Position numbers and translations under genes: made by a program. Below, piece by piece: positions 1 through 64,000 of a stretch of DNA of 64,000 nucleotides (position 1 is its first letter; each line of letters opens with the position of its first letter). The stretch comes from Prorocentrum cordatum. Taxonomy: Eukaryota > Sar > Dinophyceae > Prorocentrales > Prorocentraceae. The stretch is taken from positions 197,494-261,493 of the forward strand of contig CAUYUJ010001314.1 of assembly GCA_963575745.1 (NCBI GenBank). Reading direction: 5' to 3'. The notes under the pieces are model-generated. The model had not been told where the DNA came from. It saw nothing but the letters and a program-made list of their open reading frames with translations, and searched no databases.

Positions 1-135
1 CTCCTCCTCCTGCCTCCTCCTCCTCCTCCCCTACTCCCTCCCCTCCCCACTCCTCCTCCCTTATCCTCCTCCTCCTCCCTCCTCCTCCTCCTCCTCCTCC
101 TCCTCCTCCTCCTCCTCCTCCTCCTCCTCCTCCTC
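1..135. repeat. (TCC)n microsatellite at the left window edge
   Basis: Nearly pure TCC triplets with a few C-rich interruptions. It continues past the left edge. The same triplet recurs as TCC or AGG blocks all over the window. Confidence 0.95.
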
Positions 136-1050
136 TCTGATCCGCCTCTCTCCGCCGCATCATCTCGGCCCAGAGACAGTGGCCTCGCCCTCCAGACCCA
201 CAGGGGGGGACCTGGGACCAAGGCTCCGGCGATCGCGAACATGGATCAAAGGGGCGTGGATTAGCGACGGGCCCCGTTTCCAAGGGAAATCGTTGATTTC
301 CGCCGCCAGGCGAGGCGGCGAATCGCGAACCAATGTCGCGAATCCACGTTTGCGTGCCCCCACAAGGGGTCAGAGGTTTGTTGTTTTCGTGCATGTCCGT
401 TTGTTTTTTGCGGTCCTCCAGCTTCGGGATGTTTTTCCAGCAGCTGCACCTCGCCGAGAGCGTCCCCAGGGTGCCCGAATCGTCCCGAACGCTGCGGCTC
501 GGTCGGTTTAGCTGCGCCGCAATCGCTTGCATTCGGCCGGGTCGGTTCGATCGGTGGCTGCGGCGCTTCCGCGTCGTTGTTCGATTTCGGTTTCGCTGTC
601 AGTTCGGGCTGCATCGCCGACGTCGCCGATGCGGCGCGATTCTCCGACCGCATCTATTGTCAAAACGCTGTGGGTTCGGACGGGGCTCGCTGTTCCTTCG
701 GTCATCCTGTGGTTGTTTCTCCAGCCCTCCTCGTGCACCCAGGCGCTTTCGTGTGCCGAAAAAAAGGGCTTGTTCCTCATGATGGGGATACGTAAGATTC
801 GAGAACGCCAGAATTCGGGTGCGCCGACGTTTTTTCGACGAGCCCGTCCTGAATCGTGACGGTCCAGTTTTCGTGTCTGCAGCTGGGGCCTGCGTCAAAT
901 GTCAGACGGTCGCGTCATTTTCATGGTGGCCCCGTCGGGCCAATCCGCGTCCCCCGAACCCTAGTCCTACGCCTCCCCAGTTTATGTGATGTTCCTTCTT
1001 CTGGTAGTGCTTCGACTGCTATCGGACACCACGCGGGAGGCCTCCAGTAC
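136..1050. other. GC-rich stretch with no recognisable gene
   Basis: About 0.9 kb with several overlapping ORFs of 60-150 codons on both strands. None shows a motif I recognise, and the open frames are what high GC content alone would produce. No RNA gene or terminal repeat was seen. Confidence 0.5.
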
Positions 1051-1257
1051 CCTCCTCCTCCTCCTCGTCGTCGTCGTCGTCGTCCTCCTCCTCCTCCTCC
1101 TCCTCCCCAGTCCTCCTCTGTGTCCCCATCCTCCTCGTCCTCGTCCTCCTCCTCCTCCTCCTCTTTTTCCCCAACCATCCTGTGGTGTTGGGTCCTCGTT
1201 TTGAAGAGACGGCGCCCCGCGTTCCTCACCTCCTCCTCCTCCCCCCCCCCTCCCTCC
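1051..1257 (+). repeat. TCC tract plus array-preceding module, copy 1
   Basis: A CCTCCT-rich tract is followed at about 1169-1222 by a module with CCAACCATCCTGTGGTGTTG, then GGTCCTCGTTTTGAAGAG and a GCGCCCCGCG block, then C-rich sequence leading into the ATC tract. A nearly identical module lies at 3268-3330 before the second satellite array. A more diverged third copy lies at about 62785-62850, also leading into TCC and ATC triplets. Confidence 0.8.
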
Positions 1258-1377
<120 letters not shown>

Positions 1378-2790
1378 CCCATTTCGGCACACCCCTCACA
1401 CGTTTCGTGGCCCCATAGGGAGCTCCACCGAAGGCCCCAGTGGCAGGGTTCGCATCCTCCCCACCACGTCGGCACACCCCTCACACGCGTCGTGGCCCCA
1501 TAGGGAGCTCCACCGAAGGCCCCAGTGGCAGGGTTCGCATGCCTCCCCACCACCCATTTCGGCACACCCCTCACACGTTTCGTGGCCCCATAGGGAGCTC
1601 CACCGAAGGCCCCAGTGGCAGGGTTCGCATGCCTCCCCACCACCCATTTCGGCACACCCCTCACACGTTTCGTGGCCCCATAGGGAGCTCCACCGAAGGC
1701 CCCAGTGGCAGGGTTCGCATGCCTCCCCACCACCCATTTCGGCACACCCCTCACACGCTTCGTGGCCCCATAGGGAGCTCCACCGAAGGCCCCAGTGGCA
1801 GGGTTCGCATGCCTCCCCACCACCCATTTCGGCACACCCCTCACACGTTTCGTGGCCCCATAGGGAGCTCCACCGAAGGCCCCAGTGGCAGGGTTCGCAT
1901 GCTCCCCACCACCCATTTCGGCACACCCCTCACACGTTTCGTGGCCCCATAGGGAGCTCCACCGAAGGCCCCAGTGGCAGGGTCCGCATGCCTCCCCACC
2001 ACCCATTTCGGCACACCCCTCACACGTTTCGTGGCCCCATAGGGAGCTCCACCGAAGGCCCCATGGCAGGGTTCGCATGCTTCCCCACCACCCATTTCGG
2101 CACAACCCTCACACGTTCGTGGCCCCATAGGGAGCTCCACCGAAGGCCTCAGTGGCAGGGTTCGCATGCCTCCCCACCACCCATTTCGGCACACCCCTCA
2201 CACGTTTCGTGGCCCCATAGTGAGCTCCACCGAAGGCCCCAGTGGCAGGGTTCGCATGCCTCCCCACCACCTATTTCGGCACACCCCTCACACGTTTCGT
2301 GGCCCCATAGGGAGCTCCACCGAAGGCCCCAGTGGCAGGGTTCGCATGCATCCCCACCACCCATTTCGGCACACCCCTCACACGCTTGTGGCCCCATAGG
2401 GAGCTCCACCGAAGGCCCCAGTGGCCTGGTTCGTATGCCTCCCCAACACCCATTTCGGCACATCCCTCACACGTTTCGTGGCCCCATGGGGATTTCCATT
2501 GAAGGCCCCAGTGACTGGGTTCGCATGCGCCCCCACACCCATTTCGGCACACCCCTCATACGCTTCGTGGCCCCACAGGGAGCTCCACCGAAGGCCCCAG
2601 TGGCCTGGTTCGTATGCCGCCCCCACACCCACTTCGGCACATCCCTCACACGTTTCGTGGCCCCATGGGGATTTCCATTGAAGGCCCCAGTGGCTGCGTT
2701 CGCATGCATCCCCACCACCCATTTCGGCACACCCCTCACACGCTTCGTGGCCCCATAGGGAGATCCACCGAAGACGGTACCCACACCAGC
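1378..2790 (+). repeat. 90-bp satellite array, about 15-16 units
   Basis: Successive GGCACACCCC anchors at 1561, 1651 and 1741 give an exact 90-bp period. Each unit carries TTCGGCACACCCCTCACACG, then CGTGGCCCCATAGGGAGCTC, CACCGAAGGCCCC and CGCATGCCTCCCC blocks. Units 1-12 are highly uniform. The last three or four (2380-2790) diverge, with variants such as GGGGATTTCC and TGGTTCGTATG. Because 90 is a multiple of three, all frames stay open for long distances on both strands. I judge the resulting ORFs (up to about 390 codons) to be artefacts. Confidence 0.95.
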
Positions 2791-3412
2791 ATTACTCACA
2801 ACTGCATATGGTTGGGTCCTTCGCCAGGCTAATTCTCTTCCCCAGTCCTCCTCCGCCTCCCCCTCGGCCGCTCGAGGCGGAAAGGTCCATTCGGTGTCAG
2901 CAGTCAGTCGGCAGCGAACGAGGGGGGGAACCGAGAGGGAGGAGGCCTTCCCCGAGGGCGGCGGGGCTCCCCAGGAGCAGGAGCCCTCGCCCCTTCCGGG
3001 AGGCTTTGCGTGTCTTCGGGGGGGGGGGCCAGAAAACTTCTCGGAAGGCCGGGGGATGGCCGAGCCTTCCGAGAGGGCCTTTTGCTTCTCGTTCCCCCCC
3101 CCTGGGCACGCCGCCGACGGAACGGTCCGCGCGGCGTCGGCAGTCAGGGCGGCGGCCAGCGCCGTGGCAGCACGGGGCTCGTCGTGCAGCCTGGGGGGGA
3201 GCCCACCTCTGGGCTGCCCGGCAGTCTGTTCGGCATGGTGCGATGGCATCACCCCCTGGAGCCTTTTTTCCCAACCATCCTGTGGTGTTGGGTCCTCGTT
3301 TTGAAGAGAGCGCCCCGCGTCCTCCCTCCTCCTCCTCCCCCCCATCCCCCCTCCTCTCACCCGTCATCGTCACCATCATCGTCATCATCATCGCCGTCAT
3401 CAGCACCATCAC
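2791..3412. other. Spacer between satellite arrays, with module copy 2
   Basis: Holds a 27-bp motif (CACAACTGCATATGGTTGGG and on, 2808-2834) repeated at 5021-5047, GC-rich sequence with poly-G runs, module copy 2 (3268-3330) and a degraded ATC/CGTCATC tract at 3361-3412. No supported gene. Confidence 0.7.
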
Positions 3413-4451
3413 CCCTCACACGTGTCGTGGCCCCATAGTGAGCTCCACCGAAGGCCCCAGTGCTGCCGGCCGCATGCGTCCCGCACACCCAATTCGGCAC
3501 ACCCCTCACACGTTTCGTGGCCCCATAGGGAGCTCCACCGAAGGTCCCAGTGCTGCCGGCCGCATGCGTCCCGCACACCCATTTCGACACACCTCTCACA
3601 CGCTTCGTGGCCCCATAGGGAGCTCTCGTGGCCCCATAGGGAGCTGCACCGAAGGCCCCAGTGCCGCCGCCCGCATGCGCCCCGCATACCCAATTCGGCC
3701 ACCGAAAACCCCAGTGCCGCCGCCCGCATACGTCCCGCACACCGAATTCGGCACACCCCTCACACGTTTCGTGGGCCCATAGGGAGCTGCACCGAAGGCC
3801 CCAGTGCCGCCGCCCGCATGCGTCCCGCATACCCAATTCGGCCACCGAAAACCCCAGTGCCGCCGCCCGCATACGTCCCGCACACCGAATTCGGCACACC
3901 CCTCACACGTTTCGTGGCCCCACAGGGAGTTGCACCGAAGACCCCAGTGCCGCCGCCCGCATGCGTCCCGCATACCCAATTCGGCCACCGAAAACCCCAG
4001 TGCCGCCGCCCGCATACGTCCCGCACACCGAATTCGGCACACCCCTCACACGTTTCGTGGCCCCACAGGGAGTTGCACCGAAGACCCCAGTGCCGCCGCC
4101 CGCATGCGTCCCGCATACCCAATTCGGCCACCGAAAACCCCAGTGCCGCCGCCCGCACACGTCCCGCACACCGAATTCGGCACACCCCTCACACGTTTCG
4201 TGGCCCCACAGGGAGTTGCACCGAAGACCCCAGTGCCGCCGCCCGCATGCGTCCCGCATACCCAATTCGGCCACCGAAAACTCCAGTGCCGCCGCCCGCA
4301 TACGTCCCGCACACCGAATTCGGCACACCCCTCACACGTTTCGTGGCCCCACAGGGAGTTGCACCGAAGACCCCAGTGCCGCCGCCCGCATGCGTCCCAC
4401 ACACCCAATTCGGCACACCCCTCACACGTTTCGTGGCCCCATAGGGAGCTG
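3413..4451 (+). repeat. Second satellite array with a 143-bp higher-order unit
   Basis: It opens with three 90-bp-like units (CTGCCGGCCGCATGCGTCCC variants) and then changes to a compound repeat. The anchor ACCGAATTCGGCACACCCC occurs at 3741, 3884, 4027, 4170 and 4313, exactly 143 bp apart. Each 143-bp unit is one full ~90-bp monomer plus a ~53-bp partial monomer (CAATTCGGCCACCGAAAACC). This is a higher-order repeat derived from the first array's monomer. Confidence 0.93.
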
Positions 4452-5063
4452 GTGGTCCCGACAGCTTTCCTCAGGGCCGATTTTTTCGTCGTCGTCGTCC
4501 GTCGTCGACGTCCGACCTGCGCGCGTCGTGGGGGCTCCGCGTAGCGCGGCGCCCGCAGCCTTGAACTTTAGCCTTGAACTTTGGAGTGCGCGGGCAAAGA
4601 GGAAGGAGAAAAAGGGGAGGAAGCGGGCGCGATCCTCGTGTGGGGCGTGCCGACATGGGCGTCGCGGCGCGCGGGCGCTGCCGTCGGGGTTCCCAGGAAA
4701 ACTCTTGAGGAGGCTACGCTCAGTGCCACGAGTTCTCAGAGTCAGGCAGACCCAAACCATTCACAGTCGTATGCATTCACATTAGGCGATTCCATTCTCG
4801 CAGTCATGCAAATATAACCAATCGCACGCAAATTCATTCAGAATCAGACTCACTCGCGCTTATACTCGCCCGCGCTCAAGCTTTCATGCTCAAACCTATC
4901 GTTTTCGTTCATGTTGTGTACCCTATCACACAATTCGGCACACCCCTCATACGGTTCGTGACCCCATAGGGAGCGCCACCGAATTATATATATATATATA
5001 TATTCACAATTGCGGTATTCACAACTGCGTATGGTTGGGTCCTTCGCCGGGCTATTTTTTAAG
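4452..5063. other. Unassigned sequence with a lone satellite unit and a TA tract
   Basis: No supported gene. A single degenerate satellite monomer lies at about 4929-4983 (ATTCGGCACACCCCTCATAC ... GAGCGCCACCGAATT), directly followed by a TATATA tract (about 4984-5002) and the 27-bp motif shared with 2808-2834. Confidence 0.7.
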
Positions 5064-5262
5064 TCTGGGCGATAACGCTCATGGTCGCCCCCGCTCCCCC
5101 CCCGATCACGTCACCACGCTGTTCCCCCCACATGTCTCAAGGAATCTTCCAGGCTTTCCAGAGAATCTCAAGGGTTCCCCGCCGCAGCCACTGCCGCCGT
5201 CGGGAGGCCGAAACCCGCCGTGATGTGATCGGGGGTCCCCCCCTTCGATCACGCCGGTTATC
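5064..5262. repeat. Imperfect foldback (inverted repeat), about 199 bp
   Basis: Left arm about 5064-5113 and right arm about 5221-5262 are imperfect reverse complements. The best block pairs CCCCCGATCACGTCA (ends 5113) with TGATGTGATCGGGGG (starts 5221). The outer ends pair GGCGATAACG with CGGTTATCGC. The ~107-bp interior has no recognisable ORF. It is either MITE-like or a simple foldback; no target-site duplication was confirmed. Confidence 0.6.
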
Positions 5263-6698
5263 GCTGATAATGCAAAAACAGGCTCCTGGGCTGTGTACCC
5301 CCGTCGCAGTTTTTTTGCGATGCGTGGGCTTGAGCCCCATGCCCACTTTGGAGTGTTTTCGCCTTCGTGTCATGAGCCGTGAGAGCGACGAAGCACTGAA
5401 CCATCGCAGCTCCCTGCAGCAGCGTTTGCGACGTCAGAGTTCGTACGCATTTGCGAATGCGTGCTCCAAACAGTCATGATGTTTGGTTCGCTGTTGATAC
5501 TCATTTTGCCAGGCGTTCCGCTGCACGCGCGAAGCGGGCCGAATCATTGCCTGTGTGCATGCGTAGACAGAGCCATGGTGTAGTGGATGTTCATTCGCTC
5601 AAGTATACGAATTCGCTTGCGATTGCTAGGGCATAATCAGGCAGTGTCCTTTCTTGTGTGAAGGCTAGAGACCGGAAGGGATAACTGCTCTTGGGGCGTT
5701 TCCGTACTGTGGGAATGTTGGTTGTATGGATTCGATTAGTTTGCCATTCCGTCTTTGGTTTGAACACAGTATTTGGAGGATTGTGTATTTGTTGTGGTAT
5801 GGGTCGCCATTATCGTATTAGGTGTTTCTGTCGGTTATTGCTTCATCCCACTTGCTGATGTCGCGCATGTTCTCTTGTCACTCCCCCTCCTCTTCTGTGC
5901 ACATGCCTACTCTGGTTCAGGCGACCCAGCGGGGGGACACCTGCCGCGTCTTCTTCCACCCTAGCAAGAGCAGGCGGCATCTCTGCTATCCTGGTGACAG
6001 TCGCGGCCGCTAGTCATTGAAGTCTATGATGCGGCATGTCGTGTCAACTTGTCGGCAGTCACACGCTGAGTGCCATGTTGCCATCTCTGTTGTGTCAGCT
6101 CTTGTCTGCTTTTCTGAAACGCGGATGTGGCGTGTGGTGTTGATGGCAGGAGTGTTAGAGAGTCACGAGCACGATGATCGGGATATGCGGAGCATTCCCA
6201 GTGGTTAGCACTCCTCTTGCTTGCTCGACTCGCCCCAATGGTTTTACCGAGGCAGTCCAATGACAGCCGCGTCTCCAGTTCCAAGACCTCCAGGGACTAT
6301 CATCCCGCTGCAGGAGAGACGCTGGCTTCGGGGAAGAAAGGACGGAGATACAAGGACATACCCCGAGATCCGGCACCGCGGAAACATACAACACCGTGAG
6401 AAATAACATTTGGAGCCTTACACGTCGTTTTCCTGAGGCACTTATCGAGCCGGATCCAGTCGCGATGGCCCTGGGGCCCGAATCCCGACGAAGACGCCCA
6501 GAGTGAAAGAATAGCGGTGCCATGATCTGAAGGGGTATACCGCATGCCTCACGCACGAGAAGCGAGAGTTTCGGGCATCGAGCCTGGAGTTACATGTACG
6601 AGGCGGATGATAAAGTGGGAGGGGAGCAAGGGGTGAGGCGGGAAAGGAGGAGTTGCAGCAGCAGGCGGGGAACACTTGGGGGAGGATGGCGGGGAAAA
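5263..6698. other. Unique-looking, lower-GC sequence, no gene supported
   Basis: Composition is less extreme than in the surroundings. Open frames are short (60-130 codons) and unrelated to anything I recognise. One frame at 5773-5964 has a hydrophobic stretch (WVAIIVLGVSVGYCFI) but no other support. I cannot exclude exons of a host gene. Confidence 0.4.
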
Positions 6699-6770
6699 TC
6701 AGGAGGAGGAGGAGGAGGAGGAGGAGGAGGAGGAGGAGGAGGAGGAGGAGGAGGAGGAGGAGGAGGAGGA
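6699..6770. repeat. (AGG)n microsatellite
   Basis: About 24 AGG triplets running directly into a block of the 21-bp-periodic minisatellite. It reads as polyGlu, polyArg or polyGly in plus frames and polyPro, polyLeu or polySer in minus frames. Confidence 0.95.
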
Positions 6771-6960
6771 GGGGGCATCTTGGGAGCCTTCGGGGGCACT
6801 CTTGGGACCTCCTGGGAGCTTCCTGGGAGCATCTGAGAGCCATTTTGGGGGCCTCCTTGGGCCTCTTGGGGGCCTTTGGGGGCTCCTGGGGGCTTTTTTG
6901 GTTGTTTTAGGGCATTCCTGGCCCGTCGGACGCCGTCTTGGGGACCTCTCTGGGCCGACT
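6771..6960 (+). repeat. CTTGGGGGCC-type minisatellite block
   Basis: Degenerate repeats of the CTTGGGRGCCTC type with GGGAGCTTCCTGGGAGC variants. It belongs to the dispersed 21-bp-periodic family whose main block is 27601-30525. Confidence 0.8.
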
Positions 6961-7974
6961 TGACGCCCGAGCTCGAGCAGAAGAGAAGATAGATGTGACA
7001 ATTATTCAAGAGATCAGTACCAGTGGAACTGGAACAACAGAGACACTTGGGATGATTCTCAAGAATGGAGGAGTGAATGGCTGAGGTGATGCAATACAAA
7101 AGGACCAGTACGACTTCGTCGGTGCCGGTCCACAGTTCATCATGAAGCGGGTGCACCAGGTGTGCACAGGCATTGAGGCCTGAACTGGGAAATATTAGCT
7201 CAGGCGGGGTACGTCGGGTTACTTCGGTTTTCCGCCCCCTGGCAACCACCGCTGAGCGGTAAGATGCTCTTGGGGGTCGTTCCGGTGGCTGTGCATATGT
7301 ACACGCCAGGTGGGTTGGGGGTCGGGGCGACTCTACGGACCCCGCCGCGGGGGGAGTCAATACACCCCTTCCGCACCACCATCCGCTTGCCCATCCTGCT
7401 CTCTAGCCTTGCATGCACTGTCTGCTGCGCTGACTGCTTCTCTCCTGCAGCTACACTTTGGCTCTAGGGAAGCGAAACAAAAGCGAGCCTGCGGCGCGCG
7501 CGTGCGTCGGCCGGCGGGCCGGCCTCCTCCCTTCAGTGTGTTACCCTAGTGTATGCTTGACGGCATTACCCCTTTTTCGCCATGTCATCGGCGAAGCCCA
7601 TTGACCATAATAAATCAACGGAACATCTTGCAGGGATTATGAATATCCAGGCAAGAGACTGTCTGAGGGAGGTCCGAGCGTCGCGGAAAAGGAGGCTGCT
7701 ATCTTCGGAGGCCCTGGAGCGGTGCGCTGACCCTGTCCCTGACTATGGGTTGGAATTCCCCAAGGCCCTCGACATGTATCGCGTGGCCCAGTTTCACGGC
7801 TTTGGTGGCCCCCGAGGGGCGGTTATGTTTTGCCGCGAAGAGAGGGCCCTTGAAGGTGGGGCGCGACTCTTGGCTGTAGGGAGTGGTGGGCCTGAATGCC
7901 CAGATTACTAATCAGTCGGGTCGCAGGATGTGAGAGACACAGGTCTAAGGCCCTAGCGCCCTAACGCCCACCTC
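6961..7974. other. Unassigned sequence with one doubtful ORF
   Basis: About 1 kb without repeats I can place. The only frame worth naming is 7582-7911 (+, 109 codons, starting MSSAKPIDHNKSTEHLAGIM). Its composition is unremarkable and no domain is visible. With no neighbours or signals to support it, I leave it as a possible exon fragment or chance ORF. Confidence 0.35.
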
Positions 7975-8037
7975 CTCTTCTTCCTCCTCCTTTTCCTCCT
8001 CCTCCTCCTCCTCCTCCTCCTCCTCCTCCTCCTCCTC
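7975..8037. repeat. (TCC)n tract, left arm of a TCC/AGG inverted pair
   Basis: TCC triplets followed at once by CGGGTCTCCTACCGCCC and GGGGGAAACCGTGCAG (8036-8076). The same junction (TCC tract, then CGGGTCGCCTACGGCCC and GGGGGAAACCGTGCAG) is seen at 53314-53350. This suggests a short dispersed element read from the minus strand with an (AGG)n tail. Confidence 0.8.
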
Positions 8038-8164
8038 GGGTCTCCTACCGCCCTGGGGGAAACCGTGCAGACGTGCGTTGCCCAAGAGCTTTCTCCGACT
8101 CCGTTGGGCGGCATCGGGAAGCCTGCTCGCCACGAACGGTCGGCCCGTGGGTGTCGACCCGGGT

Positions 8165-8400
8165 CCGACGCGTCTGGCGTGGCTGCGGCGCGGAGTTGGC
8201 GGCGCCACGGGAATAGGAGTAGGAGGAGGAGGAGGAGGAGGAGGAGGAGGAGGAGGAGGAGGAGGAGGAGAAGGAGGAGGAGAAAAAAAAAGAGGGGGGA
8301 GGAGGGGGAGGAGCAGGAGGAGGAGGCGGAGGAGGAGGAGGACCGAGGAAGAGGACCGAGGAGGAGGACCGAGGAGGAGGCGCGGAGTTGGCGGACAAGG
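8165..8400 (+). repeat. Short dispersed element with (AGG)n tail, copy 1
   Basis: GGCGTGGCTGCGGCGCGGAG and TTGGCGGCGCCACGGG (about 8176-8212) are followed by a long AGG tract (8220-8380). A second copy of the same head (GGCGTGGCTTCGTCGCGGAG, TTGGCGGCGCCGCGGG) followed by AGG lies at 8838-8975, and a fragment (GCGCGGAGTTGGCGGA) at about 8380-8396. A constant head with an AGG tail looks like a SINE or other short retroposon with a microsatellite tail. Confidence 0.6.
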
Positions 8401-8579
8401 CCCACAGAAGGTGCAGCGCAGCTTTGTCCTCATCCCTTCCCAGACCCCTTCGCGCTGTGAAAAACAATCACCACTGGAGGGTTTGTTTTCACAACTTTCG
8501 GCCTCCGGGGGCCCTTCCTGGGCCTCGGGGCCGTCAGAACACGACACGGGATGGAAAACCGGTCCCGGGGGTCGACGCC

Positions 8580-8820
8580 GTGATCGTTTTTAATTCATTG
8601 TTTTGCCGATCGGCGCGGGTCCCCAACCCCCCCTACCCCCCCCCTGGAGTAGATTTCGGTTGTCTTTCAGCGCATGTTTCGTGCGGGTGGAGTCTCCCCA
8701 GAGGCAGCACTCTTGCAAAAAGTCGCATTGAGCAGGGGTCCAGAGCCAAACCTCCTTCTCCCCCCCTTTTCCGCCCAATGTCGAAACGCCGAATAGGTAA
8801 ACGCTCACGTTGCGGAAAAA
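8580..8820 (+). repeat. Dispersed ~240-bp repeat, copy 1
   Basis: Colinear with 41140-41378. Shared blocks include GATCGTTT, TGTTTTGCCGATCGGC, GGAGTCTC with CCC and CAG, GCACT with TTGCAAAAA, AGCAGGGGTC, and GTCGAAACGCCGAA/GTGAAACGCCGAA with AAACGCTCA. No coding potential was recognised. Confidence 0.75.
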
Positions 8821-8837
8821 ACACGACGTCGTGTCGG

Positions 8838-8978
8838 CGTGGCTTCGTCGCGGAGTTGGCGGCGCCGCGGGAGGAGGAGGAGGAGGAGGAGGAGGAGGAG
8901 GAGGAGGAGGAGGAGGAGGAGGAGAAGGAGAAGGAGGAGGCGGAGGAGGAGGCGGAGGAGGAGGAAGAAAAGGAGGAG
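8838..8978 (+). repeat. Short dispersed element with (AGG)n tail, copy 2
   Basis: Same head as at 8176-8212, followed by AGG and GGAGAAGGAG triplets to about 8978. The following CCGGTCCCGGGGGTTGACG is also found at 8560-8578. Confidence 0.6.
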
Positions 8979-10370
8979 GACTAGGGATGACACGCCGGTC
9001 CCGGGGGTTGACGTTGCGAAAAAAACACGACGTCGGGTCCAGACCTGAGGGGGTCGACGTTGTGAACAACTCTCGACGTCGGGGGTCGGGGGTTGGGGAC
9101 CCTCCCGGCTTTCGCGAGCCCCCCTCTCCGCCTGGCGTGTGCTGCAGGAGCGCCAGAGCCGGTTGCGCGAGGAGTGCGAGAAGAAAGTTGGAAAGGAGGT
9201 CTTCCACAAGGCGGCTGGACACTGGTCCGCGGCGGGGATTTATCTATAACCAGCGCCTGAGGATTCGACCTCCACAAGCGGTGGACTTGTATAGATTCGG
9301 CCCCCCAGGGGCCGGATGTATCCATATCCGCCGCCCGCTGAGGCACCAGGACGTCGGTTCCCAGGCGGTGGATATGGACAACTTCCCGCCTAGCAAGCGG
9401 AGGGTCGGAGGAGCTGAGCCCGACGGGGGAGCGCCCTGTTTCTGCAACCGCCGCTCCTGAGGGCGTGCATCTTCTGCTGCCCCCCTCTTCCCTCACCGGC
9501 CTCTCTGGTGCTGTGCATCAGCCGTGCCTTCTGCTGCGGCCCCTGGGCTTCGTCCCTGGGCCGCGCACCAGGATCTGACCCGAGTTCCTCTTCATGTCCT
9601 CGCTCCGCGGCCGCCTCTCCCCCTCTCGACCACTGGAGCAACGTGTGTTGGGCGCAGTTGGCTGCCGCGCGGCCCGCCGTGGCCCCGTCCGCGCCGAGCC
9701 CCGCGGCGCTGCGACCCGGCAAGAATTCCTGCCACGATCCGGGGGGAAGACAGCTCACGAAAATTGTCACCGGTGCCACGGTCTGCAGGCTGGCACAGGT
9801 CTGCATTGCTCGGCGTCAGACCTTGACGTCCACCGACGTGTTTTTGAAATGCGCGGCCCCAGAGCTCCCGAGCCCTTCCCCGGGGGTTGTTTGTCGCCCT
9901 TGGTCCATCTCCGTTTTTGGTGGCCCAGGGTTCCTATCATTGGCCCTTGAGGCCAGATTTTAACAAAACGCCCGGATTGAAACAACATGTCGTCGGAGTT
10001 CTGGAGAGTTTGCATGTTGATCTTCCTTGTGTAACCATATTCTTTACCAACAGCTTTGGCGGGTCTGTCTACCGACCCCGGAACCATGGCCGCAGAGGCC
10101 CAATGCTGGCGCCCGGGTTGTTCTTTCTTGAAGTTCTTCTTCACAAGCCCGGAGAGACGAGGGCTTTCTCTGCTCACCCATGGCTCGAGGAACCGCAGAG
10201 ACATAGTAAGGCGTGTGGATTAGCGACGGAGTCCGCTCCCATGTGGAAATCAACGAGCATTGGCCTCACCCACACCAGTGTGCCACCAGATCGACGGATC
10301 TCTATAGAGTGAGTCAGAATGGCAGTCTTCTCATCGGGACGCCTGTTTTGAGTATCGAAGAATCGTCGAA
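8979..10370. other. Unassigned, no gene supported
   Basis: GC-rich sequence with overlapping ORFs of 60-216 codons in several frames, none with a recognisable motif. A minor inverted repeat pairs ATCCATATCCGCCGCC (near 9318) with GGCGGTGGATATGGAC (near 9364). Confidence 0.4.
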
Positions 10371-10375
10371 CTTTT

Positions 10376-10505
10376 GACAGGTCCGCGCGGACCTCACCGG
10401 CGCTGGGCCCCCCTCGGCGGCACCTCTGGCTCCGTACCGAGCGCGCCACGGAAGGGGCGTCCAGCGCCGATCCAAGAAATCCTCGCGGACCTCCGAAAGT
10501 TTGTT
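10376..10505 (-). repeat. MITE-like family B, copy 1
   Basis: Ends are imperfect inverted repeats: AGGTCCGCGCGGACCTCACC (from 10380) and GATCCAAGAAATCCTCGCGG with ACCTCCGAAAG (ending about 10500). The right end read in reverse matches the left end of the copy at 54117. Related copies are at 54117-54246 and 60656-60777. Length is about 130 bp with no ORF of its own, consistent with a non-autonomous element. Confidence 0.55.
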
Positions 10506-10764
10506 GCAGTCTCCTCATCGCGACACATCTTGATTTCTGGCTTTGACCAGGGCGTGGACTTCTGACCATGGCTTCCCGGACCATCTTCGCGATATTGAAT
10601 TGTCTGCCTCCTGGAGCTGTCGCCTTCCGATGCAGGTTGCAGGAGGGCCAAGACGAACCTTAGATTTGGAGGGTTACGCTCGTGTTCATAATGATTGTGC
10701 TCTCCACTGTGGAACGTTTTTCGTTTAGGGTTTCTCCGTGGGGCATTCGACGAAGGGTTTCATG

Positions 10765-10767
<3 letters not shown>

Positions 10768-10799
<32 letters not shown>

Positions 10800-10817
10800 A
10801 AAAAAAAAAAAAAAAAA
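10768..10817. repeat. (GA)n followed by a poly-A run
   Basis: GAGAGA dinucleotides (about 12 units) then about 23 A. The poly-A could be the tail of an unrecognised retroposed sequence, but nothing upstream supports this. Confidence 0.85.
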
Positions 10818-10853
10818 GAAGAAAGAGCGAGAGAGAGGGAGCGCGTTCCAAAT

Positions 10854-10921
10854 TTAAGTCGGGCATGTTCTTCTACAGGCTTCAGGAAAAATAGTCCAAC
10901 ATAGTCTGGTGACGATTTTTC
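10854..10921 (+). repeat. TTAA-ended MITE family A, left-half remnant
   Basis: Starts TTAAGTCGGGCATGTTC with CTACAGG as in the complete copies at 41798 and 42661. The interior AGTCCAACATAGTCTGG, GACGATTTTT matches the interior of the 41798 copy. The right terminal repeat is absent. Confidence 0.7.
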
Positions 10922-11060
10922 ATCTCCTTCGTATCCGTAAGGGCTTCGCCGCCGGCCGCCAGCCCCTCCTCTATCATAAATCAGAGTCGCGTCGGTGCGT
11001 CTCGGTGCATCTCGGGGCGGATAGGAATCATCAGCGCATATTGAGACGTTGGCATTGTCG

Positions 11061-11222
11061 AAGACGCTTACGGCGAATCACCGCCGCTCCCTGCCTTCTT
11101 GGAAGCGCCTGCGTGGCCGAAAGTTGGGTTTGAGCTTGGCCAAGCTATCGGGCCACGCGTTCCCCGAGTGGGTTCGAAAGCCTTCGGGGAACACGGAATC
11201 GGCTGAGCTATCGGACCAGGTG
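11061..11222 (+). repeat. Dispersed ~155-bp repeat flanking the minisatellite, copy 1
   Basis: Colinear with 29124-29272. Shared blocks are GAAGACGC, TACGGCGAATCACCGCCGC, GGAAGCGCCT, GTGGCCGAA, CCAAGCTATCGG, GTTCCCCGA and AAAGCCTTCGGGGAACACG. In both places it sits just left of the 21-bp-periodic minisatellite, so the pair behaves as one composite unit. Confidence 0.85.
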
Positions 11223-11500
11223 GTTTCCGAGTTTTCGGGCCTCCTGGAGGACGTCTTGGAGGGATCTTGGGCCGTCTTGGAGGCCTCTGGCGGGCCTTTT
11301 GGGCAGTCTAAGGCCATCTTCAGGCCATCTGGGGCCGTTTGGGGGGCATCATGGTGCCATCTTCGCCGTCTTGGAGGCCTTCTTGGCCGTCTTGGAGGCA
11401 TCTTGGAGGCCATCTTGACAGTCTTGGAGGCCATCTTGGGCGTCTTGAGGGCCTCTTGGGCCGTCTTGGGGTCTTGTTGGGGCCCTCTTGGGGGCCTCTT
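11223..11500 (+). repeat. 21-bp-periodic minisatellite, left flank of the LTR element
   Basis: Repeats of GGCCGTCTTGGAGGCCTCTTG and ATCTTGGAGGCC variants, interrupted at 11500 by the 5' LTR. The same family resumes directly after the 3' LTR at 27601, so the LTR element is inserted inside it. Confidence 0.9.
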
Positions 11501-11756
11501 GATTCTAAAGTGAGCTGTGACAAGGGCGAGATATTGCGAGCATTTGTCAAGCGGCCAGCCGCCAACATTTGACTGCGCCTCATTGTGAGGCATACTACTT
11601 GCCATCGAGACCGAAAACATCCTTCGCTTGAGATGGCCCGTGGCTCCCGCGACGACCTCCTACGACTGGGACTATCGCTACTACGATACAGCAGAGCAGG
11701 GGTTGTGCTTCGCTTAAGGCGTAGCTTCTGGACGGGCCCACCGGCCCCCGTCAAAC
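11501..11756 (+). repeat. 5' LTR of the copia-order element
   Basis: Aligns with 27310-27600 from GATTCTAAAGTGAGCTG (GACTCTGAAGTGAGCTG in the 3' copy) to CCCCCGTCAAAC (CCCCCTTCAAAC). Long identical blocks include CGCCAACATTTGACTGCGCC and CTACGACTGGGACTATCGCT. The 3' LTR is about 35 bp longer because of a 15-bp insert and an 18-bp tandem duplication (CCCGTCGCTCCCGCGACG). The ends are not the canonical TG...CA. Confidence 0.9.
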
Positions 11757-11757
11757 T

Positions 11758-11772
11758 TGGTAGCGGAGCTGG
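11758..11772 (+). promoter_or_regulatory. Primer binding site candidate
   Basis: TGGTAGCGGAGCTGG lies immediately inside the 5' LTR. It begins with TGG, the complement of a tRNA CCA end, and resembles the TGGTATCAGAGC initiator-Met-tRNA primer site familiar from many plant LTR elements. The tRNA used here would have to be checked against the organism's own set. Confidence 0.6.
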
Positions 11773-11836
11773 CCGATGGTGGTCAGGTCTAGTTCTACTC
11801 TTCACTATCCACGGCACTATCTGGTGGACTACTGAC

Positions 11837-13654
11837 ATGGCGGAACGTCAGGGTGCAGTGGGTTTGCGCGGAGGAATCTACATAACTACGCACAGTCGCA
11901 ATGACACTTGCAGTGTTACCTCTGCTCTCGCGGAGGCCTCTTATTCGAGTCCTACATCCCTGCGCTACTACACTCCTGAAGTCCACCCTATTCCAGATGA
12001 AAACTTCTTCGAAGATACCATGCGCGGCAACATGCGATACGATATTGTGCCGCCTCCCCCCCCCACGCATGCTTACAAAAAACACAACAAACTTGAGCCA
12101 ACCGCAGCCGACCATGACCTACGAGGCCACTGGATTGGCGCTGCTATATTTGGTCGCGTATGGGTTGCTATCGGGCGCGCTGTGGGACACATGCGTGGCG
12201 GAGACGACACAGGGACAACCGGCCTTCACTGGGACCCGGCCGGTCAAGTACCTTCCCGCAAATTGGCTCGAGAGGTGCATGCCTGGATCAATTGGACCAC
12301 AGGCAATATGGCGCCCCCCCAACAGGCTGCAGCAGCGCAGCGTGGTTTGGCAGGTCACGCACGGACCATAGCCATGAGAGTTCCCCCAGCAGTTATTAAT
12401 TTTGGCGTCAACATAGGTGGCCGCCATACTGATGGTGCCACCTACATTATGTTCCTCGTTCGCACGAAGTTTGAGAACTTGGAGGAGAACCGCCAACTTG
12501 ACTCGCGCACTACTCCCATCGACTTTCGAGTCCATGCGGGAGGACGGATCGACCAGACACTGGCGCGCTTCGAGATAGCCCGCTATGAGGCTGAAACGGC
12601 AGGCCTCAACATCCCCATCTTCCAAATCTTAACGGTTATTCTGTTCAGAGCCTGAGGCGTTGCGACGTCGGGTGCGCAACACTTTCTACAGCCACTTAAC
12701 CACCAAATGCCAAGGAACCAGCAGCAAATTGATTCTCTGCTTGAGCGCATGAGGTCATGTGCTCACATCGCTGAGCGAACCCTTGGCAATATTGGAGGCA
12801 TCTTCAGCCAAGGTCACCGCTCCGAAATCTTTCATGCTGAAGCCAACGCAGGGCAACCTGCCACGAACGTCACGAACGATGATCCACAAGCAACGGAAAC
12901 CACCGCGCTATCAGACCGAAGTGGTGGTTCGGCCGCGGGGTCGCAAGACTCCTGGGCCAGGTATCAGGGCCCGCTGGCAACGGCGGCCCCTATACAAACC
13001 ATTGCCCTTGTAGGCTCAACGGGGCAGCCCGCTGAGTCCGACTTCGATTCTGGAACCGACGCCGACGCGTCATCAGACGACGATGCGAATGCCCTAGACT
13101 AACTCCTGGCACCCTTTACTGGACCGCAATATGAAGAATTATTCCTGGGCGCAGGCAGGGGCCGTAGGCGCATTTCAGGAAAGGGCGCGGGGCGTCGGGG
13201 TAACCCGAAAGACGTTAACGGCAAAATAATGACATGTGACATCTGCCATAGCACACCACATTTTCGCCGTGAATGCCCCCGGGGCGATGGGGGAGGCAGA
13301 GGTCCGTCGGTGCATATGGCTCAAACCGAGTCGGAGATGCAGCATGTCGATTGGGAAAGGTCACTGGCCGACCCTGCTGACAATTCGGTTCGAGTCGTTA
13401 ACTTCATGACTGCCGGACATCTGAGTGCCAGTATGTCCCTCGAGAATTACGCCGGCGAGCTCTTCGAGGAGATATGAATTGGCCATGGCGAGATCACTCT
13501 GGCAGACTGGTTAGGCATGCCCATCGCGGGGCAACCTGCGCGCATCGAATTTGTCGAGAAGTTCCACATGCCGGCCGAACCAGATCAAAATATGGCGAGA
13601 CACCTGCGGATTCCGCAGCTACAATTCCATGGGCGGAAGAGGAAATACAAATGA
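11837..13654 (+). pseudogene. Gag polyprotein with CCHC zinc knuckle (interrupted)
   Basis: Nucleocapsid/capsid precursor of the LTR element. One reading frame (frame 2) runs from ATG 11837 to TGA 13652-13654, broken by TGA 12653, TAA 13100 and TGA 13475. Continuity of frame and composition across the three stops shows they are later mutations. The capsid-like part around 12370-12900 is Ala/Arg-rich and helical (residues such as FEIARYEAETAGLNIPIFQI). The nucleocapsid part has a perfect CX2CX4HX4C knuckle at 13235-13276 (C-D-I-C, H, C) preceded by an Arg/Gly-rich basic stretch, as expected for RNA binding. Two A-G-Q-P-A hairpins (12848 and 13526) sit in this frame, the second beyond the last internal stop, so the real product continued there. 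An alternative upstream ATG at 11585 lies inside the LTR and is less likely. Confidence 0.8.
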
Positions 13655-16600
13655 TGATGCGTCCCCAGGTAATTGGCAACCCGACAAACATGGAGGTATA
13701 TGATGACGATCTTCCGCGGGGAAACCCGCGAGGCACTGGCGGCGTTTCTGAGCGCATTCAGCGCGAACTTGGACACGACGAAGACCATCGGCTTGCATTC
13801 GTGACTACGCGGCGGTCTTGGAGCCGCCAGGAGCGATCAGCAAGCCGTCGAGTCTGGAGACGCGCTACCCGCTCAGACGATGATGGCGACGAGTGGGAAG
13901 CTGAAGACCAGCGCGCGCTGCGCCATGGTCGCGCCCGCAGTTTTTCACGCGGGCATTCGCGCGCGCGCTCCAGCGGTGCTCGCTCCAGCGGCAACCGGCG
14001 CCCTCATCCCCCCGATGCGAGGGCCCCAAGAACTCCACCGAGGAGGGATCGCATACCTGGGGCCCCGCCGAGGAGGGGGCGCCCGAGGGGAAACCCGCCT
14101 CGGAGGGAGGATCGCCCAGCAGCGCATCCAGCAGACGAGGCGCAGCGCCTTGTCGCGCAAACCCCCCGAAATGCAATGCTGGCTGGGCCAAGGTTAGTCC
14201 GATCACAGAGTTCGTCACTGGCACTCACTTCGCAATGTTGATCGGGGCGATCAAGGCAAGATAGTTCGCTCCAACAGGGGTGCGGGCACCAAATCACAGG
14301 AGTCTCTTCAAAGACGGGACCTCAAGAGGGCCGTCATCGAAGAACGGAAGACTAACCGACGATTTGCCTGCACTTGCTTCGATCATGCCGACCACAGACC
14401 CGGTTGCCCCATGAGGCGTCCATCAAGAAACTAACTTCGAGAGAACACCGCGGGTTTGGTCTCGCGGTGATGGTCTGGGTTGCGCCACAGATCCGTCCAA
14501 ATGCCCACGCGAAGAGCAGTTGGCGAGGATGGATACTCAACCAGCTAATGAGCATGAAAGAGTTCGTACCGAAGAGATGGAAGAACCTCGCTCCTAATCA
14601 CTACCTTTGGGCATTCAATCGCGAGTATCGCACGGGGAGACCCGCCTCGTCCAAACAAGAAGGTGCCTACCAGCCAGAAGGTGATGAAGCTGCAGGCGTC
14701 CTTGCCAAGGCACGTAGACCCCATCGAGGCTGCTCCTTCAGGGTCCGACTCGGACTACTCCGACACGGACCGCACTTCTGTCGCGGACGACACTCACGTC
14801 GCAGACGCAAGAATCGATCTTTGCGACAGGACCACGGAAGATATGGATCTTCCCCCAGGCAGAATAGTCGCCTACCACGCCAAAGCCGTAAGCTTGATAA
14901 AACCCCTTATTGTAAATCGCGTTAAAGATGACATGTATGTATTGAACTGCAAGGGCAAGGGGAAACAGGAGGACCTCAATCCCGGCAGAAGGCCCATGCG
15001 CTTCTTAGCGAAAAGCCTGCAGGGGCAAAGCCAAAGTACCTCCTCCCAAATCGAAGGCAAATCTACCACTAGATGTGCCCCCATCTCCGTATTCTTCAAG
15101 CCAGCCCAAGTCGCTCGGACCCGATCAACTTGCGCCACCGCTTGAACAGGAAGAGAAATAGCCCAGTTGATCCCAATCCTGGTAGCAGCAATCATCAGCG
15201 ATCTGCAGGGCAACCTGCTGGGAGACGTCGATCCAGAGGGGCCGGCAGCGGCCGCCGCAGCAGCTGCGTTCCGGGGCGCCAGCGCGCCCGCTCCAAAGGA
15301 TCCCGCGGCCCGTCGCGGCCTTGCACCTGGCCGGGCGCACAGGACAGGCTGGGCGCCATCACTGGAAGGATCATCAAGGGGCGCTTCTTCATCAAATGAC
15401 AGTGCCAAGCACCAGATATTGTAAACCACGTCGAAGGCATCGGGGGCGGCTTCCAAGATCAGTGGATGCCAGTATTTCGACATTCGTGAAAAGGAACGCC
15501 AGGATTTCGACATTCGCACTTCTCGAATTCCTACGCATCTGGGAGCGCCAGCTCGTCGGCAGCGCCAGCAGCGCCTGCGGCGTCCGAGCCAGCAAGGAGG
15601 CATGGCGAGCCAGATGCTGTTCCTGCGGTGCAACCCGCTGTTGCTCTCGATATGCCCGAGGAATGCAGGCGATATTGTGAGCAGTTGCGCACTGCCCAAC
15701 GAATGAAGATCAACCCAGCGTACCAGCCTTCCTTCGATGACGGGTCTGATCGATGCGTTGTGGCGCAGTGCGACATCCAGTGCACTGCCGTAATTTGCTA
15801 AAGACGCAGCTCACACACGCCAGGTTGTCCGCAACGTCTTGCGGAAGGAAGCCGCTCTCAGCTACGACTCTGAGAAGAAGTATGTGAAGAAGATCCTCAG
15901 GGAGTCGGAGGTTGTTGCAGCAACGCTAAATGCCGAGGAACAGCGTGCATGTTCAGAGTGGCCACCGCAGCTACTCGTCACAATCCGTTTCATCATAACC
16001 ATCTGTCTGACAGGTTCGTGTCATCGGTCGCTTCTTTCGATGACTACCGACGGCTGGGTGGAGCTCTCGGACTTGCCCAACAACTGGCCGCCCAAGGGCT
16101 ACGAGCACTGGCACAAACGCCACCCGAAGACGGTCTAGAGGTGCCTCAGGAACCGCCATTCGGCATATCAGGCATTGGTGGCGTTGGATTTGATTGGCAC
16201 GGTCGACAATTCAGACATGCAGAAGAACAGGCCCCAGGTAAGGAAGCTCAAATACGCTAGCGAGTCTCAACCGGTGTATTTCTGAGCCCACGTAATGAGC
16301 ATAGCAGCCCTGGCATCAAGTCCCCTGAGCCCCATGCACAAAAGGATAACCGATTTGATTGACATCACCAGGAGCACCTTGCTATTTTATCCGTGGTACC
16401 ACATGGGTAAATATTCCGAACGTACTTCATGTCGGACTGTCATGCCGCGCTGATGATACTGTCAATGAAAGGGGCAGACAATTTATTCATGGGTGCCCAT
16501 GTATACCTGCAGGATTCAGTCCGGCCTGCGCGTAAATTCCGAAGTAGTAGTTCTAGTAAGTCTGAAAAAACTTACTTCGCGACAGTCTTGCAAGTTGGTG

Positions 16601-17038
16601 TTCCGCGAATGTCATTATTATGACGGCAGGTCGGGGAGGCAGGATCCCGCCGAGCCACCTCGTCCAGGTCGTAGGCATCCAGCCTAATAAGATTCAATGT
16701 GTATATGATCGAGTAGGACAGGTGGATCAATCTTTTGTGCATAAAGGACAACGAGCAGAGAAATCTGCGGGCTGACAATTTTCCCGAATCCACATAGGAG
16801 ATTCCACGTGACGCATCGACGCTGAGGAATTGGTTCATACCTCAGACCACATGCAGGAGGTCGAGTTCAGTACGGTATTTATGATGCAAGAGGGATACCA
16901 AGCGGGGACACCTGCAGGGGGATCAGATGGATCATGGATTCAGGTCCAGAGCGCGGACGTATCTATATGACATCCAATGGGATTACGCCCAATGACGGGG
17001 TGTAAGTCAACGACCCGTGGCGTGCTCAGACGCAACAG
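13655..17038 (+). other. Unassigned internal segment of the copia-order element
   Basis: About 3.4 kb between Gag and the RING-like segment. Open pieces at 13474-14241 (Arg/Ser-rich, RS-like), 14374-14925, 15073-15399 and 15839-16138 are in different frames and show no catalytic motif I recognise. Hairpins of the GCRGG/CCYGC family at 13716, 14632 and 15205 show that it belonged to the same coding element. I read it as decayed polyprotein sequence with several indels. Confidence 0.5.
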
Positions 17039-18772
17039 TTGCCAGCATCTGCAGGGCAACCTGCTTCGTTCGCGCCCATGAGCAGGGCTACGACTCCGTT
17101 TAGAGCTCCACAGAGCGCCGGGAGCACCAATATCCTGCAGGCGAAGCCCCGGAGCATTCGAATGGACCCACAGCTCTACCAGACCTTGCAAGCGACATCG
17201 CCGTTCGCATCGCCACATCAAATCGCGGGGCGCCCTGCTTTCTCTGACCACGAAGTCGCCCAGAGGGCTGAAATCATGACAGGGCAGAAAAAGTGGATGC
17301 ACAGACAGATGCGCGAGGCCATGCGGAGCATGCGTCGGGATGGCATTGACCTCCCGAGCGCCAGCTGGACACCCCCATGGGGGTATATTCCGGATCCCAA
17401 CCCATCGCCGGATAATCCCAATAGGTACGGGAATGTTCCAGCGTTTTTCAGCCACCCGACATGCGACCCAACGGCTGCTGAGCGACCTTTGCAGCACCAC
17501 CGATGGACGCACCGATGTTTCCTGACTACTAGGCTCAGGAGACGGTCAACCCACGCGCGGGGTCTCAGCCGGATAACCCGTATGTTCGGGTGACAGCCGA
17601 CGACTTCTACCAGTCTCAGCTGACACGCGGCTCCGGATACGAGTCTGGAGTACTCGGCCAAATACCTCATTGCGGTTATTCGGCCACCCACCCCCATGGA
17701 TCCTGATGCGATGCAGCAGGCCCCCGGTTTGGTGGCGCCATCGTCCGTGGGGGAGCTGCGCCCAGAGATTCTGGCCATCCACGAGGCGCAGCAGGCCAAC
17801 CTCACCGTGCAGTTGGCCCGCAAGCGTCGCAAAGAGCGACAGGCGCGCCGTCTGATGGGCCGTGCGGGGCAACCCGCTACTCCAATTTCTGCGGGGATGC
17901 CTGCTTCCTATCTGGCGCCGCTTGCAGCTATGCAGCCACCGCCGGCCCCGCCGATCCAGCGCGAGATTGGTGAGTCCACGCTGGAGCGCCACACGCGCAT
18001 CAGGCCATCGGCAACGCCACCGATCATCAGTGACGGTGGCTTTAAAAAGTGAGCCATTTGCCTGGGCAACTCCGCCAACCACGACAAGGTTTGGAGGCTT
18101 CAGTGTGGCCGCATATATCGTGCACAATGCTGGGATCGATTGGCCCATGCACATGTGGATCGGCAGTTGGCAGGCACGTTAGAAGGTACCGCGAGCGAGG
18201 CTCCCTGTGCCATTTGTAGGGGTGTTGGTCTTATCGCAGTTGAGTTTCACTGCGCCCTAGCCGGAGATCAGGACGCAGCAATTTGCCATGAAGAGATACT
18301 CCGTGGGGCTCACGAGCTCAGAGACCTTCGCGAAGAGCTCAACCGCATCACGGGGATGACGATAAAAAACACGGCAGCTGCCTCAATTACACCTGCAGGG
18401 CAACCTGCGTCATCATCTTGCGCGGTGCAGGCGACAGCAGCTATCGCGCGTGCCGCAGATACGCCTATGTCCTTAGTAGCTCAACCAGCAAGCTATGCAG
18501 GCACACCTGCTGCGACGGCACCTGCGGGGTTACCTGCTAATGATATGTGGTTGAGGCGTATGGAGAGAGCCACTGAGAGAAGTGCGCGTTGGCTCCAAGC
18601 ATCACATGTATACATGCCTCACGGGCGTGACGCCCGCCCGCGCGACCAGCGTAGAGCGGAAAGCGCGGTGAGCGCACGCAGCGGAACCAGTGCCATATCC
18701 GAGCGTGGCATGCTACGCACTGTGTTGATGGTGAACACAGACGGACAGGTAGCCATGCGCGCCGATTCATGA
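17039..18772 (+). pseudogene. Polyprotein segment with RING-like cysteine cluster
   Basis: Frame-2 reading from 17039, open again at 17696-18052 and 18140-18772. The part before 18052 is Pro/Ala-rich with four hairpin-encoded A-G-x-P-A motifs. Directly after it comes a candidate RING-type zinc site. At 18051 a TGA stands where the first cysteine of a C-x2-C pair would be, followed by A-I-C-L-G-N, then L-Q-C-G-R-I-Y-R-A-Q-C-W, and about 37 residues later C-A-I-C-R-G. The spacing fits a C3H2C3 RING in which two histidines are now Arg and the first Cys is a stop (TGC to TGA would be one change). The family function would be ubiquitin-ligase-like; in this copy it cannot work. The segment lies just upstream of the protease, so it was probably part of the Gag-Pol precursor. 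The RING call is inference. Confidence 0.45.
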
Positions 18773-18991
18773 ATATGCCGCTCTCATCTGCACAACGCAC
18801 TCACATGCACGACAAGCACCCGTCGGCCTGGATCTTCGAGGAAAACCATCACAGAGGAAGAGGCCCGAGGTTACATGAACGTCGTCGCGTCTCTGACGAG
18901 GAACGATTGGGTGTTAGAGCAGAGGCGCCGAAAAGGTATGCATGGAACCGCGCTGTCCGAAATGCCCGGAATATTCGGATAACGCCATGAA

Positions 18992-19456
18992 TTGGCCCTG
19001 GCCACGAACAGTGGGACCATGGCGGACGAAATGCTGACGATCCTGCTGGACATCGGCAGCAACATCAACATCATCGGTCTGGAAACGGCACAGACGTTCG
19101 AGCGTGTGTCCCGCTACCATGGGCACGACGTCAAGAAGCTGAACTTGACGAAGAGGCTTTGCGTGTCGGGCGTGGGACATGGTGCCGCTATCTGCGACAA
19201 GTCCTTGCATTGCAAGATCGCGTGCAAGGAGAGAGGAGATCCCGCGGGGAACCAACCCTTTATGTCTAGGCTGGACACCTACTCAGTTAACGTGGCTGAG
19301 GGTTCCGGTGAACATCTCCCTGCTATCCTGGATCTGAGGGGTATGTCCAATATGGGGACCACCCTGATCCTGGAGCAGGGGCACGAGAAGATGGCCACCC
19401 CAGGCTTTGAGATGCATAAGCTCCTCCTTGGGAAGGAAAGGCGCCAGGGTACTTGA
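18992..19456 (+). pseudogene. Retropepsin-like aspartic protease
   Basis: Frame-2 ORF of 154 codons. The active-site motif L-L-D-I-G-S-N-I-N-I-I-G is at residues 18-29, with the catalytic Asp codon at 19049-19051. This is the D-[ST]-G-[AS] loop of retropepsins with Ile in place of Ser/Thr, followed by the usual hydrophobic strand. Retropepsins act as homodimers and cleave the Gag-Pol precursor. The flap region is plausible but not diagnostic. It lies between the RING-like and methyltransferase-like segments, earlier than the integrase, which fits copia order. The degenerate hairpin at 19242 gives A-G-N-Q-P instead of A-G-x-P-A. Confidence 0.7.
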
Positions 19457-20132
19457 TATAATGAAAACGCCCTCAGGGCACCTGGCGATCAAGGTCGACG
19501 AGTGCGGGGCCGCAACGGAGGATAAAGGCTCAATGCCATTCACTTAATGGCCAATCCTCACTGCGAAGATGCCCCGTTGCTTGTGATGGAGGCAGCTGAC
19601 ACAGAGCCAACTGCAGGGCAACCTGCATCGAGCAGTGCGGGGGCGCCCGCTACTAACGATGCCCATGCATATGATGTCTCCGGATACCAGGGGCATTTGC
19701 TCCTCCATTAATGAGGAGACGCTTGCTTTCGCGATTCAGTTTTTGGTGAATGACACCCTGAAGACGTGGCATCGCAGGAGTACGTCCTATGGGAGTGTTC
19801 CCACACCTGCCGATCAGGATTTCGCCTTGCGCAACTTGCAGGCAAAGGCGCATCGGGCCATCTATGAGGAGGGCAGCGAGTGGATGCCGCCCGGCTTGAA
19901 TGCAGGGGCACCTGCAGGAGCAGATGATGCCGCTGAGAAGTTTGATATTTTCACTTCGAGCAGTGGCTCAGCAGCGCAGCGCGGCACCGGCATTTGGACG
20001 CCCCCATCGCTTGAAAATGAGTGACGGGGGCAGGCGCGCGCCTCGGCCACTCGCGCTTGCTCCGAATGGCCGAACGCTGAGGTTCTGTCCTCAGGCGAGG
20101 GGGAACCTGCATGCTTTTCCCAGGCGCCGGCT
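19457..20132 (+). other. Unassigned segment between protease and methyltransferase-like region
   Basis: ORF 19635-20024 (frame 3) and a short frame-2 piece around 19600-19700 together carry three hairpin motifs (19613, 19637, 19902), giving A-G-Q-P-A and two A-G-A-P-A. No enzyme motif is visible. Probably linker sequence of the same polyprotein. Confidence 0.45.
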
Positions 20133-22061
20133 ATGCGCGCCAGGGATATTGGCAGGCTTGGCTGCGCGGCCGCCAGAGACGGCAGTGGGCCCGGCTGTGT
20201 GGCCGCTGCAGCACATGAACGCTCGTCGCATCATTCTCGTGCACTCGTCATTGAGGACATACGGACAGCTTGCGCTGAACTCCGAGCTCGTGGGTTCATG
20301 TGCGACAGTATCACACGCACAGAGGTTATGACCTCTACGGGTTCACAGTATTTGGGTGGATTACTCTCGGGGGATTACCAATTTCTCTGGGTAGCCACGC
20401 CCGCTGACTGGCACGTTTGGTTGCCTGGAAAGCGGGCGGGAACACGTGATCAACGTATCCAAAATTTGATCAAAGCTCGGGGTCTACGCATGACTATAGT
20501 ATTTGTTGGGCCACCAGGTTACTTCTGGAAACAAGTTCCCATACGAGATGCTGTTGAAGATCTAGACTTCCAGGTCATGCGTATGCGTTGGTGCCCTGTC
20601 GGTTTGAAATATGACCGTTCAAGTAAACTGCCTTGTGGATCGTGTCTGCAGGTGGCAACCACCTATACGCGCATCCCGACTAACTTGTGGAGTTGCACAT
20701 GCCAAACTGCAGGGGAACCAGCACAATTTGCTGAGCATGAGCTGGGCTGGCATGGCCAAGGCGCTCAGAGGGCAGAGTGGCGCAACAAAACTCTTGCTAT
20801 CATGGTTGCAAGGCTGACCGACCAAATGGGTTTGCATAAGACAAGGAGAAGCCATATTAGTGCTGTGCATCTTAGCATCCACGCAAGAGTGGATACAGGA
20901 TCTCGAACTTACGCTCAGTCCCTTAAGAATGGCCCTGAATGGGGCCATGTTGTGAGACGGGTAACAATGATACTGGACGACAATACTGTTATACAAGATA
21001 TTATGATCCAAAACCAACCTATCGGGTACAATTACAATGCGCCGTTACCGAGTCGTGTGACAAATATTCGCACTCGGTTGCACTGGGAACCGCCGGCGCC
21101 GGTTCTCACCGGACAAGAGGGCCAACGACCGCGCCCAAGGCGGGTTGCGTTCGTCGACGACCATCGTCTGCCCCCCCTTCGATGGAGCGTGGCCGCATGC
21201 TCACCTCTATTCCTGAATTTCCGACACGCAGTTCATCCGATGCTGAACAACAGACAGCACTACCGACACATGCCCGGATCAATCAAAAGGAAAAGCAGAA
21301 AGCCGACAAAGAAGCGGGCATCAAGCCTTGCAAGATACCCAAAGTACTCGAAGAAGGCAATGACGACTGCGGTGACGACCTAAAGGGTCTCGGATGTAGT
21401 GCTTGTTGCACCGATATTCCCCTCGGCTCCGACACTGAGAGCGATGACGAGGAAGAAACCTTCATCGCGCTACCTGCGGGGCTACCCGCGGATGCACATG
21501 CCGATGTTCTCGGTAATCCAGACCTTATGTTACGGACGACACAACAAGGTCGACATGTTGGAACTGCGTGGAGGAAGCGGGGGAATATCGCAGTTGGCAA
21601 TCAGCTGAGGCTTGTCCCCCGGAGGAAACTTAGACGAACGTTCATATGTTGACCTTGGAAACAAGGACGTCCAGGATGCAGTGATGCATTATTTCGACGT
21701 GTGCTTCGCCAATGTTGTCATATTGCAACTTAGCCGCAAAACGACTGGACTACCATCTTATTTCAATTCCCGAGTCAATTATGACACGCGGCATGAATAC
21801 CATAAAGAAGACCTCCCAGACATCAAGTTATGTGGGGAAGTTGCCATGCGTCAAAACGACCTTCGACGGTTTTACTTACGAGAACAACCGGTGGTCATTT
21901 GGGTGGATCGAATGCAGCCATGGACAACAATGGCCAAATTCAAGGGCACTTGCAAAGTAAATACGGATCAATGTACTTCTGGTCTACGTGACTCCCATGG
22001 CATATTGATGCGGCAACCGACCGATATAATGGCGAATCATCGTCTCTCACTTACCTTTTGA
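20133..22061 (+). pseudogene. Methyltransferase-like segment of the copia polyprotein
   Basis: Frame 3, interrupted by TAA 21381 and TGA 21606. Two modules are visible. Module 1 (about 20360-20700) has W-V-A-T-P-A-D-W-H, then I-V-F-V-G-P-P-G-Y-F-W and a C-x2-G-L-K-Y-D cluster ending W-S-C-T-C. The layout parallels the G-T-P-C, E-N-P and Y-G-x-x-W-K-K-P-T landmarks of the methyltransferase in the neighbouring tyrosine-recombinase element, but with Ala in the Cys position. Module 2 (21555-22050) begins with M-L-E-L-R-G-G-S-G-G-I-S, a glycine-rich SAM-binding motif-I candidate, then Y-V-D-L-G-N, and ends with R-Q-P-T-D-I-M-A-N-H, comparable to K-P-T-x-x-x-x-N in C5-methyltransferases. The TGA at 21606 is probably CGA mutated at a CpG. 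Domain identity is inference from motif order and needs a profile search. Confidence 0.45.
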
Positions 22062-22113
22062 ACGAAGGCGGTGTACTGGCCATCACCAACATGCCTCGGT
22101 ATGCAATAAAGAA

Positions 22114-22680
22114 TTGTCTATGGCTGCACAATATACCTCAAAGATGCTGACCCTTTTTGTCGATGCAATTCAGAGCGCACACGATCTATTCCAAGTAAAC
22201 CGTGATCCTTGTCATGGCCACCCTTATATTTCCACCGTTCTTGTAACCAACGCGCGGGGATTTGATTTGGGCGGCCCAACGATCCCTCGACAACCCGACG
22301 GGTCGATCACGAGACAACCCTCGGGAGGATTTGGATGCCTTACATGTGCAGATAATGTGAATATGCATTTCCCCTCACATGACAGAGACCCTAAACATTG
22401 CAGGTGTTACGATAAGGAAGATTACCATTGGGAGTGTCCGCGTTGCAAGAAGAACTACGGCCAGAATAAGCCTGATCACGCACAGACACCCGGCGCATGT
22501 AAGTTTGGCAAACCTTGGAAACTGCCGACAACCACGGACAGGTACCACAGGTTCCTGCCGAACCGGCAGCACCACCACCCGAGGCACAAGCCGCGCCGCC
22601 ACTTGTGCGGCTACGAGCACCGAGACCCGCCTCCAGGGCTGGCCCCACAGCTGGCGCCAGCAGCCACGACATTACAGTAG
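22114..22680 (+). pseudogene. Cys/His-rich zinc-binding segment
   Basis: ORF of 188 codons directly downstream of the methyltransferase-like region. Cysteine pairs include C-L-T-C-A-D, a H-C-R-C-Y-D cluster, W-E-C-P-R-C-K-K and, after a His, P-G-A-C. Such spacing suggests two zinc-binding clusters, plausible as a nucleic-acid-binding appendix to the methyltransferase-like part. Downstream the frame turns Pro/Arg-rich. An overlapping frame-3 ORF (22515-22928) holds two hairpin motifs (A-G-R-P-A and A-G-N-P-A), so the true frame probably shifts there. Confidence 0.45.
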
Positions 22681-22934
22681 GCAGACATGCTGCTGAACCT
22701 GCTGCGGGGCGACCTGCTTCGAGTGGAGCTGGTAGCTCGGGCGACCACTGGCGACTGCCACAGATCAGAGCCAGACGTTGCCGACAGCAGGGAGGAGATC
22801 CACCTCCACCACCACCTGCGGGTAACCCTGCTGCGCGCCCGCGACTCCCAGACCGGTCAGGGTTTGATGTTCAAACCAGCTTTCAAAATTACCCCAGTGC
22901 GACCCTACCTAGAAGTTGGAGCCCCTAGGAAAGC

Positions 22935-23590
22935 AGCATTCGTTGCTATGCTATGCCATGCTATGCTGCGCTATGTTATGCTATGCTATGCTATGCTGCG
23001 CTATGCTATGCTAAGCTATGCTATGTCACGCTGTGCTACGCTATGCTATGTTATGCTATGCTATGCTATGCTAAACTGCGCTATGCTATGCTACGCTATG
23101 CCAAGCTAAGGTAAAGCTAAGCTAAAGCTAAGCTAAAGCTAAGCTAAGCTAGCCCTCTAGGCAGAGCCTGGGTAGGGAATTACACCCATGCTAATGCTAT
23201 GCTTCGCGGTGCTGTGCTGTGCTGTGCTGTGCTGCGCTATGCTGTGTTATGCTTTGCTGCGCTATGCTGGGCTTTACTATGATATGCTGTGCTGCGCTGT
23301 GCTGTGCTACGCTCTGCTTTGCTATGCTGTGTTCTGCTATGCTAGAGCTCGGCGAAGCTAAGATGAAGGTAAGCTAAGCTAAGATAGACCTGATCTAAGA
23401 TGAAGCTTAGCTCAGCTAAGATGAAATAAGCGAAGCTAAAATGAGATAAGCAACGCTAAGGGAACGTCACTAGGGCGGGGCGGATCCTGGGGAACCGCCC
23501 GGGGCGGGGGGCACTGCCGGCCCTTTATGCGCACAGGGTACGAACCCTTCTAGGCAGAGCCTAGGTAGGTAACTTACGAAGCCTTGACCC
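22935..23590 (+). repeat. Low-complexity GCTAT-type insert within the copia element
   Basis: GCTATGCTATG and GCTAAGCTAAG degenerate pentamers/decamers cover 22950-23450, with a GC-rich island at 23470-23530. A ~30-bp direct repeat, CCTCTAGGCAGAGCCTGGGT and its variant CTTCTAGGCAGAGCCTAGGT, occurs at about 23152 and 23549 and brackets the second half. No coding frame continues through it, so it separates the zinc segment from the integrase and looks like a later insertion or expansion. Confidence 0.85.
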
Positions 23591-23594
23591 AAGC

Positions 23595-24219
23595 GTGGTA
23601 CCACGCGAAATGAGGAAACTACATTTGCGTTGGTTCCATGCTAAAGAGCTTAAGATGAGGCTCAGATCAACCAAAGCCGGTCTGGACAGCATCAGGCTCA
23701 GCCTGATCAAAGGCGTCTGTGACACGCGTCGGGAGTGCAGGGCTCGGGACATGCCGGGGCATGCCGTTATGCCATCTACTGCACTACCTGGCAAGTTCAA
23801 TGAAGACGTCGAATGCGACCTTCTGTTCAACAAACAGGAACACAATCTATTTCATCGTTGATCGTTGTATTCGATATGCCACTGGAGTGGAAATACCAGA
23901 TAATCTGCTGACCAGTATCTTAGATGCGTATCATCAGTGCTGGATGCAGTTCGGACCTGCCAAAGTACTCTACTCCGATGGGGAGGGTGCCCTTAATAAC
24001 GACATTGCAAAGGCAGTCCTTCAGGCAAAAGGCACTGAGCTGAGGATGCGCGCGCGTGGACAAAGCGCTATGGCAATCGAAGCCAGAAATGACAGAATAC
24101 GTCATCTACCTCATGTCATGGAAACTGAACTCAAAAGGTTTGACATGCCTCTTGTTTTCACACGACTACTGCACGAAGCCCGGTTTGCCGTCACCGTCTA
24201 CAGCGAGGTGTCTCCATAA
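23595..24219 (+). pseudogene. Integrase: zinc-binding N-terminus and DDE core
   Basis: Copia-type integrase, frameshifted once near 23845 (frame 3 to frame 1). The N-terminal part has H-L-R-W-F-H and a downstream C-D-T-R-R-E-C, a plausible HHCC zinc site. The catalytic core reads I-V-D-R-C-I-R-Y-A-T-G (first Asp), V-L-Y-S-D-G-E-G-A-L (second Asp) and M-A-I-E-A-R-N-D (Glu), with 33 residues between the second Asp and the Glu, close to the usual D,D-35-E spacing. The enzyme would insert the element's cDNA into the genome. It lies upstream of RT, which sets the copia order. This copy is non-functional because of the frameshift. Confidence 0.8.
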
Positions 24220-25171
24220 TGCCTCGTTTGGACGGCAATCGGCAATGCTTCCTGACCTGCCTGTTCTGGATCATGAACAGCCAACAGAAACGTCTGACCA
24301 TTCTCGAGAACAGGTGATACGCAGGGTAGGCATTGAAGCTATCGCACAGGCTACTGCAGTAGCCAAGACCAATCGTGCACTACGTACTAAGACGATTGTC
24401 ACCAGTCAGCATTACTACGATGCAGAAGATTTGGTTGACTATCATCGACTGGGAAGGCTGGAGTGGCCCGTTCCCAGTTGTACGGCATGGTCCCGACAGT
24501 GGTCAAGTCATCATTCGAGTGGGAAGTCGCGATGTACAAGTCCATTATGGCGACGCACGACATTCACTTTAGAGATTGGCTCTGACAGCACTGCGTTGCG
24601 GACAGTGTTGACTTTTGTTGCCAGTTTACCTGCGGGGAGACCTGCTATGACATTTGGTGATGTCCCGACCAGAAGGGGATCACTTCAGATGACCAGCGCA
24701 TTCTGCATCGAGAATGTAGTCTCTGTTAGGTTAGCTAATAAGAGTATTCACAAGTTACCTCCGGTGGCTTATGATGATAGTTGCACCTTGGTCCATGATG
24801 ACAATGATGTGCATCCAGGCTTGCGTTGCTATGAAGCAGAAGGTACTGCCCTCAATATTCATGGTATAACTGGATCAGCACATTCGAGAATCTTTCAGTG
24901 CCTGCAGTCTACTAAACCTCAGGCGGGCTTTGACCAGGATATGACAAAGTTTGAGGAATTGGCGGACATACCGACGCAAGACGAAAACGCCAGAGAAGCC
25001 CCGGAAGCCGAACCACCACAGGAGGATGGACGGCTTCCTACGATATATGTGGAGTCGGAAGCGAACCTTGAGGCGCACATATGGAAGTGTGGTTCGCAGA
25101 ATTACGTGAAGAAAGGGAACTACTGGAGGCAAATCCATTCGATGATCTTCGCACTGTACCCACACACATGA
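24056..25171 (+). pseudogene. Integrase C-terminal region and Pol linker
   Basis: Frame-2 ORF of 371 codons whose first part is only a shadow of the integrase core. From about 24240 it reads as real Pol sequence (L-P-D-L-P-V-L-D-H-E-Q-P then a helical Ala/Thr/Lys region). At 24440-24570 the better reading is frame 3, with E-G-W-S-G-P-F-P-V-V-R and G-Q-V-I-I-R-V-G, a beta-rich block like the C-terminal DNA-binding domain of retroviral and copia integrases. After that frame 2 resumes as an acidic linker to the RT, with one hairpin motif (24632, A-G-R-P-A). Confidence 0.6.
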
Positions 25172-25487
25172 TCGCCGATAACAGTGCGCTGGTCACCGTA
25201 GCTGCATGAAGAACGGCGGGGGCACCTGCCTAAGTAGGGCTACCCGCGCGACTCCGACATCGAGACGTATCTTGTCCTATTATGCACTACGGTCGAAGAC
25301 CGCAGCTACGGATTGGACTCGGACGAAAATGGTCAATATGTAGATCCCTGCGCCACGGCAGAAGTGACAAAGGTAGTCCTATCCGAACGACAACGCAGGA
25401 TATTCGACGTCGACCGTGTAACCGCCATGCGAGTATGTCACTGCCGCTGCAAAACGAACTGCGGTTGTCAATTAAGACGACCTCCTT

Positions 25488-27164
25488 GTGAAGGCCGACA
25501 TCCGGGCGGATTCCGAGAAGGTATCACAGGCCCTACACACTGAATTCAAGACATGGTTTGACCCCAAGTGTTTCAAGATGCAAGATAAAGCGTCAAACAT
25601 CATGACTTCGAGATGCGCACATAAACGGAAGTTCGTGAAGAACGAAAAGGGCGAGATGGAAGGTGCCATCAGATTTCGCTTGGTGCGTCGGGGTTTCGTT
25701 GACGTCGAAGCTTTTGACGCGGAAACCCGCTCAGGAACAGCGCGGCGGTCGATCCAGGGATTACTCGCGAGCGCGGCAGCGTGCGAGAAGCAATGGATCA
25801 TTGCTTCCCCTGACATCAACATGGCTTCCTGGAAGGATTAACCTGCCAGGAACTTGCTGAGGCAACTGGTGAGAAGGAACGCGTGGTGTGATTTACCTTG
25901 CCGCCTGGCCGGCAACGGTGCGTCGATCCCTTCCAGGAGTTGAGCACTGCGACGAGTCGAAGCACTGCCTGCAGTGCCTCAAGCCAAGCACCGGCACCAA
26001 GGACGCACCCGGAGCTATCTCACTGAAACTCAGAAGGACCACGAGAGGCTCTGGTCTCAGACCCACGCCCTGCGGCAAGGAGTTCGAGACGAGCAGTGAC
26101 CTGCTCACAGATGACATTACTATGGCCGGCGCTGAGGGCACCATTGACATGTGCGTCAAGTGCGTAGATGGCACTTTTGGTAAGTGTAAACTCAGCAAAC
26201 ATACATATACCAATGGTGCTGTGAGGTACACGTAGGATGGCGACGGCAATGTCACATTGTACCGAGATGCATGCATCCAACAGCTCCGTCCTATACAACA
26301 TCCTGAACTCACCGGCGCAGACGCTGCCGCCAAGGCATCCAAGATGGTCGCGGACATGTTCGCCAGCCTCAGAGGCGCATTGGCTTACGCATTAATCACC
26401 CAAGTCTGGTGGGTGGTATATGTGGTCTCTCTACAACGCGCCCAAGTACCGACCAACATGCAAGTGCGACGACTAGATACCAGGAAGCTGCAGGCCTGCC
26501 CGAAGAAGATCATCTTTCAATCGATGGCTCCAACGGGCGAAGTTGACCTGCGCAGCGACTCCAGCTATCCACGCCTGAGCGGAGATGCTGATGGCGATTT
26601 CAATGGCTACGGTATTCGCGGGGCAAACCTGCTACGGCGAGGAACCACGCCATCCGGTAAGCCTGTCGCCCATTTGATCGATGCGCACTGCAAGTCTCGC
26701 CGCTTGCAGGCCCGCTCGAGCTATTCAGCAGAGACACTTGCAGCAGCCCGCAACTTGGAGGACTGCTATCCCACGACTGTAACTCTGCACGAGCTCCATG
26801 CAGGTCCGTTGATCCCTACTCAGTTGCAATGCATACTTGAGATGGGTGGCCTGAGCATTAAGGTCACTTCGACCATAGATGATGAATCGGTTTCAAGTCC
26901 TTGTCAAGCAAAGACCTGAATAATCTGACTGAGTGTCCTCTTTTAGGACACGTCAGTTGGATGCGACAGACGATGGAGCGAGGCATCGTGCATAGCATTC
27001 AGTGATGCGACACTCGCGACATGACCGCGGACGGTCACACAAAGGGGAGCATTGATAGAGATATGCTCCTGCAGGTCATGGGAGGTAAGCAATCCTTCAA
27101 GCGTGATCTAAAGCGTGATACTCCATGTCGGGCTGGCCAGGCAACTTTGTTTGCGGCCGCCTGA
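25488..27164 (+). pseudogene. Reverse transcriptase and RNase H of the copia element
   Basis: Pieces in frames 3 and 1. RT starts at about 25488 with a basic region (I-R-F-R-L-V-R-R-G-F). Motif A is I-A-S-P-D-I-N-M-A-S-W at about 25800. After a frameshift at 25842 motif B-like sequence appears (C-L-K-P-S-T-G-T-K-D-A-P), and motif C is L-L-T-D-D-I-T-M-A-G with the Asp pair at 26110-26115. RNase H shows L-R-S-D-S-S-Y (Asp codon 26557), Y-S-A-E-T-L-A-A-A (Glu) and T-I-D-D-E-S-V (Asp). The C-terminal part continues past the stop at 26919 as C-D-T-R-D-M-T-A-D-G-H-T-K-G, after one more TGA, to the final stop at 27162-27164. This Asp-Met-x-x-Asp-x-x-T-K-G end is typical of copia RNase H. Several inactivating changes are present. 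Confidence 0.85.
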
Positions 27165-27309
27165 AGAGTAATCGCATGCACAGCAATGTGCTTGCAAGGA
27201 AGTTTGCTTGCGGGTCCACCTTTCTTACGGCCCCGCCTTTTGCTGCCTTCTGTACATAGTATCTGGTGCATCGTGGCGGCGGACTCACGTTTCGTTTCCC
27301 TTCCCCCCC
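27165..27309 (+). other. 3' untranslated region of the copia element
   Basis: Short non-coding segment between the Pol stop and the 3' LTR. No clear polypurine tract is visible: the bases before the LTR are pyrimidine-rich (TTTCCCTTCCCCCCCG). The tract may be lost or lie slightly upstream. Confidence 0.5.
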
Positions 27310-27600
27310 GACTCTGAAGTGAGCTGGAACAAAGGCGAGAGATAGCGAGCGTTTGTCCGCTGCTGTTTCTGCTCCAGCGGCCGGCCGCCAACATTTGACT
27401 GCGCCTCATTGTGAGGCATACTACTTGCCATCGAGACCGAAAACACCCTTCGCTTGAGATGGCCCGTCGCTCCCGCGACGCCCGTCGCTCCCGCGACGAC
27501 CTCCTACGACTGGGACTATCGCTACTGCGATACGACGAAGCAGGAGCTGTGTTTCGCCTAAGGCGTAGCTTCTGGACGGGCCTACTGGCCCCCTTCAAAC
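27310..27600 (+). repeat. 3' LTR of the copia-order element
   Basis: Partner of 11501-11756. It contains an 18-bp tandem duplication (CCCGTCGCTCCCGCGACG region, 27466-27500) and a CTGCTGTTTCTGCTC insert near 27360 that the 5' LTR lacks. It is directly followed by the minisatellite that also precedes the 5' LTR. Confidence 0.9.
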
Positions 27601-30525
27601 TTGTTGGCCTGTCATTGGGCCGTCTTGGAGGCCTTTTGGGCGATGTTGGGGGCCTCTTGGGTTGTCTGGGCCATCGGGGGGCTGAAAAGAAGAAAATACC
27701 ACAATCCTTCAAACACCGAAGGGACATCAATGATTTTGGTCTCTTCGTGCCCTCCTGGTGGAGCTCTTGGAGGCCTAGTGGGGCCTTCTTGGGTAGTTTT
27801 AGGCCATCTTGGAGCCATCTTGGGCCGTGTTGGAGGTTTCTCGGACGAACTTGGAGGCATCTTGGACTCTCTTGGGCCGTCTTGGAGGCTATCATGGGCC
27901 ATCTTGGGCGAACCTGGAGGCCATCTTGAGCCATTTTGGGCATCTTGGAAGCAATCTTGGAGCCATCTGGAGCAGGAACAACTTTTGGAACCACCCTTTC
28001 TGGGCCATTCCGGGATCCCGGCGGGCGGGGCCGAACCCCCTCTTGGAGTTCTTTTGGGACAAGAGCCAACACCAAAAGCGACAGGATTCAAAACGTCTTG
28101 GATGCCATTTTGGTCGTCTCGGAGGTCATTTTGGCAGTCTTGAGGTATATTGGAGAACATCTTGACCGTTGTTGAGCCCTCTTGGGCCGTCTTGGGGCCC
28201 TCTTGGGGCTGGCTTGAAGGCTTCTTGGGCCGTTCTGAAACCATATGGGAGGCCTCTGGGACTAGTTTGGGGACTCCTTGGGCCGTCCTAGACGGTCGGA
28301 ACACCAAAATCGAGGAAAAGCCAACATCTTTCAAAAACCTTAGGACCGTGGAAGATTTTGGCTCCCTCGGGCCTTCCTGGAGCACATCTTGGACTCCTCT
28401 GGGGCAATCTTGGAACCTCTCGGGCCCATCTTGGATCATCTTGGCCGCCTTAGCGGCCGTCTTGGCCGTCTTGAAGCTCATCTTGATTGTGTTGGAAGCA
28501 TCCTGGAGGCCATCTTGGCCGTCTTGGAGACCGTCTTGGGCGTCTTGGAGGTCTCTGGAGCCGTCCTGGCGCCCTCTTGGGGCCGTTTTGGGGGCCTCCT
28601 GGGCCGTCATGGGGCCATCTTGGAGGCCTCTTGGGCGCTCTGGGGGCGATCTTTCGGGCTCATTGGGCCGTCGTGAGCCGTCGGAAGGCTCGAAAAGAAC
28701 AAAAGCCCACATCCTTACAACATTCCAGGATAACATGGATTTTGACCTTTTCGGGCTCTCGTGGAGGACCTCTTGGAGGCCTCTTGGGCCGTCTTGGCCT
28801 CTGGGGCTGTCTGGGGCCGTCTGGGAGGTTTCTTGTGCGAACTTGGAGGCATCTTGGACTCTCCTGGGCCGTCTTGGAGGCCATCTTGGACCATCTTGGG
28901 CGAACCTGGAGGCCATCTTGGGCCATCTTGGCGATCTTGGGAGCAATCTTGGAGCCATTCGGGGCAGGAGCAACTTTTGGAACCACCCTTTCGGGACATT
29001 CCGGGACCCCGGTGGGCGGGGCCGAAACCCCTCTCGGAGTTCTTTTGGAAGAAAACCTCAAGGCCAAAAGCGGAAGGATTCAGCACGCCGGGCACCCTTG
29101 TGATGAATCAACAGGGAGCGGCGGATCGAAGACGCCTACGGCGAATCACCGCCGCCCCCTGCCTTTGTGGAAGCGCCTATGTGGCCGAACGTTGGGGCCA
29201 GACCTGCCAAGCTATCGGACCATGTGTTCCCCGAATCGGTTTGGAAAGCCTTCGGGGAACACGCGGGCATCTTGAAGGTCATCTTGGCCGCCTGGAGGCC
29301 ATTTTGACCCTTTCGGGCCTTCTTGGAGGACGTCTTGGAGGGCTCGTGGGCCGTCTTGGAGGCCATCTTGAGCGTCTTGGAGGCCTCTTGGGCAGTCTTG
29401 GGGGCCTCTTGGGGCTGTCTTGGGCGCCTCTTGGGCCGTTGTGGGGCCATCTTGGAGGCCTCTTTGGCGATCCTTGGGCGATCTTTGGGAGCTCTTGGGC
29501 CGTATCGGGCCGTCGGAAGGCCGAAACGAAGCAACTGTCAAATTCTTTCAAAAACCTTAGGAAAATCACTCTTTTGGCCCTTTCTGGCCTTCCTGGAGGC
29601 CCTCTTGGAGGCCTCTTAGGCCGTCTTGGGCCAGCTGCGAGCCACCTTCGGCCATCTTGGTGGGCTCCTGGCCCGTCTGACGCCGTCGGAAGCCGTTTCG
29701 GGGGCCTTTCTGGGCAGATTTGGGGCCCTCCTGGGGTGCTCCAGGGCCGTCTTAGAGGCCATCTTGGGCGTCTTCGAGGCCTCTTGGGCCGTCTTGGCGC
29801 CCTCTTGGGGCCGTCTTGGGGGCCTCTTGGGCAGTCATGGGGCCATCTTGGAGGCCTCTTGGGCGATCTTGGGGCGGCCTTGGCGGCCTCTTGGGCCGTC
29901 ACGGGCCGTCGGAAAGCCGAAAAGGCGCAAATGCCACCTTCAAAATCCTAGGGAAAATCAAGGATTTTGGCCTCGTCGGGCCTTCCTGGAGGAACTCTTG
30001 GAGGCCTCTTGGGCCGTCTAGGCCTCTTGCGGCCCTTTTGTGCCGTCTTAGACCATATTGGGGCCATCTTGGGCCGTCTTGGATACTTCTTGGGGCCATT
30101 TTAGCCGTTTTGGAGGCCATTTTGGCTGTCTTGGAGGCATCTTGCAGGCCATCTTGGGCCATCTTCGCGTTTGTTTGAGGATGTCCCGAGCGAAACGGCC
30201 GTTTTTGGCGATGGCAAAACCGAGAGGGTTTAACACGCCAGGCACCCCTTTGATGAATCAAAAGGGGGCGGCGGATCCTAATGGCCCTTGACCCATCCCG
30301 CCACCGTGCCTGGGTTGTGGGTCTGAGGCCTCTTGTATGTGTTGGGGTGTCGTGGGGAGCTCTCGGGGGCCTCGTGGAGGCGGTTTGGGCGCCTCTTGGG
30401 GGCCTCTTGGGGCCTCGTGGGATATCTTTTGGGCCTCTTGGAGACCTCTTGGGCGCGTCTTGGGCGCCTCTTGGGACTTCTTGGGGCCTCTTGGCCTCTT
30501 GGGGCCTCCTGGGGGCTTCTCGGGG
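27601..30525 (+). repeat. 21-bp-periodic minisatellite, main block (~2.9 kb)
   Basis: Degenerate tandem units such as GGCCGTCTTGGAGGCCTCTTG, with CATCTTGGAGGCC, TGGGGCC and TCTTGGGCC variants. Units of 21 bp and multiples keep frames open on both strands, so minus-strand ORFs up to 453 codons and plus-strand ones up to 396 codons (Ser-Trp-x-x-Leu heptads) arise without being genes. A higher-order duplication is clear: about 27820-28100 matches 28812-29095 at an offset of 992 bp, including CAACTTTTGGAACCACCCTTTC-like (27977, 28968) and GGCGGGGCCGAA blocks. Non-minisatellite inserts are the dispersed repeat at 29124-29272 and a module at 30177-30290. Confidence 0.9.
29124..29272 (+). repeat. 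Dispersed ~150-bp repeat, copy 2
   Basis: Second copy of 11061-11222, again directly left of minisatellite units. It is preceded at 29085-29123 by CACGCCGGGCACCCTTGTGA and TGAATCAACAGGG, a block also found at 30233-30272 as CACGCCAGGCACCCCTTTGA and TGAATCAAAAGGG. Confidence 0.85.
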
Positions 30526-30531
30526 CACACA

Positions 30532-30600
30532 TGTTATATTTTACATAGTGAAGCATGTGCAGAAGCGCAGAAGGGCCGTACTTGTGTCGGCTCAAGCTCT
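30532..30600 (+). repeat. A1 split direct repeat
   Basis: 69 bp beginning TGTTATATTTTACATAGTGA and ending GTCGGCTCAAGCTCT. It matches 36848-36916 except A/C at one site. It marks the 5' end of the YR element; minisatellite sequence lies directly to its left. Confidence 0.92.
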
Positions 30601-30611
30601 CATTTCACCAG

Positions 30612-31094
30612 ATGCAACACAACATCTGGTGGGAAGGTCTGAAGGATTCTTTCGTAGTAGGCATCCACTACTACACGGCCTCGCTGGCAGCGGTCTGCCC
30701 CGCCTGCCCCGAGGCTCACTTTCCCAGCCTCCCATCCTGCCCATCTCTGAGCTGCGGGGACTGCCGCTGCCCTGAGGGCACGTCGATCCCGCACGTGGCC
30801 GCCACTGGGGCCTTCATCGCCGTGGGCTTCCTGTCCTTCGGGCTGGTGGTGGGCAGTCTCATCGGCTTCCTCGCTGGCCGGCTGCTGCCGGCACTGGCCT
30901 GCCCGCGGCGTTCCGCAGGCGCAGGCGTGGCGGGGCCGGCGTCGCCGGCCCACGTGCCAGCAAGCGTGGCGGCCGCCCTGCCGGACGTGCCGCCCCAGCC
31001 GACCTCTGAGGTGGGGGAGGACTTCGCCGCTGAGGCGCGGGCTCAGGCAGCTGCCGTGCGCGAGAGGCGCGCCGCCGCGGCCCACCGCGGCTAG
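30612..31094 (+). CDS. Small Cys-rich single-pass membrane protein (ORF0 of the YR element)
   Basis: Not a family I can name. The frame is open from 30555 (an ATG inside A1) to TAG 31092-31094. I prefer the first ATG beyond the repeat, at 30612, giving 160 codons. A cysteine cluster (V-C-P-A-C-P-E, then S-C-P-S-L-S-C-G-D-C-R-C-P) is followed by a clear membrane helix of about 25 residues (A-F-I-A-V-G-F-L-S-F-G-L-V-V-G, then I-G-F-L-A-G) and an Ala/Pro/Arg-rich, probably cytosolic tail. The stop is two bases before the Gag ATG (31097), so the two ORFs are tightly packed. A membrane protein is unusual in a YR retrotransposon. It may be an accessory protein or a host-derived passenger. Confidence 0.55.
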   Translation: MQHNIWWEGLKDSFVVGIHYYTASLAAVCPACPEAHFPSLPSCPSLSCGDCRCPEGTSIPHVAATGAFIAVGFLSFGLVVGSLIGFLAGRLLPALACPRRSAGAGVAGPASPAHVPASVAAALPDVPPQPTSEVGEDFAAEARAQAAAVRERRAAAAHRG

Positions 31095-31096
31095 GC

Positions 31097-32486
31097 ATGG
31101 CGGCGCCTGGCGTGGGCCCGCTCCTGCCGGCGGGCGGGGCGGGGCCAGTGGCTCCCCCGGAGCTGGCTCACGCGCTCACAGCGGCTGGCGTCGCCGAGGG
31201 CGACTTCATCGCCGTGAAGTACAACGTTGCGGGTGCCCCGTTATGGCATGAGAGGTGCGTGCTGCTGATCTCGACCCTCCCGGCCCACACGCTCACGGGG
31301 TACATTCCCGATGGCGACTGCTACGAGGAGGACCTGTTGCCCGGGGGGGACATCGCGGCTTGGACCCCGCTCGTGGGGCATGCGGCGGGCGGCGGCCTGC
31401 CGCCGCACCTGGCTGGTCAACGAGTACATGGATTTCGTGTCCTTCTGCTCCTGCACACCTTCGTGGCGGCGAGGACGGCGGCCGCTGCCCGCCTGAATGT
31501 AGTCCCTGCCGCTCACTTCGCTGTGAATGTTGGCCGCGCCGGGGCCGGAGGCCCAGCAGCGGCGGCCGCCGCACTCGCTCCAGCAGGCCCCGCGGCTGCT
31601 GGACCGCCTGGCGGCCTGGCGCCAGGGGCGGCCCCCGGAGTGCCGGGAGGGGCGCTGGTGCCTCTCGCTCCGGCCCTGGGTGGCGGTGGCCTGGCTCCTG
31701 GCGGCCTGGTTGGTCTGGCGGCCGCTTTGGCCCCTGGTGGGCCTGGCCCGGCGCCCCCCGGCGTGTTGGCCCCCGGGGCCGCTGCGGCGCCGGGGGCGGG
31801 GGCCCCTGGGGCTTGCGGCTGGGGGTGGGGGTCCTGGGGTCCCTGGCGCCCTGGTGGCAGGAGCCCCACCGGTGCCCCCACCGGCGGCCCTGCTGCAGGA
31901 CGCTCGCGTCCTGCCGATCACGCGGGATCAGCTGGGGCAGCGGCATTGTGTCTTCAGAGAGGCAGTGCTTCAGATGCGCGAGGACCCTTGGCCTGACTGG
32001 CCTTTGTCAGGGCCTCGCACCGCTCTCTGGTGCTGCCGGTTCATTTCGGAGAACAGCATGACTCCCATGGGACATCATGTCCGCTGGCGGCAGGGAGCTG
32101 GTCTCACCGACAAGGACCTCGGAGTCGAGGAGCACGAAAAATGTTACAGGGCTCTGGAGCTCGCCGCTGTTTATGACCAGGTCAATGTTCCCAATCATGC
32201 GAGCCTGGAGATAGTCTGCCGAGGTCTCCAGATTCAGGAGGAACGGTGTCGTGAGAGAGTTGCCAACCCTGATCAGGCAGGCATCGATCGCCACCTCTTC
32301 ATGGGCACAGGTAGGGTTCGCGGGAACCCTTGCATTTGCCCTGACCTTCAGATTTGGGTCACGGCTGAGCTGGCCCGTGAATGCGCAATTGCTAAGGAAC
32401 GTCGCAAAGCCCGTGAAGAAAGGGCCCTGGCTAGCGGGACCTCCAGCACGGAGGCGAGTGGCAAGCCGGGGCCCAAGAAGAAATGA
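31097..32486 (+). pseudogene. Gag-like ORF of the YR element (one frameshift)
   Basis: Starts at ATG 31097 in frame 2 and runs through a folded-looking N-terminus (D-F-I-A-V-K-Y-N-V-A-G-A-P-L-W, then Y-I-P-D-G-D-C-Y-E-E-D) into a long Ala/Gly/Pro-rich linker. Around 31800-31840, in a run of G, the meaningful frame changes to frame 3. There it continues as a well-structured C-terminal part (I-T-R-D-Q-L-G-Q-R-H, V-N-V-P-N-H-A-S-L-E-I-V-C-R-G-L-Q, G-N-P-C-I-C-P-D-L-Q-I-W-V) and a Lys/Arg-rich end, stopping at TGA 32484-32486. Its position just before RT and its basic C-terminus fit a nucleocapsid role. The stop overlaps the ATG of the next ORF (ATGA at 32483-32486), suggesting coupled reinitiation. 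The frameshift could be a sequencing slip in poly-G. Confidence 0.65.
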
Positions 32487-33883
32487 GTGCTTCGGCGGGT
32501 GCTTCGAGACCTTTTTCCCTTGCCTCTCCCCCAGCCCCAGCAAAGCGTCGTCGGGGTCGCCAGGCCGAGCCGGAGGGTGTGGAGGCGCCGCCGGTGTCTG
32601 GAGCACGCCGATGCCTGGGCCGCCGACGGAGTCGCGGTTTTGAACGATCTCTATGGTGCTCGTGCCCAGCCTGCCTCACCCAATGCGAGTCAGGAGCGGG
32701 TGCTGCACCACATTCAGGAGTCTTGCCGGGGCCTTGATCGCCCCACGGGGGACTCCGATTTTGCACAGGGAGCCCTAGGCGAGCTCCTGTCAGGGACCAC
32801 GATTTTTGCTTCCGATTCGGGCCCCGTGGTGCCTTACTCTTTTGATGTCGTTTCCTGGCCTTCTCGGGACTGCAAGCCGGTGCCTGTCCTGGAGCTGCTT
32901 TCCCCGGCCGACGCGTCAGTGTTTAAGGATTGGCGAGGGAACCTGCTTAGGCCCCCGGCTGAGGCAGAGGCTCTGCGCCGCGAGGGTTGCCCGCGTGGGG
33001 CATACATCGATCCTCTCCTCTCCTCCAACCCGCTCGAGTACGGAAAATGTTTAAAAGGGGGGCCCACTTTCGGGGCATGCTGCACTTTCACCGTGCCCTG
33101 GGCCGAAAAGGGGCCATGGGGTATTTTTCGTCCGCAAGAAAGATCTTCGACACGCGGGTGGTCAATTGCTCCTTTAGGTCCCCACCTAGTACCCGTCTGC
33201 CTACTCCCAGTGCGTTTGCTAGCTTAGAAGTGCCAGGAGGCAAGTGCCATATCGCCTCGGGGGACTTCGAAACCGCGTTCTATCACATGGAGGTCCCCGC
33301 CGATATGTCGGACCTGTTCTCCCTGCCCGTGGTCGACGCTGGGGCCCTCGTCTCGCTCGGAGTGCCGGACGTCCCGGGAGGAACTGGGGATGCCATACTG
33401 CCGTGTCTGCGGGTCATGCCGATGGGGTTCAACTGGGCCATGCACGTCTGCCAGGCCTGTCTCCGAAACGTTGTTCGTGACGCCGGGTTCGAGGATTCTG
33501 ATCTGGTGGAGGACGGGAGGCCCGGTCTCTGTCTCAGGTGCCCTTCGTCGATCGGCGCCGCTACCTATGTCGACAACTTCTTTACCCTCGGTAAGTCAGC
33601 GAGGTGTGTGAACGAGCGTCTTCAGTATATCTCTCGACGTCTGCAGTCTCTCGGCCTAGCGGTCCACGAGCTCCAGTCGGCTGCCGAGGACGCGGAGTTT
33701 TTGGGGCTGAGTCTTCGGCGTGGCTGTGAGCTATCGGTGCGCCACAAAAACATATGGCGTTTTCGTTATGCTTTCGAGGAGATTCTGAGCAGAGGCCGGT
33801 GCAGTGGGGCCCTCATGCGTGTGTTAGTGGGCCATATGACTTGGACTACCCTCATACGCCGCGAGGGGCCCAGCATCTTGTAG
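32483..33883 (+). pseudogene. Reverse transcriptase of the YR element
   Basis: Begins in frame 2 at the overlapping ATG 32483, moves to frame 3 by about 32600 (L-E-H-A-D-A-W-A-A-D-G-V-A-V-L-N-D-L) and to frame 2 again near 33120. The palm is best seen in the last part: I-F-D-T-R-V-V-N, G-D-F-E-T-A-F-Y-H-M (motif A Asp), P-M-G-F-N-W-A-M (motif B) and T-Y-V-D-N-F-F (motif C, codons 33567-33578), followed by L-G-L-A-V-H-E. Motif C has Asn in place of the second Asp. The RT copies the element RNA in the cytoplasm or nucleus before circle formation. At least two frameshifts are needed to read through, so this copy is probably inactive. Confidence 0.8.
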
Positions 33884-33896
33884 TCCGTGTATACCT

Positions 33897-34625
33897 TTGT
33901 GGAGTTCGCGGGAACCACTCCATCCACTCCTGTGGCAGTCGGTTCGGAGAGAACAATGGCAGGTTCGTTGCCTCCTCCCGCTACTTCGCCTCGACTTGTC
34001 GGCCGAGTGGCACCATCGTGTTTGCTGTAGCGATGCAAGTGATTTCGGTCTCGGGGTGGTTCATCGACATCGTGGGGCAGATCGCGTCGCTGCTATCGGT
34101 CGGACCTGCGAGCGTTGGCGTTATCGTGTCGAGGGGGCTGAACGAGCTAGAGAACGTGCCCTCCATCAGGATCATGAAGAGTACCCCCTTCCCGGCAAGG
34201 TCACGGCGGCATTCTCGGGTAGCCTGGGGCCCAGCTACTTGGGAGGTCTCAGAGGCCGAGTTCAACGAGGTCCCGTCGGGGCTTCTACATCCTGGGAGCT
34301 GGGGCAACGTCGTGGCAGGCAAGGTGCCGCTGGGGTCCAGCATTCTGGAGCTGGAGGGCGAGGCCCTCTTGCTGGCCCTGAGGCACTTGTTCAGGGACTC
34401 GTCGGCGGTCGGCAAGCGCATCCTCGTGCTCGTCGACGACCTCCCCCTGCCCCTTGGGGCCGCGAAAGGCAGGGCCCGCTCGGTCCATCTTCGGGGACCT
34501 CTTCGGACACTGGCTGCCTTGGGCCTGGCCGCCGGGAGCCGCATCCACGTCCGTTGGGTCCCGTCTGAGCTCAACCCCTCGGACTCCCTCTCTCGAGGCC
34601 GTCTGGGCTGGTTCTCAGGGGAGCG
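33897..34625 (+). pseudogene. RNase H of the YR element
   Basis: Follows the RT directly. In frame 3 the first strand reads V-C-C-S-D-A-S-D-F-G-L-G-V (about 34015-34060), matching the (S)DAS start of DIRS-type RNase H. After a shift to frame 1 come S-S-I-L-E-L-E-G-E-A-L-L-L-A-L (Glu), I-L-V-L-V-D-D-L-P-L (Asp) and the conserved end R-W-V-P-S-E-L-N-P-S-D-S-L-S-R-G at about 34555-34605. The domain would remove template RNA. It is read through a frameshift, so is listed as broken. Confidence 0.75.
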
Positions 34626-34679
34626 GGCTCCGCGAGCCCAGGGTGCCTCGGCGGCATCTCCGCCGTCGGCCTCGGATGG

Positions 34680-35844
34680 CGCCCAAGCGGCGGCCAGCCG
34701 CAGCCCCGCGGCGGCGGAGGGCGGCTGCCGACGCCCTGGCCCAGCAGCGGGCGTTGCTGGCGGCGTCGCTGGTGGCGAGCAGCCGCCCCGTCCTCGGCCT
34801 GTCCGCCCTGGAGCGAGTGGCGGCCCGGCCCGTGACCGAGGCGCAGTGCCGCCGGCTGGCCCTCAGGTTCCACTCGTTCTGCATCGACACGAAGAGGGAC
34901 TGGGCCACCTGGACCCAGCTGGACATTCACCTCTGCGACTTCATGAACTCGCTGTTTGTGGCGGGCGAGGCGTCGGACACCGGCCCCCAGCTCCTGGCGG
35001 CCATGGCGTACTTCATCCCGGAGCTGCAGGGCGCGGCCGGGGGCTTCCTGCCAAGGAGCTGCCGCTGCGCCGTGGCATGGAAGCGGCGGGCCCCTCCTCG
35101 GACCCGCTGCCCACTGCCCAAGGCGGCTGCCCTGGCCATCGCGGGCCACCTGGCCTGTGCAGGGAGGCCCAGCATGGCGCTGTGGGTGGCCCTGACGTCC
35201 AGCTGCTACCTCAGGCCGTGCGAGTGCTTCCGCCTGAAGGGCCGGGACCTGATCCGCCCCTCGCCGGCAGCGGGGCCGCAGTACGCGAGGCGGGGGCTCC
35301 TCCTCCACGACCTCCAGTCCCAGCAGCCAGGGAAGACGAACCTGTTCGAGGAGTCGGTGGTCATCGACTTCGATCGGTGGCTGGAGGCCCCGTTGGAGGC
35401 GCTGAAGTCGCGGTGGCCAACGACCAGCTGCTCTGGTCCTTCAGCCCGACGGAGCTCCGGCTCCACTTCAGCCGCGCGGTGAAGGCCCTGGGCCTGCAGG
35501 CGCTGTCGCCGCACCTCTACAGCCTCCGGCGCGGGGGGGCGTCAGAGGACATCCCCACGCGCCGGCGGACTCCCGCGGAGACGCAGAGGCGGGGGCGGTG
35601 GCAGGCCCCCAGCTCCATGAAGCGGTACGCGAAGGAGACGAAGCTGCTGGCGGAGATGGCCCATGTGCACGGCGACGTGTACAAGCTGGGGAGGCTGGTG
35701 GAGTCGCACTTTGCTGCCGTCCTGCAGGGCGGGCTCCTGGTCCAGCCGCTGGCCAGCGCCGTGCCGGACTGCCTCCAGGCGTGCCTGCGCGGGGCGCCGA
35801 CCGTGAGGCGGACTGCGGCCGGCGGCCGCTCGGCCCGGCGGTGA
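34680..35844 (+). pseudogene. Tyrosine recombinase of the YR element
   Basis: The N-terminal part is in frame 2 (basic leader P-K-R-R-P-A-A-A-P-R-R-R-R, then a helical SAM-like core-binding region V-T-E-A-Q-C-R-R-L-A-L-R-F-H-S-F). The first catalytic Arg lies in S-C-Y-L-R-P-C-E-C-F-R-L (codon 35213-35215). After a frameshift near 35410 frame 1 gives the second catalytic box, S-P-H-L-Y-S-L-R-R-G-G-A-S (His 35512, Arg 35527), then G-R-W (35599) and the nucleophile K-R-Y-A-K-E (Tyr codon 35626-35628). The R...HxxxR...W...Y set identifies the tyrosine recombinase that would insert the circular DNA without target duplication. All catalytic residues are present and only the frameshift breaks it. 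It stops at TGA 35842-35844. Confidence 0.85.
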
Positions 35845-36659
35845 TTGGCTCGCCCAGCGTCGTAGAGCAGCATCTCACTCAGAAGTTCGAGCGTGCCCTG
35901 AGAGGCGCACGCCGGCGCATGCGGTGTCTGTTTTTAGAACTCTTTGCTGGGTGTGGCCGTATCGGCCATCAGCTTCGACAAGCTGGCTTCGCCTGTCTTT
36001 CGCTTGACATTCTCAACGGGCTGGCAGAGAACCATCTGTCCCTCACTTTCCAGCGGAGGATCTCGGGCGGGGTGAAGTCTCGGGCGGTGATCGGGGTGTG
36101 GCTGGGCACCCCGTGCACGTCCTGGACTCGCGCCCTGCGCAAGCCTCTCAGGTCTCCCGAGTCCCCCATGGGTCTAGATGGCCTCTCCTCGGCTGAGGCG
36201 TCACGGCTGAAAGTCGGAAACGCTTCTTTCCTTTTCACGTGCAGGGTTATCGAGCTGTGCGCCTCTCTCGGGATACCAGTCTTTCTGGAGAACCCTCTGA
36301 CTTCTCTCATGTGGCAGGCTCCTAGGTTTTTGGCCCTTTCCCGCCTCACCTCGTTCTCCTCCTCCACCTGTCACATGTGCCAGTATGGCACGTCTTGGAA
36401 GAAGCCTACCCGTATTTGTGCGTGGCATGGAGGCTCCAGATATCACATCAGTCAAAAATGCTGCCCGTGTGGGCGTGTATGCTCCAGGTCTCGGCGCCCC
36501 CACCTCGTGCTCAGCGGCAGAGCCCCAGGGGGCGTCCACTACACTGCCCTGGCCGCCTCGTATCCGCCCGCCTTTGCGCGCGCAGCAGCTGCTCAGATGA
36601 TCGAGAGTGCCCATGTTGTCCAGTCCAGGCGTCTGGCGCACCTGTGGGGAGTGTCCTAA
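35845..36659 (+). CDS. C5-cytosine-methyltransferase-like protein at the 3' end of the YR element
   Basis: Frame 3 is open through this region, with a likely start at ATG 35919, and ends at TAA 36657-36659. Motif I is L-E-L-F-A-G-C-G-R-I-G, the SAM-binding loop (about 35934-35966), followed by L-S-L-D-I. A motif IV candidate is L-G-T-P-C-T-S-W-T-R-A with the Pro-Cys codons at 36111-36116. The next landmark is V-F-L-E-N-P-L-T-S-L-M-W, where classical enzymes have E-N-V. The C-terminal C-Q-Y-G-T-S-W-K-K-P-T-R has the Lys-Pro-Thr block seen in Dcm-like proteins. The domain is short (about 247 codons) but uninterrupted and has kept its key residues. In DIRS-type elements a methyltransferase is usually fused after RNase H; here it stands downstream of the recombinase. 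Whether it is active cannot be judged from sequence. Confidence 0.65.
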
Positions 36660-36732
36660 GGTGTTGTGAATTCGGTTGTTGGTCTCTAGTCTATTTGATC
36701 TGCGGCCTTCGGCCAATTCCGCCTTTCGGGAG
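36660..36732 (+). other. 3' leader of the YR terminal repeats
   Basis: Short non-coding link between the methyltransferase-like stop and B1, with an inverted CTGCGGCC/GGCCAATTCCG-like stretch. Nothing else was seen. Confidence 0.5.
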
Positions 36733-36848
36733 CGGGTGCTCTGTCGAAGCCTCGAGCTGCCGGCGTCCACGTGTTGCCGTCACACGTCTGCCTCCTTCGG
36801 TCTTATCAAAACTGCATCATCTGGCCCTGGGGGGCTGCCTAACATGCT
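36733..36848 (+). repeat. B1 split direct repeat
   Basis: 116 bp from CGGGTGCTCTGTCGAAGCC to GCTGCCTAACATGCT. It matches B2 at 36982-37097 with about four substitutions and abuts A2 with no spacer. Confidence 0.92.
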
Positions 36849-36916
36849 GTTATATTTTACATAGTGAAGCATGTGCAGCAGCGCAGAAGGGCCGTACTTG
36901 TGTCGGCTCAAGCTCT
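36848..36916 (+). repeat. A2 split direct repeat
   Basis: Copy of A1 (68 of 69 identical), wedged between B1 and a 65-bp CCCT-rich spacer that leads to B2. Confidence 0.92.
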
Positions 36917-36981
36917 CCCTCCCTCCCTCCCTCTTTCTCTCTCCTGTGTTCGATTGCACTTTTGTTCCACCCAACTTGCCT

Positions 36982-37097
36982 CGGGTGCTCTGTCGAAGCC
37001 TCGAGCTGCTGGCGTCCACGTGTTGCTGTCACACGTCTGCCTCCTTCGGTCTTCTCAAAACTGCATCATCTGGCCCTGGGGAGCTGCCTAACATGCT
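36982..37097 (+). repeat. B2 split direct repeat (3' end of the YR element)
   Basis: Second B copy. Directly downstream AATTATCTAATTTGGGG leads back into minisatellite sequence, so position 37097 is taken as the element end. Confidence 0.9.
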
Positions 37098-37104
37098 AAT
37101 TATC

Positions 37105-37460
37105 TAATTTGGGGTTCGTGGTCCCCTGCTTGGGCCCCTCTTGGGACAGTATTAGGACCCTCTTTGGCCGTCTTGAGCGCTTCTTGGGCCATCTTGGAGC
37201 CCTCTTGGGCCGTCTTGGGGCCCTCTTGGAGGCGTCTTGGGCTGTCTTGGGCGGTCTTGGGAGCTTCTTGAGCTGTCTTGGAGCGTCGGACAGCCGAAAA
37301 TGCGAGAGGGCCACAACTCTTCAAAAAACCTTCGTGCAGTTTACGATTTGGGCCTCTTAGGGCTCTCGGGAGGCCTCTTGGAGCGCTCTTGGGGCCGTTT
37401 TGGGCCCTCTTGGGCCGTCTTGGAACTATCTTCAGGCGCCTTGGAGCATCCTTGGTTTCG
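37105..37460 (+). repeat. 21-bp-periodic minisatellite, right flank of the YR element
   Basis: CTCTTGGGCCGTCTTGG-type units resume after B2, confirming that the YR element interrupts this repeat family. After 37460 a ~55-bp degenerate repeat follows (TTCGGGGACGCGAAT, CTCGGGAACGCGAAC, TTCGGGGGCGCGACT, each with TAATTTACGA), about four units to 37640. Confidence 0.85.
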
Positions 37461-37699
37461 GAAGTGCGAATATTGCGCAACTTGTGAGTGTTGATGGTTT
37501 CGGGGACGCGAATCTTGTATAATCTACGAGGGTTTGTTGCCCAGGGGACGCAAACATGGTGTAATTTACAACGGTTTGCGGCCTCGGGAACGCGAACATC
37601 GCGTAATTTACGAAGGATTCTAGATTCGGGGGCGCGACTTTCAAGTATTTTTACGTGTCCCACGCTCCCTCGGGAATTCAGGGAACGCGATCCGGGTCT

Positions 37700-37872
37700 G
37701 GTAACCAGCTGGTTTGGAGCTCCCCCCCTCGCGCGGATTTCAACAAGTTGTGGTAGGAAACAGCAAGCAGGGCTGTAATATTGGATCGTTGAGACTGCAA
37801 CTGTTGCAGGGAGCAGCACACTTCGGCCTACAGCCTGGTGGCCCCACAAGGGGGCTGGCGGATCATGCAGAG
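37700..37872 (+). repeat. Dispersed ~160-bp repeat, copy 1
   Basis: Colinear with 60143-60303. Shared blocks are CTCCCCCCCTCGCGCGG, GGAAACAGCAAGCAG/GGAACAGTAAGCAG, GCTGCAACTG or ACTGCAACTG, and ACAGCCTGGTGGCCCCACAA followed by GGGGGC and GGCGGAT. No coding content. It could be a short retroposon, but no tRNA-like A and B boxes were seen. Confidence 0.75.
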
Positions 37873-37879
37873 AGTATGT

Positions 37880-37941
37880 TTTGACTATACGTTTTTTTTT
37901 GTTTTTGAAGATCCGCGTGTAGGAGGAAATGCCCGACCAAT
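37880..37941 (+). repeat. TTAA-ended MITE family A, right-half remnant
   Basis: TTGACTATACG ... ATCCGCGTGTAGGAGGAAAT then GCCCGACCAA corresponds to the right half and right terminal repeat of the copy at 41798-41954. The left half is missing. Confidence 0.6.
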
Positions 37942-38000
37942 TCCAGGCTTGCTCGGCCAGGAAGCACTCCCAACATTCTCATGACCAGGAAGCACCCCGC

Positions 38001-39170
38001 ATACACACACACACACACTTACACACACCTACACACAGACACACACTTACACACACTTACACACACACTTGCACACGCGCACACTTACACACACTTACAC
38101 ACATTTGCACATACACGCAATTGAACACACACACACACACTTACAGACATACACACATTTGCACACACACATATACCTTCACACACTTTCCCACAGCTCC
38201 ACACACTTAGACACACTTGCACTCTCTCTCTCTCTCTCTCTATTTCTCACACACACACACTTACACACAGACACGCACAAACACACGCACGCACGCACGC
38301 ACACACACAGACACACACGCACACAGACACACACAGGCACACAAAGGCACACACAGACACACACAGACACACACCAGACACAAACAGACATTCACACACG
38401 CAGTCGTACACATTCACACACACACACACTCACACACAATCACACACATACACTCACATTTACACACATTCACACACACATTCACACACACATTCACACA
38501 CATTCGCACACACATTCACATACACATTTTCACACATACACACATTCACGCACATTCACACACATTCACACACAGACATACAGACATTCACACACAAACT
38601 CGCACACACGCATTCACACACATTCGCACACATTCACGCACTTTCACACACATTCACACACATTCACACACATACACACATTCACACACATTCGCACACA
38701 CATTCACACACACACATTCGCACACAATAACTCACATTCACACACATTCACACACATTTCACACACATTTCACACACATTCACACACACAGTCACACACA
38801 AACACGCGCGCTTGCAAACAATAACACACACACACACATTCACACACATTCACACACACACGCACACACACATTCACACACACGCACACACACATTGACA
38901 CACACGTCCACACACATACACATTCACACACATTCGCACACATTCACACACTCACACACATTCACACACATCCACACGCATTCGCACACATTCACACACA
39001 TTCATGCACATTCACACACATTTCCGCACATTCCCACACATTCACACACATTCACACACATTTCCACACATTCACACACATTCACACACACACACTCACA
39101 CACTCACAGTCACGCACAAGCGCACACACACAAACGCACACACACACACACTCAGGAACAACCCCCCCAG
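38001..39170. repeat. CA-rich microsatellite block (~1.2 kb)
   Basis: ACACAC with frequent ACACATTCAC, ACACACTTAC and ACGC interruptions, and one CTCTCTCT patch at 38220-38245. Long His/Thr-rich ORFs in all frames are by-products of the repeat. Confidence 0.97.
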
Positions 39171-40015
39171 AATCGACCCCTGCCACCAAAGAGAGGAGAG
39201 GGGTTCGACCCCTCCAGAGGGGGGGGTTCGACCCCCCCCCTGCTTTTCATCCTGAGTAGTTTTTCAGACGGCTTTGGGGGCCGGTGAGTTTCCGCGAAGG
39301 CGGAGGAGTTACCATAATTTTGCGCCGTGGTTTGCCCACGTTATTGTGCCCACGCTTCGCGACGGCGCATTCTTCAGCGCGACCCTGCCTCTTGGCTCCC
39401 CTCCCGCTGCACGCGGCAGGCCTTCGAGTTCCTCCTGGACGCCCGCCAGCGCGGTGTGGACGAGAAGTTTGTGAAGAAAGGGTTGGAGGACGGCGCCGTC
39501 CCAGACATCCGACGATATGTTTTTTGTTCCAATCGGCGCGTTTTCCTTGTTTAGATCAGACGACTGCAATGAAGTGGACCAGAGTGGTCCGAAGTATGAA
39601 GGATTGGAGTAGACTGGACCGGGCTGGGGTGGACTCTACTCCACGGCGCTACTCTACACTATTCTTCCCGACTCTACTCTACCATCTGCCCTACTCGGCT
39701 CTACTCTGCCCTACTCTACTCTACCCCACCCTATTCTACCTCATCCTTCTTGCGAAGGCTTTGCAGTCGGTGCCGCCGACCCTTGAGGCCCTCCCCCCAG
39801 GTGAGGCCCTCCCCCAGGACTCCCGCTGGCGACCCCCCCTGGGATCTGCCGGGATCTCGGGGGGAGGACGGTATTCTGACTCAAGACCCTCCCCTAATTA
39901 CCTCCCCACCCCCCCTGTGCCTCCCCCCCGAGAGGGTATGGAGCAAAGGAAGGGAATTGACTGAAAACCGACGTTTCTCCGTTTCTTTTCCTTGTTTCTC
40001 AATTTCATTGGGTCT
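39171..40015. other. Unassigned sequence with G/C runs and a CTACTCTACC patch
   Basis: GGGGTTCGACCCCTCC-like motifs (39190-39240), then a stretch related in reverse orientation to 54028-54090 (CGTCCCAGACATCCGACGAT at 39498), then a degenerate 10-bp CTACTCTACC repeat (39635-39740) and C-rich sequence. ORFs are short and inconsistent. No gene supported. Confidence 0.5.
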
Positions 40016-40016
40016 G

Positions 40017-40017
<1 letters not shown>

Positions 40018-40077
<60 letters not shown>

Positions 40078-40080
40078 ACG
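40018..40080. repeat. (GAC)n microsatellite
   Basis: About 20 uninterrupted CGA/GAC triplets, giving polyThr, polyArg or polyAsp in the three plus frames. Confidence 0.96.
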
Positions 40081-40084
40081 AGCG

Positions 40085-40620
40085 CTCTCGGGTGCCTCTT
40101 GGGGGTAGTTTTGGGGCCTCTTGGGAGGCTCTTGGGGGCCGCTTGGGAGCCTCGTGGGGGCCTCTTGGAGCTTCCTGGAGGTCTCTTGGGGGCCTTCTGG
40201 GGCCTCTTGGGGGGCTTCTTAGGTGCCTCTGGGAGCCTCCTGGGAGCTTCTCGGGCCGACTGCTCGAAATGACCGTTCCGGTCCCCCCTCTTGGAGCTGT
40301 CTTGGGGGCCTCTTCGGCTGTCTTGGAGGCTTCTTGGAGGCCTCTTGGGCCATCTTGGGGCGGTCTTGGGCGCGTCTTGAAGCGTCGGGAAGCTGACAAG
40401 GCGAGAATGCCGAAATCTTTCAAACCCCTGAGGGAACTCGATGATTTTGGCCCCTTGGGGCCCTCTTGGAAGTCCTCTTGGAGGCCTCTTGGGGTGTTTG
40501 AGAAACCTTTTGGGCCGTCTGGACGCTACTTTGGCGACTTGGACCGATACTTCGGGGATTCGGGGCCCTCGAGCACCGTCTTGGGGGCATCTTGAGGCAT
40601 TTTTGCGTTCTTGGGGCTTT
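40085..40620 (+). repeat. 21-bp-periodic minisatellite block
   Basis: CTTGGGGGCCTC, CTTCTTGGAGGCC and CCGTCTTGGGGG units, interrupted by short unrelated segments. Same family as 27601-30525. Confidence 0.85.
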
Positions 40621-40639
40621 TCTGCGCCCCCGAACCGCC

Positions 40640-41139
40640 CAGGCGGGAGTCTTATCTTGATGGCGACCCCCCCCCGAGGGGGACTTGCATCTGGGTGGCG
40701 ACATTCTGGGACCTCTCCGGGACCCTTTCCCCCAGGACCCCCCCGCTCCCCCCCCTGGGACCGCGCCCCCCCCCCCTGGCGAAGAAGGGATCAAAGGGAA
40801 GGGGCTTCCCTTCGACTCAAACTAGAACGGGCCTAGGGAAAGGAGAGGGGAGCGGCGAAGGCGACGACGACGATGACGACAACAACAACAACGGCCACGA
40901 AGACGACGACGAGTTGAACGGAACAGCCTCTTCCACACGCCGACAGGGTCGGCCGTGATGGCAGGGGCAAGCTCCCCGCCCACGTGTGCAAGGAGCAACC
41001 ACCGTCTGACCACTCGCGCACCTCGGTTCAGTTCCGGGGGCCAGGGCCTCCCGGGGAGAGCTTGAGAGAGCGCCACCTGCACTCCCGCCGGCTGGATCTC
41101 GAGGCCAGACATCCCAGACAGTTCTGGCCAGGCTCGCAG
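40640..41139. other. G/C-run module and unassigned sequence
   Basis: Poly-C and poly-G runs lead to the perfect hairpin GGGAAGGGGCTTCCC (40796-40810) followed by TTCGACTCAA, a module repeated three times at 63517-63820. A GACGACGA/AACAAC patch follows (40858-40920). No gene supported. Confidence 0.6.
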
Positions 41140-41378
41140 GTGATCGTTTCTTGTCCACTGTTTTGCCGATCGGCTCGGGCCCTCGCACCCCCTTTCCCCC
41201 CCCCGCATGGGGTAGACGATGGCTGTTTCTGGCGCCTGCTTCGAGCAGAAGGAGTCTCTCCCCCACAGGACGCACTGCTGCAAAAACAGTCGCAGTAAGC
41301 AGGGGTCTGGAGCCAGACCCGCCACCCTCCGCCCCCCCCTCCGCCCAGTGGTGAAACGCCGAACAAGAAAACGCTCAC
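41140..41378 (+). repeat. Dispersed ~240-bp repeat, copy 2
   Basis: Partner of 8580-8820, with the same block order and moderate divergence. Confidence 0.75.
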
Positions 41379-41626
41379 CAGGACGGGATGAGCGACACAG
41401 TTCGGGCTCGCTCTTGCTTTACGGCGGCGGGAAGGTTCCCCTCCTTCCCAGGGGCGCCGGGGTCAGGGGCTGTCCCTCGCAGGCGTGCTTGGGCTTTGAT
41501 CTCCCTGGGAACGGGGAGCCTGCTCGGATGCTCCGGGCGGGCCCGCAGGCCCGTCCGGAGGGGCTGGACCTGGACACGCTTGCTCGCATTGCTAGTTGTT
41601 AAGTGACATGCGAGCGCCGCTCGTTT

Positions 41627-41775
41627 GATGGGCCTGTATTCCACCACCACCACCACCATCAGAAGTTGGAGGGGGAGGGAGTCCTTCTCCTCCTCCTCCT
41701 CCTCCTCCTCCTCCTCCTCCTCCTACTTCCCCCCTCCAACTTATGGTGGTGGTGGTGGTGGAAAACAGGCCCATC
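41627..41775. repeat. Foldback with a (TCC)n loop
   Basis: The left arm 41627-41680 (GATGGGCCTGTATTCCACC, CCACCACCACCAT, AAGTTGGAGGGGG) and the right arm 41724-41775 (CCCCCTCCAACTTATGGTGG ... ACAGGCCCATC) are near-perfect reverse complements of about 50 bp around a ~43-bp TCC tract. A single-strand copy would form a very long stable hairpin. It lies 22 bp left of a MITE. Confidence 0.85.
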
Positions 41776-41797
41776 ATCGTTGATGAGCAACATAATC

Positions 41798-41954
41798 TTA
41801 AGTCGGGCGTTTCCCCCTACAGGAGGAATCTCCCAAGCAGTCCAAAAATAGGCTGGGGACGATTTTCCGACCGTTCTTGACTATCTGGGGGTATTTTTGG
41901 AGTTTTGTCATTTCTCCTCGAAAGACCGCCTGTTCGAGGACATGCCCGACCTAA
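41798..41954 (+). mobile_element. TTAA-ended MITE family A, complete copy 1 (157 bp)
   Basis: Left end TTAAGTCGGGCGTTTCCCCC, right end CGAGGACATGCCCGACCTAA, imperfect inverted repeats of about 30 bp. The interior is AT-richer than the surroundings and has no ORF. It shares its ends with 42661-42790 and half-copies at 10854 and 37880. It would need transposase supplied in trans. Confidence 0.75.
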
Positions 41955-42313
41955 TCACAATCATGACCCGAATCGAAGATAAGAGGCGTGTGCACATACA
42001 GTGGAAGCCCATGCCAAGAAGCACCCTGCTTGCCTCCAGGGTGCCCTGGGTTTCTTGAATTTCGATGGTTCTGCTATGGAAAGCGTGACGTCCCCACACC
42101 AACAATCAATGGACTTCCTGGGGTCTCAAGGCTGGGTTTCTTGTGGAGGGTTTCTTGTGGTCAAGCTCCTGCTGTATACATGCATGGGACATCCGGGGGC
42201 CCCCGCCCGCCCGCCCCCCCCCTTCCCCTTTACATTCCACGTGCCCTCCTCCCGGAGGCCCGAGGTGTCCGAGACCAGCGCGATGGCGGTCCAAGAGCGC
42301 CCATGGTGGCGTA

Positions 42314-42420
42314 GGATTTCTTTCGGGGATCATCCGTTAACTTCGGAACGATGCAGAGAAGATTAGCATGGCCCCTGCGCCAGGACGACACGCACACATC
42401 GAGAAGTGTATACCTTTTTT
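42314..42420 (+). ncRNA. U6: U6 spliceosomal snRNA gene
   Basis: U6 pairs with the 5' splice site and with U4 and U2, and forms the catalytic core of the spliceosome. The body from 42344 (CGGAACGATGCAGAGAAG) through the AGC triad (42365-42367), GGCCCCTGCGCCAGGACGAC and ACGCA matches the conserved U6 centre almost base for base. A 5' stem-loop is possible at 42315-42331 (GATTTC/GGGATC around TTTCG). The gene ends with CC and a T6 run (42415-42420), as expected for RNA polymerase III. The ACAGAGA box reads GCAGAGA here (42353-42359). That is either a lineage variant or a sign of a pseudogene. No TATA or B-box was identified upstream. It is the only clear host gene in the window. Confidence 0.93.
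42415..42420 (+). terminator. Pol III T-run terminator of U6
   Basis: Six T directly after the U6 3' end (GTATACC). This supports an intact polymerase III unit over a processed U6 pseudogene, which would usually show an A-rich tail. Confidence 0.8.
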
Positions 42421-42424
42421 ATAT

Positions 42425-43085
42425 AAAAATGAGCACCCAAGATGGCGTTCAGTCAGCCCGAGAGGCCTCCAAGAAGCCCCGAGAGGGCCCCAAGAGGCCG
42501 GCATCTCGCCCCCAGATGGCTGCAAGACAGGCCAGGAGGCCCCCAACGCGCGCCCTCTTGGGGCCCCCCATGGGGCAGTCTTGGGCCGTTTTACGCAGGG
42601 GGCCTCTCAATCTTGGGCCCCTCTCGCTGGGCTGTCTGGGCCCTCTTGGGGCCTCGTGGGTTAAGTCGGGCCTGTCCCTCTACAGGAGGAATATTCAAAA
42701 CTAGGACGTTTGTTTGAGCATTTTTCTTCAATTTTGGAGCATTTTACGGTATGTTTAAAGTCCGCCTGTAGGGGGACATGCCCGACTTAACTCTTGGGCC
42801 GTCTTGGGCGATCTTGGCGGCCTTTGCGCAGTCTTGGAGCCCTGGACGCCCGAGAAGGGGAGAACACTGAAACCTGTCCGCACCCTCAGAGAAACAGGTG
42901 ATTTGGGCTTCTTGGGGCCCTCGTGGGTGTGCTCTTGGGGCTCTCCGGGGGGTCCTGGGGGCGTCTCTGGCCGTGTTGAGGCCATCCTGGGAGCCTGGGG
43001 AAGATCTTGGGGCGACTCGGGGCCCTCGTGGACCGTCTTGGAGGCCTCTTAGGGGCCCGCTAGGTCCGCTTTGGTGCCCTCTGGC
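42425..43085. repeat. 21-bp-periodic minisatellite in both orientations
   Basis: From 42440 to 42560 the family is inverted (GAGGCCTCCAAGAAGCCCCG). From 42560 on it is in the usual orientation (CTTGGGCCGTTTTACG, CTCTTGGGGCCTCGTGGG). It is split by the MITE at 42661-42790 and resumes with CTCTTGGGCCGTCTTGGG. Confidence 0.8.
42661..42790 (+). mobile_element. TTAA-ended MITE family A, complete copy 2 (130 bp)
   Basis: Terminal inverted repeats of 30 bp with three mismatches: TTAAGTCGGGCCTGTCCCTC at the left and GGACATGCCCGACTTAA at the right. Minisatellite units continue on both sides, so the insertion point is exact. TTAA at both ends could be a piggyBac-like TTAA target duplication or part of the repeat itself. 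No ORF. Confidence 0.85.
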
Positions 43086-44196
43086 CTTCAGAAAAGTAAC
43101 ACGGGAACATCCGACAACACGCGGAAAGCCCCAGAAGCGCCCGAGAGCGCCCAGTTTTTGTTTGGGGGCCCTTCAAGAGCATTGTTCCGCACAGAGGACT
43201 AAGGGACGTGAGGACGTTGGCGGATATAGACACGCACGTATGTGTATAATTGCATGTTAGTTGGTGCATTTACACTTGGTGGAGGTTCTAGCTTGTCGTA
43301 CAGTGTGAAATGTGTTGGTCGACTTGTCAGTCGTAACGCCGACCAGGGTGATGACGACGATGATGGTGATGATGACAAAACGTGATGACGACAATCGAGA
43401 AGGATGAGGAGTTGGATGCGGAGGAGGAAGGCGAGGGGTGTTCGAGCAGCATTCCCGCCAGAACATCATGGGCCGCGAGAACTACCGCAACCTTGGTTTG
43501 AGCATCGACCAGCTGGTAGTGCAGCGGCTGATGTGACAGACCCAGCGAAGCGATGATGACCGTTCCCAGGCAAGTCTCCACTCCAAGCCTTGATTCCATG
43601 GCAGCGCCCTGTCATCCACCAGACTTGAGAAGAGACCGGCATCAGCAGGCGGAGAGTGCTGAAGTGCAGCAGAATGAGGAGGAGGTCCTGCAGAAGAAGG
43701 AGGAAGGAGGAGGAAGAGGAGGAGCAGGAGGAGGAGGAGGAGGAGGAGATGAGACGGATGATACCCAAAAATGAGGAGGAGCGGGTCCAAGAGAGGATAC
43801 GGGACCCCCCAGATCCTTGGCCCGAGGGGAATCCTGGACGCCTTTGCAGACGGTCCCCTATGCTTTTCGGGGCTCTTGAAGCCCCTGCTGGGCCGAGGCA
43901 ACGGGCCCACATCGGTCAGCGGCCGAACGGCCCCGCGAGAGCCCACAGAGGCCCCAGACACCGACCAGACGCCCGAAGACGACCCAAAGAAGACCCCAAG
44001 AGGCATTCGAAACGCAAAAACAATGGATTCTACAGGCTTTCACCACATCCGCCGACCCCCCTAGATGTGATGTTTGTCCTCTGGTCGTTGGGGGCGCCCA
44101 GGGTGATGTGATGATGCTGTGCTGATGGTGATGGCGTTAGTGATGGTGTCGATGTAGGCGAGGGGGAGGTGGTGGAGCCTGGAGGAGTACAGAGGG
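43086..44196. other. Unassigned sequence, no gene supported
   Basis: Mixed-composition sequence with GATGACGATGATG and GAGGAGGAG patches (43350-43400, 43675-43750). ORFs to about 174 codons are open in several frames but share no motif. Confidence 0.45.
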
Positions 44197-44254
44197 ATGA
44201 GAGGGATGTTTTCTGCGTGGGCCCAGAGATTCCAAGCAAAGAGCGATCAAGTGG

Positions 44255-44661
44255 ATGCGAAAGGCAAGCAATCGCAAGCGGAAAGCAGATGCGGAATCGA
44301 AACCGATGACGTGCGCGGTATGTGGGGCAGTTTTCGCGGATACGACACGCTTAAATATTCGACGAGTGGAAAACATCGAAAGACGGACCATAAGCGCGTG
44401 GTGTGCGCGGATTGCACGAAGCTTGGTGTCACGGCGCGCAGTTGGCAGGCCTATCACCGCAGCGGCACTTGCCAAAAGACTTTGCCGAAGCCGATTTTCT
44501 CCGTGAGGACTGATCATGTCGCTCGCGCCGAGAAAAGTACAGAGATGCAAATCGTGCGAATGATGCCCGTTCGGGTGACCATTTCGGAGATGGACTCTAC
44601 AATGACGCTAGATGGGCTCCGCAGTGGTGCTAAACGCAAATCGAAGCCCGTGGAAGGATGA
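44255..44661 (+). pseudogene. Fragment of a Cys-rich zinc-binding protein (frameshifted)
   Basis: In frame 2 a basic leader (R-K-R-K-A-D-A-E-S-K-P) precedes M-T-C-A-V-C-G-A-V-F-A-D-T-T. Near 44380 the sense switches to frame 1, which continues H-K-R-V-V-C-A-D-C-T-K-L-G-V-T and Q-A-Y-H-R-S-G-T-C. The order C-x2-C, C-x2-C-x3-G, Y...C suggests a small zinc-binding domain. GC content is lower and codon use differs from the surrounding repeats. I do not recognise a named family. It may be part of a host gene or of a transposon not otherwise visible. Confidence 0.4.
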
Positions 44662-44716
44662 CTTGGAAGGAGAGCAAGATTGAGGGCGACGGTTATGAGA
44701 AGGATATTGCGGGCAG

Positions 44717-44855
44717 GAGACGGAGGAGGAGGAGGAATGGGAGGAGGAGGAGGAGGAGGAGGAGGAGGAGGAGGACAGGGGAGAGGGGAGAGCCAGAGGA
44801 GCAGGAGGAGGAGGAGGAGGAGGAGGACAGGGGAGAGGGGAGAGCCAGAGGAGGT
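44717..44855. repeat. (AGG)n-rich tract with tandem GGGGAGAGGGGAGAGCCAGA units
   Basis: AGG triplets with two copies of a GGACAGGGGAGAGGGGAGAG plus CCAGAGGAG unit (44773-44800 and 44823-44850). Confidence 0.9.
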
Positions 44856-45019
44856 GGGCCGTCATGGAAGCTTTGGGGAGCCCCAGGGAGGCGCCATGGC
44901 CTCCCAGGGACCCCCCGGGAGCATGGGCGATGCACGCGACACCACGCGACCCAGAAGGGGGCCCCTTTAGAATATTACAAAAACCTCATCAGCTCTTGGC
45001 ATTCTAGCACGCCTCAACA

Positions 45020-45660
45020 TGCCAGGGGGCGCGGTGGCGGAATGCCAAGCAATGCCAAGGATTACCCAGCAACGTCAAGACATACGAAACATTGCCAAGT
45101 AATGTCCAGCATGCCACTCAACGCCAAGCAAAACCAAGTAATGCCAAGCAGTGCGAAGACATGCCAAGTAGTGCCCAGCATGCCACGTGAAGCGAAGCAA
45201 CGTCCAGCAATGCAGAGGAATGACAGATGATATCAAGCAGTGCTAAGTAATGCCAAACGATGCTAAGTAATGCCGAGCAATGTTAAGCGATGCCAGGTGA
45301 TGCTGAGCAGTGTGAAGCAAAACTAAGCAATACAAAGCAGTGCCAAGCCATGGTGCTGTTAAGCAATACCAAGCAAAGCCAAGCAGTGCCAAACAATGCC
45401 AAGCGACGCCAAGAAACGCCAAGCAACGCCAAGTAGCGCCAAGCAATGCCAAGCAACGCCAATCAAGGCCAAGCAATGCCAAGCCTTGCTCATCAATGCC
45501 AAGTAAGGCGAAGCAATGCCAAGCAATGACAAGGTAATGCGAAACAATGCCAAGCAGTGCCAATCAGTGCCAATCAGTGCCGGTCAATGCCAGGCAATGC
45601 CAAGCGACGCCAACCAGCGCCAAGCAACGCCAAGCAATGTAAAGTAATGCCATCTTTGTT
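45020..45660. repeat. Degenerate 10-bp CCAAGCAATG repeat
   Basis: Units such as ATGCCAAGCA, ACGCCAAGCA and GTGCCAAGCA, with many point changes, over ~640 bp. It resumes at 45885-45980. Overlapping ORFs rich in Ala/Lys/Gln or Leu/Ala/Cys come from the repeat. The style resembles the GCTAT repeat at 22.9-23.5 kb. Confidence 0.9.
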
Positions 45661-46225
45661 CAGTTACTAACTAAGGAAGCAGCCCACTAGTTGGGGTCGC
45701 GCCGGGTTCATGTTGTGAAAGCACAGGTGGATGCGGCGTTACTTGTCAGAGGCGGGCCTCGGCGTCTCTCAGCTCGCTGGTCTTGGTTTCCTTCTGGCGT
45801 TGCTCGGGTTCCCAAGTCTTGTTTTTTGGGTTCCCGGGTCCCTCTTCGGTTCCCTGGTTGTTTTTTGGGTTCCCCAGTTTTTGCGATGCCAAGCGCTGCC
45901 AAGCATTGCCAAGCAATTCGAAACAACGCCAAGCAAATATCAAGGAACGGTTCCAGTCAATGCCAAGCCACGCCAAGCTGTACTTGATTTTGCATTTGTT
46001 TGCATTGCTTTGCATTGCTTCGCACAGCTTTGAATGGCTGCGGAAGAAAGCGGACCCTGACCGGGGCTGCGACGGGTTCATTTGTTCCTCGGTGGCCCGA
46101 TGCTTCCACGGCGCTGTGTACGTCCTGGCGCGGTCGACTGGGTTCGATCCCGATTGCGTGCCGACGCGGTTCGGTCCGACACGAGATCCCATCCGATTTC
46201 TCGATTCGTTCGGTGACCACGCGTG

Positions 46226-46333
46226 AACCCTACCCCCACGCCCCACGATTTCTCAGGGGGTCGGGGTTCAGTTGGCTCGGGAGCTCCCGAACGAAGTGAC
46301 CCCCTAGAAATCGTTGGGGGTGGGGGTAGGGTT
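46226..46333. repeat. Foldback with 36-37-bp arms
   Basis: The left arm 46226-46262 (AACCCTACCCCCACGCCCCA ... CTCAGGGGGTC) and right arm 46298-46333 (GACCCCCTAGAAATCG ... GGGGGTAGGGTT) are near-perfect reverse complements. The 35-bp loop contains the small palindrome GGGAGCTCCC. It could be a stable hairpin or a very short foldback element. Confidence 0.85.
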
Positions 46334-46366
46334 GGAGGGTTTCTCCGAAGAGCTTAGGCGACCCGT

Positions 46367-46493
46367 CCTCCTCCTCCTCCTCCTCTCCTCCTCCTCCTCC
46401 TCCTCCTCCTCCTCCTCCTCCTCTCCCTCCTCCTCCTCCTCCTTCTCCTCCTCCTCCTCCTCCTCCTCCTCCTCCTCCTCCTCCTCCTCCTCC
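46367..46493. repeat. (TCC)n tract, left flank of LINE-1
   Basis: Nearly pure TCC triplets that stop exactly where LINE-1 begins. A second TCC tract starts exactly where LINE-1 ends (53168). Confidence 0.95.
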
Positions 46494-46508
46494 TAGCCGT
46501 TCTGGCCC
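46491..46508 (+). other. Possible decayed DinoSL relic at the LINE-1 5' end
   Basis: TCC-TAGCCGTTCTGGCCC aligns with the DinoSL core CCGTAGCCATTTTGGCTC with one missing base and three transitions. On its own this is weak. It is interesting because it occupies the 5' end of a LINE, just as the clear relic at 55704 does. Confidence 0.35.
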
Positions 46509-46624
46509 TTTCAGGGCTTGCAGCAGCGAACTTCAGAACGGCTGTGCTGTTGCGGGCCATTGACACGTGACATCGCTTTTCGCTTCCCACTCAGGTTGAG
46601 GGACCTCTTTCCCTCAGCGCGCGG

Positions 46625-48151
46625 ATGGATGGCTACCCGGCAAAGGGCGAGACGCCCCCCTGGCGCACGGGCCGCCCGTCCCAGCGTGTTACTACATGGA
46701 AGTGCAGCGCGTGCGGCTGCAGGAGGAACAAGACATCTACTCCGTGGTGCAAGCACTGCGGCATGACGTGGACGGCTCCCTCGACCTCTCCAGCTCGCCC
46801 GCCTGCTGGCGTTTGGGCTGGTCGCGGTGCTCTCCCTGCGCTTCCCCCTGGCCCCCAACCTCCCGCCATGCACGGAGGCTTCGGAGGCGGTGGAGGTAAG
46901 GGCTCGGGCGCTGGAGACTTCAAGTTCGGCAAGGGCAAGGGAAAGTGCAAGGGAGGTGGCTGGTCTGACGGAGGCGGCAAGGGGCTGTGGGGCTCTCCCC
47001 CGGGCCAATTCCATCGTCAAGCGCTGCCTCCTGGACCCGTTCAGGGCGGCCCTGGGCCTGGCGGCCCGACTGCTGCCCCCCGCGAGCACGAACTGTCCAT
47101 CGCTGAGCTGGAGTCCTTCCTGGCGCCGCACCAGAAGGTCGGCAACTTCTCTGAGGCGCGCCGCTCCCAGTGCATGCTCGACGCTCGCAGGCCTCCCGCC
47201 AAGCGCGACGAGCCGCTGGAGGAGCAGCTGGCGCGCACTCAGCGGGAGAGGAACAAGCTTGGCAAACGTATGCAGCATGAGTTTCAGGCCATGGAGAACA
47301 TGCAGGCGAAGCTGCGTGCTCAAGAACTTCTCATTCTCACCATGGCTCGAGAGCTTGAGGGTCTTGACAGGGTGCACGCTGAACTCACGGACAAAGTCAA
47401 GGCCATCAAGCCCAAGGTCTCCGACGGTACGGCCGGCAGTTGTCCCGCCATCGCCCTGGCCGACCTCTTGGAGGACAGAGTGGACGGCTTCAATCTCGAC
47501 ATGGGCGACCTGCTGGACATCGGCCCCGACGATTCCATGGAGGAGCAGGATGCCAACGAGGCCGCCAAGCGCAAGGAGGAGCTCATGGCCTCCATCCGCG
47601 GGCTGGCGAAGGACCTCTTCGCCAAGGCCGTGGACCAGGCCAAGCAGGCCAAGGCGGCGCACCAGCAGCTGCGCACTCGCTTGGCGGCCAAGAAGCAACG
47701 AGTCGACGAGGAGGGCGGCGCCACTGCTGGAGGGGGCACGGACGAGGGCCAGGGGTCGCAGGCTGGTGTTGGCGGGGCTGGGGCCGTGGCCCCCGACGCG
47801 GGCATGGGAGACACGGGTCCCCAGGGCCCTGCATCGGCTGCGGCCGCGGCCCCCATGGACATCCTGGACCAGGTCCGTGCACGTGCGCGTGAGCTTGCTG
47901 CTGGCCAGAATAGCAATGGGACCCCCCCCCCCCTGCTGACGGAAGTAAGTGAGAAGGGGGGCTCGCGCATCTGTAAGCGCCAGTCCTCTTCTCAGTCAGA
48001 TGCTCGTTGCCGAGGAGCTGGACCAGGCCAGAGATACCTCGCCAGCAGCATGCCTTCTTTTCGTATCGCCAGAGCTTCCGATCCGAGCCATCCAGCCCCC
48101 CCCCCCCCCCCCCGAGGCCCCCCCCCCCCCCCCCCCTTCGGAAGATGTTAG
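46625..48151 (+). CDS. LINE-1 ORF1: RanBP2-type zinc-finger RNA-binding protein
   Basis: ORF of 508 codons, frame 2. Residues 25-45 form a RanBP2-type finger: W25, C27, C30, N35, C42 and C45 (W-K-C-S-A-C ... N ... W-C-K-H-C), a family that usually binds single-stranded RNA. A Pro/Gly-rich linker (residues 55-150) and a long helical Lys/Glu/Ala region (about 160-390, e.g. E-E-Q-L-A-R-T-Q-R-E-R-N-K-L, possible coiled coil) follow, then a low-complexity C-terminus running into poly-Pro encoded by C runs. The protein would coat the LINE RNA. The start ATG lies 131 bp into the element. The frame is intact to the poly-C tract, after which sense moves to the endonuclease in another frame. Confidence 0.7.
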   Translation: MDGYPAKGETPPWRTGRPSQRVTTWKCSACGCRRNKTSTPWCKHCGMTWTAPSTSPARPPAGVWAGRGALPALPPGPQPPAMHGGFGGGGGKGSGAGDFKFGKGKGKCKGGGWSDGGGKGLWGSPPGQFHRQALPPGPVQGGPGPGGPTAAPREHELSIAELESFLAPHQKVGNFSEARRSQCMLDARRPPAKRDEPLEEQLARTQRERNKLGKRMQHEFQAMENMQAKLRAQELLILTMARELEGLDRVHAELTDKVKAIKPKVSDGTAGSCPAIALADLLEDRVDGFNLDMGDLLDIGPDDSMEEQDANEAAKRKEELMASIRGLAKDLFAKAVDQAKQAKAAHQQLRTRLAAKKQRVDEEGGATAGGGTDEGQGSQAGVGGAGAVAPDAGMGDTGPQGPASAAAAAPMDILDQVRARARELAAGQNSNGTPPPLLTEVSEKGGSRICKRQSSSQSDARCRGAGPGQRYLASSMPSFRIARASDPSHPAPPPPPRGPPPPPPFGRC

Positions 48152-48955
48152 CATGATTGTCGAGATTATAAACGGGAACGCCTGGGCCTCAGTAAAGGAG
48201 CGACTTCCCCTTTTGCTCTGCGCACGTGTTGCTCGTGCAAGAGCATGGGCTTCAGGCTGGAGACCCAGTAGACTCTGCGGCTGCGCGGTGCCTCAGCCAG
48301 GGATGGAAATCCATTTGGCTCCCAGGGGCCCCCCTCGGGGAAGGCGGGTGCCCTTCGAGCTGCGTTTCTGTTCTTGCCCGCCCCTGGCTCGGGCTGCACC
48401 CTGAGGGCGCTCGCGAAATCTGGCCCCGCCGTGCTGTCGCCGCCATCGTTCACCCCCCAGGGGGACAGTCCTTTCTCCTCGCCTCTCTCTACCTCCGTGA
48501 CTCGGAAGGGCTGAGTGAAGCTAGCATCGACATCCTCAGCGCCGTCGGCGCGAGACTTTCTATGTTGGGCAGGCGGCGATTACAACGTGCATCCGTCCGC
48601 CCTTCACAAGTGTGCGTTCGTTCACAACCTGAGGGGCCAGCTGGTCGCGGCGGAGGGGCCGACGTGCTACGGCTCAGGTGGGCCCAAGAAGTACGATTGC
48701 TTCGTCCTCTCTGGGGGCCTCGCTCAGGCTGACAGCTCAGTGGCTATCGACCCATCTGGACCGTTCACCCCCCGCGTCCCTGGCATGACCCAGTTCCATG
48801 CTGGGATTGCTGATCTCCATGTCCTGTCGTTTCGCAAGCCCCCCCCCCCCCCCTCCCCCGATCGGAGTGGATGCCCCGATCGGTCCGTCCCCCGAGCTTC
48901 CCAGGTACTGCAAGATCTCGGCGCTTCTGGGCAAGGCCCTGGTTAGGGCCCGAAG
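48148..48955 (+). pseudogene. LINE-1 AP-like endonuclease (frameshifted)
   Basis: Nicks target DNA for target-primed reverse transcription. It is read in three frames. Frame 3 gives I-N-G-N-A-W-A-S-V-K-E-R-L, the start typical of these LINEs (N-G-N-A-W also opens the LINE-2 endonuclease). Frame 1 gives L-L-V-Q-E-H-G-L with the catalytic Glu codon at 48241. Frame 2 gives W-A-G-G-D-Y-N-V-H-P (Asp 48578-48580, Asn 48584-48586). Poly-C runs at 48100-48135 and 48840-48853 are likely slip points, biological or technical. Confidence 0.7.
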
Positions 48956-49472
48956 GGGGGAGGTGACGTCTTGGACTCGCTCTTGGGATCGGCCTATAAG
49001 CAGTGGACCAACACTGCGGAACTGGAGTTGGGTAACGTCGTGGGCTGATCCCTCCCGTACTATGGGGCGCGAGGGAAAGGGGCGGTCTTGTGGTGGCGCA
49101 CCGTGCTGGGGCGCGACCATGGGGCTGTCCGCTACCCCGAGCTTCACAGTGCGAGATGGCTTTGGGCCCAGTACACATTTTTTTATCTAGTGCTGCTTGC
49201 TTGATACGCCGCCCGCCGAGATAGTTTTTCGCCCTTGGGCTCAGGTCGACACAGCTACTCGTTTGGGGCGGCCTGTCGCGCCATCAGCCGTCCGCCCCAG
49301 GCTGTGGCAGACAACCAAGGCGAACGTGCCGACGCTTTCAAGCAGGCGGCGGCAGCGGTGGCGGCTCGTGGTGGAGACCCCGACTTCGCCCGCATGATGG
49401 CTGACGACGCTCGCGCTGTTTTAAAGGACTCGGTCGAGGCGTGCACGGCCAGATTCACGAAGCAGGCTCGTT

Positions 49473-51224
49473 ATGACTGGTCCTGTTGGCTCCTGGATGG
49501 GATCAACCAAGGGGCCCGCAGGGCCCACCAGGTCCCTCGGGACCCCGCCGCTTGGGGGCCGACCTCGGCCCTCAGCCGCTTCGGGGGCCTGGTCAGTGAC
49601 CCCCCAAGCCCTTCTCAAGCAGGAGCGTGACCGCTTCGGGAAGCTCTGGCACGCGGTGGACAGTCCTCCCCGTGCGCGGTGTTCAGGACTGGAGGCCCTT
49701 CCCCCCATTACGGCGGACCAGTTTAGATCGGCGTCTAGGTCATGCTCCAGACGCTCCGCGATAGGGCTCGATGGGTTCCACCTTCGCCACTACCAGTACT
49801 TAGGGGACGAGGCCCTTCTATGTTTAGGCCGCCTCCTCCAGATCGTCGAGATGTCAGGAATTCCCCCTCCTCAGCGTAGGGCCCTGCATGTGGCCGTGAT
49901 CCCGAAATCGGTCCCAGGCTTCCGCCCTATCGGGGTGTTCCCCAGCCCTTTTAGAATCTGGGGGAGGACCCGACGGCCCTTCGCGGTGGCCTGGGAAGAA
50001 GCCAATGACAGGCCCGACTGGGCTGCTGGGCGCAACCGAGCTGCGACAGACGTTGTCTGGAGGCAGGCGGTGGCTGCAGAACGCTCCACGACCTCAGGTA
50101 ACGAAGCTGGATCCATGTTTTACGACATGCTCAAGTATTACGAACTGATCCCCCTGGCATTGTTGGAGGCAAGGGGCCACAGGCTTAATTTCCCTCCCGC
50201 GTTGATGGCTGTTTGCATGGCAGGTTACCGATCGGCCCGTTTCATGGTTCTCTGCGGAGTTGTCTCGACGGCGCAATTTGCTGAGTATGGAGTGATAGCT
50301 GGATGCTCGATCGCGACGACCATGATCAAAGTTTTCGGCATTGAAGCTTTTGGTTCCGTGGTTTTGAATCCTTCCACCACCCTGGGCGTTTACATTGACG
50401 ACTCTGGCTTGAACTCCACTGGCACCGCCGACGGCGTTATGCACAGTCTCACTCTTGGCGCCCAGACCCTGCAGCATGTGATCGCGGTTATGATGAGGGC
50501 CCAGATTTCCCTGGACAAAATCGCGATGGTTTGCTCGAAGGAAAGCATGTCGGTCCGCCCTGGCAGTTTCTTCGGGGACCTGGCGGGGCCTCATCGGGAT
50601 TCCACGGTCATTTTAGGCATTGGCCACACCCCAGGGACCAGTAGACGAGTGAAGGGCCGTAACGCTAAGGCCAAGCAGCGCATGAGTGCGACGGCCAGCC
50701 GCACCAAGCGCTTAGTTCGACAGCGAGGCGCGCTTGGCGCCCGACCCACTGAGGTTTTTATTTCTGGCCCCCTGGTAGGGGCCCAGTACGGGGCCGAGGT
50801 GCGCGGCATGTCGGACGGAGAGGTGCTAATGATCCGCAGAATGGCAGTTGCGACCATGCAACCCTCTGCTGGCTCCAGGCCCCTTACCATCCCCACGCGG
50901 CTCGAGGAGGACCCCGCATGGTATGGTTCTATAGCACTCATCGTCCGCTACAGCAAGGAGTTGTGGCTGATGCAGACCAGGGCCCCTTGGTGCTTGAGTT
51001 GGGATTTGATCAGATCTGCTTGGGAAGCTGCATGGGGCCACCCTCCCCGCTCTTGGAGATCGTGCAAGGGCCCGATCGGGGCCATGTTCCTTTCACTTCA
51101 GAGGCTGGGCTGGAGGATGTTGGACCCGTATGCCATGGTTAACGACCAGAACATCACCATCCCTCTCCCCCTCACCTCCCCCGCTCTTTTGAAGAAGTTT
51201 TTGAAAAGCTCGGTCCTTAGATAA
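49473..51224 (+). pseudogene. LINE-1 reverse transcriptase
   Basis: ORF of 583 codons, frame 3. Recognisable RT blocks are S-A-I-G-L-D-G-F-H-L-R-H-Y (fingers), V-A-V-I-P-K, F-R-P-I-G-V-F, Y-D-M-L-K-Y-Y-E (motif A region; the usual Asp is not evident), V-I-A-G-C-S-I-A-T-T (motif B) and L-G-V-Y-I-D-D-S-G-L (motif C, YIDD codons 50391-50402). Thumb sequence follows. A TAA at 51222-51224 interrupts the frame, but the next ORF continues in the same frame seven bases later with LINE sequence, so the stop is secondary. The real protein starts upstream of the first Met, fused to the endonuclease. Confidence 0.8.
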
Positions 51225-51230
51225 TTTGAG

Positions 51231-52636
51231 ATGGAAGCTGGTGTCAAATACAGCGACGGGAGCCGCCTCTGCTTTGACGTCGTGGAAGCCGCGCTGGCCC
51301 CCTCGAAGATTTCCAGGAAAGAAAAGGGATCCATCAAAGCTCTGACTTGCCAGGCCGTTTGGCCCCTCGGCCGAGCTGTTCAGGCTGGCTATATCATCGA
51401 GGATCTCTGCCCGGTTTGCGGCCAACCTGGAGACACCGCCCTCCGCCGCCCGTGGTTATGCACCGCGTGCGAGGACATCGGAGTCGGAGCTGTTGGGGCC
51501 AAGCTCATAGACCGTATCCGCTCTGACTTAGGCGAGAGCATAACGCTTGGCCTGGTTTTTGTATGTGAGACTGGTTTATTTTCGCCCCCAGCCGTGGGCC
51601 TCCCTGGGCCCATGAGCCTCGAGGAGGCTTTGGAAACCGTGGTTTTCCAGACCTACCCCGAGGCCTACGAGGCCGAAGGCTTAGAAGTTCCGCCCGTTGG
51701 GGAGAGGGCCGTGAGAGGGGCTATATATCTGGATGGCTCGTGCACGCGTCATGTGATCAAGGACCTTTCCAGAGCTGGTTGGGGTGCTGCTTTGGTTTGT
51801 GAAACGGGGCAGGTCCTTGCGCGCATGTATGGGGCCCTAGGCGGCTATTTCCCCCAGACCAGCGTTGCGGCTGAGTTCGCAGCCCCCACGTTAGCGGCCA
51901 GCGTGCTCAGTGGCCCAGCCGAGTTTTTCAGTGACTCCCAAGTGGTTGTGAACCAGCACGGCAAGAGCCGTGAAGAGAGACTCTCTATGCGACGCTCGCA
52001 CAGTGGTCTCGTCATGCAATGTGGTTTTGTTTCGCTGGCAGCTTGCTACGCGCTGTCACGAAGGTGAAGGCGCATCAGGTGGGCGATGCAGATTTGCCAG
52101 CAGCCGAGCGCGCTCACGTCATCGGCAACAACGCCGCGGATGAGGCGGCTAAGGCGGGCGCGCACCTTCACCCAGGTTTCAGTGACGAGGAGCGTGACAG
52201 CTACTCTTTCCTCATCTCTATCTCGAGGGCTGTCACCAAACTTGCGGCACAAGTTTTTCGTTTGTGGCCCCGCGCTGACTTCGCAGGAGCCGAGCGCACA
52301 CCCGCTGCAGCTCGACCACAGGGGAGTTCGGGACCCGCCCATGTCTGGAGTTGGGTGGGCAGCTCCTGGCAGTGCCCCCTCTGCCTCAGGGTCTCCCGCA
52401 GCAATTCGAAGCCCCCCGACGGCGTCTGCAGTAGGGTCTTGAAGGTGGACCCTGCTTCGCTACGCCAGTTGGGCCACCGCTGCGCGGTGATTGACTTCTC
52501 GGACGGCAGCTTTGCGTGTGTATGCCAGTCCTGCCGTTGTTTTACCTCGGGAGTGCAGCTCCGAGGTCTTGCCAAGCAATGTCTTGAACATCCGCCGAAG
52601 CGCAGCGAAGTTTTGTCCAGATTGGGCTGTGGATAA
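51231..52636 (+). pseudogene. LINE-1 zinc motif and RNase H domain
   Basis: Continuation of the RT frame. C-P-V-C-G-Q-P-G-D-T and a second C-T-A-C pair (51408-51470) make a likely zinc site. RNase H shows I-Y-L-D-G-S-C-T (Asp 51732-51734), S-V-A-A-E-F-A-A (Glu) and F-F-S-D-S-Q-V-V (Asp). Near 52040 the sense shifts from frame 3 to frame 2, which gives V-K-A-H-Q, then G-N-N-A-A-D-E-A-A-K-A-G-A, the last catalytic Asp. The domain removes RNA after first-strand synthesis. Beyond it, a Cys-rich tail (C-P-L-C, then C-V-C-Q-S-C-R-C) runs to TAA 52634. Confidence 0.75.
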
Positions 52637-53167
52637 CACCCTGATCACAAGAAGAAGGGAGTCCGCGCTGACCTCGAGACGATTATGCCGATCGGCAGGA
52701 CGCCGACGACAGAGGCCGACGCGAGAGTTGGCTTCCCTGCCGAGGACCGCCCAGCCACCTCTGTGCTGCCTCGCCTACCTGTGGGAAGGGGAGTTTGGGG
52801 TGAGCGGCTGGGGGGGGGGGAATCTCGGACGCTTCAGTTCCGCCGCCGCCATCCGCGGTTGGCCCTGATTTTGACGCAGAGGAGGAAGCCTCCTTGTTTT
52901 CTCGCAGAGGCCGAGTGCCCCCCCGCTGTCAGAGCGGGAGCCGCGGCCGCCGCCTCTTCGTTTGAGAGAGGGACTCTGCGAGATAGAGCCCGCTCGGTAG
53001 CCAAGAGCCAGGGAAAATCATCCCCCGCTCTGGAGGCGGGTGAAGAGTCTGGCTCCTCCGACTAACCGAGTTGAGGGCATCATTCGAGTCGGGCATGAGC
53101 GGTTTTCGCTATTGCCGACCTCCTTTCGCCCTATCACTGGGGTCCTCGGCCGTGGATGTCAAAAACA
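52637..53167 (+). other. LINE-1 3' end
   Basis: Frame 2 stays open after the stop to TAA 53063-53065 with Arg/Ala/Glu-rich sequence that may be a former C-terminal extension. About 100 bp of 3' UTR and a short A-rich tail then reach the TCC tract. Confidence 0.5.
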
Positions 53168-53316
53168 AATCCTCCTCCTCCTCCTCCTCCTCCTCCTCCT
53201 CCTCCTCCCTCTCCTCCTCCTCCTCCTCCTCCTTCTTCATCCTCCTCCTCCTCCTCCTCCTCCTCCTCCTCCTCCTCCTCCTCCTCCTCCTCCTCCTCCT
53301 CCTCCTCCTCCTCCTC
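53168..53316. repeat. (TCC)n tract, right flank of LINE-1
   Basis: Two blocks of TCC separated by CTTCTTCATCC. The right edge joins CGGGTCGCCTACGGCCC and GGGGGAAACCGTGCAG, as at 8036-8076, so part of this tract may be the (AGG)n tail of a minus-strand short element. Confidence 0.93.
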
Positions 53317-54116
53317 GGGTCGCCTACGGCCCCGGGGGAAACCGTGCAGGTAGGGTTCACACGTGATCACCTATTCGCGGCCTCTCCCGGGTTTGTGCGC
53401 ACCGCCGAGACCCCGCGAGGGCCTCTGGACACGGACTGCACCTGCGAGCCCCGGCCCTGAGCGAGGCCCCGGCCGGAGGCCGGCCTGCTCGGGCGGCGCC
53501 TGGCACTTGCCCCGCGGGTTGCCGGAAGGTGCGCCGACGTTCCCAGACACCCTCGCGTGGTGAAAACATGCGCGACGGGAGGTTTCTCGCTCCTCTCGGC
53601 CTCTTGGGGCCCTTTCTGGGCCTCGGGGCCGTCAAACAACGATTTCGGATGAAAAGCGGGTCCTGGGGAAAGGGTCCAGATCTCTGGGGGTCGATTCGAC
53701 GTTATGAACAAATCACGACGTCGGGGGTCTGAATTGCTGAGTCTCGAGGCTTTCGGACGCCTCTCGCTAGCTCTAGCGGGTGTCTTCCTGCCGCCGGATT
53801 CGCCCCAGCAGCTGCGCCTCGCCGCGGGGGTGTCGGGCGCGTCCCGGGCGGCCGCGGGATGCCAGGAGACCACCTCCGACCAGGCCCAGACGTCTAGCGA
53901 TGCGCTTCTTCAAGATGGCTACGTTTCTCCTTGATTTGGCCATCTGGGGGCCATCTTTGGACCCCGTGGCCACCCAAAGCGGGCCCAGAACGAAACACTG
54001 CCCCTGGGGAAAGTGCCAGGACCTTCGGGGCTGCGGGCTGAACAAAAGGAACGCATCGTCGGATGTCTGGGAGGGTGCCCCGTTTTACGGAGAAACAACG
54101 AACGATGAAAACACAA
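53317..54116. other. Dispersed-repeat mosaic, no gene supported
   Basis: Partly related to 8440-8580 (GGGCCTCGGGGCCGTCA and GGGTC blocks around 53610-53670). ORFs are short, overlapping and without motifs. Confidence 0.5.
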
Positions 54117-54246
54117 CCTTTCGGAGTTCCGCGCGGATTTCTTGGATCGTCGCGGGGCCTCTTGGCGGCGCCTTTGGTGCTGCCCCGTAGCGCGCTCCTC
54201 TCCTGCGCTCCGCGCAGCAAGAAAGCCGCGCGGACCTCTGAAATTT
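54117..54246 (+). repeat. MITE-like family B, copy 2 (best preserved)
   Basis: Left end CTTTCGGAGTTCCGCGCGG then ATTTCTTGGATC; right end GCAAGAAAGCCGCGCGG then ACCTCTGAAA, its imperfect inverse. About 130 bp, GC-rich interior, no ORF. Related to 10376-10505 (inverse orientation) and 60656-60777. Confidence 0.65.
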
Positions 54247-54889
54247 GATGTTTGTGTTGTCGTCGTGTCTCCTTGTACTCCAGCTTCTCGCTGCATTTTG
54301 AGGCCACGCGAGGGGTGCTCTGGAGGCCGTGTGTGCTTCCTCGGAGAACCCGAGTGCACTCCTCCTGGGGAGGAGGACCAGCTCGGACCTCGGCGGCTAG
54401 CCCGCCTGGCCCGAATCCGCCCCCACTCGGTCCCCAGACCGCCGACGTCGTGATTTCTGCAAGACGTCGACCCTCAGAGCTCTCGACCGATCCCCCGGGA
54501 CCAGTTCCTCGTCCCGAGTTGTTTTTGTCATTGACGGCGCCCCGGGGCCCCGGCGAGGGCTCCCAGAGGCCGACAACAGTGAAAGCCCTCCCATCGCGAA
54601 TTGTTCACGGCTCGAACAGGTCTGGGTCCCTGGCCTCCTTCTCGGATCCGTCCAGATCTGCTGCTCCGGGCGGACCCAGCCGTGGCCACGAGCAGCTCCC
54701 GGGAGGCCTCACGAGCACGAGGCGCGCCTGTTGCTGCAAATTCTGTTAATTGCGTGGGCCCCAAGGGTCAGGACCACTTCCCCAGGGCCGGCTTCTCGTC
54801 CCGAGTGTTTCAATTGACGGCCCCGAGGCGAGGGGCCCTGGATGCCGAAAATTACCACGAACCCGCCGCTCCATGTTTGTGGAGCGTCG
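54247..54889. other. Unassigned, no gene supported
   Basis: GC-rich sequence with short overlapping ORFs. CCCCGGGACCAG and CCCCAGGGCCGG motifs with TCGTCCCGAGT occur twice (54497-54520 and 54780-54805), marking a small local duplication. Confidence 0.4.
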
Positions 54890-55702
54890 GATCTCTGCGA
54901 AGGAGGAGGAGGAGGAGGAGGAGGAGGAGGAGGAGGAGGAGGAGGAGGGGGAGGAGCAGGAGTAGGAGGAGGAGGAGGAGGAGGAGAGGAGGAGCAGGAG
55001 AGGAGGAGGAGGAGGAGGGGGAGAGGAGGAGGGAGGAGGAGGAGGAGGAGGAGGGAGGAGGAGGAGGAGGAGGAGAGAGGAGGAGGAGGAGGAGGAGGAG
55101 GAGGAGGAGAGGAGTGAGGAGGAGGAGGGGGAGAGGAGGAGGAGAGGAGGTGGAGGGAGGAGGAGGAGGAGGAGTGGAGGAGGGGGAGGGGGAAGGGGGG
55201 AGGGGAGGGGGAGGGGGAGGGGGAGGGGGAGGGGGAGGGGGAGTGGGAGGGGTAGGAGAGGAGGAGGAGAAGGAGGAGAGGAGGGGGAGGAGGAGAGGAG
55301 GAGGTGAGTAGGAGGAGGAGGAGGAGGAGCAGGAGGAGGAGGAGGAGGAGGAACAGGAGGAGGAAAACAGGAGCAGGAGGAGGAGGTGGATCGAGGAGGA
55401 GGAGGTGGATCGAGGAGGAGGGAGGAGGGGAGGAGGAGGAGGAGGAGGGAGGAGCAGGAGAGGAGCAGGAGCAGGAGTAGCAGGAGCAGGAGCAGGAGAA
55501 GGAGCAGGAGCAGAGCAGGAGCAGGAGCGGGAGGAGGGAGGAGGAGGAGGAGGAGGAGAAGGAGGAGCGAGGAGGAGGAGGAGGAGGAATAGGGGGTGGA
55601 GGAGGAGGAGGAGGAGGAGGAGGCGGAGGAGGAGGGAGGAGGCGGAGGAGGAGGAGGAGGAAGAGGAGGAGGAACAGGAGCAGGAGGATGAGGTGGATCG
55701 AG
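54890..55702 (+). repeat. AGG-rich minisatellite (~0.8 kb)
   Basis: AGG triplets with GAGGGGGAG, GAGCAGGAG and GTGGATCGAGGAGGAG variants. Huge Ser/Leu/Pro-rich ORFs on the minus strand (to 429 codons) are repeat artefacts. It ends at GATGAGGTGGATCGAGG directly before the DinoSL relic. Confidence 0.95.
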
Positions 55703-55703
55703 G

Positions 55704-55725
55704 CCCGTAGCCATTTTGGCTCAAG
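55704..55725 (+). other. DinoSL (dinoflagellate spliced leader) relic in genomic DNA
   Basis: C-CCGTAGCCATTTTGGCTCAAG. The last 21 bases (55705-55725) match the 22-nt DinoSL perfectly; only the variable first base is C. No GT splice donor follows (the next bases are TTCCCAACG), so this is not an SL RNA gene. It marks the 5' end of a trans-spliced mRNA that was reverse transcribed and integrated. Confidence 0.93.
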
Positions 55726-55877
55726 TTCCCAACGTTGCTCCCTGCGCTGGGAGCTTGATCGCAGCCGAGGGGAGCGGCCCGAGCTCCCTGATTTTGTGCA
55801 CCACAGGGGTGCGGCTTTATGGCCAGTATTCCTGTGAGCTCCTGGCGGAGTAGTCCTATCATCACCACCCAAGGGGC

Positions 55878-56983
55878 ATGGCCGATGGAGAAGGGCCAAT
55901 ACTCCCTGGGCCTCGCACCCCATTTTGGGCGTGCGGAGGCTGCGGCCTGAACACCAATTGGGCATCACGGATTGCGTGCAGATGCGGCAGGCCAGCACCT
56001 CAGAAGGTCATCGCGGCAGCGCGCAACAACGCCAAGAACACGCAGAGCCAGAGCGGTCCTCAAGCTCGTCATGCTACTGGCGGGCGCACTGTCAGGCGTG
56101 CTCCAGGCCCAGTTGGACGGCATGATCCACTGCAGGAGAAGCTCGGCGCCCTGGCCAAGCGCTTTGGCAAGTTCATCGGCGGTGGTGGGAACAACGGCAA
56201 CGGTGGCAATGGTGTGCAGTATACTCCAGCTGGTGCGGGTTCTCCAGCACATGAGACGGACAAGCAGCAGCAACTTCGTGATCATATCAAAGACCTTGAG
56301 ATCACCATCCGCATGGTCGAGAAGTGTGCTGGACAAACAGTTCAAGGATGCACGTCAGTCCCTTTCCGAGTGCAAGCCAGTTCTGTCCCAACATATTGCC
56401 GTGGGCCACAAGATCATCACGGCCGAGGCTACTCAGCGCAGGTTGGCTCAATATGCTCAGAAGCAACAGATGTTCATCGAGCAGGCGAATGAGAAGCTCG
56501 ACAGCCAGGGCACAGCAGGCAGCAGTGGCAAAGGAGTTGGTTTTGCTCAATCAAAAACTGGTGGAGAGGATGCCAGCGGCGGTCGAACCCTCTTCGGCGT
56601 GCCACATCGACTTGGATAACATCGAAGGCGACGACAAACATGATATGGAAGAGTTTATGGCGTCGCCAGGTTTTGCTAAGTTCAAAAAGTTTATGGATCC
56701 GCAGAAGGCCGCGGCGACGAAGCCCGCCCCTCCCGCGTCACCTTTCGTCGTCGATGGAAGCGGAGGCATCAAGATGGGGACGTGTGACGAGCCCGTGACA
56801 TCACCGTTTCTCTTCCTCCCGCGCGATCCTGGTCAGCAAGCGGCACACCAGATTGTGCCAGATCACGACCTTGATCTTGGTGATGCGGAGCCTGAACAGG
56901 TTTACTTTAGTGCACAGCGCACTGACAAGAGAGAGTTCGGGGAGCAGCTGCGCGCGCTTTTCAAGAAGCAGCGCCTGGGGTAG
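55878..56983 (+). pseudogene. LINE-2 ORF1: RanBP2-like finger and coiled-coil region (frameshifted)
   Basis: ATG 55878, frame 3. W17, C19, C22, N27, C34 and C36 form a RanBP2-like finger (W-A-C-G-G-C ... N ... C-R-C-G), with one residue instead of two between the last cysteines. A helical region follows (L-R-D-H-I-K-D-L-E-I-T-I-R-M-V-E-K). The sense then passes to frame 1 (F-K-D-A-R-Q-S-L-S-E-C-K-P-V-L) and frame 2 (A-A-V-A-K-E-L-V-L-L-N-Q-K-L-V-E), ending at 56981-56983. The layout matches LINE-1 ORF1, with low sequence identity. Probable RNA-binding protein of the LINE particle, not intact here. Confidence 0.6.
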
Positions 56984-56984
56984 C

Positions 56985-57650
56985 ACCATCCCACTCCCAA
57001 GGTGCAGCGGCTTTCTTCTGTCTCAGTTCGGCACTCCGATCCCCCCGCCTGCTCCCCCGCCTCCGACCCTCCCTGGGGTGCTTGGCGGAGGCGAGTGCAT
57101 CGAGTGTTACAATGGAAATGCCTGGAGCACATTGCGAGACCGTCTGACGACCACCCCTGCCCTCATCATCTTCGCCCAGGAGGTCGGCGTGTTGGAGGAC
57201 AGATTGGGCGAAGAATGTGACGCGGCCCCCAAGTTAGGTTGGAAGATGCTCGCTTCCCCCGTCGGTCTCTGGACAGCCAGGGCAACCCAAGTGGGGAGTT
57301 GCCATTTTGGTCAGAAGATCCTTGGTTACGATGGCCTACGGCGGGCCCTGGCACTATCGTTCCCAGTAGAACCACCAAAGCGGTGGTCCACATCCCGTCG
57401 TGGCCCCCCCCTGGCCGTTGTGTGTGCGTACTTGAAGTCTGGCGCTGGACTCTGTGAGTCCAACCTCGGAATGCTCAAGAAAATTGGATCCCACCTTGAG
57501 AAGGAACACGTTTCCTTGCAGGAGCCGACTGGAACATGGAACCTAGTCTTGTGGACAACACAGGATTACCGAGACGCTTTGACGCTGCGCTCTTTGTTCC
57601 TGAGCAGCGCACCTGCGTCTCGCCCAGCGCGCCCACGACCATCGACTTTT
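56985..57650 (+). pseudogene. LINE-2 AP-like endonuclease (truncated)
   Basis: Frame 3 from a Pro-rich linker: C-Y-N-G-N-A-W-S-T-L-R-D-R-L, then I-I-F-A-Q-E-V-G (catalytic Glu) and C-A-Y-L-K-S-G. Around 57520 another frame reads G-A-D-W-N-M-E-P, the counterpart of G-D-Y-N in LINE-1. T-T-I-D-F near 57640 is the last recognisable piece. The open frame continues to 57869 with sequence unlike any LINE. Confidence 0.65.
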
Positions 57651-58019
57651 CCCGGAAAGGGCTCGAGCCCAGGGTTTTCTTTTAATGGGTTTACCCCCCG
57701 GTTTTTACTTGAAGGGGGCCCGCTGGTTTCTTGTGCGATAAATTACGAGGTCGAAGGGGGCCGGCGGATTTCAAATGTGAAGGCGAAGGCCATTTTTCGC
57801 CACCCCTCACGCAGATCGTGCTCTTGGAATTTTACTGCCTTTACGGAAACCTCGATATTTCACTGGTGAAGTCCCACTTTATCCCGACATCGACTTTAAA
57901 CGATAAAAAAACGATGTAAACGCGTTCGCTCGATAAATAACGAGGCACCGCGGCCTCCGGAACGGCGCTGGGGAAGGAGTCTTGGATTCTTGAAGTTGCA
58001 TAAGTTCGGAAATCGCAGA
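57651..58019. other. Junction sequence, no gene supported
   Basis: AT-richer stretch without recognisable motifs between the truncated LINE-2 and the 73-bp satellite. Confidence 0.5.
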
Positions 58020-58330
58020 AATCCCTTGTGTTTTTTGACCCTGACCCCGCCGATCTGCGTGAGGTGTGGCACGGAATACCAGAAATGTGTCAAATCCTTT
58101 ATGTTTTTGGATCCTGACCCCGCCGATCTGCGTGAGGGGTGGCGCGGAATTCCAGAAATGTGGCAAATCCCTTGTGTTTTTGGACCCTGACCCCGCCGAT
58201 TTGCGTGAGGGGTGGCACGGAATTCTAGAAATGTAGCAAATCCCATGTGTTTTCGGATCCTGACCCCGCCGACCTGCGTGAGGGGTGGCACCGAATTTCA
58301 GAAATGCGGCAAGTCCCATGTGTTTTCGGA
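58020..58330 (+). repeat. 73-bp satellite, first block (about 4 units)
   Basis: The anchor CTGACCCCGCCGA occurs at 58041, 58114, 58187 and 58260, exactly 73 bp apart. Units carry ATCTGCGTGAGGGGTGGCAC, GGAATTCCAGAAATGTGGCA and AATCCCTTGTGTTTTTGGA blocks. Same family as 59394-60090. Confidence 0.95.
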
Positions 58331-58334
58331 CTTT

Positions 58335-58560
58335 GACTTCGCCCAGGAAGGCCCTGGAGGCTCCAGGAGAGCCCAGGAGAGCCCATGAAGGCCCAGGAGA
58401 GCCCAGGAGGGCCCAGGAAGACCCAGGAGGCTCCAAGAGGCACCAGGGGGCCCAAGGAGGGCCCAGGAAAAGCTCCAGGAGGCTCCAGGAGAGCCCAGGA
58501 GGGCCCAAGAGGTCCAAGGAAGACCCAGGAGGGCCCAGGAGCCCTTACGAGGGATCGTGG
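58335..58560 (-). repeat. Inverted 21-bp-periodic minisatellite block
   Basis: GCCCAGGAGGGCCCAGGAAG and AGGCTCCAGGAGAGCCCAGG units are the reverse complement style of the CTTGG/CCTCC family. Confidence 0.7.
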
Positions 58561-58661
58561 CCCTGGGAGCGCTGACGTAGCGTAATTTACGAGGGATCGT
58601 GGCCCTGGGAGCGCGGGTGTAGTGTAATGTTTGAGGATGTCTCGAGCGACCCGTTTATCTC

Positions 58662-58695
<34 letters not shown>

Positions 58696-58900
58696 TAAAT
58701 AATGTTGAGATGTCTCGAGCGAGACGCTCTTTTTGCAGAGTTGGGGATGTCTCGAGCGAAACGCTTGGTTTCAGAATTTGTTGAGGATGTCTCGAGCGAC
58801 ACGCTGGTTTTGCAGAGCCGACCGCGACACGGAAAAGCGCCCCTCGCGCAGGAATTCCAAGGATGTCTCGCGCGTGCCGCGTCCCGCGCGCGGGTATTGG
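58561..58900 (+). repeat. GGATGTCTCGAGCGA repeats with a TA tract, at the gap edge
   Basis: A 38-bp duplication (GTAATTTACGAGGGATCGTG at about 58574, partner upstream at 58547) leads to four or five degenerate units of ATGTCTCGAGCGA plus ACGCT, at about 58637, 58710, 58747, 58788 and 58863. A TATATA tract lies at 58661-58698. A related block, GATGTCCCGAGCGAAACGG, is at 30180. Confidence 0.8.
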
Positions 58901-59000
58901 NNNNNNNNNNNNNNNNNNNNNNNNNNNNNNNNNNNNNNNNNNNNNNNNNNNNNNNNNNNNNNNNNNNNNNNNNNNNNNNNNNNNNNNNNNNNNNNNNNNN
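58901..59000. other. Assembly gap (100 N)
   Basis: Exactly 100 N, the conventional placeholder for a gap of unknown size. Left is the GTCTCGAGCGA repeat and right is a TCC tract, so order across the gap is unverified. Confidence 0.99.
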
Positions 59001-59017
59001 TCCATCCACTTTTTTTC

Positions 59018-59160
59018 TCCACCTCCTCCTCCTCCTCCTCCTCCTCAGCGACACCGTCGTTGCCTGCGCCCTCCTCCTCCTCCTCCTCCTCCTCCTCATC
59101 CGTCTCCTCCTCCTCCTCCTCCTCCTCCTCCTCCTCCTCCTCCTTCCCTCCCGCCCTAAG
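59018..59160. repeat. (TCC)n tract right of the gap
   Basis: TCC blocks split by AGCGACACCGTCGTTGCC. Confidence 0.93.
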
Positions 59161-59393
59161 CATGAACTTCGGTGACGTCCAAGAGGGGGGTGAGGAACAG
59201 GGAGGTGTCGGTGCCATGGCTGAGGCCATGGTCTTTCCCGGATGTCATTGACCCCCCTTGTTGTTCTGCTTATTGTTTTTATCCGTAAGGGCTTCGCCCC
59301 ATGCCGCCGGCCCCCTGTCTCGGATAATGGAAGATGCAGAGCTAAATCATGAGGTCTGGGCGCCGCCGTGAAGCAGTGTCGGGACCTCTTTGT
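59161..59393. other. Spacer with a small dispersed block
   Basis: TTTTTATCCGTAAGGGCTTC, GCC, GCCGCCGGCC (59276-59314) also occurs as TCGTATCCGTAAGGGCTTCG at about 10929. No gene. Confidence 0.5.
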
Positions 59394-60090
59394 TTTTCGA
59401 CCCTGACCCTACGGATCTGCATGAGGGGTGCCACCGAATTTCAGAAATGTGGCAAATCTCATGTGTTTTTAGACCCTGACCCTATGGATCTGCGTGAGGG
59501 GTGCCACCGAATTTCAGAAATGTGGCAAATCCCGTGTGTTTTTGAACCCTGACACTGTCGATCCGCGTGAGGGGTACCACCGAATTTCAGAAATGTCGAG
59601 AATCCCTTGGGTTTTCGGACCCTGACCCCGCCGATCTGCGTGAGGGGTGTTACCGCATTTCAGAAATGTGGCAAATCCCTTATGTTTTTTGGACCCTGAC
59701 CCCGCCGATTTGCATGAGGGGTGCTACCGAAGTTCAGAAATGTAGCAAATCTCATGTGTTTTTGGACCCTGACCCCGCCGATCTGCGTGAGGGGTGCCGC
59801 CGAATTTCAGAAATGTGGCAACTCCCTTTTGTTTTTGGACCCTGAAATTGTCGATCCGCGTGAGGGGTGCCACCGAATTTCAGAAATATTGAGAATCCGT
59901 TTGGTTCTCGGACCCTGACCCCGCCGATCTGCGTGAGGGGTGCCACCGAAGTTCAGAAATGTGGCAAATCCCTTATGTTTTTGGACCCTGACATTGTCGA
60001 TCCGCGTGAGGGGTGCCACCGAATTTCAGAAATATCGAGAACCCCCTGGGTTTTCGGACCCTGACCCCGCCGATCTGCGTGAAGGGTGTC
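59394..60090 (+). repeat. 73-bp satellite, second block (about 9-10 units)
   Basis: Same monomer as 58020-58330. Two unit types alternate irregularly: CCCCGCCGATCTGCGTGAGG with ATGTGGCAAATC, and CATTGTCGATCCGCGTGAGG with ATATCGAGAATCC. Nothing coding. Confidence 0.95.
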
Positions 60091-60142
60091 AAATTTTACC
60101 CACCCTAGCAATTCAGAGCACACGCTCAGGGCGTGCTAAACC

Positions 60143-60303
60143 TGCCCGTTTGGGCCTCCCCCCCTCGCGCGGTCCATCAACAAGGAACAGTAAGCAGCAA
60201 GAAGCAAAACTATAACAGTGGAAACTGGAAGCTGCAACTGGTACAGGAAACTGCGAACCTTCGCCCCACAGCCTGGTGGCCCCACAAGGGGGCCGGCGGA
60301 TTA
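60143..60303 (+). repeat. Dispersed ~160-bp repeat, copy 2
   Basis: Partner of 37700-37872. It ends with CAGCCTGGTGGCCCCACAAG and GGGGCCGGCGGATTATGA. Confidence 0.75.
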
Positions 60304-60655
60304 TGATTATTATTCTTTCGTCAACACGCCCCCCCGGACCCCCCCCGTCGGCGCACACGCCTTGGGCCATGATCCTCTAAACACCTTTTCCTGGCCCGGG
60401 CACCCCCTCTGCGGCGTACCCTGCATCAACTCTTCGAGGTCGTCGGATCGTTTGAACATCGGATCGAATCGGATCGGGCTGGCTGAAATCGATACCGAAG
60501 CGGACCGGATCGAGATGGACCCTTCAAGGGGTCAGGACTTCTGTGGACCCCGCCTTGGAAGGATCCATCCGCCAGAGCTCTGGGGAGCGGTGGCGGACGG
60601 ACCGAAGCAGAAGAACAGACAACGGCGCAAAGAAGCAGCGGCACTAAGCACAGAC
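60304..60655. other. Unassigned, no gene supported
   Basis: Short ORFs only. A TCGGATCG-rich patch (60435-60510) is the only compositional oddity. Confidence 0.45.
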
Positions 60656-60777
60656 TTCTAGAGGTCCGCGAGGATCTCTGGGATCTGCCAGGACGCCTCC
60701 CCCCAAAGCGCGCGGATCGTGCCAGGAGCGGCGCCCGGCGCCGACCCCAGAAGTCCGCGCGAATGTCCGGAAGCTCA
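60656..60777 (+). repeat. MITE-like family B, copy 3 (diverged)
   Basis: Left end CTTCTAGAGGTCCGCGAGG then ATCTCTGGGATC; right end GACCCCAGAAGTCCGCGCG then AATGTCCGGAAG, imperfect inverse. Length and GC-rich interior match the copy at 54117. Confidence 0.5.
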
Positions 60778-61429
60778 TGTTTGCGCCGACGCTTATACTT
60801 TTACTGCTTCTACTGCTTCGTCTCGTCTTCGTGTCGTCTTCTCGTCTGCTGCTGCCGTTCCTCGTCCTCCTCCTCCTCCTCCTCCTCCTCCTCGTCCTCC
60901 TCCTTTGATTCACGTTGCTTCGTCGGCGGGCCGGGGGACTTTGTCTGTCCTGCAGACTGTGGTCTTCTCTCTTGTGCACGACGCGGGCTCGACGAGAGGC
61001 TCCGACAAGGATTCGACACGCACTCGAGGATTCGACTCGGCTTCGGCGCGCTTGGCGTGGATTCGGCGCGGACTCCACGCGGAAAGCGGCAGACAGGGCC
61101 TTTCGAAGAAGCAACATAGCTTGGGTCGGCCCGACCCTGCTGCTGCCTGCCCCGTCCCCCTCCAGAGCTCTCGCGGTCTCCCGTGTCGCGAGCCCCCGCG
61201 CGCGTGCGCCGCGCCAGGGTGCCGCGGGGTGCCGCGGCAAGATTTGCGGGCGGCCGTCGAAAAGAACGGCGGGGAGGCGACTTCAAATCTCCGATGGATC
61301 TGATTTTTGCCAATTCATGCGTTTTCCTCGATTCCGCCCTCCCGGGTTTGCTTCGGGCCCCGCGACCACTGGCCCGGGGGCCGGGCCCCGACAGCGCATG
61401 GGAGGACTGGGGCCTCCGAGACCCCTCCC
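60778..61429. other. Unassigned, with a TCC tract
   Basis: TCC triplets at 60865-60905. The rest is GC-rich with overlapping ORFs of unknown meaning. Confidence 0.45.
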
Positions 61430-61612
61430 AGAGCACCCTGGAGCGGCCTGGAGCCACCAGACTGCCCGAGAGAGCTCCAAGACGCTTCGAGAAGCCCTCG
61501 GAGGACTTCGACAAGCCCCTCCAAGACAGCCCAGATAACCCCAACGTGGCCCAAGATAGGCTCGAGACGGCAAATACAACCCAAGAGGCCTCCAAGAGGT
61601 CTCAGCCTGGCC
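61430..61612 (-). repeat. Inverted, diverged 21-bp-periodic minisatellite block
   Basis: AGAGCTCCAAGACGCTTCGA, CCCTCCAAGACAGCCC and CCAAGAGGCCTCCAAGAGG are reverse-complement units of the CTTGG/CCTCC family. Confidence 0.65.
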
Positions 61613-62780
61613 TCCTCCTCTGGCGGTGGCCCGTTCCTCCTGCTTGTTGTTCCTTTTGCTTCTCCTTTTGCGTTTTGCTCATCCTGCCTTTTTCCTGGCC
61701 TTCCCTGGCCTCTCTGGCACCTTCCTGCCTCTTTCCTTTTGCTTCTCCTCCTCCTCGTCGGGCGCGCTCCTTCGCGGCTGGAGCCTTCGGACGTGGATCG
61801 CATCTGTCCCTCCCCTCCTGGGAGGGGCGCCCGCCCGTTCGCTGGGTCTGGCTTCCGCGGCGCCGCGGCCCTGTTGCCAGGTCTGCCTGCGCGCCGCCTC
61901 GCCGCCGCTGCTTCCCGTGAGCGGCCGCGCGGCAAGTCGGCGCGCAAGCTGCCCAGCGTCGCCTTGCGAGGGCGCCATCGTGCGCGTGCCCAGGGGGCAA
62001 GCCGACAACAACAAAAAATGCAGCAGTGGGCGGCGCCGCTGCACGACTACAGTGTGGGAGGCGACGCGGTTGCCAGAGCCCATGGCGTGACCGCTTGCGA
62101 GAGATAGCAGCACCGGCATCAGGCGCGGACGTACCCGACGGCTCCCGAAAATGGACCCGCGCTCACCCGCGGCGCTGCCCGCGGCGGCCGACCAGCAGCG
62201 CAGCCCCGCCGGCGAGCATTGCCAGCAGGTGCTGTCGCTGCTCCGCATGAAGCCGGGTTCAGATTTCACTTGCGGGGCAGGGGCTGTCGTCCTCCCCTCT
62301 TCTCCCCCCTCGCCCGCTCGTCCTGGGCTCCTCTCTCTCCCCCTCCTTTTTGTTCGTGGCTTGCCCGGCCCACATTTCTTCGTCGGCCCGCCCCACGCGA
62401 TTCCAAACAACTGCAACGCAAGACTGCTCCTTCCCAGGTGGGAGCCCCCAACTTCTTTGCGCCGCTCGGAGGACAATGGCTGCCAGGTGGTCGAGAGGCA
62501 GAACGTGGAAACATTCTCTGGCCGCATCCCGATCCCACCTGCGTGGGGACCTGGGCCGCCGCGGCAGCGTTGGAGATCCTGCCTGTCTCCGCCGCGCGCA
62601 GCAGCCAGTCGAAACAATCGCTCCCACGTGCCACAGCCTCGCGGAGAAACGCAGCAAAAGTGCCGTCTCCATCTTCAAGGATACTAAACCAACGCTTTCC
62701 ATGCAGAGCCGGGCAGCCCGCGTGCAGCGAGGCCGGGGCGCCCAGGATGGGGATCGCGCGCCTTTTGTTTGTCGTTCCCA
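61613..62780. other. Unassigned GC-rich region
   Basis: Overlapping ORFs on both strands, the longest on the minus strand (61679-62617, 312 codons, Arg/Ala/Gly-rich). No motif, no codon periodicity that convinces me and no flanking signals. Probably non-coding. Confidence 0.4.
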
Positions 62781-63035
62781 GCCACCAGCCACCCCCTGGT
62801 GTTGGTCCTTGTCGTCAGGGATAGCGCCCCGCCTTCTTCCTCCTCCTCCTCCTCCCATCCCTGCTCCTGCCCTCCCCATGTCCTGATCACCATCCTCATC
62901 ATCGTACTCATCATCATGATCCTGATCATCATCGTCATCGTCACCAGCATCATCACCATTATCATCATCACCACGAGCATCATCATCCACAGCATCCTCG
63001 TCATCATCATCACCATCAGAATTAGCCACAAACAT
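62781..63035 (+). repeat. Array-preceding module, diverged copy 3, with TCC and ATC triplets
   Basis: CCACCCCCTGGTGTTGGTCC, then GATAGCGCCCCGCCTTC, TCC triplets and a long CATCATC/GTCATC tract. Same order as at 1169-1377 and 3268-3412, but here no 90-bp satellite follows. Confidence 0.6.
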
Positions 63036-63251
63036 CATCAGCAGCATGCAGCCGTTTTTGGCCGACCCTGGGCCGCTTTAGCCATCCAGGCTCGTCTCTC
63101 CCAGCCGTTGCAGAGCAAAATCGCGCTTGCCAGGCGCTTCAGCGCCCGCTTCCGAGTCCAGAATGAATAGTTGGCGAGTGCGTGCACCCAATTTTGGTGT
63201 CCCCTCCTGTTGCCTCCCTCCCTTCCTTTTCTTGATCTCTCCGCTGCGGCA
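63036..63251. other. Unassigned, no gene seen
   Basis: Short linker without recognisable structure. Confidence 0.5.
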
Positions 63252-64000
63252 TGTTAGGAGTGAGGGGTATGCTCCGACCTTGTGCCATATGCTGTGCTGT
63301 TCCACGTCTTCGTTATTGCGAAGGCCTGACGGCCGGTGCCGCCGACCCTGTTCGCAATGCGCAGCAAGAGGCACGGGCTGTGGGATGGTTTGGGGGAACG
63401 GGGAGAAGGACGAGAAGGTGGGGGAGGGAGGAGTCGTATCTGACCCGGGACTTCCCCGGGACTCCCCCGGGACCCCCCCCGGGACCTCCTCTCCCCCCCC
63501 CGTCGGGGAAGGGAAAGGGAAGGGGCTTCCCTTCGACTCAATGACGACGTTGCTCAAGGTCGGTACGGGGGGGGGGCGTCGTATCTGACTCGGAGGGGGG
63601 GTCGCTACCCCCCCCCGCTACCCCCCCCCCCCTCCCGGCGGGGGAGGAATGAAAGGGAAGGGGCTTCCCTTCGACTCAATTACGAGGTTGCTCAAGGTCG
63701 GCTTGGCTGGAGCCCAGGGGAAGAGGAGTCCCAGGGGGGGGCGTCGTATCTGACCCGGGGGGGGGGTCGCTACCCCCCCCCCCTCCCGGCGGGGGAGGGA
63801 TCAAAGGGAAGGGGCTTCCCTTCGACTCAATTACGAGGTTGCTCAAGGTCGGCTTGGCTGGAGCCCAGGGGAAGAGGAGTCCCAGGGGGGGGCGTCGTAT
63901 CTGACCCGGGGGGGGGGGTCGCTACCCCCCCCCCACCCGGCGGTGTTAGGAGTGAGGGGTATGCTCCGACCTTGTGCCATATGCTGTGCTGTTCCACGTC
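63252..64000 (+). repeat. Higher-order GC-rich tandem running out of the window
   Basis: TGTTAGGAGTGAGGGGTATG and onward at about 63252-63309 recurs identically at about 63944-64000, giving a ~692-bp period. Inside are three shorter units of ~150-165 bp, anchored by GCGTCGTATCTGAC at about 63576, 63741 and 63892. Each holds poly-G/poly-C runs and the hairpin GGGAAGGGGCTTCCC with TTCGACTCAA (63517, 63655, 63806). One unit of the same module is at 40796. Confidence 0.85.

Follow-up and report, generated by a model that had tools for sequence, protein, structure and literature searches.

A sense-strand array of near-identical 14-nt RNA hairpins in a copia-type LTR element of Prorocentrum cordatum

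A decayed copia-type LTR element of P. cordatum, together with its further copies, carries a conserved array of near-identical 14-nt RNA hairpins, almost certainly selected as structure plus sequence. By computation, the hairpins are locked to the sense strand, their stem pairs covary, letters are fixed at the stem ends and loop, and the array is independent of frame and peptide. We suggest that a protein probably recognises them as repeated sites. In the window (the whole 64-kb stretch analysed, from a host assembly of 4.13 Gb), all 20 GCRGG-N4-CCYGC units were inside this single element, at ~11.5-27.6 kb, which has the following parts.

11501..11759, +: 5′ LTR (partial match); self-comparison, 79.9% identity to 27310-27603; repeats D2/D3
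12110..12580, +: Gag N-terminal region; tblastn with the C1 copy, 61% over 158 aa, 2e-54
13172..13354, +: Gag CCHC zinc-knuckle region; homology to C1
16359..16763, +: decayed Tpt1/KptA-like RNA 2′-phosphotransferase region; 36% to the C1 region
18020..18277, +: RING-finger region; homology to C1
18995..19435, +: region that we take to be aspartic-protease-like from its DIGSN motif; homology to C1; no match in a Pfam search
23610..24147, +: integrase region; homology to C1; the window ORF matches rve weakly (E 0.019, under the Pfam cut-off)
25527..26343, +: copia-type reverse transcriptase region; homology to C1, where RVT_2 matches (2.5e-11)
26611..27116, +: region presumed to be RNase H; homology to C1
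27310..27603, +: 3′ LTR (partial match); self-comparison with 11501..11759; repeats D2/D3

The domain order by position, integrase before RVT_2-type reverse transcriptase and RNase H, is that of Ty1/copia elements. The LTRs flanking the internal region were 79.9% identical in the window element and 99.0% identical in C1. Self-comparison found no LTR pair in the C2c, C83 and C130 stretches, and a search for reverse transcriptase and RNase H in C2b and C96 found neither. The C1 Tpt1/KptA-like region matched PF01885 (3.7e-15). An Rfam search of 11400-27700 gave no matches at E<=1.

The hairpin sites of the window element are listed below; they were found by pattern search unless another basis is given.

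12848..12861, +: GCAGG-GCAA-CCTGC; orthologous site in 10/11 aligned copies; young G-C, mostly A-T in old copies
13019..13032, +: decayed site ACGGGGCAGCCCGC; copy alignment
13195..13208, +: variant TCGGG-GTAA-CCCGA, first pair T-A; copy alignment
13526..13539, +: GCGGG-GCAA-CCTGC; in 9/11 aligned copies
13716..13729, +: GCGGG-GAAA-CCCGC; frame P-R-G-N-P-R
14085..14098, +: decayed site GAGGGGAAACCCGC; copy alignment
14632..14645, +: decayed site ACGGGGAGACCCGC; copy alignment
15205..15218, +: GCAGG-GCAA-CCTGC
15625..15638, +: decayed site GCGGTGCAACCCGC; copy alignment
16755..16768, +: variant GCAGA-GAAA-TCTGC; copy alignment
16902..16915, +: GCGGG-GACA-CCTGC; in 11/11 aligned copies
17051..17064, +: GCAGG-GCAA-CCTGC; in 8/11 aligned copies
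17225..17238, +: GCGGG-GCGC-CCTGC, non-GNNA loop; in 11/11 aligned copies
17864..17877, +: GCGGG-GCAA-CCCGC
17891..17904, +: GCGGG-GATG-CCTGC
18395..18408, +: GCAGG-GCAA-CCTGC; young counterpart GCGGA-GCCA-TCCGC, two pairs changed in compensation
18497..18510, +: GCAGG-CACA-CCTGC
18524..18537, +: GCGGG-GTTA-CCTGC
19613..19626, +: GCAGG-GCAA-CCTGC
19637..19650, +: GCGGG-GGCG-CCCGC
19902..19915, +: GCAGG-GGCA-CCTGC
20097..20110, +: decayed site GAGGGGGAACCTGC; copy alignment
20709..20722, +: decayed site GCAGGGGAACCAGC; exact in 4 old copies, missing from 3 young
21476..21489, +: GCGGG-GCTA-CCCGC; in 10/11 aligned copies
22704..22717, +: GCGGG-GCGA-CCTGC; in 8/8 old copies, 0/3 young (18-nt length difference)
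22818..22831, +: GCGGG-TAAC-CCTGC, non-GNNA loop; pattern search, copy alignment
24632..24645, +: GCGGG-GAGA-CCTGC; in 10/11 aligned copies
25216..25229, +: GCGGG-GGCA-CCTGC; young counterpart GCAAG-GCCA-CTTGC, frame Q-G-H-L-P
25234..25247, +: decayed site GTAGGGCTACCCGC; exact in 3 young copies

The exact pattern GCRGGNNNNCCYGC occurred 20 times in 64 kb, always within 12848-25229, where 1.25 were expected (sd 1.07; 0/100 shuffles reached 20). The earlier note's claim of about 20 units in one LTR element is thus confirmed, with a stronger signal than it had supposed; at least nine degenerate copies add to the exact ones, giving about 29 sites. Its stem-pair counts held for A-T (7), G-C (4) and A-C (0), but G-T was found nine times in 20 copies rather than eight in 19. 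Likewise, its ten GNRA loops stand, though out of 20 and not 19, and the wider GNNA class takes in 15 of the 20. That A-C never occurs and that no copy lies on the reverse strand are each true in the window. However, these are one observation and not two, because reverse-complementing the pattern returns the same pattern, with G-T read as A-C on the other strand.

The proposed lock to the sense strand was borne out relative to the element. The oriented pattern GCRGGGNNACCYGC was found 202 times in sense and 4 times in antisense in 11 copies. The wider template GCNNGGNNACNNGC gave 292 sense sites in 12 copies, of which 271 were paired, against 8 antisense sites, none of them paired. Control templates with letters reversed or complemented matched 6-8 times per strand; altered templates also leaned to the sense strand (C-G closing pair, 41 vs 18; GC-swapped, 17 vs 3). 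Genome-wide strand counts were roughly equal (e.g. 6638 vs 7600), an outcome that the note had named as a refutation. This is uninformative, since the family inserts in both directions and the element's own orientation is the reference by which to judge the lock.

In 11 further copies the unit was GC-NN-G[GNNA]C-N′N′-GC, in which eight letters are fixed, the two middle pairs vary yet remain paired and two loop letters are free. Each copy carried 14-36 hairpins, near-identical within each subfamily. Among the 292 sense sites, where cell counts are non-independent events as the copies are related, pair 3-12 was G-T 77 times and A-C never, which fits the G-U wobble expected in sense RNA. Pair 4-11 lacked this asymmetry (G-T/T-G 8, A-C/C-A 9). 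Genome-wide, oriented counts were G-C 30980, A-T 13618, G-T 14238 and A-C 2951 (odds ratio ~10). The 21 unpaired template sites of the 292 represent broken pairs, and two A-C sites were found in the C26 stretch. In C130, a copy from a divergent subfamily, 36 of 38 template sites were paired, with 11 different middle combinations. Its covariation score was 0.548 against 0.085 in shuffles (0/500 reached the observed value) and at most 0.149 when slid. Two of five covariation measures in C130 were not above shuffles (both-side pair changes, 2 vs 2.0; further pair types, 7 vs 7.4). The strand bias and covariation that the note had wanted tested statistically are therefore real, and its reading of the units as sense-strand RNA structure that recurs along the genomic RNA, where a protein may bind it, is supported.

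Stable GNRA-like loops making tertiary contacts could stabilise or compact the RNA with no specific protein partner. The GNNA loops and the energies of five isolated 14-mers (-7.1 to -9.3 kcal/mol) are in keeping with this, but a stem base (GC/GC) and a loop closure (G-C) that are fixed, while the middle pairs vary freely, resemble sequence-specific recognition. The 5-bp stem length is also held: a further pair was formed in 2/36 sites in C130 and 5/36 in C2c (38/139 in old copies). We therefore consider compaction alone unlikely. On local folding, the hairpin formed with P>0.5 at 31/35 sites in C130, 21/36 in C2c and 7/15 in the window; real flanks were worse than shuffled flanks in 3/5 copies, and the MFE fold contained the hairpin in 3/8 window stretches.

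Compensatory changes were found at orthologous sites in alignment columns 3698, 19625 and 32160, and between C130 and C26 at sites 889, 2534 and 6032; some sit at amino-acid-changing positions. Individual sites have been gained and lost while the array and its 14-nt grammar were kept, so they are not ordinary residues present in all relatives. Such turnover could suggest a self-inserting, coding-compatible palindromic micro-element spreading within the element, as the note proposed by comparison with Rickettsia palindromic elements. At columns 27291 and 29486, subfamilies do differ in whether the orthologous site is present, and their lengths differ by 18 nt there; C1 differs from C83/C2c by a 21-nt gain or loss, and units are near-identical within a subfamily. 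However, of three distinct indels of >=12 nt that carry a hairpin and differ between young copies, two were 24- or 30-nt units duplicated locally in tandem, and inspection of hairpin gains by eye revealed no target-site duplication. With only eight letters in common and 11 middle combinations, the C130 hairpins are not copies of one sequence. The strict sense orientation (292 vs 8), rather than spread in any orientation, requires selection at the RNA level. Insertion of this kind is accordingly quite improbable.

The note had also described Ala-Gly-x-Pro-Ala in nearly every case. This peptide is usual at hairpins of young copies and, as far as decayed copies are readable, of the window subfamily, but the ORF at 13716 reads L-P-R-G-N-P-R-G and the young counterparts of 25216 read Q-G-H-L-P, adjoining a second site with R-G-H-P-P. 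Most young-copy sites do encode A-G-x-P-A in long open frames, often in Ala/Pro-rich stretches, as expected if the polyprotein used it repeatedly as a linker, cleavage or binding motif and codon usage produced the hairpin as a by-product. Yet in 300 synonymous-codon shuffles each of ORFs >600 aa, the peptide was kept and the hairpins were lost: C1, C2c, C83 and C130 had 31, 35, 33 and 27 hairpins, against means of 0.88, 0.76, 0.90 and 1.46 (maxima 4, 3, 3 and 5). The excess thus withstands the codon- and GC-matched check that the note had called for (27-35 vs 0.8-1.5). Coding sites were in phase 0 in 23/31 (C1), 26/35 (C2c) and 24/33 (C83) cases, but in phase 2 in 23/34 in C130, the third subfamily, where another frame gives mostly x-x-G-N-x-P. 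Across 72 orthologous comparisons of young copies, 13 of the 14 positions had no differences and loop position 7 had six (4.5 expected per position). In the A-G-x-P-A frame this position is the first base of the x codon, whose third base was invariant. Some compensatory changes are non-synonymous, and some hairpins fall outside long ORFs. Since the frame differs in C130, synonymous shuffles destroy the hairpins and compensatory changes alter amino acids, the RNA hairpin is what is conserved and A-G-x-P-A is mostly a tolerated by-product. The peptide explanation is contradicted, and we regard it as extremely unlikely other than as an additional layer.

We suggest that one trans-acting RNA-binding protein would bind the repeated hairpins, which are fitted into whichever frame the local protein tolerates. 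The likeliest candidate would be the element's own Gag, with an arginine-rich segment and a zinc knuckle that Pfam matched weakly (E 0.0022, under the cut-off). Many Gag molecules might then recognise, condense and package the ~15-kb RNA, like the dispersed packaging signals of some RNA viruses. From the sequences, we put Gag and packaging as the specific function at about an even chance. Slightly more tentative is the full proposal that a retroelement carries a dispersed packaging code, with genomic RNA marked along its length by 14-36 hairpins read by Gag and the array kept through frame changes and site turnover, with concerted evolution within subfamilies. The arginine-rich segment was present in 11/12 copies (partial in C2a and C136); it was not found upstream of the zinc knuckle in the window copy, where it has probably been lost. 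It is not specific to array-bearing elements, since at least 4 of 13 distant Gag relatives have it while their proteins lack A-G-x-P-A or R-G-N-x-P repetition. This favours a different reader, as do the Tpt1-like and RING regions, which were present in 12/12 copies and therefore provide an RNA-acting module besides Gag. The same strand lock, shuffles and covariation would be expected if a host export, localisation, stability or translation protein, or one of these two domains, bound the hairpins. Nothing singles out any of these candidates, however, and 14-36 sites per RNA exceed, by reasoning only, the need of a single export or stability element. We consider another factor possible but rather doubtful.

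The motifs of dispersed packaging signals in RNA viruses are degenerate, which makes the signals difficult to pinpoint. The motif described here hardly varies, and there are tens of copies of it in each element and tens of thousands in the genome. Given also the natural covariation, frame changes, and gain and loss, the idea of dispersed signals becomes directly testable. If confirmed, such arrays would be extended to LTR retrotransposons, with coding sequence bent around an RNA code. The hairpin is also a sense-strand marker with which to trace the element family in a 4-Gb dinoflagellate genome.

Among the papers that our searches listed, no array of this type in an LTR retrotransposon was found. 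In viruses, dispersed packaging signals are stem-loops located within coding sequence. The model for single-stranded RNA viruses is that of Twarock, Stockley and colleagues (PMC6281560, in the portion available). Like those signals, the hairpins here are multiple stem-loops with a common sequence and structure motif; unlike them, they are carried by an LTR retrotransposon, are far less degenerate and are known from sequence alone. Retroviral nucleocapsid also binds stem-loops. Gag recognises the genomic RNA through packaging signals (psi) at its 5′ end (PMC8036536 and PMC8096270, in the portions available). Psi is local, whereas the element has 14-36 equal sites over ~15 kb. In the lambdoid boxB, a hairpin of ~15 nt, the stem has 5 bp and the loop is GNRA-like; the arginine-rich N peptide reads it. 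Our hairpins are similarly short, with a 5-bp stem and GNRA-like loop, and their arginine-rich reader is a guess; boxB differs in serving phage antitermination, at few sites and with a pentaloop. Rickettsia palindromic elements, which are repeats of bacteria, spread by inserting one sequence in either orientation. They too are palindromic repeats tolerated within coding sequence, but the units described here are 14 nt long, covary at the RNA level and, in the copies examined, keep to one strand of one element family.

The window held 20 exact GCRGGNNNNCCYGC units against 1.25 expected, all within a decayed Ty1/copia-type element bounded by LTRs (80% identical) near 11.5 and 27.6 kb. Ten further copies were taken from hairpin clusters among the first pattern matches listed. 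Three young copies (C1, C83 and C2c) shared 93-96% mutual identity over their BLAST pieces, while seven fetched copies grouped with the window copy at 69-82% identity (the old subfamily). C130, reached via A-T pattern matches, was a divergent copy of a third subfamily. Its DNA matches to C1 were 64-75% identical. At protein level, identity to C1 was 48-70% across integrase-RT-RNase H; it was 42% for Gag and 28-43% for the part between. Gag, Tpt1/KptA-like, RING, protease-like and integrase regions were present in 12 out of 12 copies, RT and RNase H in 10 and the zinc knuckle in 11. As copies were chosen for their hairpins, numbers of sites per copy come from a non-random sample. A decayed relative (L008) and L001-L004 were excluded from all counts. 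Other features of the element were as follows.

Window 16359-16763 and L005:8752-9261: Tpt1/KptA-like RNA 2'-phosphotransferase and RING finger, encoded between Gag and the protease-like region.
Window 22930-23460: inserted GCTATGCTATG-type simple repeat, just upstream of the integrase region.
Window 11049-11513 and 26919-29000: element flanks of repetitive TCTTGGAGGCC-like sequence, giving long low-complexity ORFs.

The Tpt1/KptA-like region of C1 matched PF01885 at 3.7e-15. No case of Tpt1 in a retrotransposon was found in the accessible part of the literature on Tpt1 and retrotransposons.

The earlier note had reported that the variable pair was never A-C and that no reverse-strand copy was seen. 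These two observations are one fact: the pattern is its own reverse complement, so strand is visible solely in the loop and in G-T versus A-C. With the oriented pattern GCRGGGNNACCYGC, the 11 copies, which are related by descent, had 202 sense and 4 antisense sites (G-C 95, G-T 69, A-T 38, A-C 0). Among 244 core stems with any loop, A-C occurred in one. The template GCNNGGNNACNNGC was set without requiring middle pairing; 271 of its 292 sense sites were paired and none of the 8 antisense sites. In C130, 36/38 template sites were paired. A 6-kb stretch of C26, also of the third subfamily, had 18 sense sites, 16 of them paired, and no antisense site; two sense sites in C26 were A-C. Each element RNA carried 14-36 hairpin sites, and Rfam gave no match at E<=1 over window 11400-27700.

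The hairpin followed the grammar GC-NN-G[GNNA]C-N'N'-GC, with positions 1, 2, 5, 6, 9, 10, 13 and 14 fixed and a stem of 5 bp. When one pair or loop letter was relaxed at a time in C130, 36 sites were canonical and the other variants numbered 0-3. The closing pair 5-10 of the young copies was G-C in 102 cases, C-G in 17, A-T in 13, T-G in 6, T-A in 6 and A-C in 5, and loop position 9 of the old copies was A in 133 and G in 33. Pair 3-12 was G-T 77 times and A-C never; at pair 4-11 wobble (8) stood against A-C/C-A (9). A longer stem was rejected in C130 and C2c, where a sixth pair formed in just 2/36 and 5/36 sites; this rejection is less clear in old copies (38/139). Even spacing as a packaging ruler was likewise rejected (spacing CV 0.53-1.18 in 12 copies). 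Young copies favoured G-C with GCCA/GTCA, old copies G-T/A-T with GCAA, and the C130 type GAAA (L005-L030). Judged by such subfamily-specific loops and pairs, concerted evolution seems to act among the sites of a single element.

The 38 C130 sites comprised 24 distinct sequences, on which covariation was scored. The result was 0.548, compared with 0.085 when shuffled and at most 0.149 when slid, and 98.3% vs 75.7% of cells were paired; two measures counting pairs or pair types were no higher than shuffles. In the alignment of 11 copies many sites were common to subfamilies, with pair and loop changing together:

Column 3317: young G-C, most old A-T.
Columns 3698 and 19625: young GCGGA...TCCGC, old mostly GCRGG...CCYGC.
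Column 32160: young GCAAG...CTTGC, old GCGGG...CCYGC; C2a had a G-T intermediate.

Between C130 and the C26 stretch (74% identical), double compensatory changes were found at sites 889, 2534 and 6032, and one-sided changes giving an A-C mismatch in one of both copies at 4607 and 4910. The eight fixed positions changed once in 17 aligned sites, at position 1. Across 72 comparisons of young copies, loop position 7 differed six times and the other 13 positions never (4.5 expected per position). Among 419 ordered comparisons of old copies, differences were 0.01-0.09 at positions 1, 2, 5, 6, 10, 13 and 14; position 9 stood at 0.22, and the overall value was 0.29.

A reading of the hairpins as a by-product of a protein motif was also tested. 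The earlier note had placed A-G-x-P-A at nearly every site. This held for most coding sites of C1 (23/31), C2c (26/35) and C83 (24/33), in phase 0, but not for C130, where 23/34 were in phase 2. Codons at most sites read GCR GGG NNA CCY GC. Within the x codon the first two bases varied and the last was usually A, the reverse of the trace of protein-level selection. We shuffled codons, keeping the protein, in ORFs >600 aa (overlapping ORFs each counted). The outcome that the earlier note had named as refuting, no excess over such a shuffle, did not occur: 27-35 hairpins were observed against means of 0.76-1.46 (C1 31 vs 0.88, C2c 35 vs 0.76, C83 33 vs 0.90, C130 27 vs 1.46). The protein-motif reading was dropped on these shuffles and on the different frame in C130. 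The peptide follows the RNA hairpin, because the phase differs in C130 and two C130 hairpins (15014 and 15192) fall past the last long ORF.

Hairpins were also gained and lost. At columns 27291 and 29486 most or all old copies had a hairpin that the three young copies lacked, an 18-nt difference. Young copies differed by one 30-nt and one 2 x 24-nt tandem duplication, each adding hairpins, and by one 21-nt indel bearing a hairpin. Micro-insertion of a self-inserting palindromic element was tested and dropped, the gains in young copies including tandem duplications.

Oriented patterns were counted on both strands of the 4.13-Gb assembly.

Genome-wide oriented counts by variable pair, with the reversed-letter control
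G-C: 30980; control 3390
A-T: 13618; control 734
G-T: 14238; control 1509
A-C: 2951; control 938

The raw odds ratio was about 10. Of the first six A-C matches listed, three lay on the antisense strand of fetched copies, at sites that are G-T when read in the sense direction. In the 2x2 transversion-arm design (TC/GA vs GA/TC), GCTCG...CGAGC (GCTCGGNNACGAGC) was counted (6752, control 1552), the remaining patterns being GCTCGGNNACTCGC, GCGAGGNNACTCGC and GCGAGGNNACGAGC. One further cluster was noted:

G000:C19:62077-65690, minus strand: GCGGG-GCTA-CCCGC hairpins whose dominant loop differs from the others; they may belong to a fourth subfamily or a different element.

Two scans of viral_contigs for close relatives confirmed 0/3 and 0/60 pattern matches. 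One scan of genome_contigs confirmed 2/59, both remote (21-24% identity) and in a Rhodobacteraceae MAG. In the protein sequences of 77 RT-region relatives, A-G-x-P-A occurred 7 times (0 reversed), never twice or more in one protein, and the other-frame motif of C130 (R-G-N-x-P type) 19 times (13 reversed). Those of 13 Gag-region relatives had two A-G-x-P-A, both in the Prorocentrum cordatum protein, and at most one other-frame match each; P0090, the Gag relative named Prorocentrum cordatum, was 27% identical. P0022, P0031 and P0063 were relatives from Polarella and Symbiodinium.

Local folding predicted the hairpin (P>0.5) at 7/15 window sites and 31/35 C130 sites, and MFE folds contained it in 3/8 window stretches. 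The predicted folds of the window copy are thus not convincing, which is unsurprising in a decayed copy, and those of C130 are better. In the literature reached, which included little from subscription journals, no report of such a hairpin array in a retrotransposon was found. This sense-only sequence-plus-structure motif, with 14-36 sites per RNA and position turnover, looks like an array of sites at which a trans-acting protein would bind the element RNA. Gag would be the natural candidate reader, because it has both a zinc knuckle, though one that scored weakly against Pfam, and the basic segment KRRWRRF..KP.R..RR...RR. The segment had no match in the window copy; it was common to subfamilies and also present in at least four of the 13 distant Gags, which come without sign of a hairpin array.
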